Origin: Candidatus Poribacteria bacterium
GTDB taxonomy: Bacteria > Poribacteria > WGA-4E > UBA9662
Length of the DNA stretch: 48,933 nucleotides
Direction: 5' to 3'
Assembly: GCA_002709695.1 (NCBI GenBank)
Contig: PAQF01000021.1
Location: 20,582 to 69,514, forward strand
The notes under the pieces: generated by a model
Seen by the model: only the letters and a program-made list of their open reading frames with translations
Told to the model about the DNA's origin: nothing
The model's database searches: none
In this document: positions 1 through 48,933 of the stretch, piece by piece
Layout of the letters: every line of letters begins with the position of its first letter
How positions within the stretch are numbered: position 1 is the first letter of the stretch
Position numbers and translations under genes: made by a program

Positions 1-1205
1 CCTTTGGTTTTGATTACAATCCAACCCTGATTGATATAGGTTCGATTCAGTTGCGAGATGTATTAACCTCATTCTACTTACAGTATGGAACACCAAATCC
101 ATTAAGTGGAGAACTGATTTTGTCCTCAAAGCACAATAAAGATATGATAATTTCTGTTTCTGTTTTTGTCCCCAGATACATGGATAATTCAACAGTGGTT
201 TTGGCAAACAAAACACTTCGCGGTAATACTGCAGGACAAGTAGCAGAAAAGGTTCGAATACCACTAGCACTTGCCCTCAACCAGAATGTACAAAAACTGA
301 AAGATGATCTGGAAACTGAAATCGAGATCACAGTTAGTTATCAGTACCTTGGCCGAATCCGTGAGATCAAACGAGTTGAACCTATCACCCTGCGAAGGAT
401 GGGTAAAGTTGCTTACCGCGAACGATTGGATCCAATGGTGGCGTTCATTGATCCTGATGACACCATAATCCAGAGTTTTGCACAAGCGGTTTCAAATGTG
501 GAAATTGATTCTACCCGTCTAGATGGTCTTCAGCAAGACAATGACTCTCTGCTGAGAGCAATGCAGATATTTGAAGCACTTAACGCCTATGGGATAAGGT
601 ACGAACCGCACCCAGAAACACCCTTCCAATCAGTTTATGCCAAAGAATACATTGTTGATGTAACTACCAAGTATACTCAAAACCTTCTTGATGCAGCTGA
701 TCTTTGGTATATTGATTCTGATGGCCCTTTCAAAGAAGCCAAGTACCCCCGCGATTTTCTCCGTACCAGCGGAGTTGGAGATTGCGACGACGGTACCGTT
801 CTGTTAACTTCCTTGTTGGAAGCCGTTGGTATCCACACGAAATTGGTCGACGTAGGAAACAGCGTGTTTGTTATGTTTGATAGTCGTTTGACCGAAAAAG
901 ACATCGAAACCTTAAAAATCAGTTCAGGGCTGTTCATTAAAGACAATGATCGTTTATGGATACCGATAGAGGTCACTCATTATGGGAAATCGTTTATAGA
1001 CGCTTGGCAAGCTGGAATCAACAAGTTCAACTCAGCCGTGTTTCAAGATACACTCAAATTAGTTGATGTACACGCAGCTTGGGATACCTACCAGCGAATG
1101 CACCCCTCAACAAAACCAGCTACAATTGAACCACCTCCAGCCGAAGAGATTGCCATGCGCGTTCATCAAAATTTGGTTGCACTTGAAGAGCTAAAAGAGG
1201 ATTGA
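1..1205 (+). CDS. transglutaminase-like domain protein (5' partial)
   Basis: The reading frame is open to the left window edge (first full codon at base 3), so the N-terminus is missing; the TTG at 51 is only an internal candidate start. The first part of the visible protein is beta-rich and of unknown type. Counting from the TTG at 51, residues 190-300 look like a transglutaminase/cysteine-protease-like core: GVGDCDDG with the nucleophile candidate Cys245, then a beta strand ending VFVMFD, then WIPIEVTHYG, which fits the third catalytic region. The usual His before the F-x-M-F-D strand appears to be Ser271, so the classical Cys-His-Asp triad may be incomplete. The protein ends in a short charged tail. 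Substrate unknown. It could be a peptidase, a cross-linking enzyme or an inactive binding domain; the family call is fairly safe, the activity is not. Confidence 0.7.
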   Translation, partial: FGFDYNPTLIDIGSIQLRDVLTSFYLQYGTPNPLSGELILSSKHNKDMIISVSVFVPRYMDNSTVVLANKTLRGNTAGQVAEKVRIPLALALNQNVQKLKDDLETEIEITVSYQYLGRIREIKRVEPITLRRMGKVAYRERLDPMVAFIDPDDTIIQSFAQAVSNVEIDSTRLDGLQQDNDSLLRAMQIFEALNAYGIRYEPHPETPFQSVYAKEYIVDVTTKYTQNLLDAADLWYIDSDGPFKEAKYPRDFLRTSGVGDCDDGTVLLTSLLEAVGIHTKLVDVGNSVFVMFDSRLTEKDIETLKISSGLFIKDNDRLWIPIEVTHYGKSFIDAWQAGINKFNSAVFQDTLKLVDVHAAWDTYQRMHPSTKPATIEPPPAEEIAMRVHQNLVALEELKED

Positions 1206-1521
1206 GAACAATCGACACTCATCCAATGAAATGCAAGACTTCGCGTTTTCATCGTATCCACTTGCGGTGTTTTTGTTACTAACTCTACGTGCGAACGGGA
1301 CCTGAGAAGATGTAGGAAATATGAAATACGGATTATAATTTTCTTTTTTATATCTTCAATTTATGGTTACTTCACTGGCTAATGTGAATGGTATGAAGCA
1401 TAGAGCAATTTAGCAATGTTAAACAAATTTTTAAAGATTCCTTACTGTTTGTAATTAGGTTTGATTGAGTTTACCACCTTCACTTAATCCAATATCCGAA
1501 ATCAGTCATCGTTCTACTATT
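1206..1521. other. intergenic, no gene recognised
   Basis: About 316 AT-rich bases between two convergent genes. I see no credible reading frame with a ribosome binding site, no RNA gene and no clear terminator hairpin. Confidence 0.5.
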
Positions 1522-2328
1522 TTAGCGATGTTGGTAATCTAACTGATATAGGAATTTAGCAACCTGCTCAGTTGGATGGTCTTCTGACCCAGCTAATTCT
1601 AAATATTTTCGGGTTTTATCATTAATCACACCATAAAAAGCTCGAACTTCTAAATCAGGATGATCACGCCAGAATTGGTTCGGAATCAACGAATCATTAG
1701 CCATATAAGGTTGGTTACGGTGACCATAGTAAACTTGTACTGTCTTACGTTCTTTTTCCGTAACGCGCACAGTAGCCGAATGCAAAACCGAATAGCTACA
1801 GAGAATTGCGGTTCCTGCAGGACCATATAGGTTGCAAATCCCACCTCGTTGCAGTTGGGAATCTTTGTCTTCCAGAATTGCTTGATCAACGGATTCTGGC
1901 GAGATTGAAAAACAGTGTGTGGTTTCATCAACATCAGCTAAATACAACATTAGTTGAACATTTCGTATCCGCAGAGGATGCTCCATTAGGTGTTTACCAT
2001 CACGGTGCCAACCCCAATGTTTAGGAATATCCGTGTAACGATCCATATGCCGAAGCCCAATCTCTGAGAAACAGAGTTCATCACCCATCAGCTGATGAAG
2101 AGCTTCCATAACTCTGTTGTGCCGGATCAATTGGTCAAATTCAGGAGTACTAGCTAAAACATCATAATTAACAGTTTGATAATTACCATAATCAAACCAA
2201 AAATCCTGTTTTTCCGCGCGGTCGAGGTCAAACAGATTAGCATAATAGACCACCTCTTGATCAGTCAATATTTTTCCTAGTGAGACATAACCATTTTCTC
2301 GAAAAAACCGGTAATCTTCTTTCTTCAT
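1522..2328 (-). CDS. phytanoyl-CoA dioxygenase (PhyH) family protein
   Basis: Fe(II)/2-oxoglutarate-dependent oxygenase of the PhyH family, about 268 residues, the usual size for a single-domain member. Numbering from the GTG at 2331 (one codon further upstream), the metal-binding facial triad is visible: His109-x-Asp111 in the WGWHRDGKH stretch and the distal His184 in SVLHSAT. Arg195, eleven residues after the distal His, fits the 2-oxoglutarate-binding arginine. I prefer the ATG at 2328 because AGGTAGG lies just upstream; the GTG at 2331 overlaps that site. Bacterial PhyH proteins hydroxylate varied small molecules, so the substrate cannot be named. The gene stands alone on the minus strand between two unrelated plus-strand genes, so context does not help. 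One of three PhyH-type genes in the window. Confidence 0.9.
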   Translation of the reverse strand: MKKEDYRFFRENGYVSLGKILTDQEVVYYANLFDLDRAEKQDFWFDYGNYQTVNYDVLASTPEFDQLIRHNRVMEALHQLMGDELCFSEIGLRHMDRYTDIPKHWGWHRDGKHLMEHPLRIRNVQLMLYLADVDETTHCFSISPESVDQAILEDKDSQLQRGGICNLYGPAGTAILCSYSVLHSATVRVTEKERKTVQVYYGHRNQPYMANDSLIPNQFWRDHPDLEVRAFYGVINDKTRKYLELAGSEDHPTEQVAKFLYQLDYQHR

Positions 2329-2835
2329 CACCTACCTGCCGAATCGTTGCATTCAAATTGATAAGGACAACAAAATATATAATCAGAAAATTTCAGTAAC
2401 ATAAAATACATTCCTGCAAAAATTATTGCAAGTTCAATTGTTTTCGGATGCAGTTCCTTTGTGCAAAATAACAAAAATCACACCTAGTTCTCTTGGCCTT
2501 TCTTTTTGCACACTCGATTCAAGTCCAGCAAATTTTGCAATATCTCTCTTGCCTAATAACATTCAGGAGCGACATTTTTATAACCCAGAAGTTTTCAATA
2601 ACTAAACAGAATTTATGTGAATTTGCCTTTCATTGTTTTCACAAAATAGTTAATTACAGAAAACAGAATTATTAAAACGAAAATTAGAACCATAACTGAT
2701 ATTCACATCTAAATTAAAATGACATTTACCATTTGCTGATATATAATACATAAAGCCCGCACATTAAGCCTATTATACTGGCATATTATTCTAAAAACCA
2801 AAGAAGCTTTTGGTTCAAATTAGGAGAGTTGGAAG
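2329..2835. other. AT-rich intergenic region with promoter for the LamG gene
   Basis: About 500 bases between divergent genes. It contains a good sigma-70-type promoter (2719-2747) and a small hairpin at 2796-2815 (arms AACCAAA and TTTGGTT) just before the ribosome binding site of the next gene. A 60-codon open frame near 2493-2675 has no ribosome binding site or recognisable similarity and was not called. Confidence 0.5.
2719..2747 (+). promoter_or_regulatory. sigma-70-type promoter for LamG protein gene
   Basis: ATGACA (-35, 5/6 match) and TATAAT (-10, 6/6) are separated by exactly 17 bases. The transcription start would be near 2754, giving a leader of about 80 bases. In AT-rich DNA a chance match is possible, but spacing and -10 are perfect. 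Confidence 0.6.
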
Positions 2836-3615
2836 ATGTCAAAAACTATTTTATATTCCACTTTTGTGTTAATGCTAAGCGTAATCTACCTTGCTACAGT
2901 AGAAGCTGCAGATAAAACATTAATTCTTCACTTGCCTTTTGACGAAGGGTCAGGAAAAAAGGCTGCAGACAAATCCTCATACGGCCATCACGCCGAACTG
3001 ATAGCAAACTACAAATGGGTACCTGGTAAATTTGGAAAAGCTGTTGAAATCGCAAATAAGCAGAGCGCTGATAACATTAAAACTAAGGAAGCAAATACAC
3101 TTAAAATAGAAGGTGAAATTACCAAGATGGCCTGGGTAAAAGTTACCAAATGGACAGGAAATCTGATGACCGTTATCGGCAAAAACAACCATAATGGCGG
3201 TGAACATTCCTCTTACGGCTTTGGCCTAACAGGACAAGGAGCAGGAATTCAGGCCTTTTTTGGTACTGGTAAAAGCCGGCCGACCCTGAATAAAGCAGTG
3301 AAACTCGAAGCCGGCAAATGGATGCACGTCGCAGCCAGCTATGATGGCGTTGCGATGAAAGGTTACATTGACGGCAAACTAGCTGCTGAACAAAAGGAAA
3401 AATTCAGTTTCAAAGGTATCAACGATGCCCCTGTCCGAATTGGGTGCGCGAAAGATCGAGCAAGGTATCATTTCCATGGAGCAATCGATGAGGTAGTCAT
3501 CTATAGTCGCGCACTAAACGAGAAGGAAATTCAGGGAGTTATGAAAGGCTCACTCTTAGCACCAGTCACTCCAAAAGAAAAACTATCATTGACATGGGGC
3601 AAAATCAAAAACTAA
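2836..3615 (+). CDS. secreted LamG/concanavalin A-like lectin domain protein
   Basis: A 259-residue exported protein. Residues 1-25 form a signal peptide (Lys4, hydrophobic core, cleavage near VEA-A). Residues about 28-240 make up one LamG-like jelly-roll domain: the N-terminal LHLPFDEGSGKKAADKSSYG pattern, a central GKWMHVAASYDG-type strand with a following YIDGKL, and the closing GAIDEVVIYSRALNEKEI motif are all characteristic. Such domains bind glycans or other extracellular ligands; no catalytic module is attached. An AGGAGAG site sits 9 bases before the ATG. Downstream a 12-bp stem-loop may end the transcript. It is a single gene with its own promoter; its role is probably surface or matrix binding, which is inference. 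Confidence 0.87.
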   Translation: MSKTILYSTFVLMLSVIYLATVEAADKTLILHLPFDEGSGKKAADKSSYGHHAELIANYKWVPGKFGKAVEIANKQSADNIKTKEANTLKIEGEITKMAWVKVTKWTGNLMTVIGKNNHNGGEHSSYGFGLTGQGAGIQAFFGTGKSRPTLNKAVKLEAGKWMHVAASYDGVAMKGYIDGKLAAEQKEKFSFKGINDAPVRIGCAKDRARYHFHGAIDEVVIYSRALNEKEIQGVMKGSLLAPVTPKEKLSLTWGKIKN

Positions 3616-4025
3616 GGTACGTTAAAAACCAAAATTAGCGGAGGAGAAGTTCATACACCATAATTTCATTATCTCCACTACGTTCTCCTTCGCTTTCTGC
3701 ATAAGTCTTTGATAACTCTTTAGGGTTGTTGATATCCATAAATCAGTTCCATTTCCGTATCTCATAAACTGATTTTAATCTTTTGAGACAAGACAAAACA
3801 ACTCATGTTCTGACCTCGCCCTCAAGGAAAGATGGCTTTAGCTCTAACGTTCTTATATTGCTTTTCTAAATCTTTGAGGTTCCTAACCTCATTTTTATCT
3901 AAACACCGTAGATATAGACTCTACCCATTCCATCACCAACACTGCTATGACGAGGCACTCAACATATTTCAGCATCAGCTTTATAGTTACTATGCAACAG
4001 GTTTGCTCTTAGTTAACTATTGGAT
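3616..4025. other. intergenic with stem-loop and a possible 34-codon minus-strand ORF
   Basis: Between two convergent genes. It holds the stem-loop at 3637-3694. On the minus strand 3739-3635 there is an ATG-started 34-codon frame ending in EIMVYELLLR, preceded by a weak GGAA; it looks protein-like but could equally be the last piece of a decayed gene. Nothing else was recognised. Confidence 0.3.
3637..3694 (+). terminator. stem-loop after LamG gene, possible terminator
   Basis: Arms AGCGGAGGAGAA (3637-3648) and TTCTCCTTCGCT (3683-3694) pair over 12 bases with one G-U pair. The loop contains a second small stem (ATAAT/ATTAT). It starts 21 bases after the stop codon. The following T tract is weak, so factor-independent termination is uncertain. 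Confidence 0.4.
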
Positions 4026-4766
4026 CTATCCTTTTTCCCCAACGATCATTAGATAGGCAGGCAGTTTTTCTAGATTTACTTCCATCCAGAACTCATCCTG
4101 AATATGCGTTCCATGTTCATCAACCTTAACTATAAAACAACCCGCGTCCACCATCGTCTGAATGTGGTCTGAAACAGTCCAGTGATATTCAAACGTTGGT
4201 AGCCCCTCATCCGAAGTATACGTATAAGGACCACGCTTAAAGTAATCATGATGGGGGTGTTCACCGTTAGCATCCAACCATATTCGCCGAATGGGATGAT
4301 ATTCATTCACTATAAAAACCCCACCAACGCTCAAAATTCGAACAGCTTCTTCATAGTACTTTTGAATATCAGAAATCCAAACAGACACGTGCCCCCCGGT
4401 GTAAACGAGATCAAAAACATTGTCCTCTAAGACAGACAAGTCTGTTACATCTGCTTGTAGGAACGACAATTGCAGGCCAAGTGTGTCTGCCCTTTCTGCT
4501 GCGATGTCAAGGCGGCGTTCTGAGATGTCAACAGAGGTAATATGACCGCCTAAACCAGCTAAAGCGAAAGCAACTTCGTTATCACCGCTACCTAGAACGC
4601 AAACCTTTTTTGCTTCAACATCTTTAACGAAAGGCATTTCAGATACACTCAAAACCGAAGAAGGATCTTGATGAGCTTTCTTCCAAAGACCACGCTTATC
4701 TTCCTTTTCTCTCCACCAATTGGCAGAGGCATCCCAAAAAGCTTGATTTGCCTCATGTATTTTCAT
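4026..4766 (-). CDS. class I SAM-dependent methyltransferase
   Basis: A 246-residue cytosolic methyltransferase with a Rossmann-like fold. Motif I is VCVLGSGDNEVAFALAG (residues 55-71), followed by Asp80 in SVDIS, the usual SAM-ribose ligand, and Asp106 in LQADVTDL near the adenine. The post-motif FDLVYTGGHVSVWI and the GGVFIVNEYHP region fit the rest of the domain. A GGAG site is placed 6 bases before the ATG. Related proteins are annotated as generic methyltransferases, so the substrate is unknown. The gene is isolated, with a decayed gene upstream on the same strand. A TTTACA / 17 bases / GATATA promoter-like pair is visible upstream but is weak. Confidence 0.85.
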   Translation of the reverse strand: MKIHEANQAFWDASANWWREKEDKRGLWKKAHQDPSSVLSVSEMPFVKDVEAKKVCVLGSGDNEVAFALAGLGGHITSVDISERRLDIAAERADTLGLQLSFLQADVTDLSVLEDNVFDLVYTGGHVSVWISDIQKYYEEAVRILSVGGVFIVNEYHPIRRIWLDANGEHPHHDYFKRGPYTYTSDEGLPTFEYHWTVSDHIQTMVDAGCFIVKVDEHGTHIQDEFWMEVNLEKLPAYLMIVGEKG

Positions 4767-4998
4767 GATATCTCCAAGCCAACGGCTATTAATTACTACT
4801 CAGATATATCGTATTAGCTTAGCATAATGTAAACTGAAAATTTCCTGAAGTCAGTATATGCTATTGGTAAAAGAAAACCCAGATTCCCACATCCATTTTT
4901 ATTCATAGCTGAAATTATCTCTCGATTGACAATCCATTAGTCAGCCTAGACAATCTGGTAACAAACAATTAAAATTAAGTTGCCACAATTAAAGGTCG

Positions 4999-5305
4999 TT
5001 ATTTCGATCCTAACACCCAACGAAAACCGTAGCAGACGTTGGTATTCCCGGGAAAAGAAGTTGTAGAACAAGATACGTAGAGTGCAAGGGAAGTCGTACT
5101 AAGAACCTTCCCGCCAAACATGGAATTCACTTCGGTTAATCTCTTTTGGGTTTTCCTCTGAGGAAGTGCCATAGTAACCTCTATCATAACAGCCAACACA
5201 CCATTCGGAAGTATTACTAGTCAAGCCCACTGGGTATCCAGCAGTTTCTCACCACTGGTTGGAAACCGCCATCTTCCAACCCATTACGTCTGCCTCGATG
5301 TTCCC
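4999..5305 (-). pseudogene. decayed formylglycine-generating enzyme (SUMF1/FGE-sulfatase domain) C-terminal remnant
   Basis: No single frame is open, but reading the minus strand piecewise recovers an FGE-sulfatase-like C-terminus: GNIEAD near 5305, then after an in-frame TGA a stretch with SEWCVGCYDRGYYG and ENPKE, then FHVWREGS, an in-frame TAG, YDFPCTLR and, in another frame, NTNVCYGFRWVLG ending at 4999. These match the order of the family blocks (G-N-V-x-E-W-C, then Y-Y-x-x-S-P-x-x-N-P, then V-x-R-G-G-S-W, then the final G-F-R). At least two stops and one frameshift separate the blocks and the N-terminal two thirds is absent. The gene is therefore dead. The family call rests on my recognition of the motifs. 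Confidence 0.62.
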
Positions 5306-5319
5306 ACCTTCAATTCAAA

Positions 5320-5348
5320 TTGACCTCAATTATTGATTGTAGTACACT
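5320..5348 (+). promoter_or_regulatory. sigma-70-type promoter for PhyH-HEAT gene
   Basis: TTGACC (5/6) and TACACT (4/6) are spaced by 17 bases. The start of transcription would be near 5355, about 40 bases before the TTG start codon. Confidence 0.45.
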
Positions 5349-5395
5349 TAGAAGGTTATGAAGTCAGATTTTATTAACCCAATTGGAGGGATCTT

Positions 5396-6886
5396 TTGAT
5401 TGGTAAGGAAAACCTGTTCACGGATGAACAGATGAAACAGTTTATTGCAAACGGATATGTAATTATTAAACCCAATGTTCCAACTAGCTTACATCAAACA
5501 ATATGCGAAAAATTAGAAGAAGTCGTTGCCAAAGAAGGAAATCCCGGCAATAATCTCTTACCACGCATCCCAGAAGTTCAAGAAGTTTTTGATGACCCAG
5601 TTGTTCGTGGAGCTTTTACCAGTGTTGTTGGACCAAATTATATCATGCATCCACACAGACATCCGCATCATAATGGCCCAGGAAGCAAAGGCGGAGGTTG
5701 GCACAAAGATAGCTATTGGGGCTATGGAAAGGTTCGAAACCACAGGTGCTGGTGGGCAATGGCTTTCTATTTTCCACAAGACACACCAATAGAAATGGGG
5801 CCAACAGCAGTTATGCCAGGTACCCATTACTATCTCTCACGGAATAACGACGTTTCCGAAGTCAAATTTCCGGCCTGCGGTGAAGCTGGAACCATGATAA
5901 TAATCCACTATGATATGTGGCACCAAGCGACAGCAAACCTGACAGAAAAAAACCGGTTTATGTTGAAATTTGAATTTGCCAGAATGCAGTTGCCAGCAGA
6001 ACCAACTTGGAATAATCAACAAGAAAACTGGCAGTCAATTGAAGGCCCTGAACCCGCAAACGACCAAACGGTTATGTGGGAACACCTCTGGGATTGGTTG
6101 TCAGGGAAAAACGTCAAAAAAGCTCCTATCCAAGTCAATGAAAAGGAGCTTTCTCAATGGATCACGGCATTGCGAATTGGCACGCAACCTGAGCGCCTAG
6201 AGGCAACTAACAAATTAGGACAATTAGGAGAAAATGGGAAGGAAGCCATTCCTACTCTAATTGACATTTTAGGTGACCCTTCAGAACCAGTTGGTTTAAA
6301 TGCTGCCTACGCACTTGGAAATATTATTGATCAGGAATCAGTTAGTCCTTTGATCGAAACCCTAAATCACGACTCAGAAGCTGTCCGTCGGCACGCAGCA
6401 TATGCATTAACTTCAGTTGGACCATCTGCAACACTAGAGCTGATAGATTCACTAACGCATGAGTCTGATCACGTACGAGCTAATGTTGCTTATGTACTAG
6501 GTGAAATTGGTTCTTCAAATTCAGCATCAGCCTTGGCCAAACTCCTTGATGACGACTCAGTAGTAGTTCGCCGAAATGTTGTTGAATCACTCGGTATCAT
6601 ACCAAATTCGTTCGACATAAGCGTACCAACACTTGTTAAGGCATTAGAAGACTCTGACAAGCAAATTCGCTTTACATCGGTTTTGTCGTTGGCTAGGATT
6701 GGTCCTGATGCGGAGGATGCGATACCAGCACTGCAGGGTGCTTTGAAAGACGAAGACCGCTACGTTCGCGGATATGCAGTTGAAGCCTTAAAACAAATAG
6801 GATCATCTGAATCAAAGGAGATCCTCCTAGATTTCTTAATGACCATGAGATGGTGTCCATCAACAACGAGAGAAAGTACGTTTTAA
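5396..6886 (+). CDS. PhyH dioxygenase fused to C-terminal HEAT repeats
   Basis: A 496-residue two-part protein. Residues 8-205 form a PhyH-type Fe(II)/2-oxoglutarate oxygenase with His103-x-Asp105 (GGGWHKDSYWG), distal His176 and Arg187 eleven residues later, so all cofactor ligands are present. Residues about 245-475 consist of roughly seven HEAT repeats of about 31-35 residues each (for example AIPTLIDILGD, AVRRHAAYALTSVG and YVRGYAVEALKQIG), followed by a short tail with MRWCP. The start is TTG with GGAGGG 5 bases upstream. HEAT repeats usually provide a protein-binding scaffold, so the oxygenase may act on, or be recruited to, a protein partner; that is inference. Preceded by its own promoter and followed by a large stem-loop, so probably monocistronic. 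Confidence 0.9.
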   Translation: MIGKENLFTDEQMKQFIANGYVIIKPNVPTSLHQTICEKLEEVVAKEGNPGNNLLPRIPEVQEVFDDPVVRGAFTSVVGPNYIMHPHRHPHHNGPGSKGGGWHKDSYWGYGKVRNHRCWWAMAFYFPQDTPIEMGPTAVMPGTHYYLSRNNDVSEVKFPACGEAGTMIIIHYDMWHQATANLTEKNRFMLKFEFARMQLPAEPTWNNQQENWQSIEGPEPANDQTVMWEHLWDWLSGKNVKKAPIQVNEKELSQWITALRIGTQPERLEATNKLGQLGENGKEAIPTLIDILGDPSEPVGLNAAYALGNIIDQESVSPLIETLNHDSEAVRRHAAYALTSVGPSATLELIDSLTHESDHVRANVAYVLGEIGSSNSASALAKLLDDDSVVVRRNVVESLGIIPNSFDISVPTLVKALEDSDKQIRFTSVLSLARIGPDAEDAIPALQGALKDEDRYVRGYAVEALKQIGSSESKEILLDFLMTMRWCPSTTRESTF

Positions 6887-6908
6887 TCTCCTGAGTACTT
6901 ACGACCAT

Positions 6909-6963
6909 TGGAGAATAATAAGGGGCCTTTTCCATCCAATTGGTAAGATCCCTTATTATTCCA
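6909..6963 (+). terminator. long stem-loop after PhyH-HEAT gene
   Basis: Left arm 6909-6924 (TGGA, one bulged G, AATAATAAGGG) and right arm 6950-6963 (CCCTTATTATTCCA) pair over 14 bases around a 25-base loop. It begins 23 bases after the stop codon. No T tract follows, so it may be a processing or stabilising structure rather than a classic terminator. Confidence 0.45.
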
Positions 6964-7100
6964 ACAAATTAGATTATAGTAATGAAAATTTTTTAAGTCA
7001 ATTGGCATTAATCAGTATTGCTCCTGTCGGATCGCAATTGCAAAAGCAAAAATCAAACCTATAAACTTTCAGATGGAGACAGGGAGGAACGCCCAAAAAT

Positions 7101-8117
7101 ATGTCAAAGACTAATCGACAATTCGTTTTAGCTTCCAGGCCATCAGGTTACCCAAAAGAATCGGACTTCAACCTGATAGAAGCACCCGTTTCTAACCCGA
7201 GTGACGGTCAACTTCTCATACGCACAATTTTTCTATCGGTCGACCCATATATGCGAGGGAGAATGAACAACAATCGAGGGTCATATGCCCCCCCAGTTGA
7301 AAATGGTCAGGTAATGACTGGTGGAATTGTTGGCGAAGTAGTCCAATCTAAAAACCCCAATTTTAAAGAGGGTGAAATTGTGCAAGGCAATCTAGGCTGG
7401 CAAGAATACGGAATTTCTAATGGAGAAGAGTTGATCAAAGTCAACCCGGATATTGCGCCAATTTCGACAGCCCTTGGCATTCTCGGCATGCCGGGACTAA
7501 CAGCCTATTTTGGTCTGTTTGATATATGCCAACCCAAAGCTGAAGAAACGGTACTTGTATCTGGGGCTGCAGGTGCTGTGGGATCAATCGTTGGCCAATT
7601 GGCCAAAATTGAAGGCTGTCGTGTGGTTGGAATTGCGGGGACAGATCAGAAAATCAACTATCTTTTGGAAGGTCTAGGGTTTGACGCAGCATTTAACTAC
7701 AAAAAGACTGAGAATTATCGCCACAAACTGAAAAAACTTGTTCCTCAAGGAACAGATGTTTATTTCGACAATGTAGGAGGGGAAATTACAGACGCGGTAT
7801 TTCCCAATCTTAACTTGGGGGCACGCATCGCAATTTGCGGACAAATATCACAATATAACCTGACAGAGCCACAACTCGGTCCCCGTTTATTCCAATACTT
7901 TATTGTTAAACGGATTAGGATGCAAGGGTTCCTGGTTTTCGACTTTATTAACCGATACCAAGAAGGCCTACAACGAATGACCAAATGGCTTCATTCAGAC
8001 AAATTGAAATACCACGAGACAATTGTTGAAGGCTTTGAGAATACCCCCACCGCTTTCATAAATATGCTGAAAGGTGGTAACATCGGCAAACAACTTGTGA
8101 AGGTATCAGACTTATAA
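7101..8117 (+). CDS. CurA/prostaglandin-reductase-like NADP-dependent oxidoreductase
   Basis: A 338-residue zinc-independent medium-chain dehydrogenase/reductase. The N-terminal GroES-like part has the family signature FLSVDPYMRGRM (residues 44-55), and the Rossmann part has the nucleotide loop SGAAGAVGS (154-162). YFDNVGGE is also typical. These enzymes reduce the carbon-carbon double bond of alpha,beta-unsaturated ketones or aldehydes with NADPH, as in CurA and leukotriene B4 12-hydroxydehydrogenase relatives. The length is normal and no zinc cysteines are expected or seen. A GGGAGG site lies about 15 bases before the ATG, a little far. The gene stands alone. Its role is probably detoxification of reactive carbonyls, inferred from the family. 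Confidence 0.88.
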   Translation: MSKTNRQFVLASRPSGYPKESDFNLIEAPVSNPSDGQLLIRTIFLSVDPYMRGRMNNNRGSYAPPVENGQVMTGGIVGEVVQSKNPNFKEGEIVQGNLGWQEYGISNGEELIKVNPDIAPISTALGILGMPGLTAYFGLFDICQPKAEETVLVSGAAGAVGSIVGQLAKIEGCRVVGIAGTDQKINYLLEGLGFDAAFNYKKTENYRHKLKKLVPQGTDVYFDNVGGEITDAVFPNLNLGARIAICGQISQYNLTEPQLGPRLFQYFIVKRIRMQGFLVFDFINRYQEGLQRMTKWLHSDKLKYHETIVEGFENTPTAFINMLKGGNIGKQLVKVSDL

Positions 8118-8499
8118 AGTAGAATTGATTAAAATACCTTACAAATTTAATCTAAAATAATTTAGAGGTTCAAATAGAAGTTTGTTTTGGCCAAAAAGCT
8201 TAAAATTTTCGGAGAATCGCCAGTCGAACAAGACTGGTTCTTTCTGCAGGTATACATAACCCAAACGTGATAAGCTAGAAGGAATTCAAGACCATTAAAA
8301 GTACCGGAATTTAAACCGAGTTTTGACCTTCAAAGGACTCAGTCCGGAGATTTGAATAGGAATCCATAGAGGTACACGCTAAATAATGGCGGTTGCAATT
8401 AACACACTTGATGCTGTATTCGGATAGAATCATCTGACTGAAGTTTCGTCTTAGAATCCAAGTACTTCTGATAATCAAACCCACGATTTCCTACTATGG
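8118..8499. other. intergenic, no gene recognised
   Basis: About 380 bases between converging genes. On the minus strand one short frame contains a Cys-rich patch (IKCVNCNRHYLAC) without a credible start; it may be chance or the far end of a decayed gene. No terminator or RNA gene was seen. Confidence 0.3.
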
Positions 8500-8859
8500 T
8501 TACGCATTTTGATCCACAAACACAGGTGGTTCAAAGCCAATATCGTTTACAACTTCAAATTCTCCCATACGAACTAACCTAGTTGTACTGTGGATAACTA
8601 TTTTGCGCTCAGCTTCTCTAGTAGAGTTATTTTCTTGCGGGCTTTTTCTGGACGTCATGCTGTTTGTTCGCTTAACCTTTGCTATTGGCTGAGCCACTGA
8701 AGGGTAAGAAATAGCAGATTGAAGTCGTATACGATATATTGGGACAATTGGACCTACTTGGCTCTGATTACCTCTCTTAGGGAAATAGGAGTAAGCACGC
8801 GGATAAAATCCTTGGATCCACTTTAGGGGGCTATTTCTACATTGGTAGCTAACACTCAT
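8500..8859 (-). CDS. hypothetical protein (uncertain)
   Basis: A 119-codon frame beginning at ATG 8859 with a GAGG site 4 bases upstream; a TTG at 8874 would add five residues. The product is basic and Ser/Arg/Gln-rich, with no signal peptide or membrane segment, and ends in GFEPPVFVDQNA. I do not recognise a family. The ribosome binding site and length favour a real gene, but the composition is not strongly protein-like and the flanks hold no obvious partner. It could be a chance frame or a degraded gene. Confidence 0.35.
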   Translation of the reverse strand: MSVSYQCRNSPLKWIQGFYPRAYSYFPKRGNQSQVGPIVPIYRIRLQSAISYPSVAQPIAKVKRTNSMTSRKSPQENNSTREAERKIVIHSTTRLVRMGEFEVVNDIGFEPPVFVDQNA

Positions 8860-9331
8860 ACAACCTCGAATCAAGCCAAGACGATACTGCTCAGGTTTTC
8901 CAATTGAAATGCGCTGAATCTATGATATAATACCCCCTCTTAAGATCAAATAGCAAGAATCCAAGATAGAGATGGGAACAAAAAGTTTGCTAGCCGCACT
9001 GACTGTCAGAATTAATGAATAGGAATTCTGAGAGAGTTCCTGTCTACATGCATGTTAATACAATAACCATGACGAATTAATTCAATACAAATCATCGTAT
9101 GTATATATAAAGCTTGCTCATTTTGATAAGGGAATACGTTTGATAATTGGCAAACAGCACTGTCAAGCTTCAACCAGCTACTCTATCATAACTGTCTATT
9201 GGTGTTGGAGACTCCATAACTAGATTTACTCCTGATTTTAATACAGAGGATCTCAAATAATGGTAGACAGGAATCCATTTAGATTGATTGGATAGCAGTA
9301 TCCCAATTAGTAATTTCATTTGGAGGTTTGA
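8860..9331. other. intergenic leader region before the 1285-residue protein
   Basis: About 470 bases without a credible gene. It contains a plus-strand promoter-like pair at 8904-8931 (TTGAAA, 16 bases, TATAAT). If used, the transcript would have a 390-base leader before the next gene. Otherwise nothing was recognised. Confidence 0.35.
8904..8931 (+). promoter_or_regulatory. possible sigma-70-type promoter
   Basis: TTGAAA and TATAAT with a 16-base spacer. The nearest plus-strand gene starts 400 bases downstream, so it drives either a long leader or nothing. Confidence 0.3.
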
Positions 9332-12300
9332 ATGCTAACTATGATTCAAATGCTTTTGGCAACATCGTTTGTCCAAACAAAAGGCCCTGAAACAAAAGAC
9401 ACTGAAACTGATCAGGCAGATCCAACAGAATCGGAAGAAACTATGCACCAGAAAACATCCAACGAAAACAAAGCTAACAAAGATGGTAAAAAAACTCAGG
9501 AACCAGAAGTTGATGTTTCAGAGCAACAAGAAATATCATCCGAAACGAAGGAAATTAAAGATAGTGATCTATCACAATCAAGCGATGTAAATCAGTCGAT
9601 TCATATGGAACAAGAAGATGCAAAAACTGACCAAGACAGTGAACCCGCATCTAATGAACAGGCTGGAATAGAAAATAGTAGCAACAGCCAGTCAAATCAT
9701 ACGGAACAAGAAGACAAAGTTGAATGCAACTTTGGCATAGTCAATCGATTTTATAATTTTGTAGAAAATTTCAATCAAGCAAATATTTTAAATGTTTTAG
9801 ATGCTTCCGCAAGCCAAGAAGATTTTGCTGGCGGAGTGGCCAAACCAGCAATTTTCGAACATCCCTCCAGTGTAGGTGATTCGCGGATCGAATATATCGT
9901 GGAATTGCCAACTATTGAGGACAATGAAAAACTAATATTTTCTTCCTTCATTGGACTACGGGATGGCATCGATTTTGATTATCCGGCAACGAAACCGGAT
10001 GGTGTACATTTTGCCATTGAAATTGACAGCGAAAAAGTTTGTCATAGCTCCATCTTAACTTGCGAATGGCAAGAAAACAATGTTGATTTAACCCGTTTCG
10101 CTGGGGGCAAGCGAAAGATAGTATTGATTACCAATGCTGGTGAATCTAATGATGCAAACTATGACTGGGCACTATGGGGCGAACCGCAATTAATTAAGTT
10201 AACTCCCAAAGACCTATTAATCGCTAGAAACGAAAAAGAACCGAGACTCAGGCGTGGTATAGCAAGTCTGACTGTTACTGATGTTTCGATTGATCAGAAA
10301 ACAATAATCGAAACATTGGAAACAGCATTCGTTTTCGAACAGGACCTTCTTGCAACAAATGCTATTAAGCAAATACAACAACAAATACTCCATGAAAAAA
10401 CGCTGGTTCATATTTCGTTTTTTGTCGATCAACCAATACTCGAGATAAACATTCTAGGTACTCAACAAGCACTAATTACGGCAAATAAGCACTTTGAAGT
10501 GCAATGCCGAGTCAAGAATGTTGGTCTGGCACCTATTACACGAGCTAACGAAGCTAGTCTTGGAATCAATAAACTTAAATTAAAACGCGGGCGTAGCGTT
10601 CAACACATTAGAAATCTTAGTTCAGGTGAAGAGATAATATTGAAATGGGAAATTCGTAAGTTCTCGCGCCCCTCACTAGCTAAGATGGGAATTTCACTCC
10701 GATACAAAATACCCGGTGAAAAGATTAATTTCGCTGATGAAAAATCAATCATTATTCATACAGATATCCCTGAAATATCACAAAAAGTAATCGAAAGAGT
10801 TCACACGTTCAATCATGACGAGCACCTCGTAGTAGGAAATGGGAACTTCCGAGCAGTGTTTGTAAAAGGCACACAAGGTTTTGAATATATACTCTTTTAT
10901 GTCACTCAAGATAAAGAGTATCAACAAGTAGCCATTTCCAATGTGATCTCAGAAATATCTTATTGTGATGAAGCAGGAACATCACAATCTGTAAAGATCA
11001 CCCCCAAAGTCTATAGTATGTCAGGAAATAGTAATGGTGAATCAATCCTTACCTTTTCAGACCAAATTAAGGACAACGATGGAGCCACTTGGTCTTACGA
11101 ATTCCGCTTCTCGACAACTGAAAATACAAGTCGGCTCAAGACTTCATATAAAATCAGCTCAAATCAAAGCCGGAATTTGACTGTGTTCAGAGGGCCTAAC
11201 CTATATATTGGTGAAAGCACTTTTGGCAGAAAAAAAACGTTTGCGATCTTTCCAGGGCTTGAGTTTCTTGAGGGGGAAGAAGCTTCATCTAGTATCCGAG
11301 ATGCCGCACCTCCAATCAATAATCGATTGGTTCCTCACCCATATAAAATCACAATGCCACTAATGGCTGTCGAACACAAAAAAGCTTTAATCGGTTTAAT
11401 ATGGGATCCGCTACAAAAATGGGATGGGGAACACCAAACACTATCCGCAACCTTCGCCTCACCCAATTGGCATGATAATCAGAACAATCATCTAATGGGA
11501 TTATTCATACCAACACCAATGGAATGGCTTAATGAAAATAATCTTCAGGCCTCGAAACCATACAACCTTTTACCAAATCAAGACTTGAACATCAAAGCAG
11601 AAATCCTCCTTGACGGAAAGGCCTCTGGACTGAAAGCAGTTGATCACTGGCTTGAGGCTTATAGTATTCCTGAACCACCGGAACAACCACGCAGTGACCA
11701 AGAGATACTAGAACTCTCACGACACAGTTTCATACATTCTGTTTGGGATGAAGAATCGAAAAAATCCAGACATTGTGTTGGCTGGCCACCTCTCAATGCC
11801 CCTGGCTTTGCAACGCTACTATGGTACGATTATTTAGTAACGTCTAGCGATGAAGCCAAGCAAAGAGCACTCGAAATTGCTCAAAATACTATTGAAGAAT
11901 CAGGTATTGGTGGTTTAGTTTCAGAAGCAGGTTGTCACATCTTAAAATGGGAATTTCCATTCTATTTCGGACATGTTGAGCTAGCAATTGATCAAATTAA
12001 AAAAGTTATTGACAATTTGATTGAAGCTCAAGGGAAAGATGGTAGTTGGTGTTTCCACCCCACAACAGATAGAACGAAGACACTTGGCAATACCGGAGAC
12101 ACCGTTTTAGGCACTGAAGCAATTTCAGCCTTTAAACTACTTAAATTTGCTCGAATTACAAATGATCACGATTCGTTGCAGGCGGGTTTAAAGGCACTAA
12201 AGTTTATGGCAAAATTTATGGTTCCGCGCGGAGCTCAAGGATGGGAATGTCCCATTCATCAACCTGATATTCTAGCGGCCGCCTATGGTGTTGCAGCATA

Positions 12301-13189
12301 TCTTGAAGCTTACGAAATAACAAATAACAGACGTTTTCTAAAACAAGCAGAATATTGGGCAAACACTGGATTATTGTTTATATACTCTTGGAGATTACCT
12401 GACCGACCCGGTATGTATGGAGCATCAATTCCAGCTTTTGGCACTAGTTTCCATACACACTCGTGGTTCGGAGTACCAGTCCAGTGGTGTGGTCTAGTGT
12501 ATGCGTACTACCTTCAGCGACTGGCAGGAAAAAGCCAGCAAAAAGACTGGAAAAAAATAGCAGAATCCATTACTATTAGTGCCGCATATCAGCAATGGAC
12601 AGAGGGAGACCTAAAAGGAACCTACCCCGACGGCTTTTACAATTATTGCACTGAGGGAAAAGGACCACACCTCAACCCAGAAAACATCATGGCTAACCTC
12701 TACGCCCTCCGTGATTTGGATCCAGACATTTCAACTGCAATAATTCGGCGGAAAAGCCGACGCGTCCACATCAGTAGCGGTGCAAAAATCGAAAATAAGC
12801 AATGGCGACAATCAGGTCAACTAAACTATAGACTACGTTACGTCCAACATGAAACAAGTTATACCATAATCATTGGACTAGGAGCAGCCCCCAGTACAGT
12901 GAAAGCCGTGAATGAGGAATTGCCACTTGCTGATAGTTTAGATCCTTCGTCTTGCTGGCTCTACAGGCCAAACAAAGAAATGTTACTTGTTAAATACACT
13001 CATCCGAAAAATTCAGTTGATTTTGAAATCACTCCTGCAGGTACAAATAAGCCTGAGAATAATGCTGAGAATAATGAAGACCAACCTGATGAGGCCACAC
13101 AAACTCCAACCGAAGATGAAAAAGGTGAAATTACTGAGCTTCCTGTAGATTTCATTGCAGATACCTCCAGAAAATCTGAGGACGAGTGA
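9332..13189 (+). CDS. large multidomain protein with probable alpha/alpha-toroid domain
   Basis: A 1285-residue protein with GGAGG 7 bases before the ATG. Residues 1-16 are short and hydrophobic and may be a weak signal. Residues about 20-130 are low-complexity, rich in Glu, Gln, Ser and Thr, with an imperfect repeat (HMEQED / HTEQED). A beta-rich segment around 130-295 recalls carbohydrate-binding NPCBM-type modules. About 375-470 looks like a CARDB/Ig-like domain (FEVQCRVKNVGLAP). Residues 790-1140 are helical with aromatic turns (GLVSEAG, GSWCFHP, NTGDTVLG and HTHSWFG), as in six-hairpin glycosidase or lyase folds. The last 45 residues are acidic. I cannot name a family with certainty; a polysaccharide lyase or unsaturated glucuronyl hydrolase-like enzyme acting at the surface is the best guess. 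Confidence 0.6.
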   Translation: MLTMIQMLLATSFVQTKGPETKDTETDQADPTESEETMHQKTSNENKANKDGKKTQEPEVDVSEQQEISSETKEIKDSDLSQSSDVNQSIHMEQEDAKTDQDSEPASNEQAGIENSSNSQSNHTEQEDKVECNFGIVNRFYNFVENFNQANILNVLDASASQEDFAGGVAKPAIFEHPSSVGDSRIEYIVELPTIEDNEKLIFSSFIGLRDGIDFDYPATKPDGVHFAIEIDSEKVCHSSILTCEWQENNVDLTRFAGGKRKIVLITNAGESNDANYDWALWGEPQLIKLTPKDLLIARNEKEPRLRRGIASLTVTDVSIDQKTIIETLETAFVFEQDLLATNAIKQIQQQILHEKTLVHISFFVDQPILEINILGTQQALITANKHFEVQCRVKNVGLAPITRANEASLGINKLKLKRGRSVQHIRNLSSGEEIILKWEIRKFSRPSLAKMGISLRYKIPGEKINFADEKSIIIHTDIPEISQKVIERVHTFNHDEHLVVGNGNFRAVFVKGTQGFEYILFYVTQDKEYQQVAISNVISEISYCDEAGTSQSVKITPKVYSMSGNSNGESILTFSDQIKDNDGATWSYEFRFSTTENTSRLKTSYKISSNQSRNLTVFRGPNLYIGESTFGRKKTFAIFPGLEFLEGEEASSSIRDAAPPINNRLVPHPYKITMPLMAVEHKKALIGLIWDPLQKWDGEHQTLSATFASPNWHDNQNNHLMGLFIPTPMEWLNENNLQASKPYNLLPNQDLNIKAEILLDGKASGLKAVDHWLEAYSIPEPPEQPRSDQEILELSRHSFIHSVWDEESKKSRHCVGWPPLNAPGFATLLWYDYLVTSSDEAKQRALEIAQNTIEESGIGGLVSEAGCHILKWEFPFYFGHVELAIDQIKKVIDNLIEAQGKDGSWCFHPTTDRTKTLGNTGDTVLGTEAISAFKLLKFARITNDHDSLQAGLKALKFMAKFMVPRGAQGWECPIHQPDILAAAYGVAAYLEAYEITNNRRFLKQAEYWANTGLLFIYSWRLPDRPGMYGASIPAFGTSFHTHSWFGVPVQWCGLVYAYYLQRLAGKSQQKDWKKIAESITISAAYQQWTEGDLKGTYPDGFYNYCTEGKGPHLNPENIMANLYALRDLDPDISTAIIRRKSRRVHISSGAKIENKQWRQSGQLNYRLRYVQHETSYTIIIGLGAAPSTVKAVNEELPLADSLDPSSCWLYRPNKEMLLVKYTHPKNSVDFEITPAGTNKPENNAENNEDQPDEATQTPTEDEKGEITELPVDFIADTSRKSEDE

Positions 13190-13275
13190 AAAAAAAAACC
13201 GTTACCTAGACGTTTCAAGTTGAGCTTTAATTGCGCCGTAACTCTTAAATCCTTTTACCACCTAGAAAGCGTAAC

Positions 13276-14817
13276 GTGATAAACCAAGAAACTATCATCG
13301 TCCTAGATTTTGGGTCACAGTATACTCAATTGATTGCGAGACATATTCGCGAGCAAGCAGTATACTGCGAGATTCATCCGTATCACCTGTCAATTGAAAA
13401 ACTCAGCTCAATTAACCCTAAGGGGATTGTTTTTTCAGGTGGTCCAGCCAGTGTCTATGCGGATTCATCTCCATTACCAGATCACCGGATTTTCGAGCTT
13501 GGTATCCCGATTTTAGGTATATGCTATGGCATGCAACTAATTACCTTCTTGTCCCAAAACGGGAAAGTACACCCTGCCTCAAAACGCGAGTTTGGCTCAT
13601 CCGATATTTCTATTGACCAACAGATAGAACTGTTCTCTGGGTTACCCAAAAGTTTCCAAGTTTGGATGAGCCACGGGGATCGAATTGACGCGCTACCAGA
13701 TGGGTTTAAAACGATTGCCCACACACATAATTCTCCAACCGCAGCAATGGCAGATCTTACAAGGAATTTTTATGGGTTGCAGTTTCATCCGGAAGTTGTT
13801 CATAGCCAAGATAATAACCTCATCCTCTCAAATTTTGTGCATAGAATTTGTGGTTGTCAAGATAATTGGACAATGTCATCTTTTATTTCCGAAGCAATAA
13901 ATCAAATCAAATCTAGCACACAAGGCGAGCGCGTATTGTGCGCTGTGAGTGGAGGTGTAGACTCAACTGTATTAGCAACCTTACTCAAAAAAGCCATTGG
14001 GGATCAGCTTGTCTGTATTTTTGTTAATAACGGCTTCCTTAGAGAAGGAGAACCGGATCAAGTAATGCAGACCTTTAACCAGCTTAACATCAAAGTCAAT
14101 TACGTAGATGCTACGGATCGATTTCTCGCAAGTATTGACAAAATCTCAGATCCGGAGTTGAAGCGTAAAAGAATTGGCAATACATTCATTGAAGTTTTCA
14201 CAGACGAGTTAGAAACAGTCGGTCAGATTGGTTTTCTTGCCCAAGGAACACTGTATCCCGACGTAATCGAAAGCGTTTCTACCAAGGGGCCATCAGCAAC
14301 AATTAAAACGCACCATAATGTTGGGGGATTGCCCGAAAATCTATCTTTCAACCTAGTTGAGCCATTACGTGAATTATTCAAAGATGAAGTGCGAAAAGTT
14401 GGGAACGAATTGAATATACCGGCATCTGCTCTCGGTAGACACCCATTTCCGGGACCAGGGCTCGCTATACGTATACTAGGCGAAGTCACTCGGGAAAGCC
14501 TCGATATCTTACGATCTGTGGATAAAATTTTTATTGACGAAATCCGTCAAGCAAATCTTTACGATGAAATATGGCAAGCGCTTTCTGTTCTATTACCGGT
14601 AAAAAGCGTTGGCGTCATGGGTGATGAACGAACCTACGAAAATGTGGCAGCACTTCGAGCTGTAACTAGTACTGATGGTATGACAGCAGATTGGGCTAGA
14701 ATTCCCCAAGACATCCTAGCCAATATATCTAATCGGATCATTAACGAGGTTAGAGGTATTAACCGTGTCGTCTATGATATCAGCTCGAAACCACCAAGTA
14801 CCATTGAGTGGGAATAA
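13276..14817 (+). CDS. guaA: GMP synthase (glutamine-hydrolysing)
   Basis: Converts XMP to GMP with glutamine and ATP, the last step of guanine nucleotide synthesis. The 513-residue length is normal. The class I amidotransferase half has the nucleophile Cys83 in GICYGMQ and the His171/Glu173 pair in FHPEV. The ATP-pyrophosphatase half has the P-loop SGGVDST (225-231). The dimerisation domain contains the HPFPGPGLA block and the canonical end PPSTIEWE. The start is GTG with only a weak AGAAAG upstream; the N-terminus aligns with family expectation. The last 19 bases are repeated downstream, consistent with a mobile-element target at this 3' end. The stop codon lies inside the repeat, so the protein is intact. 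Confidence 0.97.
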   Translation: MINQETIIVLDFGSQYTQLIARHIREQAVYCEIHPYHLSIEKLSSINPKGIVFSGGPASVYADSSPLPDHRIFELGIPILGICYGMQLITFLSQNGKVHPASKREFGSSDISIDQQIELFSGLPKSFQVWMSHGDRIDALPDGFKTIAHTHNSPTAAMADLTRNFYGLQFHPEVVHSQDNNLILSNFVHRICGCQDNWTMSSFISEAINQIKSSTQGERVLCAVSGGVDSTVLATLLKKAIGDQLVCIFVNNGFLREGEPDQVMQTFNQLNIKVNYVDATDRFLASIDKISDPELKRKRIGNTFIEVFTDELETVGQIGFLAQGTLYPDVIESVSTKGPSATIKTHHNVGGLPENLSFNLVEPLRELFKDEVRKVGNELNIPASALGRHPFPGPGLAIRILGEVTRESLDILRSVDKIFIDEIRQANLYDEIWQALSVLLPVKSVGVMGDERTYENVAALRAVTSTDGMTADWARIPQDILANISNRIINEVRGINRVVYDISSKPPSTIEWE

Positions 14818-14820
14818 AGT
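14802..14820 (+). repeat. direct repeat copy 1 at guaA 3' end (candidate attL/attB)
   Basis: CATTGAGTGGGAATAAAGT covers the last codons and stop of guaA. It recurs at 15305-15323 with one mismatch (G to A). The 3' end of guaA is a known integration hotspot for genomic islands, and their att cores include this gene end. Confidence 0.5.
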
Positions 14821-14844
14821 ATCATTAAATAAATTGGAGAAGAT

Positions 14845-15229
14845 ATGAGTAAAGATTCAAATAATAGCAACTCTCTCGTTACCTTCATTTTGCAAATGAA
14901 TGTAAAAGGTGATTTAGATGAAAGTTGGATAAATCGTTCGGTTGACTATACCTATAATCTTACATGAACCAAAAACATTAAGGTTTGAATGGTTCTTATC
15001 TGAAGATAAAACTAAAGCAACTCTTGTTGAAGTATTTGGAGATAGTAATGGAGCAAAAACTAGAGTAGAAAATTTGATAGCAAGTCCTCTTATTGCAGAA
15101 TGGCTGGAAAGATTTGAACCAACAAATTTTCATGTTTTTGGAAACATTAATCAAGAAACAAGAGCAGTCTTAGAAGGGTTTAATGCAACATTTCACAATT
15201 ACGCATCAGGTTTTTTAAAAAACTTCTGA
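14845..15229 (+). pseudogene. frameshifted antibiotic-biosynthesis-monooxygenase (ABM) fold protein
   Basis: A good GGAG site precedes ATG 14845, which opens a 40-codon frame (VTFILQMNVKGDLDESW) that stops at 14967. The next frame, shifted by one base and overlapping from 14942, continues with EPKTLRFEWFLSED, TLVEVFGDS and SPLIAEWLERFEP and ends at 15229. Together they give the usual order of a roughly 110-residue dimeric ABM-like ferredoxin-fold protein: the LQ-x-x-VK strand, EPGTLRFEW-type centre and LVEV strand. Joining the two needs a single-base correction near 14950-14965. It is either a pseudogene or an assembly error. Both halves lie between the two copies of the guaA-end repeat. Confidence 0.6.
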
Positions 15230-15304
15230 TATTCATTTATGACTCGCTTGTTATACAAACTTTTCTGAAATATACATTTATAAAGGGTTTCAGAAGGTGT
15301 TACT

Positions 15305-15323
15305 CATTGAATGGGAATAAAGT
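15305..15323 (+). repeat. direct repeat copy 2 of guaA 3' end (candidate attR)
   Basis: CATTGAATGGGAATAAAGT matches guaA's last 19 bases at 18 of 19 positions, still encoding IEWE and the stop, but no guaA homology extends further upstream. The segment between the copies is about 0.5 kb. Confidence 0.5.
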
Positions 15324-15457
15324 GAATAAAATCGATAACTCATGAAGGTAATCTCTTCCCCTCGCTTACGATAAACGAGGAAAGTATTAAAGCTCAAAAG
15401 GACATAAATTTTGCCATCTAAAATCATATTGATGCCCACAAAAATGCTCCTTAGAAT

Positions 15458-15696
15458 GATGAAATGCTTGAAGATGGAGTTATTGAATATGAAAGACATG
15501 ATACGAGTGATAGTTACAACAAAAAGGAAGTTGATCAACCAGTCGCAAATAAAACAGGGACATTAACTGAGAACGGAGAACATTACCACAAGATCCTCGA
15601 TTTGTATCAGAGATTCAGACAATTAAAGACCTTGATAATGCTAAGAAAGAAAAGATATTTCAACTTAAGAACCAAAAAATAATGGGAAACTTATAG
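15458..15696 (+). pseudogene. possible decayed reading frame (unrecognised)
   Basis: One frame gives MLEDGVIEYERH, DSYNKKEVDQ and GTLTENGEHYHK. From about 15590 the coding-like character moves to another frame (DPRFVSEIQTIKDLDNAKK), ending at a TAG at 15694-15696. A stop lies just before the first frame. The YNKKEVD string resembles the Y-x-K-x-E-V-D motif of phage tail fibres, but this is weak. It may be a remnant carried with the neighbouring repeat-flanked segment, or chance. Confidence 0.25.
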
Positions 15697-15725
15697 TTTA
15701 TTTTCTACATGCAATTTTGTGTTTA

Positions 15726-15752
15726 CAACAGTTTCAAAAACCGAAACTGTTG
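15726..15752. terminator. perfect 10-bp stem-loop
   Basis: CAACAGTTTC and GAAACTGTTG form a perfect stem with a 7-base loop. No T tract follows on either strand, so termination is only a possibility; a small regulatory site is the alternative. Confidence 0.35.
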
Positions 15753-15835
15753 AGTAGAATCAGTCCACTTCCATATCCCTTGTTTGACTATCCTCTTTCT
15801 CAGTTTCCTAATTTAACAAACGAAGATAATCTTCA

Positions 15836-15864
15836 TTGACAGCGTTTTAATGACATGATAGAAT
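15836..15864 (+). promoter_or_regulatory. strong sigma-70-type promoter for Gfo/Idh/MocA gene
   Basis: TTGACA (6/6) and TAGAAT (5/6) are spaced by 17 bases, the best sigma-70 match seen in the window. The predicted start near 15871 leaves a leader of about 60 bases. Confidence 0.7.
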
Positions 15865-15929
15865 CGCCTCGCAAAAAACAATTGTCTATCAGAACCATGA
15901 AGTGAGAGAACCTTAAGGAGTTTTATAGT

Positions 15930-16940
15930 ATGTCAGAAACAATTCGCGGAGCAGTGATTGGTTATGGTGCCGCATTTAACATGGGAAATCACCACGCACG
16001 TTCGATGCAAGACACTGAGGGAATCGAATGCGTTGCCATATGTGATCTTGATCCAAGCCGAACAGAAGCAGCGAAAAACGATCATCCACATGTTAGAACA
16101 TACAATGACGTTGAAGAGCTTTTAAAGGACAACGAAATTGATCTTGCCACAGTCGTCTTGCCACATAATCTCCACGCCCCAATTGCAATTCAGGCACTCA
16201 ACGCGGGGAAACATGCAATAACTGAAAAACCAATGTGCATAACTTTGGCTGAGGCAACAGAGATGATTGAAACGGCTAAAGCCAATGACCGAATGTTATC
16301 CGTTTATCACAATCGTCGCTGGGATGCTGACTTTTGGGCACTACGTGAAATTATTCAAAGTGGGATGATAGGCAAAGTTTTTAGTATTGAAATGAGAGCA
16401 AGTGGATATAGCAGACAAAACCCTGATTGGTGGAGAAGTTCTAAGCCAGTTTCTGGTGGAACAATTTATGATTGGGGTGCTCACTATATCGATTGGCTCC
16501 TCAATATTATTGAAAATAAAATGATTAACGTTACCGGTTTTTATATTGATAATTTGGTTTGGGACGATATCAGTAACGAAGATCATACCCGTGCCTTAAT
16601 TCGTTTTGATGACGGATTACTTGCGGACGTCGAATTCTCAAACATTGCTAAGATTGGTGGTCCCCGCTGGAAAATTCTTGGGTCGCACGGATCAGTGCTT
16701 TCTGTAGACGGACACTTCAAAGTTCAATCTGAAATTGAAGAATATCCAAATGAACAAGAAATCCCACATAAAGGGCGTCCAGGCGCGAATTTCTATCAGA
16801 ATATCGTTGCACATCTTCACCAAAATGAAGATCTGATTGTCAGTCCAGAATCAGCCAGACGTGTGATTGCTATCATGGATCTATCCGAAAAATCCTCAAA
16901 AACTCACCAAGCAGAAAGTGTACCTTATGAATTTGATTGA
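15930..16940 (+). CDS. Gfo/Idh/MocA family oxidoreductase
   Basis: A 336-residue NAD(P)-dependent dehydrogenase. The N-terminal Rossmann domain starts GAVIGYGAAFNMGNHHA and has the acidic strand end CDLDPS. The family Glu-Lys-Pro triplet is at residues 99-101 (ITEKPMC), with Lys100 the usual catalytic residue. The C-terminal alpha/beta domain includes GGTIYDWGAHYIDWLL, where the GxxxxDxxxH motif sits. Members oxidise sugars, inositols or related polyols, or act in C-C reductions; the substrate here is not evident. AAGGAG is placed 10 bases before the ATG. It has its own strong promoter and ends about 90 bases before a terminator hairpin, so it is probably transcribed alone. Confidence 0.92.
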   Translation: MSETIRGAVIGYGAAFNMGNHHARSMQDTEGIECVAICDLDPSRTEAAKNDHPHVRTYNDVEELLKDNEIDLATVVLPHNLHAPIAIQALNAGKHAITEKPMCITLAEATEMIETAKANDRMLSVYHNRRWDADFWALREIIQSGMIGKVFSIEMRASGYSRQNPDWWRSSKPVSGGTIYDWGAHYIDWLLNIIENKMINVTGFYIDNLVWDDISNEDHTRALIRFDDGLLADVEFSNIAKIGGPRWKILGSHGSVLSVDGHFKVQSEIEEYPNEQEIPHKGRPGANFYQNIVAHLHQNEDLIVSPESARRVIAIMDLSEKSSKTHQAESVPYEFD

Positions 16941-17032
16941 GGAAGGCGATTTTCACTTCTAAGTTCGAACTAACTAATTTCCCCCGTGGCTTCGAAGGTA
17001 CAGCTACGTATCTCTAAAACTACATACGCATT

Positions 17033-17063
17033 AGGGGTGGGTAACTCTTCCACCCCTTTTTTT
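17033..17063 (+). terminator. intrinsic terminator directly before the helicase start codon
   Basis: AGGGGTGG and CCACCCCT form a perfect 8-bp GC-rich stem with a 9-base loop, followed by a run of seven T. It fits termination of the Gfo/Idh/MocA transcript. It ends only five bases before the ATG of the next gene, so it could also act as an attenuator or mask that gene's ribosome binding site. A second small stem (CGTGGCT/AGCTACG) lies just upstream, at about 16985-17008. Confidence 0.75.
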
Positions 17064-17068
17064 AGGTC

Positions 17069-19363
17069 ATGGACATCCCTCAATTCTTGGATAAACTTTT
17101 CAGTTCCACAAGTTATCAAGACCAAATTGTTTATACAAAACACCTACCGAAACGAGATGCACAGTTCAAAAAACTATCAGAACCTATCCTTCCTCCCTTA
17201 CAAAGAGCTTTAGACCAAATTGGAATTCATCGGTTATATACACACCAAGCCGAATCAATTGATCTGATACGTAGTGGCAAAGACATTATAGTTGAAACAG
17301 GAACAGCCAGCGGTAAAACGCTTTGTTATAATATCCCTGTTATTGAGAGTATCCTAGAAAATCATTCTAACTGTGCACTCTATCTCTTTCCTACAAAAGC
17401 ATTAGCCCAAGATCAAATACGAAACATTCAGAAATTTGTAGATGCCGATACTAAACTCAAATCAATAGTAACAATAAATTCCTATGATGGAGACACTCCC
17501 AAAGAGAATCGCCCAGAAATTCGCCGATCAGTCAACATTCTCATCAGCAATCCTGACATGATTAATCTTGCAATCTTGCCGTACCATCAAAATTGGAGTC
17601 GATTCTTCCAAAATTTAAAATACATTATCATTGACGAAATGCACACTTACCATGGACCATTTGGGTCTCATATGGCTAATATCATTCGTCGATTGAGTAG
17701 AATATCCAACCATTACAGTGCAACCCCTCAATTCATATGCTGTTCAGCGACTATCGCTAACCCAATAGAATCTGCTGAAGCAATTATTAATCGCCCGATT
17801 CAACTGGTAAACCAAGATGGAGCGCCACAAGGCAATCAAACTTTCCTCATCTGGAACCCCCCAATTGTCAATTCATCAGAAAACACACGGCGCAATACCA
17901 GCTCTGAAGCACAAGAACTTGTCGCAAATTTGATGGAATCTGAGATTCAAACAATTGCCTTTACCCGAACGAGAACCACTGCAGAACTTATTTGTCGGTA
18001 TGTACGGGAGTTATTAAGCTTTGCTAGCCCAGAACTAACAGAAAGAATTCAGGCTTACCGAGGGGGTTACCTACCAGAGGATCGTCGTGAAATTGAACAA
18101 AAGCTAGCTTCAGGAGAATTGCTTAGCGTGATAACGACCAATGCACTAGAACTAGGTATTGATGTTGGTAGTTTAGACGCATGTATAATAGTTGGCTTTC
18201 CTGGTACAATTGCAAGTTTATGGCAACAGGCAGGGAGAGTTGGACGAGGATCATCCACTTCACTGATCATATTAATCACCAACAACTTACCAATAGAACA
18301 ATACCTAACACAACATCCAGAATATCTTTTTGAGCGGATGCCGGAGCAAACGGTTGTATCACCGGAAAACCCCCACATCTTAGCAGAACATCTTAGATGT
18401 GCCGCACATGAACTACCATTAAAAAAAGAATCTGATCAAAAGTTTTTCGGAAAGAAAATGCCTCTTATTGTAGATTACCTCTACAAAAAAGGGAACCTAA
18501 AGCGATCAGGACTTCAATACTACGTCCCGAAGAGTAATTATCCATCGCGTCAGATAAATCTCCGCTCTGTTCAAAACCGGTCATACGTAATCAAAGATAT
18601 TCAAACAAACGTAACCCTTGGGACTATCGACGGCACACATATTTTTTCATATGCATACCCCGGAGCAATTTATCTCCATAACTCAGAAACTTACGTGATT
18701 AAAGAACTAGACTTTGGTAGCCGAATTGCCATTGCGGAGCTTGTAAACTCTGATTATTATACTCAATCGGTTGTGACAGAACACATTGACATTATTGAAT
18801 CCAGAGGGGAAAAGAAGTGGATTGGAGGGAAAATTCAAACAGGGAAAATCCTCGTAAAGTCTCAAGCGACAGAATACCAAAAAATCACGTTCCACTCACA
18901 CGAATTCATCGGACGAAAAAGATTGAATCTACCTGAACAAAGAATGCAAACGTTGGGCACTTGGTTTGTACCAAACCCTGACCTTCCCTCTTTCATTGAA
19001 GGGAAACTACACCTGAGCTACTCCAGTGGGTTGGAAGCCATCAAAAATGCTCTGGAATCGATCTTGCCACTTTATACGATGTCAGAACAACAAAGTTGTC
19101 GAGGGAAAGTCCAACCCAACGATGTGGGAGAATTGGCAATATTCCTGTTGGACGCACACCCAGGTGGCCTTGGTTATGCCCAGACAAGCTACAACCAATT
19201 CGATCAGATGATGCTGCATATATCCGAAATCATATCAAATTGCAGTTGTGATGACGGCTGTCCTTCTTGTATTCACCAAATGCGAGTATTCCCTAGCAAT
19301 GATAAAAAACCTAGCAAGCAAACTGCAATAGAGATTTTAAAATTAATCTTTCAAAGCACCTAA
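17069..19363 (+). CDS. MrfA/YprA-like DEAD/DEAH-box helicase with C-terminal DUF1998 domain
   Basis: A 764-residue superfamily 2 helicase. The Q-like motif YTHQAES, Walker A ETGTASGKT (76-84), Walker B variant DEMH (189-192), the SAT motif in CCSATIANP and motif VI QQAGRVGRG are visible. The C-terminus carries the Cys cluster C-x-C-x3-C-x2-C (Cys725, 727, 731, 734; GCPSC), which binds metal in MrfA relatives. In Bacillus MrfA is a 3'-5' DNA helicase acting in mitomycin-lesion repair; a repair role here is inferred. The N-terminus aligns with the family so ATG 17069 is right, yet only AGG two bases upstream is available as a binding site because a terminator hairpin occupies the leader. Confidence 0.92.
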   Translation: MDIPQFLDKLFSSTSYQDQIVYTKHLPKRDAQFKKLSEPILPPLQRALDQIGIHRLYTHQAESIDLIRSGKDIIVETGTASGKTLCYNIPVIESILENHSNCALYLFPTKALAQDQIRNIQKFVDADTKLKSIVTINSYDGDTPKENRPEIRRSVNILISNPDMINLAILPYHQNWSRFFQNLKYIIIDEMHTYHGPFGSHMANIIRRLSRISNHYSATPQFICCSATIANPIESAEAIINRPIQLVNQDGAPQGNQTFLIWNPPIVNSSENTRRNTSSEAQELVANLMESEIQTIAFTRTRTTAELICRYVRELLSFASPELTERIQAYRGGYLPEDRREIEQKLASGELLSVITTNALELGIDVGSLDACIIVGFPGTIASLWQQAGRVGRGSSTSLIILITNNLPIEQYLTQHPEYLFERMPEQTVVSPENPHILAEHLRCAAHELPLKKESDQKFFGKKMPLIVDYLYKKGNLKRSGLQYYVPKSNYPSRQINLRSVQNRSYVIKDIQTNVTLGTIDGTHIFSYAYPGAIYLHNSETYVIKELDFGSRIAIAELVNSDYYTQSVVTEHIDIIESRGEKKWIGGKIQTGKILVKSQATEYQKITFHSHEFIGRKRLNLPEQRMQTLGTWFVPNPDLPSFIEGKLHLSYSSGLEAIKNALESILPLYTMSEQQSCRGKVQPNDVGELAIFLLDAHPGGLGYAQTSYNQFDQMMLHISEIISNCSCDDGCPSCIHQMRVFPSNDKKPSKQTAIEILKLIFQST

Positions 19364-19484
19364 ACATTGGTATCAAAGTGCTATTCAATGATAGAATTCC
19401 TATAATTCCCATCAAATTCTGCGGTCGCAACAATCCTTTCCCTAAGTCAATAACTAATTTTTCTTTGAACTAAGTATTATCCGC

Positions 19485-19500
19485 TCTTAACGAGTTAAGA
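19485..19500. promoter_or_regulatory. perfect palindrome, possible operator
   Basis: TCTTAACGAGTTAAGA: two 7-base arms around GA. It lies 42 bases upstream of the aldolase stump and could bind a dimeric regulator of the stump/phosphodiesterase transcript. No regulator gene is nearby. Confidence 0.35.
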
Positions 19501-19541
19501 TAAACAGCAAGCCAAAAATAACATATTTTCTAAGGAAAACA

Positions 19542-19697
19542 ATGATAAATGAAAATAAAGTAAAATCCGCGTTAAAGTTGGGGGAAACTGTGATTGGTAG
19601 TGAAGCTTCGCGCTTTGGTACTATTGATCTCGTACATATCTTTGCTCAAGCAGGTTTCGACTTTGTCTTCATCGATATGGGACAAGCTAGATTTTAA
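19542..19697 (+). pseudogene. truncated HpcH/HpaI aldolase N-terminus
   Basis: A 51-codon frame encodes an N-terminus typical of HpcH/HpaI (2,4-dihydroxyhept-2-ene-dioate/2-keto-3-deoxy-acid) aldolases: VIGSEASRF followed by HIFAQAGFDFVFIDMGQ. Family members continue for about 200 more residues with the metal and substrate sites, which are absent. The stop TAA shares a base with the ATG of the phosphodiesterase (TAATG). AAGGAAAA lies before the ATG, so the stump could still be translated and may couple translation of the next gene, which has no ribosome binding site of its own. Probably the product of a deletion joining two genes. Confidence 0.65.
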
Positions 19698-20476
19698 TGG
19701 GATTTTTAAAGAATGGTGTAACTGCTCATCGAGGTAATTCAGTTCAATTACCAGAAAACACTATGTTGGCATTTATCAGCGCCATTAGTATTGCAGTTGA
19801 TTGGATCGAAGCAGATATACGGGAAACAGCTGATGGCAAATTAGTCGTAATCCATGACGATAACACAAAAAGACTCGCTACACACAACCTATCAATTAAA
19901 AATGTCACCTATGCAGAACTGAAAGCCATCGATATCGCCCATCAATTTCGATATACTAACCAACTTACTACTGAACAATGTCCAAAATTATCAATTCCCT
20001 TATTATCTGATGTAATTAATCTGATGAAATCGCAGGGACTGACAAAAACTCAGCATTTTACGCGACTGTCGATTCACCCAAAAGTTGATTGTATTGATCA
20101 AACAATCCAACTCATTGAAAATATGAACGCTGCAATATGGGTTGGATTTAATGATAGCAACTGGGAAAATCTACGAAGAATCAGAGCATGGAACTCTGAG
20201 ATTCCAGTATTTTGGGACCGTCCTGCCGACAATGATATTAACAACGACATTGAAACAGCTAAAAAACTAGGTATTAAAAATATCATTATACAACAAACTG
20301 GAATTACCCCATCAAAAGTCAAATCTGTTCACGACGCAGAGCTTGAAATTGGAGCTTGGACGGTCAATAATCCGTCAACTATGGAGAAACTACTTAAACT
20401 TGGTATAGATCGTATCTACACTGATTGTCCAATTAACCTACTAGTAATTAAAAACCAAGATACCACCATCAAGTAA
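19697..20476 (+). CDS. glycerophosphodiester phosphodiesterase family protein
   Basis: A 259-residue GDPD TIM-barrel enzyme. The catalytic and metal residues of the family are in place: His11-Arg12 in TAHRGNS, Glu20-Asn21 in PENT, Glu38-x-Asp40 in WIEADIRET and His53-Asp54 in VIHDD. Later blocks RLSIHPKVD, WVGFND and IGAWTVNN also fit. It hydrolyses glycerophosphodiesters to an alcohol and glycerol 3-phosphate, or a related sugar phosphodiester. No signal peptide is present, so it is cytosolic. It starts inside the stop codon of the aldolase stump and lacks its own Shine-Dalgarno. A PhyH gene follows 46 bases later, so the two may share a transcript. Confidence 0.9.
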   Translation: MGFLKNGVTAHRGNSVQLPENTMLAFISAISIAVDWIEADIRETADGKLVVIHDDNTKRLATHNLSIKNVTYAELKAIDIAHQFRYTNQLTTEQCPKLSIPLLSDVINLMKSQGLTKTQHFTRLSIHPKVDCIDQTIQLIENMNAAIWVGFNDSNWENLRRIRAWNSEIPVFWDRPADNDINNDIETAKKLGIKNIIIQQTGITPSKVKSVHDAELEIGAWTVNNPSTMEKLLKLGIDRIYTDCPINLLVIKNQDTTIK

Positions 20477-20522
20477 AAATATATCCAGCCAGTTATAAAA
20501 ATCACAAAACGGAGGACTTTAA

Positions 20523-21305
20523 ATGTTAACAGAAAACCAAATAGAATCTTACCATCGCGATGGCTATGTCAAAGTTGAATCATTGTTCACTAACGAAGAG
20601 GCTGAAGAACTCGGATCAGAAATGATAAGGGTAATTTCCGAATGGGGGAGCGAGTCAATCGGCTGGCATGGCCCTTGGCGTGACATGTATCTTCCAGAAA
20701 ATGAGCGACAAAACACCAAAGCCGTATTCATGCATAACCCACACTTCTATTCTGCAGCTTGGGGACGAGTGATTTTTCATACTCGTTTAGTAGAAGCGGT
20801 ACAGTCACTGGTTGGATCAAGTGTCCAATGGCACCATACAGTACTTCATGCCAAACCCCCCGAACTTGGTACCCCATTCCCAATGCATCAGGATTATCCT
20901 TTCTACCCACATGATGGTCCTGGTTTTGTGGATTGCCTAGTTCATTTGGATGATACCCCCTTGGAAAGTGGGTGCTTACAAGTTGTACCAGGAAGTCACA
21001 AAAATGGCCCACTAGAACACATTACGGGATCTCATACCGCCCCGCATCTACCAACTGATAAATATCACCCGGATTTCATTGAAACCGTAGAAATTCCGGC
21101 GAAGGTCGGAGATGTCATTTTCTTCAGCTATTATGCAGTTCACTGGTCTAACGTAAACCGATCTGAGGAATGGAGACGCTCAGTTCGATTCGGATATCAT
21201 ACCCCAGATATTTATCCAGTTGGCAAGGATAGAAACGAGCCATACAATAATATAGTCGCCGGAGGATTCAAAGAAAAAAAGGAAACTAACACGGATCTGA
21301 CTTAA
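20523..21305 (+). CDS. phytanoyl-CoA dioxygenase (PhyH) family protein
   Basis: A 260-residue Fe(II)/2-oxoglutarate oxygenase with complete ligands: His122-x-Asp124 (PMHQDYPF), distal His207 in YAVHWSN and Arg218 eleven residues on. The start region ENQIESYHRDGYV is the typical PhyH opening. GGAGG lies 7 bases before the ATG. The motif CLQVVPGSHKNGPLEH is common in bacterial ectoine-hydroxylase-like relatives, but the substrate cannot be deduced. It follows the phosphodiesterase by 46 bases and precedes a sugar isomerase by about 170 bases, past a stem-loop. Confidence 0.92.
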   Translation: MLTENQIESYHRDGYVKVESLFTNEEAEELGSEMIRVISEWGSESIGWHGPWRDMYLPENERQNTKAVFMHNPHFYSAAWGRVIFHTRLVEAVQSLVGSSVQWHHTVLHAKPPELGTPFPMHQDYPFYPHDGPGFVDCLVHLDDTPLESGCLQVVPGSHKNGPLEHITGSHTAPHLPTDKYHPDFIETVEIPAKVGDVIFFSYYAVHWSNVNRSEEWRRSVRFGYHTPDIYPVGKDRNEPYNNIVAGGFKEKKETNTDLT

Positions 21306-21327
21306 CTGAAATAAAACACAATTAAGA

Positions 21328-21358
21328 TTAAAATACTAGAGATATCTAAAGTATTTAA
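21328..21358 (+). terminator. AT-rich stem-loop after PhyH gene
   Basis: TTAAAATACT and AGTATTTAA pair with one bulge, with the inner palindrome AGATATCT in the loop. The element is nearly fully palindromic but AT-rich and lacks a T tract, so it is a weak terminator candidate. Confidence 0.3.
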
Positions 21359-21477
21359 TTCGTGTCCAATCTCTCTTAAACGAAAATTAACTTCTAATTC
21401 TAATAACCCAGTTTATTAGACACCATAACCATATAAACACATTACATAAGGGGTTATAAAACTAAACGGAGAGAATG

Positions 21478-22293
21478 ATGATTGATGTTTGCTTCTTTGC
21501 AGATGAAGTGTCAAAAGACTTCGATCACGCTGTGAAATTAGGTGTTGAGGCAGGAGCTAATACCATTGAAATTCGGGGTGGCTTATGGGAAGACAATGTT
21601 ACCACCATCGACAATGATGGAGTCAAACGAATGCAAGATGTATTAGCAAAATATAATGCGAGAGTAACTTGCATTGGATCCCCATTCGGAAAATGCGACA
21701 TCAACAGTTTGGAAGAATATGAAAAACATCGACGCTATTTTGACAGAATGATTGAATTAGCACATGCTTTTGAAACCCACATCATCCGCGGTTTTATGTT
21801 CTGGAAACCGAATCGTAAAACTGACAAATCTCGCCCTGATTTGAGGGAATATATTGATCAGATTGTCGAAAAAATGTCGCCAATTATACCAATAGCGGAA
21901 AGTGCTAACGTGACACTGTCAATTGAGAACGAAGGATCTACTCTACTTGGAACCTGTCAAGAGGTTAAAACTGCCATTGACGCGTTAGGTAATAGCCCTG
22001 CACTTACTGTCTGCTGGGATGTTATGAATGGGGTCCACAGTGGCGAAATTCCTTATCCTGATGGATATAATTGCATAAGAGGCTTAGTCACACACTTTCA
22101 CGTTAAGCCAAATGCAAAGAAGAAAATGAATCCAGTAGGAACAACTAATATTATTTATGAAGATCTACTGACTGCTGTCATTAGTGATGGATTCAGCGGT
22201 GCTGCTAGCATAGAACATTGGGGAACTCCAGATTTAATGTTGCAAGGAATACGTGAACTACGACAAGCAATAGATCAAATGCAGGTTAACTGA
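21478..22293 (+). CDS. sugar phosphate isomerase/epimerase family (xylose isomerase-like TIM barrel)
   Basis: A protein of about 271 residues. Two ATG codons are adjacent (21475 and 21478); GGAG at 21469 spaces better with the second. The metal-binding residues expected for AP-endonuclease-2/xylose-isomerase-like barrels are visible: Glu near 150 (SIENEG), Asp near 181 (CWDVMNG), His near 208 (HFHVKP) and Glu near 246 (SIEHWG). Such proteins interconvert keto and aldo sugars or epimerise them, and often neighbour Gfo/Idh/MocA and PhyH genes in this kind of genome. The exact sugar is unknown. No clear promoter was found. Confidence 0.88.
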   Translation: MIDVCFFADEVSKDFDHAVKLGVEAGANTIEIRGGLWEDNVTTIDNDGVKRMQDVLAKYNARVTCIGSPFGKCDINSLEEYEKHRRYFDRMIELAHAFETHIIRGFMFWKPNRKTDKSRPDLREYIDQIVEKMSPIIPIAESANVTLSIENEGSTLLGTCQEVKTAIDALGNSPALTVCWDVMNGVHSGEIPYPDGYNCIRGLVTHFHVKPNAKKKMNPVGTTNIIYEDLLTAVISDGFSGAASIEHWGTPDLMLQGIRELRQAIDQMQVN

Positions 22294-22497
22294 CAAGACG
22301 AAGAACCAATCTTTCGAACTCAGACTCAGTCATCAATTGGGAGAAATTTCTGAAAAGAATTGATATCATTCAAAACGAACAACCAAATAGAAGCAAGTAG
22401 AAGCCAACATCATAATCTTGTTAAATAAAAAGCCCCTTCATTTATATGGGCGCGCCTGATCAAATCGATCAATAACAAATCAAATTAGAGGCTTTAT

Positions 22498-23817
22498 ATG
22501 CTTCCTAAAATTACAGACTTTATTCAGTCACTTATTTGGGAACGCCCCTTTGATCAATTACCCAAATGGCAATCTCCCTTAATCAAGCAAGCAAGAGTTT
22601 TAATACTAGCTTTTAAAGGATTTAATCGAGATAAGTGCCAACTTCGTGCAGCAGCATTGACTTTTTATTCCATCCTTTCACTAATTCCAATATTAGCAAT
22701 GGTTTTTGGTATTGCCAAAGGCTTCGGATTTGAACAAAAATTAGAGTTGCTACTACAAGATAAAATCGCCAACCGAGACATGGTTTCCCAAACAGGTGTC
22801 GATTGGGTAATAAGTAAAGCTAAGCTTCTACTTGAAAGTACTAGGGGAAGTTTGATTGCTGGTGTTGGGCTTACCGTGCTTATGTGGGCAGCAACTCGGG
22901 TTCTACGTCATATTGAAGCTGCACTTAACGATATCTGGGAGATAAAAAACTCCCGTCCTTGGATTAGAAGTTTCACCGATTTCCTCTCCATTATGGTGGT
23001 TGCTCCAATACTATTTATTCTAGCCCAAAGTGCAACTGTATTTATTACTAAAATAATCCAAGACCTAAGTAAAGGTATGGAATTATTAGGTTACCTATTT
23101 CTGTTGATGAAAATAGTCCCGTTTGGTCTTATCTGGTTACTATTTACTATAATCTATGTAGTTGTACCAAATACAAAAGTCAGCTTCAAGTCTGCCTTAA
23201 CTGCTGGCATCATAGTCGGAACAATTTTCCAATTTTCTCAATGGATTTTCTTCAAATCCCAAATTGGGATATCAAAATATAATGCCATCTACGGTAGTTT
23301 TGCTTTCCTGCCTCTCCTGCTGATCTGGATACAAACAGCATGGTTGATCCTACTATTGGGTGCAGAGATAGCTTTTGTTAATCAACATATCAATCGCTAT
23401 GCATTTGCTTTGGGAAACCAAGAGGTCAAACCTTCCTTCAAAAAACTAGTAACTCTTTTAATCGCTAACCTATTAGTGAAAAATTTTGTAGAAGCAAAAA
23501 GTTCGCTAACAGCCGAGGAGATTTCAGCGACCCTACACACTCCGGTACGACTAGTAAGGCAATGCATTACCGACCTAATTAACTCACAGATTATTAGTGA
23601 AGTTGGTCAGCCTAACTCCCAAGACACATCTTACCAACCAGCTAGAAGTGTTGAGAACCTGAGTGTTAGCTTCGTCTTACAAGCCATTGACGAACATGGA
23701 TTAGAAAATATTCACATCCGTGAGTCTGACGAATCCAAACGATTGTCCCAAGCCTTAGAGACTCTGAATCATGAAGTCGAACAATCTTCATCCAATATTT
23801 TATTGAAAGATATTTAG
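22498..23817 (+). CDS. YihY/BrkB (UPF0761) family inner-membrane protein
   Basis: A 439-residue integral membrane protein. The N-terminal block AAALTFYSILSLIPILAMVFGIAKGFG is cut short here to its key features: a Tyr-Ser-x-x-Ser-hydrophobic-Pro pattern that marks the YihY family. About six membrane segments span residues 45-295, with the conserved IEAALNDIWEI region between them and YNAIYGSFAFLPLLL near 260. Residues 300-420 are soluble and include a winged-helix-like stretch (LTAEEISATLHTPVRLV). Molecular function in the family is not established; earlier RNase BN assignments were withdrawn. GAGG lies 7 bases before the ATG. The following gene is on the opposite strand. Confidence 0.9.
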   Translation: MLPKITDFIQSLIWERPFDQLPKWQSPLIKQARVLILAFKGFNRDKCQLRAAALTFYSILSLIPILAMVFGIAKGFGFEQKLELLLQDKIANRDMVSQTGVDWVISKAKLLLESTRGSLIAGVGLTVLMWAATRVLRHIEAALNDIWEIKNSRPWIRSFTDFLSIMVVAPILFILAQSATVFITKIIQDLSKGMELLGYLFLLMKIVPFGLIWLLFTIIYVVVPNTKVSFKSALTAGIIVGTIFQFSQWIFFKSQIGISKYNAIYGSFAFLPLLLIWIQTAWLILLLGAEIAFVNQHINRYAFALGNQEVKPSFKKLVTLLIANLLVKNFVEAKSSLTAEEISATLHTPVRLVRQCITDLINSQIISEVGQPNSQDTSYQPARSVENLSVSFVLQAIDEHGLENIHIRESDESKRLSQALETLNHEVEQSSSNILLKDI

Positions 23818-23872
23818 CGTTTGCGAAAACTCTGCCCGACTAAATCATGCCATGTTCTGGTTACAGTTAAAA

Positions 23873-24187
23873 TTACAATTCAACAAACAAGTTAATAATA
23901 GAAGCAACCAATAACGCAATACCCACATTCAAGTTATGCTGTCCAAATCCGATTGTGGTAGAAAGGCATAATAGGCTGCCTGAGATAAATAATAAGATTG
24001 ATATTGGTACAATCCGGTAAACTCGAAGCTGTTGATGCTGAAACCATTTAACAATTCCAGCTGTATTATATGCTTCTAGCTGGAATCTTGACACCTTCCT
24101 CGACAAGTTTTTAACCAAGCCATCTAACAACCGTATACTCAATAAACTAATGGCTGTGTATAGCAACAATTGCGAGAGAGTGTTCAT
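23873..24187 (-). CDS. small hypothetical membrane protein
   Basis: A 104-residue protein with about three predicted membrane segments: residues 5-24, 60-78 and 86-103. The linker between the first two is basic (KNLSRKVSRF, FQHQQLRVYR), which would face the cytoplasm. AGAGGGA lies 6 bases before the ATG, supporting a real gene. I recognise no family. It converges with the YihY gene (55-base gap) and is downstream of the PHP gene on the same strand, separated by about 215 bases that hold nothing I recognise. Confidence 0.6.
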   Translation of the reverse strand: MNTLSQLLLYTAISLLSIRLLDGLVKNLSRKVSRFQLEAYNTAGIVKWFQHQQLRVYRIVPISILLFISGSLLCLSTTIGFGQHNLNVGIALLVASIINLFVEL

Positions 24188-24402
24188 ATAGTCCCTCTTT
24201 TCCTAATTTTGTTTGTTCTATACCTTACGATGGAGATATTGGAAAGTTACGATAGTTTTCAATTTTTTAATAATTTATCCATCTCGGAAAAACAGCATTA
24301 ACGAACTAGAAACTGAACGCCTAAAATTTTTGAACCCACCTGTACTTTTATTGACCTTTTCCAGTTTAATTCCAAACTTAAGACCTAATTTTTATTTTCG
24401 TC

Positions 24403-25134
24403 TTACATTGCAAGCAAGTGTTCTTGGCAAACCCCAATCTGATTCAAAGTTTTGAGATCTGTTTGATTATATTTTATTTCGTTTGGTTTATGTGCATCTG
24501 TACCTAAGGCAAATTTGACTCCAACCTTTTGGCCCAAGCTTACTAATGCTTTAAAAAAAGCTGGATGACTACCCAAATGGCGGGGATTGAGTTCAAAAGC
24601 AACTTCACCTTTAGCTGCTTTTGACAAAACATATGAGAGTTGATGTTTGTCATAACTAGCTAAGACAGCCGAATGATCTATACCACGAACCTTAGCTAAC
24701 AAAAATGGATGTGGAATAATAGTTGTATGTCCCCAGTCTATCGCACCTTCAATCATTTTGAGATGATGCTGGGCATACGCCGATGGATTTCTGTCAATTG
24801 GGTTTTCCACATGACTAAGGTGATAATGATTGGAAGCAACCAAGACAAAATCAAGTTTTTTTGCGGTCGCAACATCAATAGCAATAGTGTACTTATCTAT
24901 CTGTGAAACTTCACAACCTATTTGAACATTGATATTTGGGCAAAGTTTATCTCGAATACTAAAATTTTCTAATAATTTTTGTTCCCGAGACGGATCGAAA
25001 TTGTCAATATGATCAGAAATACCAATGGTTTCAAGTCCAGCTTTTTCTGCCTCACTGATGATCCGCTCCATGGTCATTTCATCGGATGCACATCGGGAAA
25101 GAGTGCTGTGAATCTGCATGTTATGAAGGCGCAT
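24403..25134 (-). CDS. PHP-domain phosphoesterase (histidinol-phosphatase-like)
   Basis: A metal-dependent PHP-fold hydrolase of about 243 residues. I place the start at ATG 25134 because AGGAG lies 5 bases upstream; a TTG at 25170 would add 12 residues. Motifs: the opening MQIHSTLSRC, GISDHID, GCEVS, ASNHYH, PHPF and GTDAHKP. The first motif normally reads His-x-His; here it is Gln-Ile-His, so one metal ligand is missing while the others remain. Family members remove phosphate from histidinol phosphate or sugar phosphates, or act in DNA repair; no histidine genes are nearby. It may belong with the SDR and MDR genes upstream on the same strand, 230 bases away. Confidence 0.82.
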   Translation of the reverse strand: MRLHNMQIHSTLSRCASDEMTMERIISEAEKAGLETIGISDHIDNFDPSREQKLLENFSIRDKLCPNINVQIGCEVSQIDKYTIAIDVATAKKLDFVLVASNHYHLSHVENPIDRNPSAYAQHHLKMIEGAIDWGHTTIIPHPFLLAKVRGIDHSAVLASYDKHQLSYVLSKAAKGEVAFELNPRHLGSHPAFFKALVSLGQKVGVKFALGTDAHKPNEIKYNQTDLKTLNQIGVCQEHLLAM

Positions 25135-25362
25135 CAATCTCCTCTTATTCGTCTTTGGCTGATTGATCAAAATTGGATTTTAGTTGCCAGGTTTAGACAG
25201 TCGACAAGGAAACATCTAGCCATTCTATTCTGAAAGCAATTAACGTGAAATTTAGTTTAAAAAATCCAAATATCAGAATAGTAGAGGGTGGAAGTATTAA
25301 CAACTCCTTCAACTGTAAAACAAAGCTCAATTACTCCTCTTTTTAGAAAGTTAAATTAGCAA

Positions 25363-26151
25363 TTATGACTCTGGCAACGCCTTAACTGATCCCGTGGACA
25401 TCCCTCCATCAACTAGTAGGGTCTGACCAGACACATACTGGCTAGCATCAGATGCCAGAAACACTACTGCACCATCCAAATCTCGTGGTTCTCCTGGACG
25501 CTTAAGAGGAATTCGATCAACTAGGTACTCAACCCATTCTTGATTTTCGTAAAGCACTTGGTTTTGAGAGGTTTTAAACCATCCAGGAGCGATACAATTA
25601 ACTGTAATACCAAATGGCCCCCAATCGTCAGCTAGGCTCATGGTAAGTTGTTTTGTGCCACCACGACTGGCACAATATGGAGCTAATCCTGCATAACCAA
25701 AAACAGATGTTAGCGAACCAATATTGATAATTCGACCATAATTACAGGGAATCATATACTTAGCGACAGCCTGAGAAACGAAAAAAGTCCCTTTTAGGTT
25801 CGTATCCACTACAGTATCCCAATCATTCCAAGTAATTTCCATTGACGGTTTGCGAATGTTACAACCAGCGTTATTAACGAGTATATCGATTTTCTGATAG
25901 TATTCTATCGTGTCCTGAACCATATTTTGGATACTATCGTGACTTCTCACATCGAGCTCCAAGGGGAGAACTTTTCTGCCCATCTCTTCAACTTCTTTTT
26001 TGAAGCCTAGCAATGAATTGGAGTCCCTGCTAGTAATAACCAGATCTGCACCAGATTTAGCCAATGCTCGGCCCATGTATTGACCAAGTCCTCGGCTTGT
26101 ACCAGTTACTATTGCAACTTTACCTGATAAATCGAAGAAATTATCTGCCAT
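25363..26151 (-). CDS. short-chain dehydrogenase/reductase (gluconate 5-dehydrogenase-like)
   Basis: A 262-residue classical SDR. The cofactor loop TGTSRGLG is at 17-24, NNAG at 93-96, catalytic Ser146 and Tyr159. The position of the catalytic lysine (YxxxK) is Arg163 in YCASR. The C-terminal APGWFKT and VSGQTLLVDGG blocks are typical of gluconate 5-dehydrogenase and related sugar-acid dehydrogenases. GAGGTG lies about 9 bases before the ATG. It follows the MDR dehydrogenase by 67 bases on the same strand, so the two are probably cotranscribed and may perform successive redox steps in sugar or polyol use. Activity may be altered by the Lys-to-Arg change; some SDRs carry Arg naturally. Confidence 0.9.
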   Translation of the reverse strand: MADNFFDLSGKVAIVTGTSRGLGQYMGRALAKSGADLVITSRDSNSLLGFKKEVEEMGRKVLPLELDVRSHDSIQNMVQDTIEYYQKIDILVNNAGCNIRKPSMEITWNDWDTVVDTNLKGTFFVSQAVAKYMIPCNYGRIINIGSLTSVFGYAGLAPYCASRGGTKQLTMSLADDWGPFGITVNCIAPGWFKTSQNQVLYENQEWVEYLVDRIPLKRPGEPRDLDGAVVFLASDASQYVSGQTLLVDGGMSTGSVKALPES

Positions 26152-26218
26152 TAATGTTTCACCTCATTTCCAAGTTCTAAATTCAAACGCAGAATACATT
26201 CAACATTAGTGAAGCCGA

Positions 26219-27247
26219 TTATGGAGTCAAAATCACCTTCACTAATCCTTTTTCTTTATTGTATAATCTCTGAAACCATTCAGCACCATCGGCCAATGGT
26301 ACTTCTGCACTCAATATTGCATCAACATTGATTTCTCCTCGCTCAATCATCTCAAGAGCTGCTGGATATTCACCACAAATAGCACAGCTTCCTTGTAACC
26401 GAAGTTGCTGAGTAACAACTTTTTGGAGTGGTAAATTGACGTTTGGTGCCAAGTTGCCAACCAACGTAACCGTTCCTCCACGGCGTACGCTACCAATAGC
26501 TGTTTGCACCGTTGAGTCAATACCAACAGCCTCAAAGGCTACGTCTGCACCTCGGTTGTGTGTTAGTTCTTTAATATTATCTAGCACATTGCCATCAGCC
26601 CTAACCCCAAAATCTGCCCCCAACTTTTTTGCCAACTCCAACCGCTCAAGTTCCAAATCGACCACTATGATTTTTCCACAACCAGCAGTTCGAAGCGCTT
26701 GTACAATAAACGAACCAATCATTCCTGCTCCTACTACTACGGCAGAATCGTTGACAGATATCGGAGTAAGTCCAACTGCATGCAATGCTACTGCAACCGG
26801 TTCAACCATAGCAGCTTGAGTAAAAGAAACTTTTTCAGGAATTTTATACAAAACATGATGAGGCACAGCAATGTATTCTGCAAAAGCACCATGGCGGCGG
26901 TATTCTCCCGGGGAAACCCCCAGCACTATCCTACCTTCACTTAGATTGTACAAACCTTTGCGTGTGTACCAATCCTCCAATTTATAAATAGTTGAATCAA
27001 AGGTAACTCTATCACCAATACTCCAATTTTTTACTTCAGATCCAACCTCCACAATCTCACCAGAGGCTTCATGTCCCATAATCAAGGGTGGAATGCGACG
27101 ACCACTACTACCATCCATTCCATGAACATCACTACCACAAATACCGCAGGCTTTTACCTGAACCAGAACTTCGTCTGGTTCATATTCCGGCTGCGGAACG
27201 TCTTTGTAGACAAACGCATTGTAATCCTCTAAAACCAGAGCTTTCAT
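26219..27247 (-). CDS. zinc-type medium-chain alcohol/polyol dehydrogenase
   Basis: A 342-residue MDR dehydrogenase related to sorbitol and threonine dehydrogenases. Catalytic-zinc residues are present: Cys37 in CGICGSDVHG, His59-Glu60 in GHEASGE and Glu149 in MVEPVAV. The NAD loop VGAGMIGS is at 172-179. The structural-zinc lobe, normally four cysteines spaced C-x2-C-x2-C-x7-C, has Lys89, Asp92, Thr95 and Ser103 at exactly those positions, so the second zinc cannot bind as usual. AGGAGG is 5 bases before the ATG. First gene of a leftward operon with the SDR, divergent from the DUF6785-like membrane protein. Probably oxidises a sugar alcohol or sugar acid. Confidence 0.92.
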   Translation of the reverse strand: MKALVLEDYNAFVYKDVPQPEYEPDEVLVQVKACGICGSDVHGMDGSSGRRIPPLIMGHEASGEIVEVGSEVKNWSIGDRVTFDSTIYKLEDWYTRKGLYNLSEGRIVLGVSPGEYRRHGAFAEYIAVPHHVLYKIPEKVSFTQAAMVEPVAVALHAVGLTPISVNDSAVVVGAGMIGSFIVQALRTAGCGKIIVVDLELERLELAKKLGADFGVRADGNVLDNIKELTHNRGADVAFEAVGIDSTVQTAIGSVRRGGTVTLVGNLAPNVNLPLQKVVTQQLRLQGSCAICGEYPAALEMIERGEINVDAILSAEVPLADGAEWFQRLYNKEKGLVKVILTP

Positions 27248-27352
27248 TTATTCCTCCTACTAATTTGAACACTAAATTCAAACAATGGGACAAGATTTAC
27301 TCCCAGTTTCAGATAAATAACAAAGGGCTTCTTGCCACACGTTGGGCCATCC

Positions 27353-27366
27353 TTGTAATATTACAA
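27353..27366. promoter_or_regulatory. perfect palindrome in divergent promoter region
   Basis: TTGTAATATTACAA is a perfect 14-base dyad in the 251-base gap between the MDR dehydrogenase and the membrane protein gene. A second dyad, TTTGAA and TTCAAA spaced by 7 bases (27264-27282), lies close to the dehydrogenase start. Either could be an operator shared by the divergent genes. Confidence 0.45.
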
Positions 27367-27411
27367 AAACACTATTTTACACTAAACAAAGCAATTTCTA
27401 AAAAAATAATC

Positions 27412-27440
27412 TTGAAGCCACTTAAGTTAGTCACTATGAT
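27412..27440 (+). promoter_or_regulatory. sigma-70-type promoter for DUF6785-like gene
   Basis: TTGAAG (4/6 or better) and TATGAT (5/6) spaced by 17 bases; predicted start near 27447, leader of about 50 bases. The palindrome lies 46 bases upstream of the -35 box, a typical activator position. Confidence 0.5.
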
Positions 27441-27498
27441 TTATGTTAATAATACACAAGATAAATACAATTTATGAATTCGGGATCGTATTAACTTC

Positions 27499-29418
27499 AT
27501 GATCAGTAAAAACAGAGATCAACATTTGGGACTGACTTGGCGAACCCTATTCATTGTTGCATTAACTGCTCCCATCAACTGTTATTTTCTCATCCAGATG
27601 GAGTTGGTACGTTACACCTTTCCAACTTGGGTTGTTCCACTGTCGAATGTCATCTTTATCCTAGCTATAACCATTATGGTTAATCTTATTTTGAGCTGGA
27701 TATGGCCGAGTTCGGTGTTGCGTGCCGATGAGCTCATCGTGCTCTACGTAATGTTGAGCTTGACTACAACCATGGCAGGTTGTGACGTGTTACAAGCTGT
27801 ATTGTCGGTCTTGGGACACGGATTTTGGTTCGCTACTGAAGAAAATGAATGGAAAGAACTTTTCTGGGATTATCTGCCTCAATGGTTGACCATTTCTGAC
27901 AAACACGTTTTACATGGTTACTATACTGGTGATTCCAATTTCTATCTACCACATCATTTGAAAGTGTGGATTCCTGTATTACTTGGCTGGCTCTTCTTAT
28001 TCCTCACATTAGCTCTAATCTTCCTTTGTTTAAATACGATTCTTCGCCAACAATGGGCAGATCGGGAGCGACTGACATTTCCTATTATTCAACTGCCAAT
28101 AGAAATGACTAATTCCACATCTGTTTTCTTCAGAAATAAACGGATGTGGTTAGGGATAGGCATCGCCAGTAGCATAAGCCTACTCAACGGACTAAGTGTC
28201 ATATACCCATCACTACCGTCACTTCCAATCACGCGACGCTCCTTTTCCTTTATCGAATTACCTTTGAGTTTCTATGGCAGCATAACTATTGCTTTTTATC
28301 CTTTCGCCATTGGAATTATGTTTCTGATGCCTATCGATGTACTATTTTCTACGGCACTTTTCTATTTTCTGTATCGAAATGAAGTCGCTTTAGCTGAAAC
28401 TATAGGATGGCGAGGATTGCCTAAATTCCCCTATCTCGACCAACAAACATTTGGTGCTTTCATCGGCTTATGTATTTTCTTTGTCTGGATTGGTAAACAC
28501 CACTTTAGACAAGTTCTATCAAATGCCCTAGGCCAACCAGTAGCAATTGATGACACGGATCAGCCAATATCTTACCGAATGGCTTTCTGGGGGCTTTTTG
28601 GAGGCCTATTTCTATTTGCTTTTGCTTTGTATAAAGCAGGAATGACATTCGAAATAGCTATTATCTTTGCACTCCTTTTTTTAATCACTCCAATTATTAC
28701 TACCCGCATCCGTGCTGAGTCAGGTATCTTTGTACATGCTTACCACTGGCTAGCACCACGATACGCACTGGAAACAATCCTAGGTACTCGACGACTTGGT
28801 CCCCAAAACCTAACCGTTTTATCCGTCTGTTTTTTCAATAGAGACTATCGACCACAACAAATGCCACATCAATTGGAGGCTTTTAAAATTGCCGAAACAA
28901 CTGGTATCAGTCAGAAGAGAATGATGTGGGCAATTCTAATTTCCACAGCTATCGGCATTATGGTTGCCTTTTGGGTTCAACTTCATATGTACTACCAGAA
29001 AGGTGCCAACTCTGGATACTTTGGACCTTGGGCGCTCGGATATGGTCGGGAATACTTTAGGCGATTAACTAATTGGATTACTTATCCAACCAACACCGAT
29101 TGGATGAGTGTCTTATTTATAGGAATAGGTTTTTCTATCATGATGGCGTTGACATACTTACGCGTCAAATTTTTCTGGTTACCGCTGCACCCACTAGGCT
29201 ATGTAATGGCAAGTAATCAGGAAATGTCAGACCTATGGGCACCAATTCTTATTTGTTTGACGATGAAGTGGACAATCCTGAAACATGGAGGAATAAGAAG
29301 CTACAGGCAGGCAGTACCATTCTTTTTAGGACTTGTGTTAGGAGACTATTTGATGGGTATTATTTGGAGTCTTTTAAGTGTTCTACTGAATACGGAAATG
29401 TACCAATTTTACCCTTAG
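27499..29418 (+). CDS. polytopic membrane protein, DUF6785/DUF6784-like
   Basis: A 639-residue integral membrane protein with about 12-14 hydrophobic segments spread over the whole length. Conserved-looking loops include WPSSVLRADELIVLYV, RQQWADRERLTFPIIQLP and RIRAESGIFVHAYHW, which I associate with the DUF6785/DUF6784 proteins of planctomycetes and poribacteria; these show distant likeness to oligopeptide-type transporters. No ribosome binding site stronger than CGGGA is seen. It is divergent from the sugar-type dehydrogenase operon, which suggests a transporter for its substrate, but this is inference. The substrate is unknown. Confidence 0.75.
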   Translation: MISKNRDQHLGLTWRTLFIVALTAPINCYFLIQMELVRYTFPTWVVPLSNVIFILAITIMVNLILSWIWPSSVLRADELIVLYVMLSLTTTMAGCDVLQAVLSVLGHGFWFATEENEWKELFWDYLPQWLTISDKHVLHGYYTGDSNFYLPHHLKVWIPVLLGWLFLFLTLALIFLCLNTILRQQWADRERLTFPIIQLPIEMTNSTSVFFRNKRMWLGIGIASSISLLNGLSVIYPSLPSLPITRRSFSFIELPLSFYGSITIAFYPFAIGIMFLMPIDVLFSTALFYFLYRNEVALAETIGWRGLPKFPYLDQQTFGAFIGLCIFFVWIGKHHFRQVLSNALGQPVAIDDTDQPISYRMAFWGLFGGLFLFAFALYKAGMTFEIAIIFALLFLITPIITTRIRAESGIFVHAYHWLAPRYALETILGTRRLGPQNLTVLSVCFFNRDYRPQQMPHQLEAFKIAETTGISQKRMMWAILISTAIGIMVAFWVQLHMYYQKGANSGYFGPWALGYGREYFRRLTNWITYPTNTDWMSVLFIGIGFSIMMALTYLRVKFFWLPLHPLGYVMASNQEMSDLWAPILICLTMKWTILKHGGIRSYRQAVPFFLGLVLGDYLMGIIWSLLSVLLNTEMYQFYP

Positions 29419-29855
29419 AAACCTATCACATAAATTATCGAAGGAAGTGGTTGTAAATACTGATAAAATATCTGATAATATTCGATGGATATTTGTAATT
29501 GAGTTTTTTTGACAATAATAACTTTAGATTTAAAAAAGCAATGATTAGATAACCACACCACATGGTCTCATTCAAAATCAATTGCTAACATGGAATTTCC
29601 TGGGTTTCCTAGAGTAATAGAAGGGAATACTGACCATCCATCTAAATTACTGTTTGCTTCGTCTACAAGTAGATCTGCTTTGGGTTCTTAATCGAAATTG
29701 AGTTTAATTCTCCAGATTAACTAAGATTTTGCCCTGTGAAAAATGCGAAACATATTTTAAAACAAAATACCTATATAGAAACGCTTCCAGCTATAGCAGG
29801 CCATAGTTTTGTGGTAAGCGTTATACTTTCTTAGCTGAAGTAAGGAAAACCTCGG
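29419..29855. other. intergenic with possible minus-strand gene remnant
   Basis: About 440 bases between two plus-strand genes. Apart from the coding-like minus-strand stretch at 29568-29690 I see no gene. No convincing terminator is present. Confidence 0.4.
29568..29690 (-). pseudogene. possible C-terminal remnant of an unidentified protein
   Basis: A frame bounded by TAA and TGA reads EPKADLLVDEANSNL, then GWSVFPSITLGNPG and AIDFE; after the TGA the same frame continues DHVVWLSN. A Gly codon mutated to TGA would restore it. Upstream, in another frame, GKILVNLEN is readable. Composition is protein-like but I cannot name a family and there is no start. It could be chance. Confidence 0.3.
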
Positions 29856-31886
29856 ATGCTGGTAAACGTTGTTTTACCTGAACTCCTGAAATTGGGATTG
29901 AACCAGTCAGAAGCAAAAAAAATCTTTGATCATATACGTCGGTTACCAACTGATCTGCCGCACGATCGGCGTTGGCGCCATATTTCCAAAAAAGTGCTGA
30001 ATAAAAAACATCCGACTGAAGTACATCGATATCTGCATCACTATGTCTATCAAGATTGGGATACCAACAAAAGTCCTGTTCCCGTCTGGACTCCAGAAGA
30101 ACATGACATTAAAAACAGTAATATCTATAGCTTAATGCGAGATAAAAACATTGACTCATATAATGATTTATACAATTGGTCAATTACCAATAAACCAACC
30201 TTCTGGCGTCACATGATAAACCTTTTAAATATCCAGTTCAAAGAACCTTATAGTGAAATTCTGGATTCAACAAATAGTGTGGTGTCACCAGAATGGCTTA
30301 GTTCCGGAAAACTGAATATTGTCGATTCTTGTTTCTGTGCAGCAGATGATGCGCAAGCTATAGCTTTTCAACCAGAAGGAGGCCAAATCTCCAGCCTCAG
30401 CTATAAAAACTTGGAATTGTTGGTCAACCGTGTTGCCAATAGCTTAACCAATGAAAAAATTGAAAAAGGGGATTATGTTGGAATCGATATGCCAATGACA
30501 CTAGAGTCAGTGGCAATTTATTTAGCTTGTATCAAAATTGGAGCAGTAGTAGTCACAATTGCCGATAGTTTTGCCATCGAAGAGATTAAAGTCCGTCTGA
30601 AAATCGCAAATGTTTCTTTGATATTAACTCAGGATTACCTCCTACGAGCAGGCAAAAGATTACCCTTGTATAACCGAGTTAAAGAGGCCTTCTCCGGCCC
30701 TATAATTGTAATCTGTACGGGTAATGCAGACATCGAACTAAGAGGTCATGACTTGGTTTGGAAAACTTTTTTATCTGACAACGATCAGTTTGAGTCAGTA
30801 ACCTGTTCCCCCAAAGATTACTGTACAATTCTTTTTTCGTCTGGAACAACGGGTACTCCAAAAGCAATCCCATGGACACATACTACAGCCATCAAAGCCG
30901 CTAGTGATGCTTACTTGCATCATGACATACAGAAAGGAGAGTGTCTATGTTGGCCAACAAATCTTGGTTGGATGATGGGACCGTGGCTAGTTTTTGCTTC
31001 CCTGATTAATCAATCAAGCATGGCCCTCTATTATGGAGCTCCAACTACCGACGAATTCTCACAATTCGTAAGTCAAGCTAAAGTCAATATGTTGGGACTA
31101 GTGCCGAGCCTTGTTTCGCATTGGCGAGCTAACAATTATATTCAGCAACATGACTGGTCAAAAATAAGAATTTTGAGTTCTACTGGTGAATGCTCTAATC
31201 CAGAAGATATGTTCTACTTGACGACAATGGTCGATTACAAACCGATCATTGAATATTGCGGAGGCACCGAAATTGGAGGAGGTTACATTACCGGCAGTGT
31301 AGTTCAACCTTCTGTACCTGCCTGTTTTTCTACACCAGCCTTAGGTAGCGAATTAGTTATCCTAAATGCAAACCACGAACCAACTGACAACGGTGAAATT
31401 TTCTTATTACCACCTGCCGTAGGATTATCAACAGAACTTCTGAACCAAGATCACCACCAAGTATACTACAGCAATATTCCTCTATATCAAAACCGTATCT
31501 GCCGGCGCCACGGTGATCAGATGGAACGTTTGCCCGGCAACTACTTCCGTGCGCATGGAAGGTCTGATGATTCCATGAACCTAAACGGAATCAAAGTCAG
31601 CCCCAATCAGATTGAGAATGAACTTAACCAGCTTGATTTCGTCAAAGAATCAGCAGCGGTAGCTGTTGCACCCAAGGAGGGAGGGCCTAGTAAACTAATC
31701 GTTTATGTGGTTCCTCACAACAATTACCAACTAAATCCAGCCGAAATGCAATCAGCTATGCAAGAGGCGATTCGACAAAATCTAAATCCTCTATTCAAGA
31801 TAAGCGACTTACGCGTGATTGAGCACTTACCAAGAACTGCATCAAACAAAGTCATGCGCCGCCATCTCCGTCAAAACTATATTTAA
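29856..31886 (+). CDS. AMP-forming acyl-activating enzyme, plant AAE17/AAE18-like
   Basis: A 676-residue member of the adenylate-forming superfamily. Core motifs: A3 SSGTTGTPKAIPWTH (about 328-342), A5 EYCGGTEIGGGY (about 468-479), A8 GRSDDSMNLNGIKVSP (about 569-584) and the A10 lysine Lys665 in RTASNKVMRR, so the adenylation site is complete. The long N-terminal region (HRYLHHYVYQDW, FWRHMINLLNIQFKEP) resembles acetoacetyl-CoA synthetases and especially plant AAE17/18. It makes an acyl-AMP and then an acyl-CoA. The thiolase gene starts 19 bases downstream, so the pair may activate acetoacetate or another acid and feed acetyl-CoA. No clear Shine-Dalgarno beyond AAGGAAA. Confidence 0.88.
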   Translation: MLVNVVLPELLKLGLNQSEAKKIFDHIRRLPTDLPHDRRWRHISKKVLNKKHPTEVHRYLHHYVYQDWDTNKSPVPVWTPEEHDIKNSNIYSLMRDKNIDSYNDLYNWSITNKPTFWRHMINLLNIQFKEPYSEILDSTNSVVSPEWLSSGKLNIVDSCFCAADDAQAIAFQPEGGQISSLSYKNLELLVNRVANSLTNEKIEKGDYVGIDMPMTLESVAIYLACIKIGAVVVTIADSFAIEEIKVRLKIANVSLILTQDYLLRAGKRLPLYNRVKEAFSGPIIVICTGNADIELRGHDLVWKTFLSDNDQFESVTCSPKDYCTILFSSGTTGTPKAIPWTHTTAIKAASDAYLHHDIQKGECLCWPTNLGWMMGPWLVFASLINQSSMALYYGAPTTDEFSQFVSQAKVNMLGLVPSLVSHWRANNYIQQHDWSKIRILSSTGECSNPEDMFYLTTMVDYKPIIEYCGGTEIGGGYITGSVVQPSVPACFSTPALGSELVILNANHEPTDNGEIFLLPPAVGLSTELLNQDHHQVYYSNIPLYQNRICRRHGDQMERLPGNYFRAHGRSDDSMNLNGIKVSPNQIENELNQLDFVKESAAVAVAPKEGGPSKLIVYVVPHNNYQLNPAEMQSAMQEAIRQNLNPLFKISDLRVIEHLPRTASNKVMRRHLRQNYI

Positions 31887-31905
31887 CTCAGTATTAGAAA
31901 GAAAT

Positions 31906-33108
31906 ATGAGTTCTCTAATTCCTAAAGTAGTAATTGTAAAAGCAATACGGACAGCAATTGGTAGTTTCGGCGGTTCATTGAGAGAACTAGAAGCCAGTCA
32001 ATTGGGAACAACTTTGATTGAGCATATTCTCAAAACCAGCAATCTAGAAACAGATCTAATCAGCGAAATTATAATGGGTCAAGTCTACACAGCTGGATGT
32101 GGTCTAAACCCCGCTCGAATTGCCAGCGTCAAGGCAGGACTACCATACAGCGTACCAGCTGCCACAGTAAATCAAGTTTGTGGTTCCGGCCTGAAAGCCA
32201 TCATCATGGGCACAGAAAGTATCTTAGTTGATAAATCTAAAGTAGTGATTGCTGGCGGAATGGAAAGTATGAGCCAGACCCCCTTTCTAGTATCAGGTCA
32301 ACGATGGGGACACAAATTGGGACACCTACAAATGATAGACTCAATCATCAAAGATGGATTATCAGATCCCTTCCATCAGTACCATATGGGGATCACAGCC
32401 GAAAATCTAGCTCACAAGTATGATCTATCACGTCAAGAACAAGATGAATTTGCTTTCCATAGCCAGAAAAAATATCAACAGGCCTTAAAAACTAAGCTAT
32501 TCGCTGACGAGATTGTACCAGTTGAAATACCGCAACAGAAAAATGCTCCTGTCATATTTGACCAAGATGAGCACCCACGGGTTGACGTCTCAATCGACTC
32601 CTTAGCTGAATTGAAACCTTGTTTTCAGAGTAATGGAACCGTTACTGCCGGAAATTCGTCGGGCATCAATGACGGAGCCTCAGTATTACTAATGATGACA
32701 GCAGATAGGGCTAAACAACTCGGACTAGAAATAATGTCTGTTGTTAAAGCATACACAACTGTTGGTGTTGACCCAAAATACATGGGTATTGGTCCGGTTC
32801 ATGCAATCCAGCAGTTATTAGCCAAAGTAGGGTTGAAATTAGATGAAATCGATATATTTGAGTTAAATGAGGCATTCGCAGCACAATCTTTAGCTGTTAT
32901 CAAAGAACTGGAACTAGACTGGAAGAAGGTTAATCTAAGTGGTGGAGCGATCGCTTTGGGACATCCGCTAGGTGCTAGTGGCGCCAGAATTACTACCACC
33001 TTGTTACATCTAATGAAAAATAGAAATCTCAGACGCGGTATTTCATCATTGTGTATCGGCGGAGGTATGGGGATCGCAATGTTATTTGAAAATTTTGATA
33101 ACACTTGA
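31906..33108 (+). CDS. acetyl-CoA acetyltransferase (thiolase)
   Basis: A 400-residue degradative or biosynthetic thiolase, normal length. Nucleophile Cys92 in NQVCGSGLKA, the NEAFA block, His353 in GGAIALGHPLGASG and the second active-site Cys383 in CIGGGMG are all present. It interconverts acetoacetyl-CoA and two acetyl-CoA. I use ATG 31906 because the protein then begins PKVVIVKAIRTAIG as in the family; upstream codons in this frame lie inside the preceding gene. Cotranscription with the acyl-activating enzyme is likely from the 19-base gap. Together they form a plausible ketone-body or storage-polyester step. Confidence 0.94.
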   Translation: MSSLIPKVVIVKAIRTAIGSFGGSLRELEASQLGTTLIEHILKTSNLETDLISEIIMGQVYTAGCGLNPARIASVKAGLPYSVPAATVNQVCGSGLKAIIMGTESILVDKSKVVIAGGMESMSQTPFLVSGQRWGHKLGHLQMIDSIIKDGLSDPFHQYHMGITAENLAHKYDLSRQEQDEFAFHSQKKYQQALKTKLFADEIVPVEIPQQKNAPVIFDQDEHPRVDVSIDSLAELKPCFQSNGTVTAGNSSGINDGASVLLMMTADRAKQLGLEIMSVVKAYTTVGVDPKYMGIGPVHAIQQLLAKVGLKLDEIDIFELNEAFAAQSLAVIKELELDWKKVNLSGGAIALGHPLGASGARITTTLLHLMKNRNLRRGISSLCIGGGMGIAMLFENFDNT

Positions 33109-33258
33109 TTGTTTTGAAGCAACTTCCAACTCATGATAAACCTCTTCCAATAGAACAATCAATATATTTTATGGGTGTTTCGATTTAAGTTGCCAATATC
33201 TAAGATTCCATTGTTCAATCAAGTTTATCCTTTATCAAATTGATACATTGGACATATT

Positions 33259-35412
33259 ATGAAATTTAAGCCTTTAGGTTCAATCTTATACATTGGACTT
33301 ATGTTGATCTGCTTGCAAGCAACTGCAAACACTCCGCTTTTAATCATCACTGGGTTGGTCACTAACGAAGACAGTTCAGGAGCGAATCAGGTCAAAGTAT
33401 ATGTCGTAAATAAAACTAGAACAGATGCGGCTACACCCAAATGGACACATACGAAAACAGATAAAAACGGCAGATACCAAGTTCTACTAATGCAAATGGA
33501 AACCCAGCTAAAGGTGGCTGGGCGCGGTGATGAATTCCTCGTGGCAATCATCGATAAAGATAATGTGGTAGTTGCACGTCAGAGCCATATTATAACTGAG
33601 AAAGAAATAAATTCAAAAAATGCCATAATTGACGTTAGAATTCCTACTCCACCAGTAGCAGTACCGCAAAAAATTATTATTAATGAGGACACACCAAAAT
33701 TAATTACCTTAACTGCGGAAAACCACGAGGGAAAGCAAATAACTTGCCAAATAATCCGACCTCCCAAAAATGGCAAACTTTCGCCGGTTGGACAAACTGA
33801 TTTTGTCTATACTCCCAATCTAAACTATCACGGACCAGATTCCTTTGTGTTTCAGGCTAGTGACGGCATTGCAGATAGTAAGGCAGTGAAAGTTACTTTA
33901 GCAATTCATGCTATTAACGATGCGCCAGTTGCCATAGACCAATCAGTTACAACAACTGAGGAAACTCCTGTAATCATCCAGTTATCAGCTACTGATTCAG
34001 AAGGTGGATCTTTTGATTATTCGATTGTCTCTCCGCCTGAAAATGGTCATTTATCAGGAGAAATGCCGAACCCAACATATATTCCAAAGTCCAATTTTGA
34101 GGGTACAGACACCTTTACTTTTAAAGCCAATGATGGCATCCACGACAGCCAAGTCGCCACCGTGATTATAATCGTTGATTCGCTCAACGATAGCCCAATT
34201 GCTATCGATCAAGTAATCAACATAAATGGGAATAAACCGAAAAAGATAACCTTATTTGCGCATGATTATGACCATGATGAACTAACATACCACATAGTTA
34301 GACAACCAAACTATGGCAGAATATTTGCTGTTGATAATGCCAATGTAAATTACATAACTAATTCAGGTTTTGATGGCACAGACACCTTTACTTTTAGAGT
34401 TAATGACGGAACTGACTTTAGTCAAACTGCAACTGTTACCTTGAAGGTAGGAAAACAAATTCCGTTGGTTACTTTCTGGGTAAATGTGCCACAAAACACA
34501 CGGACGGTGATGATCGGTGCAACAACTAGTTTTGACTTGTTAATTCGGGGAGAAAAAGGGTTTCAAGAAACTGTTGACCTTTCCATTGATTTGTCCACAA
34601 TGCCAATTGCCACCCAAATAGCACCCGAGGGAAAAAGTATCAATCCCAGAAGCTCATCCCAAGAAGTAACCCTAACTCTAAAAACAACAAACTCAACACC
34701 AGTGGGACAATACAAAATCAGTGTCGTCTTAGAAAGTGCCAGTGATCTTAAAATGGTTGAGCTAATACTATTTGTGGAAGAGAAAGTCAAATTGTTAGGA
34801 GATGCCAACGGAGATAACCAAGTTGATATTCTCGACCTAGTGCTAGTCGCTAGCTACTTTGGTTTGGTAGGCGAAAACTTACCTCAAGATACGAATCAGG
34901 ATGGACGAATAGACATCCTCGACCTAGTAATGATAGCCACTGAATTTGGCCAGATCGCTACCGCACCAAAACTATTGCACAGAGAACTGTATTTTACTAC
35001 TCAACAGAAACGAAGCATCCAATCAGCTATAGAGGCATTAGAACGTACGCTGATCAGATCTGATGCAGAAGCTGTAGTATTCAATGCCTTGAAAGCCATT
35101 CTACTTCAAAGATCGGCAATTGAAACACAATTGCTCCCTAATTATCCTAATCCTTTCAACCCTGAAACGTGGATACCTTTCGAATTAGCTGAGGATACCG
35201 AGGTCTCAGTAAGAATCTTCGATACTTCGGGAAAAATTGTCAGACAAATTAGTCTTGGATATCTTAATGCTGGTTCGTATGTATCAAGAGAACGAGCCGT
35301 TTATTGGAACGGCCGCTCGGACGCTGGTGAGTATACATCAAGCGGGATTTACTTTTATTGCATTTCAGCCGAAAGCTTTTCCGCCATGAGAAAAATGGTT
35401 ATAATGAAATAA
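33259..35412 (+). CDS. secreted multidomain protein with Ig-like repeats, dockerin and C-terminal sorting-type module
   Basis: A 717-residue exported protein. Signal peptide 1-24. Residues about 26-120 resemble a carboxypeptidase-regulatory-like domain (TDKNGRYQVLL). Three tandem repeats of about 95 residues at 130-405 share GTDTFTFKANDG-type ends, as in cadherin/Ig-like tandem modules. A beta domain covers 410-510. A type I dockerin at about 511-565 has two calcium loops (GDANGDNQVDILDLV and DTNQDGRIDILDLV). From 627 to the end lies a FlgD-Ig-like/T9SS-type module beginning NYPNPFNPETWIPF. It is probably displayed or secreted, with the dockerin binding a cohesin. The next gene encodes two cohesins. 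The Shine-Dalgarno is weak. Confidence 0.9.
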   Translation: MKFKPLGSILYIGLMLICLQATANTPLLIITGLVTNEDSSGANQVKVYVVNKTRTDAATPKWTHTKTDKNGRYQVLLMQMETQLKVAGRGDEFLVAIIDKDNVVVARQSHIITEKEINSKNAIIDVRIPTPPVAVPQKIIINEDTPKLITLTAENHEGKQITCQIIRPPKNGKLSPVGQTDFVYTPNLNYHGPDSFVFQASDGIADSKAVKVTLAIHAINDAPVAIDQSVTTTEETPVIIQLSATDSEGGSFDYSIVSPPENGHLSGEMPNPTYIPKSNFEGTDTFTFKANDGIHDSQVATVIIIVDSLNDSPIAIDQVININGNKPKKITLFAHDYDHDELTYHIVRQPNYGRIFAVDNANVNYITNSGFDGTDTFTFRVNDGTDFSQTATVTLKVGKQIPLVTFWVNVPQNTRTVMIGATTSFDLLIRGEKGFQETVDLSIDLSTMPIATQIAPEGKSINPRSSSQEVTLTLKTTNSTPVGQYKISVVLESASDLKMVELILFVEEKVKLLGDANGDNQVDILDLVLVASYFGLVGENLPQDTNQDGRIDILDLVMIATEFGQIATAPKLLHRELYFTTQQKRSIQSAIEALERTLIRSDAEAVVFNALKAILLQRSAIETQLLPNYPNPFNPETWIPFELAEDTEVSVRIFDTSGKIVRQISLGYLNAGSYVSRERAVYWNGRSDAGEYTSSGIYFYCISAESFSAMRKMVIMK

Positions 35413-35484
35413 GTCGATCTCTGAACCATCAACAAATTGGTTTTTCGAAAGAATCTATGAGCTAATAGTCTAAGGGAGAGAACT

Positions 35485-37077
35485 GTGCAAAAATTATCGT
35501 GTAGCTTCATCGCACTTCTTATTCTAACGGTTACGTTAACAGCATCTGCAGTCACAACTGTTTCGATCACCCCAGCCACAATAGAATTACCAGAGATCGG
35601 CCAGCAATTGGAAGTTCAAGTCAAAATCTCTGACGGTAGAGGTATCGCAGGATACCAATTAACATTAATTTATGATCAAGCAATACTAGAACATATCGAC
35701 ATTAAAGTTGGCGACTACTTACCTCCAGAACCATTTTTGGTTCCACCAGTGTCTTCTCCTGGTTCAGTAATGGTAGGAGCAGTCGCCATCAGTGGTGTAG
35801 CCAAAAAGACAGATGGCATTTTGGCTTTGGCAACTTTCAAAGTATTAATTAAGAAGGATTCAACCATTCAATTATCGGAGGTTAGACTGTCCAACCGAGA
35901 AGCCAAGGCTATTCCTGCTACCATCAAAAATGGGAATGTGTTGAGGGACAGAGGTTTAGCCACTCCTTTAGGCTTAGAAACTAAAGATATCACCTTGGAT
36001 AAAGGTAATTTAGGTAATACTGTTTTGGAACCGTTGGACAAACCAGCGAATTTCGACAATGCTGCAAAAGTCTCAATTGAACCGGCTAAAATCGGACTGC
36101 CCGAAATTGGTCAACAGGTCCAAGTTCGGATCAAAATCACTAATGGGAGAAATGTAGCTGGATATCAATTGAAACTGGCTTACGACAAAACTGTTCTCGA
36201 ATATATTAACATCAAAAACGGTGACTATCTACCAGAAGATTTCGCCAAGGTGTTCGATGTAGAACCAGTAATTTCGTCAGGATCAGTACTCTATGGCGCA
36301 GCAGCTATTGGTAATACCTCAAAAATTGCGGATGGAACACTAGCTACAGTAACTTTCAGGGTTCTTGCCAGAAAGGATTCAGCCATTAGATTATCAGATG
36401 TTCTTTTGTCTGACGGTAACGCTCAAGAAATTGAAATCACTACCCAAGGTGGGCGAGTTACGGAAGAAGTTGCGAACAGAAGACCAGTGATTACCGAACG
36501 AACTGATGGAGGGAAATCACTACACGTCAATACTATTGTCACCACCAATGGATTCCCAGTCACTGCCTTAACATCTATTTACCAAAACCAAAATGGAATA
36601 ATCGTCAAAGCAGGAATGTTGATCGAGTACCAAGTCAAATTTTCCGAGTTGAGCGTTTTAAAATCTGGTGGTGTTTACGTTCACACTGCAGATGGTATTG
36701 TTCTCCAACCATCTGCTAAAGGACAAGGTATGCGTCATCAAAAAGCACCCATCAGCAGATGGTCACACCAGCAAATTGAACTAGCGCCAATCGTCAATAA
36801 GAGAATTGTGGCTATTACTGTAGGCAGCAAAGTAGAATCAGCACCAAAAGGCCTGTTTAGCATGTTAGTGGATAATATTCAACTAACTGATGGAAACACG
36901 ATTATAACACCCATCTGGTTGTCGGTCGACCGTTCTACTGAAAAAATAAACAACAACATCTATGGTAAACTAGTGGGTGTAGACCGGCTCAATTTAGGAA
37001 TAGCTAATGATGAAGTGGCTGTTTACCCTCAAGGCAAAGTGTTAACTAGTTGGGGACGGATTAAATCCGATCCGTAA
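35485..37077 (+). CDS. secreted protein with two cohesin domains
   Basis: A 530-residue exported protein: signal peptide 1-23, two cohesin-type beta sandwiches at about 24-150 and 192-320, and an unrecognised C-terminal domain from 340. The cohesins share the strands ELPEIGQQ / GLPEIGQQ, GYQLTLIYD / GYQLKLAYD and the loop GDYLP, showing internal duplication. Cohesins bind dockerins with calcium in cellulosomes and in other surface assemblies. GTG start with GGGAGAG 4 bases upstream. It follows the dockerin protein by 72 bases in the same direction and probably shares its transcript, so the two are candidate partners. The C-terminal part may anchor to the surface or bind another ligand. Confidence 0.85.
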   Translation: MQKLSCSFIALLILTVTLTASAVTTVSITPATIELPEIGQQLEVQVKISDGRGIAGYQLTLIYDQAILEHIDIKVGDYLPPEPFLVPPVSSPGSVMVGAVAISGVAKKTDGILALATFKVLIKKDSTIQLSEVRLSNREAKAIPATIKNGNVLRDRGLATPLGLETKDITLDKGNLGNTVLEPLDKPANFDNAAKVSIEPAKIGLPEIGQQVQVRIKITNGRNVAGYQLKLAYDKTVLEYINIKNGDYLPEDFAKVFDVEPVISSGSVLYGAAAIGNTSKIADGTLATVTFRVLARKDSAIRLSDVLLSDGNAQEIEITTQGGRVTEEVANRRPVITERTDGGKSLHVNTIVTTNGFPVTALTSIYQNQNGIIVKAGMLIEYQVKFSELSVLKSGGVYVHTADGIVLQPSAKGQGMRHQKAPISRWSHQQIELAPIVNKRIVAITVGSKVESAPKGLFSMLVDNIQLTDGNTIITPIWLSVDRSTEKINNNIYGKLVGVDRLNLGIANDEVAVYPQGKVLTSWGRIKSDP

Positions 37078-37240
37078 ATTCTCCCCCGATGCTTTATTAG
37101 GTGAAATGCCATGATATCAAATAAGGGCAGAATTCTAGCTGGGCTGTTGATTTTTGCTGAGGATGAGACATTTTAATGATTTAAACAATAATAATATGGG
37201 CATTACCATACACTAAAACGGACTAAAAGCTAAATGTCAA

Positions 37241-37936
37241 ATGAAAAAACGAACTGAGTGCCAAGTCAAAATTTGTGGGACAACCAGTACCATAGACGCA
37301 AAGATCGCCGCTGAATCAGGAGCTGACTACTCTGGTATTGTAGTGGAGGTACCTTTCTCTGAACGTTCCGTTTCAATCGAACAAGCGACAGAGATAACTC
37401 GACAGACATCAATTCCCACAATTTTGCTGTTTTTCAATCGATCAACTGATTGGATTATCGAGGTAGTTAACAAAATCAATCCGTTTGCTATCCAACTACT
37501 TGGACATGAACCTGCCGAACAATTGAAGATACTCAAGGATTCGCTACAATGCCAAATATGGAATTCAATGTTTCTACCAGTTAATATTAACCAACAGATT
37601 AATCTGGACGAGATGATAGCCGATCTTGAAAGCTATATTACTGCTGGTGCAGACGCCATATTGTTCGATTCAGCAGAATACAATGATGACAAAGTAAGAT
37701 TTGGTGGTACCGGTAAAACCAGTAATTGGAATATTGCTGAAAAACTAATCCAAGCGTGTGAAATTCCGGCATTTCTGTCAGGGGGAATCCGACCTGAAAA
37801 TGTAAGGTCGGCCATCGAAACAGTTCACCCAGATGGGATAGACCTATGTTCCGGTGTAGAATCTGAAAAAGGCAAACGTGATCGATCAAAAGTTATCGAA
37901 CTAATGCAAAATCTTCAGTTGACTTCTAACAAATAG
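37241..37936 (+). CDS. trpF: phosphoribosylanthranilate isomerase
   Basis: A 231-residue (beta-alpha)8 enzyme of tryptophan synthesis. The catalytic cysteine is Cys12 in VKICGTT and the general acid Asp143 in ILFDS; phosphate-binding blocks GGTGKTSNW, LSGGIRPENV and GIDLCSGVE are present. It converts N-(5'-phosphoribosyl)anthranilate to the ribulose form. No other trp gene is nearby, so it is a detached locus. There is no good Shine-Dalgarno before ATG 37241. Some TrpF-like proteins are annotated generically and could have another role. Its last 22 bases overlap the 3' end of the convergent glycosyltransferase gene. Confidence 0.88.
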   Translation: MKKRTECQVKICGTTSTIDAKIAAESGADYSGIVVEVPFSERSVSIEQATEITRQTSIPTILLFFNRSTDWIIEVVNKINPFAIQLLGHEPAEQLKILKDSLQCQIWNSMFLPVNINQQINLDEMIADLESYITAGADAILFDSAEYNDDKVRFGGTGKTSNWNIAEKLIQACEIPAFLSGGIRPENVRSAIETVHPDGIDLCSGVESEKGKRDRSKVIELMQNLQLTSNK

Positions 37937-39315
37937 ACGTGAATACTTCGATCACGATACCGTGAGAATGCTGAATGTGACTTTATATAGACAGCATTTT
38001 TTCGTATCCAACGTCGTAATCGCTGATCTGAATCGAAAATGTTGAAATCTTCAACATCTACTAGAAACCATGTACGTCCACTGCTCAATTTGACTTCCCG
38101 TTCAAATCCTTCCAAATCATTCATCATCTCTTTAACATAAGTGGATTTTGCTTTTGGAACATAGTATTCTCCCATCTGTGGAACTGACAAAACAATTCTA
38201 TCGTTCTCCCGAAACTCGGATTTAATTGTCTCAAATGCCTTCTTCCAGTCAGATCGACCTCCATTTTCCAATCGAAAATAGGTGTAATTCTGAGAAAGCA
38301 TGACCGCAACGATCATCACGGGTAGTATACATCGTATTGGCAATGAAATTTGACGTAAAACCCATATCCGTTCACACACCGAAGCTGCAAGCAACAGATA
38401 AGCTGGTACTGTAAAAAAAAGATAATATCCAGCCACATTCAATAATTGGGAAAAGAACAAAAATAGGATCAATGGCACACTGGCATAACAAAGTAAAAAC
38501 GCTTGTGGGCGCCTAATTGGTCCTGCAATTGTTTCCAATAGAGCCGCAACAGTTACAGGAATGGTCAAGCCATAGACTAATGTCGAGACAATATATAGTG
38601 GGCTTCGTTTCCATTCGTTCAAACCCCACCCAGAAAACAAATAAGTCTGAAAATCAGGGGACAACAACAAAAACAATGGCAACCCCAATGGTACAAAAAA
38701 AGCCAGCAACAGGAAACAATAACGACGATTAAAAGGCTTTTTCTCACTTAGCCGGAGCCCTACCGAATACACCGCAAGAGCTGGAACTAATATGGATGAT
38801 AATATATGAGAGGCTATCAGAAAAATTGATGACACTAATGCAACTATCATTAATCCTACTCGGTTCCGTTCAATAGCCAGATAGAAAAACCAAGTTGTTA
38901 AAAGCGCAAAAAAGAGAGTAAAGACGTAAGCTCGAGCATTCTGCGACCAATAAACATGCCAGTTTAAAGTTGCTAAAAAGATTGCCGATAGAATTCCAAC
39001 ATATTTGCTGATTAAAGAATTACCCATCCAGTAAATCAACAAAATTGATGCGATCCCAACAAAAACTGGAAGAACACGAGAACCAAATTCACTTAAACCA
39101 AAAATAGAAATTGACAGACGAACCGCAATATATGGCACAGGATTGATTTGGAACTGTTTAAATGAAAAATTCTGGGCGTCTAAGACACAAAGAACCTCAT
39201 CAATCCAGAAACTCCAAGTCCCCAAATGGAACAACCGCAGTATTCCACCGAAAAGAGTCACAGCGACCAGAATCAAGACCTCTTTTTTGTGATGATCTAT
39301 TTTAACCACAAGCAC
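37915..39315 (-). CDS. GT39-like membrane glycosyltransferase (PMT/ArnT superfamily)
   Basis: A membrane protein of about 466 residues. The N-terminal membrane segment is followed by a periplasmic loop with FWIDEV (Asp39-Glu40), the acidic motif expected of GT-C transferases, and around nine to ten further membrane segments to about 340. Residues 350-466 form a soluble C-terminal domain (RSDWKKAFETIKSEF, NDRIVLSVPQMGEYY). These enzymes move a sugar from a polyprenyl phosphate donor to lipid or protein on the outer face of the membrane. The GTG start at 39315 has no ribosome binding site, so the true start may be slightly inside. It converges with trpF and is divergent from urtA. Confidence 0.82.
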   Translation of the reverse strand: MLVVKIDHHKKEVLILVAVTLFGGILRLFHLGTWSFWIDEVLCVLDAQNFSFKQFQINPVPYIAVRLSISIFGLSEFGSRVLPVFVGIASILLIYWMGNSLISKYVGILSAIFLATLNWHVYWSQNARAYVFTLFFALLTTWFFYLAIERNRVGLMIVALVSSIFLIASHILSSILVPALAVYSVGLRLSEKKPFNRRYCFLLLAFFVPLGLPLFLLLSPDFQTYLFSGWGLNEWKRSPLYIVSTLVYGLTIPVTVAALLETIAGPIRRPQAFLLCYASVPLILFLFFSQLLNVAGYYLFFTVPAYLLLAASVCERIWVLRQISLPIRCILPVMIVAVMLSQNYTYFRLENGGRSDWKKAFETIKSEFRENDRIVLSVPQMGEYYVPKAKSTYVKEMMNDLEGFEREVKLSSGRTWFLVDVEDFNIFDSDQRLRRWIRKNAVYIKSHSAFSRYRDRSIHVYLLEVN

Positions 39316-39507
39316 TTTGTCAGTTTTTACAGCGAATATTTGATGAAAGATTACGCAAACCGTTTAGTTCCCCCAAAAAAACATTTGGTATATTCTACTA
39401 TATTTCCAAAATGATCTTCTAGTTCTATCATGCAAGAATCTACTCTATAAAAGAGAATTTCCTGACTTTCCAAACTCGGCACAAATGTGGAATCAACTGT
39501 TATAAAG

Positions 39508-39523
39508 TGGCACAAATATTGCA
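39508..39523 (+). promoter_or_regulatory. sigma-54 (RpoN) promoter of the urea operon
   Basis: TGGCAC, five bases, TTGCA: a perfect -24/-12 element, with the GG and GC doublets exactly 12 bases apart. The transcription start would be near 39534, about 55 bases before the urtA start. Sigma-54 needs an enhancer-binding activator, commonly NtrC in nitrogen regulation. GGCACAAAT also occurs about 32 bases upstream as a partial copy. Confidence 0.85.
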
Positions 39524-39589
39524 AAACCGTTTAACCAGTCTAAGGTAAATATTATTTCACGTTTTTAGATTTTTATGGAGGAACACCAA

Positions 39590-40921
39590 ATGATGGGTGC
39601 AAGTTTTCAATTAGAAAAAAGGCTTCGTCAGTTTTTCAAAATAGCTAGTCTCTCATTTTTAATGCTAAGTATCATTAGTATTCTCCCATTATCTGTTCAC
39701 GCAGATGGTCATCAAGTCAAAATTGGCGTCTTACACTCATTGAGTGGAACAATGGCAATTTCTGAAACCTCCCTCAGGGATGTAGTATTAATGGCTGTAG
39801 AAGAGATCAATGACTCTGGCGGTGTGCTAGGAAAAGAAATAGTACCCGTAGTGGTTGACCCAGCTTCTGATTGGCCACTATTTGCCGATAAAGCGAAACA
39901 ATTGCTAACTCAAGACAAAGTTGCTGTTACTTTTGGATGTTGGACTTCCGTTAGCCGAAAATCCTGTTTGCCAGTATTCGAAGAGTACAATGGTCTACTT
40001 TTCTATCCTGTCCAATATGAAGGTGAGGAACAATCGCTAAACGTCTTTTATACCGCCGCATCTCCGAATCAACAGTTAGTACCTGCAGCTGAATACATGA
40101 TGGAAGAATATGAGATGGAAAAATTCTATCTTCTCGGCACAGATTATGTTTTCCCCCGAACTGCCAACAAAGTGCTGAAAGCTTTCCTGAAATCTAAAGG
40201 GGTACCAGACGAAAATGTCGAAGAAGTCTACACACCATTCCATCATCAAGACTATCAAACTATTGTTTCCCAGATCAAAGAATTTGCCGCTGAAGGTAAC
40301 GCCTGTGTTTTGTCTACCATTAATGGAGACAGCAATGTTCCCTTCTATAAAGAATTTGCTAATCAAGGACTAACCTCAGAAGATTGTCCTATTATGGCCT
40401 TTTCCGTAGCAGAAGATGAATTACGTGCTATGGATGTTCCCCCTCTGGTTGGTCATTTAGCTTGCTGGAACTATTACCAAAGTATTGATACACCAGCAAA
40501 CAACAACTTTGTCAAAGATTTCAAAGATTTTTGTGAAAAAACAAGTTTGCCTGGTGGTGCCGATCGTGTCACTGACGATCCAATTGAAGCGGCATACTTC
40601 GGTGTCTATGTTTGGAAAGCAGCGGTTGAGAAGGCAGGTTCTTTTGAAGTAGATAAGGTTCGTGAAGCTGTTTATGGTCTTGAGTTTGACGCCCCAGGCG
40701 GCAAGAAAAAGATGCATAAAAATAATCAACATACACTAAAGCCTGTTTATGTTGGTGAAATTCTAGCAAATGGCCAATTTGATATTGTTTGGCAGTCCGA
40801 AGGATTAGTTAGCCCCGATTCGTATAGTAGCTACTTGCATCCTGATGGAGACTATCCAGCACCTACACCTAACGACAAATTCAAAGAACTGTCAGCCAAA
40901 TCAGATCGCTGGAAAAAATAG
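39590..40921 (+). CDS. urtA: urea ABC transporter substrate-binding protein
   Basis: Periplasmic urea receptor of the branched-chain-amino-acid-type family, 443 residues. GGAGG overlaps the first ATG (39575), so the ATG at 39590, 8 bases after it, is the better start. A signal peptide runs to about VHADG. The mature part begins [17 protein letters not shown], and [17 protein letters not shown] and [11 protein letters not shown] are UrtA hallmarks. The end [16 protein letters not shown] is normal and the length complete. First gene after the sigma-54 promoter and separated from urtB by a strong hairpin, which would give more receptor than permease. Confidence 0.96.
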
Positions 40922-40980
40922 GTTGTTGACAACGGTTGTTTATCTTTGATAACCTCTGATATTAGAGAGGCCATGATATA

Positions 40981-41014
40981 AATGCCTGTTCCTCATCTTG
41001 AGGACGGGCATTTT
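40981..41014 (+). terminator. strong hairpin between urtA and urtB
   Basis: The arms AATGCC-TG-TTCCTCA and TGAGGA-CG-GGCATT pair almost completely (one bulge, one G-U) with a 3-base loop, followed by TTTT. It acts as an intrinsic terminator or attenuator after urtA, with partial read-through to urtB. Confidence 0.75.
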
Positions 41015-41064
41015 CCGTTTAAGCTTTTCCTGAGTTTAAAAGTTAGGATCTTCGATACTTCCCT

Positions 41065-42792
41065 ATGAGCATGTTGACCGACTATTTTGATTTTATGATA
41101 TCTAGATATCGTTTTTTTCTCTGGCTAACTTTCACTGCTTTGCTTTCTTTACCCTTATATTCTGAGACAAACGAAGCCGAAATTAGAAACCTTCTTATTC
41201 AATTTGGTGACAAGAAATCTTCAGTGAGAAAGTTGGCTTTAATCGGGTTGGCGAAATACGAAGACGAACGCCTTATATCTGTATTAGATGCATATAAACT
41301 GCGTCAACTCTTCATTTGGAACGATGAACGGGTTGTTCTGTGCAAAGAAGTGCAAGAAAACATTGCGTACTTACAAGACCCATTAACAGGTAAAAAAATA
41401 CAAAACCCCTCAAATAACCAACAACATCAAGTTCCAATAAATAATTTGAAATCTATTCGTCCTGCTAGAAAAGAACGAAACTTAGCCGAAAACATCAAAT
41501 CTTTATTGAAACTCTCCTCATCAAACTTTAAAATCCGTTTTTCAGGCTCCAAAAAGTGTGGCGAACCCAGAACAATTAAAGGGTTAGGTCAATTAAATGA
41601 CTTAGCTTTTAGAAGATTGGGAAAATTAGTAAAGGAAGACACCGATAAAAAAATCCGGCGTATCGCCCAAGAAAGTGCGTTATTGATTCAAATCCATCAA
41701 ACTCCTTTGAAAACTGATTTAGACAAACATCTTGTCATAGTTAAACAATTGGGTTTAACAAAAAGTATGAGGGTACAAAAACACCTAGAAAAGACGCTGA
41801 AAAACATTGACAAGGATGGAGATACTAATCCGCAAGTCAAAAAAACGTATGGGGAAGCAATTAGAAAAATCGACACATACCAAAGCCGGATTTTATTTTT
41901 GTCTAACTTGTTTTTTGGAATATCTCTCGGTTCAGTATTGATCTTAATGGCTTTAGGGTTAGCAATCACCTTCGGACTTATGGGCGTCATTAATATGGCT
42001 CACGGCGAATTAATGATGATAGGTGCTTATACAACCTTTGAAATGCAGAAACTATTCAAACATACAATAGAAACCCCGAACAACTTATATTATGTCTTTG
42101 CACTTCCTGCATCCTTTCTAACTGCAGCATTCATTGGTTTCTTAATTGAGATTCTGGTTGTACGTCATCTATATAAACGTCCACTAGAATCCTTGCTTGC
42201 TACTTGGGGAATTGGCTTGATACTAATTCAGTCAGTCCGTTTGAGATACGGTGATAATATCGGTGTCAACGCACCAACTTATTTGCGAGGTGGCATTGAG
42301 TTGATCCAAGACTTTATCCTACCTTATAATCGCTGTTTTATCATTGCCTTATGCACTTCAAGCGTGTTTTCCATCTATTACCTCATGCGTTATACAGAAC
42401 TCGGTTTAAAAATGCGAGCAACTATGCAAAACCGAGATATGGCAAGCAGCTTAGGAGTAAATACTAATTTTGTTGACAGGTACACATTTGCCTTTGGTTC
42501 TGGAATCGCCGGCATTGCTGGTTATGCTTGGACACTTATTGGCGGAGTGACTCCTGATATGGGTCAAACTAACTTCATCGTTGACTCCTTCCTAGTAGTT
42601 GTTACTGGCGGCGTCGGAGAAATCATTGGTGTTATTTGCTCCGGACTAGGTATCGGCATCCTGACAAAGGCAATTGAACCAACTATAGGCACTATTTGGG
42701 CCAAGATTTTTTTGTTGGTGGGAGTGGTAGTTTTTATTCAATTTAAACCATCAGGTCTCTTCGCTCCAAAAGGAAGGATGGCAGATGATTAA
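41065..42792 (+). CDS. urtB: urea ABC transporter permease UrtB
   Basis: A 575-residue permease of the branched-chain-type ABC transporter. The C-terminal 290 residues hold about eight membrane segments with LGLAITFGLMGVINMAHGE and IGVNAPTYLRG, typical UrtB. The first 275 residues are a signal-like segment followed by a helical HEAT-like periplasmic extension (residues 35-70 and 190-270), seen in many UrtB proteins. With UrtC it forms the urea channel, powered by UrtD and UrtE. The ATG at 41065 lacks a good Shine-Dalgarno. It overlaps urtC by 8 bases, so they are translated together. Confidence 0.94.
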   Translation: MSMLTDYFDFMISRYRFFLWLTFTALLSLPLYSETNEAEIRNLLIQFGDKKSSVRKLALIGLAKYEDERLISVLDAYKLRQLFIWNDERVVLCKEVQENIAYLQDPLTGKKIQNPSNNQQHQVPINNLKSIRPARKERNLAENIKSLLKLSSSNFKIRFSGSKKCGEPRTIKGLGQLNDLAFRRLGKLVKEDTDKKIRRIAQESALLIQIHQTPLKTDLDKHLVIVKQLGLTKSMRVQKHLEKTLKNIDKDGDTNPQVKKTYGEAIRKIDTYQSRILFLSNLFFGISLGSVLILMALGLAITFGLMGVINMAHGELMMIGAYTTFEMQKLFKHTIETPNNLYYVFALPASFLTAAFIGFLIEILVVRHLYKRPLESLLATWGIGLILIQSVRLRYGDNIGVNAPTYLRGGIELIQDFILPYNRCFIIALCTSSVFSIYYLMRYTELGLKMRATMQNRDMASSLGVNTNFVDRYTFAFGSGIAGIAGYAWTLIGGVTPDMGQTNFIVDSFLVVVTGGVGEIIGVICSGLGIGILTKAIEPTIGTIWAKIFLLVGVVVFIQFKPSGLFAPKGRMADD

Positions 42793-43963
42793 CAACGGAT
42801 CCGGATTTGGTCCAAACCAGAAAACTGATAAGCTAAAGCGCAATTTCATTGCACTTCTGTGGTTAACACTGGGTTTGGTTATTATCCCTCTACTTTATAT
42901 CACTGGTGCGATCTCAATTGAAACAGTCAACAAATTGGGAAGATACATGACCTATGCACTGGTAGCTGTGGGGCTAGATCTAATTTGGGGTTATGCGGGA
43001 ATTTTGGGGTTATGCCAAGCCCTGTTCTTCTGCCTTGGCGGATATGCTATGGGAATGTACCTAGCACATCATGGTGGGCCTGAAGGCATTATCGATAAAA
43101 CAGGTTGGAAACTTCCTGCTTGTTTATACGTAGTATATCCTTACAAAGTAGGCGAAGTCCCACAAGATGCGCTAGTCCCTTGGTTTTGGAAACCATTTTG
43201 GTCATTACCAATCACTGTTGTTCTAGGACTTTTGATTCCAGGGGTTGTTGCATTTATCATTGGCTACTTTGGATTTCGCAGTCGTGTCCGCGGCGTTTAT
43301 TTTGCCATTTTAACTCAAGCTATTACTGTCGCTGCACAGAACTTCTTTAGCATGAACAACATGAAATTTTGTGGCACCAATGGGCTAACCCGGTTCGAGA
43401 AAATTGCCGGTTTTGAGTTGGCTAGTAGCAAAGTCCAGTTTAGTTTGTACATACTAACTGTTGTGATGCTGTTTCTAGTATATGTTGTATATCGATATAT
43501 CGTCAACTCCCGCTTGGGTAGAATTCTAATTGCCGTTCGAGATGACGAGAATACACTGCGTTTTTCCGGTTACAAACCCTATATATATAAACTATTCGCA
43601 TTTGTTTTGGCTGCAGTGACCGCAGGCTTGGCAGGTATGCTGTATGTTCCACAAATGAAGATCATAACGCCTCATAACCTAGGAGCGGAAAGATCCATCT
43701 TAATCGTAATTTATGTCGCTGTTGGCGGTCGCAGCACACTTTCCGGTGCCATAGTAGGTGCACTAGGTGTTAGCTTAATGTACGATAACCTGACTTCTAC
43801 TATTCCATGGGCTTGGCCTTATGTACTTGGTTTTTTATTCATTGCAGTTGTCTTGGGATATCCAGATGGTTTAGTCAAGTTGCCACAAAAATTGTTCAAC
43901 AAATTCAAACAACCAACTGCTGAAGACACATTTGAGGTTTCGTCTACCCCCTCAAGCGAGTAG
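42785..43963 (+). CDS. urtC: urea ABC transporter permease UrtC
   Basis: A 392-residue integral membrane subunit, normal length. About ten hydrophobic segments. The conserved block GYAGILGLCQALFFCLGGYAMG near residues 58-80 contains the LGxCQxxFFxxGxYxMxMY-type pattern of UrtC, and NSRLGRILIAVRDDENTLRFSGY is the cytoplasmic loop that contacts the ATPases. AGGA precedes the ATG, which lies inside the end of urtB. The second half of the permease with UrtB. Confidence 0.94.
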   Translation: MINNGSGFGPNQKTDKLKRNFIALLWLTLGLVIIPLLYITGAISIETVNKLGRYMTYALVAVGLDLIWGYAGILGLCQALFFCLGGYAMGMYLAHHGGPEGIIDKTGWKLPACLYVVYPYKVGEVPQDALVPWFWKPFWSLPITVVLGLLIPGVVAFIIGYFGFRSRVRGVYFAILTQAITVAAQNFFSMNNMKFCGTNGLTRFEKIAGFELASSKVQFSLYILTVVMLFLVYVVYRYIVNSRLGRILIAVRDDENTLRFSGYKPYIYKLFAFVLAAVTAGLAGMLYVPQMKIITPHNLGAERSILIVIYVAVGGRSTLSGAIVGALGVSLMYDNLTSTIPWAWPYVLGFLFIAVVLGYPDGLVKLPQKLFNKFKQPTAEDTFEVSSTPSSE

Positions 43964-43983
43964 ACTTCAAAAGGACAAAAAAT

Positions 43984-44790
43984 ATGGTACAAACGCCGCA
44001 AACTCGGCTTGACGAATATTTACTGGATAGCCCAACTAATAGTAGATTTTCAGAGGAAAAATTTATTCTTTTCCTAGAAGGGATAACTGCTGTATTCGAT
44101 GGGTTCAAAGCACTAGATGTTGAAGCTTTAGGCATAGAACACAATGAATTGCGTGTAGTGATCGGACCAAATGGTGCGGGAAAAACTACCATGTGTGATA
44201 TTGTTAGCGGGAAAACGCGACCGACTACTGGAACAGTGCATTTTGAAGGTCAGAACATCACGGGTATACCTGAAACTGAGATCGCCCTGATGGGTGTCGG
44301 GCGAAAATTCCAAACCCCAACAGTGTTCGACAGTTTAACCACATATCAAAATATGGAACTCGCATTACCCGGACATCAAAAATTATTTCCTAACCTCTAT
44401 AGTCAAGTTTCTACCGAGGAAGACGACCAAATACTTGAAATTCTCGCACGAGTTGGACTAACAGACGAATTAGACACCGAAGCTAGATATCTTAGTCATG
44501 GCCAGCGACAATGGTTAGCAATTAGCACCTTAATTCTATCTAGCCCAAAGTTGTTACTGGTTGATGAACCTGCTGCGGGTCTAACCGATGCAGAAACGGA
44601 ACTGACAGCGGAGTTGCTTCTAGAACTAAAGGGCGACCACACACTGATCATTATTGAACACGATATGGATTTTGTGCGCCGTCTTGATTCTTTTGTCACC
44701 ATGTTACATGAAGGACATATTATGGCTGAAGGAACACTGGAAGAACTTCAACAAAACGAAGAAGTAATTGAAGCCTATTTGGGAAGATAA
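43984..44790 (+). CDS. urtD: urea ABC transporter ATP-binding protein UrtD
   Basis: A 268-residue ATPase. Walker A GPNGAGKTT (about residues 58-66), signature LSHGQRQWL, which is the UrtD-specific form, and Walker B LLLVDEPAAGL are present, as are the switch His in IIEHDMDFV and an N-terminal extension of about 25 residues. AAAGGA lies before the ATG, 20 bases after urtC. Its stop overlaps the start of urtE (TAATG). Hydrolyses ATP in the cytoplasm to drive urea import. Confidence 0.95.
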   Translation: MVQTPQTRLDEYLLDSPTNSRFSEEKFILFLEGITAVFDGFKALDVEALGIEHNELRVVIGPNGAGKTTMCDIVSGKTRPTTGTVHFEGQNITGIPETEIALMGVGRKFQTPTVFDSLTTYQNMELALPGHQKLFPNLYSQVSTEEDDQILEILARVGLTDELDTEARYLSHGQRQWLAISTLILSSPKLLLVDEPAAGLTDAETELTAELLLELKGDHTLIIIEHDMDFVRRLDSFVTMLHEGHIMAEGTLEELQQNEEVIEAYLGR

Positions 44791-45482
44791 TGTTAATAGT
44801 CAACAACCTTTCGTTCTCCTACGGTGAAGTTCAAGCTCTTCGAAACATCAATATTGATGTGCCTAAAGAACAAATAGTAAGCATTATGGGAAGAAATGGG
44901 GTTGGGAAAACCACTTTGATGAAGAATATTGTGGGTTTGCTCAAACCATCGATAGGAACAATAACGCTCGAGAATCAAGGGATTGAGAAACTTCCGGCAC
45001 ATCAGCGAATACGAGTAGGTATTGGTTACGTTCCTCAAGGAAGAATGATTTTTCCCAAACTGACCGTCAACGAGAACCTAAGAATTGGCCTATTCGGTCG
45101 ACAGAATGGCAAGGTTATCCCAGATGAGATCCTCGATCTGTTCCCAATTTTACAAGAGATGCACAACCGGATGGGTGGTGACCTCTCAGGAGGTCAGCAA
45201 CAACAACTAGCTATTGCCCGTGCTTTGGTTACCGATCCGAAAATCCTGATTTTAGACGAACCCACAGAAGGAATTCAACCTAACATTATTCAGCAAATCG
45301 GACAGATATTAACAGAATTAGTTAAACAACGGAACATGACAATCTTAATCGTTGAACAATACCTGGATTTTGTGAGAGAATTCTGTCAGCATTTCTATGT
45401 AATGAATCGTGGTGAAATTGTAGCGAATGCTGAAACGGAAGACTTGACGCAGGAAATCGTTAAAGAGTATCTTAGTGTTTGA
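44790..45482 (+). CDS. urtE: urea ABC transporter ATP-binding protein UrtE
   Basis: A 230-residue ATPase, the second of the pair. Walker A GRNGVGKTT, signature LSGGQQQQLAIARAL, Walker B ILILDEPTEGIQPNI and the switch region VEQYLDF follow the UrtE pattern. Its start overlaps the stop of urtD, and its stop overlaps the first possible start of ureD, so the transporter and urease genes form one unit. Confidence 0.95.
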   Translation: MLIVNNLSFSYGEVQALRNINIDVPKEQIVSIMGRNGVGKTTLMKNIVGLLKPSIGTITLENQGIEKLPAHQRIRVGIGYVPQGRMIFPKLTVNENLRIGLFGRQNGKVIPDEILDLFPILQEMHNRMGGDLSGGQQQQLAIARALVTDPKILILDEPTEGIQPNIIQQIGQILTELVKQRNMTILIVEQYLDFVREFCQHFYVMNRGEIVANAETEDLTQEIVKEYLSV

Positions 45483-45514
45483 TTCAGCATCATTCATTCA
45501 TCTGTTGTTACGAT

Positions 45515-46384
45515 ATGCTCAACTTAAAATCTTCAGCCGGACGACATGGCGAACTTAGGCTCGCACTCTCAAATCGGAATAATCAAACAATTGTAACGGA
45601 AAGTTATAGCCGTGTCCCTCTTCAAATAATGAAACCCATTTATGATCGTAAAAGTGGTGCGGTCTGTTTCTACCTACTTAGTCCAACTGGAGGCATTGTA
45701 CAAGGGGATGACTACCGGATTCAGATTAATTTATCGGAGAGTGCTCATGCGGTGCTAACAACACAAGCTGCAACTAAAGTCTATGCCATGCCGAAAGGCT
45801 CTGCTAGACAGCAAGTTGATTTTTATGTCGGCAAAAATTCAGTGTTTGAGTATCTACCAGACCCAACAATTCTGTTTCAGGAAGCTGATTTTGAACAACA
45901 AGTTAATCTTCATGTCAATCAAAAAGGTGGCAAAATCGTCTTCCAAGAAATTATCATGCCAGGCAGGTTAGCACGTGGAGAAGTCATGGCTTTCAAACGC
46001 TATCGTTCACAGTTACAAGGATATGACGAAAACGGTATTATATTACACGATTCCTTTTGTCTTGAACCAGAACAGCATTTCCCAAGGAGCCTAATGAACA
46101 CCATTGGTGTACTGGATAATTATCCCTGTTGGGGAACATGGTATTTTCTTGGTGATTGCAGTCTAATTTCCCCCAACTGGCAACACATGCATGATGTTTC
46201 TAATCCTCTGTTGAATCAAGAGGGTGAATCAACAGGCGGGATGACCTTATTACATCGAAATGGAATGGCAATCAGAATGTTAGCGCGCAACGTGCAAACA
46301 ATTCAGTCGGCTTTTCGAAATATTTGGGATTGGATCAAAACAGAAATTCTGGCACTCAAAAAGATTGATTTACGAAAGTATTGA
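45515..46384 (+). CDS. ureD: urease accessory protein UreD
   Basis: A urease maturation chaperone, part of the UreDFG complex that delivers nickel to the apo-urease. Family blocks: RHGELRLALSNR at the N-terminus, FYLLSPTGGIVQGDDYRI, HAVLTTQAATKVYAM, EYLPDPTILFQ and FQEIIMPGRLARGE. About 290 residues, as usual. I prefer ATG 45515; a TTG at 45479, overlapping the end of urtE, would add 12 residues. Neither has a strong Shine-Dalgarno, so translation may be coupled to urtE. Confidence 0.92.
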   Translation: MLNLKSSAGRHGELRLALSNRNNQTIVTESYSRVPLQIMKPIYDRKSGAVCFYLLSPTGGIVQGDDYRIQINLSESAHAVLTTQAATKVYAMPKGSARQQVDFYVGKNSVFEYLPDPTILFQEADFEQQVNLHVNQKGGKIVFQEIIMPGRLARGEVMAFKRYRSQLQGYDENGIILHDSFCLEPEQHFPRSLMNTIGVLDNYPCWGTWYFLGDCSLISPNWQHMHDVSNPLLNQEGESTGGMTLLHRNGMAIRMLARNVQTIQSAFRNIWDWIKTEILALKKIDLRKY

Positions 46385-46414
46385 TAGATACCACTAATAT
46401 GAAGGGAGAACATT

Positions 46415-46717
46415 ATGAACTTAACACCACGTGAGCAAGAAAAGCTGTTGATTTATGTCGCAGCCCAACTAGCCAGAGATCGAAAAGCACGTGGACTCAA
46501 GTTGAATTATCCGGAAGCTATTGCCTTGATTACAGCCGAAGTCTTAGAGGGAATCCGTGAAGGTAAGTCGGTCGCCGAACTAATGAGTTATGGAACCACA
46601 ATCTTGACAATGGAAGATGTCATGGAAGGTGTGCCAAACATGATCGACGAAATCCAAGTAGAAGGCACATTCCCGGACGGGACAAAATTAGTTACTGTTC
46701 ACAATCCAATTCGCTAG
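46415..46717 (+). CDS. ureA: urease subunit gamma
   Basis: A 100-residue structural subunit with the typical opening [21 protein letters not shown] shortened here to its start, the central [14 protein letters not shown] and the end [20 protein letters not shown] precedes the ATG by 8 bases. It assembles with UreB and UreC into the (alpha-beta-gamma) trimer. It is separate from UreB, as in most bacteria other than Helicobacter. Confidence 0.97.
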
Positions 46718-46735
46718 TCAAATAAAGGAAAAACT

Positions 46736-47086
46736 ATGATTCCAGGTGAATATATTCTTGCTGAAAACCCAATTAATGCCAACACCAATCGCCAAACAAT
46801 TGAATTAAACGTCATTAATGAAGGAGACAGACCTATTCAAGTTGGATCGCATTTCCACTTTTTTGAAGTTAATCGTGCGCTTAAATTTGAGCGTGATAAA
46901 GCTTTTGGTATGCGGCTCAACATCCCCTCGGGCGTAGCAGTTCGATTTGAACCAGGCGATAACAAGACAGTAACCTTAACCACGTTCGTTGGCACACGCA
47001 CCGTCTTCGGGCTAAACAACTTGACTAATGGATCACTTGATGAACCAGAAGTAAAATCCGCTGCCATTCAAAAACAAGGAGAGTAA
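46736..47086 (+). CDS. ureB: urease subunit beta
   Basis: A 116-residue structural subunit. It begins [13 protein letters not shown] and has [14 protein letters not shown] and the [16 protein letters not shown] block, all canonical. AAAGGAA lies 5 bases before the ATG, 18 bases after ureA. Forms the urease core with UreA and UreC. Confidence 0.97.
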
Positions 47087-47094
47087 AGTATAAG

Positions 47095-48807
47095 ATGAAA
47101 ATCACACGGGAAACTTATGCGGATATTTATGGTCCAACAGTGGGTGACAAAGTTCGGTTAGCCGATACGGAGCTTTTTATCGAGGTCGAGAAAGACTATA
47201 CTGCTTATGGTGATGAATCAAAATTTGGGGGTGGTAAGACATTACGTGATGGGATGGGACAATCGCCAAATGCAACACGGTCCGACGGTACATTAGATTT
47301 AGTAATTACCAATGCCCTGATCTTGGATCATTGGGGAATTATCAAAGCCGATATTGGTATTCGTGATGGTAGGATTATCGGCATAGGAAAATCAGGTAAC
47401 CCGAATCTGATGGAAGGTGTCGGTGCAGAAATGATCGTGGGCGCAGGAACAGAGGTTATTGCTGGAGAAGGTATGATTGTTACCGCTGGCGGAATCGATG
47501 CACACATTCATTTCATCTGCCCCCAACAAATAAATGAAGCTTTAGCATCTGGAATTACAACAATGATAGGCGGTGGTACAGGTCCTGCTACCGGTACGAA
47601 TGCAACTACCTGTACACCTGGTGTTTGGAATATTGGTCGAATGCTAGAAACCGTTGAAGGATTTCCAATCAACTTTGGATTTCTAGGGAAAGGAAACAGC
47701 TCATTTCCAGACCCACTACGTGAGCAGGTTGAAGCTGGTGCTATTGGGTTAAAATTGCATGAAGACTGGGGAACAACTCCGGCAGCCATCGATAATTGCC
47801 TTTCAGTAGCAGAAGAATATGATATTCAGGTCGCCATACACACCGATACACTTAACGAATCAGGTTTTGTAGAAGATTCAATTGCCGCATTTAAAGGACG
47901 AACCATCCACACTTACCACACAGAAGGTGCTGGAGGAGGACACGCTCCTGACATCATTAAAGTATGTGGCGAAAATAACGTGTTACCTTCATCAACAAAC
48001 CCTACACGTCCTTTCACTATCAATACGATTGATGAACATCTGGACATGTTAATGGTCTGTCATCATCTTGATGCATCGATTCCCGAAGACCTTGCTTTTG
48101 CTGAATCCCGAATCCGCCCGGAAACAATCGCAGCGGAGGATATTCTGCATGACCTAGGAGCGTTTAGTATCATGGCATCTGATTCTCAAGCCATGGGACG
48201 TGTGGGCGAGGTTGTTATCCGCACATGGCAGACAGCACACAAAATGAGGATTCAACGTGGGCAGTTGCCGGAAGAAACAGGGGTAAACGACAATTTCCGA
48301 GCTAAACGATATGTAGCCAAATATACGATTAATCCGGCAATTGCGCATGGTATATCTGATCAAGTTGGTTCAGTAGAAGTTGGAAAGATGGCGGATTTGG
48401 TTATCTGGCACCCCGCTTTTTTTGGCATTAAGCCACAATTGATTGTAAAAGGTGGTTTTATCGTACAAGCTGCCATGGGAGATGCCAATGCTTCAATCCC
48501 AACTCCACAACCAATTCTACAAAGACCAATGTTTGGAGCTTTTGGTCGTGTACCCAATACAACTTCTTGTACATTTGTTTCACAAGCTAGTCTTGATTGC
48601 GAAATTGGTAATCAATTAAAATTACAAAAACTTCTGCTCCCAGTCAAAAGTTGCCGGGCCCTCTCGAAAGCAGACATGATACACAACACCTATTTGCCTG
48701 TACTTGAAGTGAATCCTGAAACTTATGAGGTTTTGGCAGATGGGAACCTGTTGACATGCGAACCTGCCGAATCGCTTCCCATGACACAACGTTATTTCCT
48801 ATTTTAA
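47095..48807 (+). CDS. ureC: urease subunit alpha (catalytic)
   Basis: A 570-residue nickel amidohydrolase that splits urea to ammonia and carbamate. All active-site residues are present with the usual spacing: His137 and His139 (DAHIHF), carbamylated Lys220 (GLKLHED), His222, His249 (AIHTDT), His275 (HTYH), flap Cys322-His323 (VCHHLD) and Asp363 (MASDSQAMG). The protein is full length and ends in RYFLF, as expected. It starts 8 bases after the ureB stop. AAGGAGA lies in the preceding gene's end. The enzyme appears fully competent. Confidence 0.98.
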
Positions 48808-48817
48808 ATAGATCAAG

Positions 48818-48933
48818 ATGATTATTATAGACAAAATTCTTGGTCGTGCAGAAGATCGGCCAGACTTTGAACGGGATACCATCCAACTCAATTGGGAAGG
48901 ACGCCAAAAAGCACGACAACGTTTGCTAACTGA
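48818..48933 (+). CDS. ureE: urease accessory protein UreE (3' partial)
   Basis: ATG 48818 lies 10 bases after the ureC stop and its frame stays open to the window edge (38 codons). It begins MIIIDKILGRAED and has a later LNWEGRQKARQR stretch, matching the start of UreE, the nickel-binding metallochaperone that feeds UreG/UreD. Only the N-terminal peptide-binding part is visible; the His-rich tail would lie outside. Confidence 0.85.
   Translation, partial: MIIIDKILGRAEDRPDFERDTIQLNWEGRQKARQRLLT

What the first reader, a model, noticed from the sequence alone, without database searches (positions are those of the whole stretch)
33259..37077. Adjacent dockerin and double-cohesin secreted proteins
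One gene encodes Ig-like repeats, a two-loop type I dockerin and a C-terminal sorting-type module; the next encodes two cohesins. Cohesin-dockerin pairs build cellulosomes, but there is no cellulase here. The pair may assemble an adhesive or matrix structure on the surface of a symbiont. The double cohesin could bind two dockerin proteins from elsewhere in the genome.
Basis: partly seen in the sequence, partly recalled or inferred. Interest (0 to 1): 0.62.

Follow-up and report, generated by a model that had tools for sequence, protein, structure and literature searches.

The report
Poribacterial cohesin–dockerin surface-assembly gene pair
An uncultured bacterium of the phylum Poribacteria carries, side by side, a secreted plug-bearing (dockerin) protein and a secreted two-socket (cohesin) protein, part of a genome-wide set that probably clips surface proteins together without cellulases, and the socket protein ends in a short tail that marks dozens of exported proteins in every genome of this phylum and looks like an undescribed sorting signal.

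Summary
Window 33259-35412 encodes a signal-peptide-like start, three Ig-like repeats, a complete two-loop type I dockerin and an 89-residue T9SS-type tail. Window 35485-37077 encodes two cohesins, a beta-sandwich domain and a short C-terminal tail. Predicted cohesin folds match solved cohesins, including the non-cellulosomal one of Archaeoglobus. The genome, from Candidatus Poribacteria, has 9 Pfam cohesin matches in 8 proteins and 15 dockerin proteins; none scanned carries a recognised glycoside hydrolase, and 14 carry the T9SS tail. The gene order dockerin-then-cohesin recurs in 4 of 10 independent lineages with different partner domains. Best reading: a non-cellulosomal surface-assembly module, a new variant of a known kind. 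Binding was not tested.

In 30/30 own-genome loci examined it ends the protein, across about 13 families with export-type N-termini. No Pfam or NCBIfam tail model covers it. It is probably a new sorting or anchoring signal. SprA homologues in 82/83 Poribacteria genomes offer the T9SS translocon that a 2014 study did not find.

The parts
33259..35412 (+). Gene 1: secreted Ig-repeat / dockerin / T9SS-tail protein, 717 aa
   Evidence: ORF; Pfam; 72% identical syntenic orthologue in a congener
33646..34458 (+). Three Big_9 / cadherin-like tandem repeats (approximate limits)
   Evidence: Pfam Big_9 E 1.6e-42, 3 stretches; NCBIfam tand_rpt_95
34795..34938 (+). Type I dockerin, residues 513-560; calcium loops at 34801-34836 and 34888-34923
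   Evidence: Pfam Dockerin_1; loop check; helices 20-28 and 49-62 of the model
35143..35409 (+). C-terminal FlgD-like / T9SS type A sorting domain beginning NYPNPFNPETW
   Evidence: Pfam FlgD_ig, Por_Secre_tail; TIGR04183 31 bits, cut-off 23
35472..35479 (+). AAGGGAGA, ribosome-binding-like site for gene 2
   Evidence: sequence
35485..37077 (+). Gene 2: scaffoldin-like double-cohesin protein, 530 aa
   Evidence: ORF; 75% identical orthologue in a congener
35593..35937 (+). Cohesin 1
   Evidence: PF00963 38.6 bits; model; Foldseek
36106..36438 (+). Cohesin 2
   Evidence: PF00963 56.6 bits; model; Foldseek
36487..36984 (+). C-terminal beta-sandwich (CBM-like) domain, no Pfam family
   Evidence: conserved across 14 homologues; model pTM 0.77; weak matches to GH85 endoglycosidases and InhA2
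37021..37074 (+). W tail: VAVYPQGKVLTSWGRIKSDP (from the second V to the end)
   Evidence: 33 motif hits in own genome; 85/85 Poribacteria versus 2/204 other genomes; low pLDDT, predicted flexible
2836..3615 (+). Second, variant W-tail protein in the window: LamG-like, ends KLSLTWGKIKN

Best explanation
The two genes encode the socket and one plug of a non-cellulosomal, calcium-dependent surface-assembly system. Gene 1 is a secreted spacer protein of Ig-like repeats; its dockerin is the plug, and its 89-residue FlgD-like tail takes it across the outer membrane by a divergent T9SS (SprA/PorV-like). Gene 2 is a minimal scaffoldin: two cohesins that take up two dockerin proteins, a beta-sandwich that may bind glycan, and a short W tail that sorts or anchors it. 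Because the genome's dockerins share similar, mostly hydrophobic residues at loop positions 10-11, the sockets probably accept several of the other dockerin proteins (metallopeptidase-like, FGE-like, WD40, LRR/cyclophilin, WG-repeat). Shown here: modules, predicted folds, recurrence, tails, SprA and PorV homologues. Inferred: binding, partner choice, calcium dependence, secretion route and surface location.
For: Modules and folds. Genome set: 9 Pfam cohesin matches in 8 proteins and 15 dockerin proteins over the cut-off; 14 of the 15 carry PNPFNP tails, of which the genome has 31. Gene order dockerin+tail -> cohesin on the same strand in window/L153, L157, L162 and L165, with different partner domains (Ig repeats, propeller-like, Ig plus cohesins, cohesin): 4 of 10 independent lineages, p about 2e-6 if 1% of neighbours were dockerin genes. 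In G008 a multi-cohesin gene (L092:9141-11210) is flanked by proteins with a T9SS-type tail, two of the three scanned also carrying both cohesin and dockerin. C77 (L103:7157-7966) is a cohesin protein with an IIGC lipobox-like start, a possible anchor. T9SS candidates: SprA homologue, 165.9 bits over the protein, present in 82/83 Poribacteria; at least eight PorV-family proteins over the cut-off.
Against: No interaction evidence: model pTM 0.37 and dockerin pLDDT about 75-80. The neighbour pairing is absent in 6 of 10 lineages. SprA scores stay below the family's curated cut-off except in one genome, and PorV-family proteins may have other roles. Several dockerin proteins also contain a cohesin, so cis pairing could compete.
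Confidence: 0.68

Rival explanations
1. The two neighbours do not pair; each works with other partners, and many cohesin-dockerin contacts are within one protein (cis) or chain identical proteins head to tail. Six proteins of this genome hold a dockerin next to a cohesin or cohesin-like domain.
For: C24, C25 (two), C41, C39 and C86 proteins carry both modules next to the tail (in C39 and C86 the cohesin is below the cut-off or read by eye); L162 and L165 partners also carry both; pairing absent in 6 of 10 lineages.
Against: Gene 1 has a dockerin but no cohesin, and gene 2 cohesins but no dockerin; adjacency recurs more than chance.
Confidence: 0.2
2. A true cellulosome-like degradative complex: the sockets hold hydrolases acting on host or detrital glycans and proteins, with the beta-sandwich as substrate binder.
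For: Metallopeptidase-like (sequence) and FGE-like dockerin proteins; cohesin-CBM9-like protein C17; reported precedents, Ca. Stygibacter and the 'planctosome' (PMC8542988, PMC6461901).
Against: No dockerin protein scanned carries a Pfam-recognised glycoside hydrolase, and most carry repeat or adhesion domains.
Confidence: 0.1
3. Cohesin and dockerin folds kept only as generic beta-sandwich and calcium-loop stabilisers, without mutual binding.
For: No binding data; cohesin and dockerin modules occur widely outside cellulosomes (PMC9012536, citing Peer 2009).
Against: Both modules are found together in all 59 genomes of the order examined; recurrent adjacency; loops largely intact in both repeats of 13 dockerins.
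Confidence: 0.05

Closest known systems
Non-cellulosomal cohesin and dockerin proteins of Archaeoglobus fulgidus and ANME archaea
   Same: Cohesin and dockerin modules outside cellulose degradation; gene 2 cohesin resembles the solved A. fulgidus cohesin 2xdh (TM 0.79 over the target, 22% identity); ANME have scaffoldin-like multi-cohesin proteins (PMC9012536).
   Different: Here a bacterium with T9SS-type tails on dockerin proteins and W tails on scaffoldins.
Ca. Stygibacter (Cloacimonadota) complex, PMC8542988
   Same: Dockerin enzymes plus a cohesin scaffoldin with a T9SS-type C-terminal domain.
   Different: There a 3,755-residue scaffoldin with CBM2/CBM3, and chitinase and amylase-like partners; here small scaffoldins, with the T9SS-type tail on the dockerin proteins rather than on the scaffoldin.
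'Planctosome' of freshwater Planctomycetes, PMC6461901
   Same: Cohesin-dockerin set proposed without cellulose degradation.
   Different: Anchored there by a lamin-tail domain protein; different module order.
Clostridial cellulosome (ScaA cohesin dyad of Acetivibrio, PDB 3l8q)
   Same: Cohesin folds; two cohesins in tandem in one protein.
   Different: No glycoside hydrolase recognised among the dockerin proteins scanned; no SLH or X-dockerin anchor seen in the two proteins.
PEP-CTERM, GlyGly-CTERM and T9SS type A/B tails (for the W tail; from own knowledge)
   Same: Short conserved C-terminal segment shared by otherwise unrelated exported proteins, restricted to one lineage.
   Different: About 16 residues, no transmembrane helix; different sequence; no Pfam or NCBIfam tail model hit it in the proteins scanned.

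Membership tests
Cohesin (PF00963) | Profile match over the curated cut-off | tested here: met
   85.8 bits, cut-off 24.1, two stretches
Cohesin (PF00963) | Jelly-roll fold of solved cohesins | tested here: met
   AlphaFold2 and Foldseek: 3l8q E 7e-16, 2xdh TM 0.79 over the target
Type I dockerin (PF00404) | Two 12-residue calcium loops with D/N at 1,3,5,9,12 | tested here: met
   DANGDNQVDILD, DTNQDGRIDILD; 26.9 bits, cut-off 22.9
Cohesin-dockerin assembly system | Calcium-dependent binding of a cognate pair | not testable with these tools
   model pTM 0.37 gives no interface
Cellulosome | Dockerin-bearing glycoside hydrolases | tested here: not met
   no GH family over its cut-off among the dockerin proteins scanned; C41 and C65, over 3,300 aa, not scanned whole
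Scaffoldin | Several cohesins, no catalytic domain, with a substrate- or cell-binding part | tested here: inconclusive
   two cohesins plus beta-sandwich of unknown ligand plus W tail
T9SS type A cargo | TIGR04183 tail at the C-terminus | tested here: met
   31 bits, cut-off 23
T9SS | SprA translocon present | tested here: inconclusive
   homologue over four stretches, 165.9 bits versus cut-off 200; 82/83 genomes of the phylum, only one over the cut-off
T9SS | Energising motor (GldL/PorL, GldM/PorM) present | not tested
Known C-terminal sorting signals (for the W tail) | Match to a catalogued tail model | tested here: not met
   no Pfam or NCBIfam tail model in gene 2, C78, C17 or ten further tail proteins
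C-terminal sorting signal (as a kind of thing) | Strictly C-terminal, on exported proteins of unrelated families, confined to a lineage | tested here: met
   30/30 own-genome loci within 6 residues of the stop; 13 similarity groups; export-type N-termini 27/28 versus 39/132 controls; 85/85 versus 2/204 genomes

The most novel reading that the evidence does not exclude
The W tail (V-x4-K-[LV]-x-T-x-W-[GA]-x-[IL]-K, then up to 6 residues) is a previously undescribed, Poribacteria-wide C-terminal signal that sorts or anchors exported proteins by a dedicated machinery, alongside a divergent T9SS that handles the FlgD-like tails. Cohesin scaffoldins with the first signal then hold dockerin proteins with the second, so that two secretion classes meet at one surface structure.
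Probability: 0.5. Interest if true: 0.8.

Novelty: new variant of a known kind. Interest (0 to 1): 0.58.

Why it matters
Cohesin-dockerin clips are workhorses of synthetic biology, yet what they do outside cellulosomes is open; here all genomes of an order examined carry them, in the window's genome mostly on adhesion-like repeat proteins. For the T9SS-type tails, a single-cell study of Poribacteria reported the tails but no structural genes of the Por system (PMC3909097); the SprA homologues found here make that question testable. The W tail, if a sorting signal, would add a new export or anchoring route marking tens of proteins per genome in most of this phylum.

Tried and rejected
Genome-contig search with the single gene 2 sequence found nothing; the alignment query worked. 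The read-through model of dockerin and cohesins gave no usable interface. Two dockerin rows misaligned in A2 were dropped. Idea that the W tail is part of the beta-sandwich: rejected, it follows unrelated domains and is predicted flexible. Chance origin of the W tail: rejected, reversed-pattern control 0-1 per genome against 1-137. Symbiosis-specific role: not supported. The held library has no paper with both Poribacteria and dockerin, and the text searches turned up none on this tail; subscription papers are not covered.

Full report
OBSERVATION. Gene 1 (33259-35412, 717 aa) has Ig-like repeats, a type I dockerin and a C-terminal FlgD-like / Por_Secre_tail module, all over the curated Pfam cut-offs and TIGR04183 over its cut-off. 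Both dockerin loops carry all calcium-ligand positions. Gene 2 (35485-37077, 530 aa, GTG start) has two cohesins. It follows gene 1 by 72 bp, with a ribosome-binding-like site and no + strand terminator-like site in the gap. The model of the stretch from dockerin to the end of gene 2 (stops read as Gly) is confident within the cohesins and uninformative between domains (mean pLDDT 78.5, pTM 0.37). Foldseek finds the ScaA cohesin dyad 3l8q (E 7e-16) and the A. fulgidus non-cellulosomal cohesin 2xdh. The domain after cohesin 2 is a beta-sandwich with only weak matches, to GH85 endoglycosidases and InhA2; a glycan-binding role is a guess.

ORGANISM AND GENOME SET. Relatives in named genomes are all Candidatus Poribacteria. 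The window's genome has 9 Pfam cohesin matches in 8 proteins and 15 dockerin proteins over the cut-off. Their other parts are WD40, Ig and invasin repeats, WG repeats, LRR plus cyclophilin, FGE-like, and two proteins whose sequences look like metallopeptidases. No glycoside hydrolase family was recognised over its cut-off in those scanned; the very long C41 and C65 proteins were not scanned whole. The genome has 31 PNPFNP motifs, 14 of them on dockerin proteins. Six dockerin proteins also hold a cohesin or cohesin-like stretch. Three cohesin proteins have neither dockerin nor PNPFNP tail and end in the W tail: gene 2, C78 (one cohesin plus the same beta-sandwich) and C17 (cohesin plus a CBM9-like domain, just under its cut-off). 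A fourth, C77, starts with a lipobox-like IIGC. All 59 genomes of the order examined have both modules.

NEIGHBOURHOOD. The pair and its surroundings are syntenic in a congener (72% and 75% identity). The order dockerin+tail gene then cohesin gene, same strand, also occurs in L157, L162 and L165, whose dockerin proteins have different other domains. Counting lineages once, 4 of 10 have it; the six without are C78/L155, L156, L158/159, L161, L163 and L164. At a 1% background the chance is about 2e-6; that background rate is an assumption. In G008 a multi-cohesin gene sits among tail proteins with cohesins and dockerins.

MECHANISM. Best-supported: a plug-and-socket assembly at the cell surface. 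The dockerins scanned have a hydrophobic residue at loop position 10 and, in most, also at 11, in both repeats. From established work on clostridial type I dockerins these positions govern recognition, and internal symmetry allows two binding modes; hence the inference that partners are interchangeable. Binding itself is untested.

SECRETION. A 2014 single-cell study reported Por_Secre tails on many poribacterial proteins but no Por-system structural genes (PMC3909097). This genome encodes a 2166-residue SprA homologue (TIGR04189 E 8e-49, 165.9 bits, cut-off 200) and PorV-family proteins. SprA homologues occur in 82 of 83 genomes of the phylum, and one scores over the cut-off. A divergent T9SS is likely; motor components were not sought.

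THE W TAIL. Gene 2 ends ...VAVYPQGKVLTSWGRIKSDP. The DNA pattern AARNTNNYNACNNNNTGGGSNNNNNTNAAR gave 33 hits in the genome and none for the reversed control. All 30 loci examined have it within 6 residues of a stop. The proteins fall into 13 groups by similarity of their bodies, including LamG, F5/8-type and 3-keto-disaccharide hydrolase-like domains. 27 of 28 have an export-type hydrophobic start, against 39 of 132 control ORFs, by a simple hydropathy test. All 85 Poribacteria genomes have it, 1 to 137 copies; of 204 genomes from outside the phylum two have one hit each, lying 146 and 45 residues from the ORF end. Of hits sampled in other Poribacteria families nearly all are C-terminal; one, L181, has 23 residues after it. 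Pfam and NCBIfam name no tail in the proteins scanned. This pattern of facts is what sorting signals such as PEP-CTERM show; function remains inferred.

MEMBERSHIP AND NOVELTY. It is a cohesin-dockerin set, and on the evidence here not a cellulosome. Precedents exist in archaea, Cloacimonadota and Planctomycetes, so the pair is a new variant of a known kind: T9SS-type tails on the plugs, W tails on the sockets. The W tail is the part that may be new in kind.

Noticed in passing
37021-37074; 85 Poribacteria genomes: Short C-terminal W tail shared by unrelated exported proteins, confined to the phylum in the sample searched; candidate sorting signal.
   Followed up: partly
L121:3090-9590 (G000:C86): SprA-like 2166-residue protein: candidate T9SS translocon, phylum-wide.
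   Followed up: partly
2836-3615: LamG-like secreted protein ending KLSLTWGKIKN, a W-tail variant that the search pattern misses, so counts are lower bounds.
   Followed up: partly
L198:12039-18195 (G000:C3): Five W-tail genes in a row; a PorV-family gene lies about 8 kb upstream.
   Followed up: no
L103:7157-7966 (G000:C77): Cohesin protein with a lipobox-like IIGC signal: possible outer-membrane anchor for dockerin proteins.
   Followed up: no
L158:1707-6831, L159:1697-8517: Tandem FG-GAP repeat proteins with the FlgD-like tail, divergent from a cohesin gene.
   Followed up: no
27499-29418: DUF6785/DUF6784 membrane protein; relatives also lie near cohesin genes in L087, L091, L096.
   Followed up: no
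39575-48807: Urea-type ABC transporter cluster followed by urease alpha subunit.
   Followed up: no
9332-13189: 1285-residue ORF with no Pfam match.
   Followed up: no
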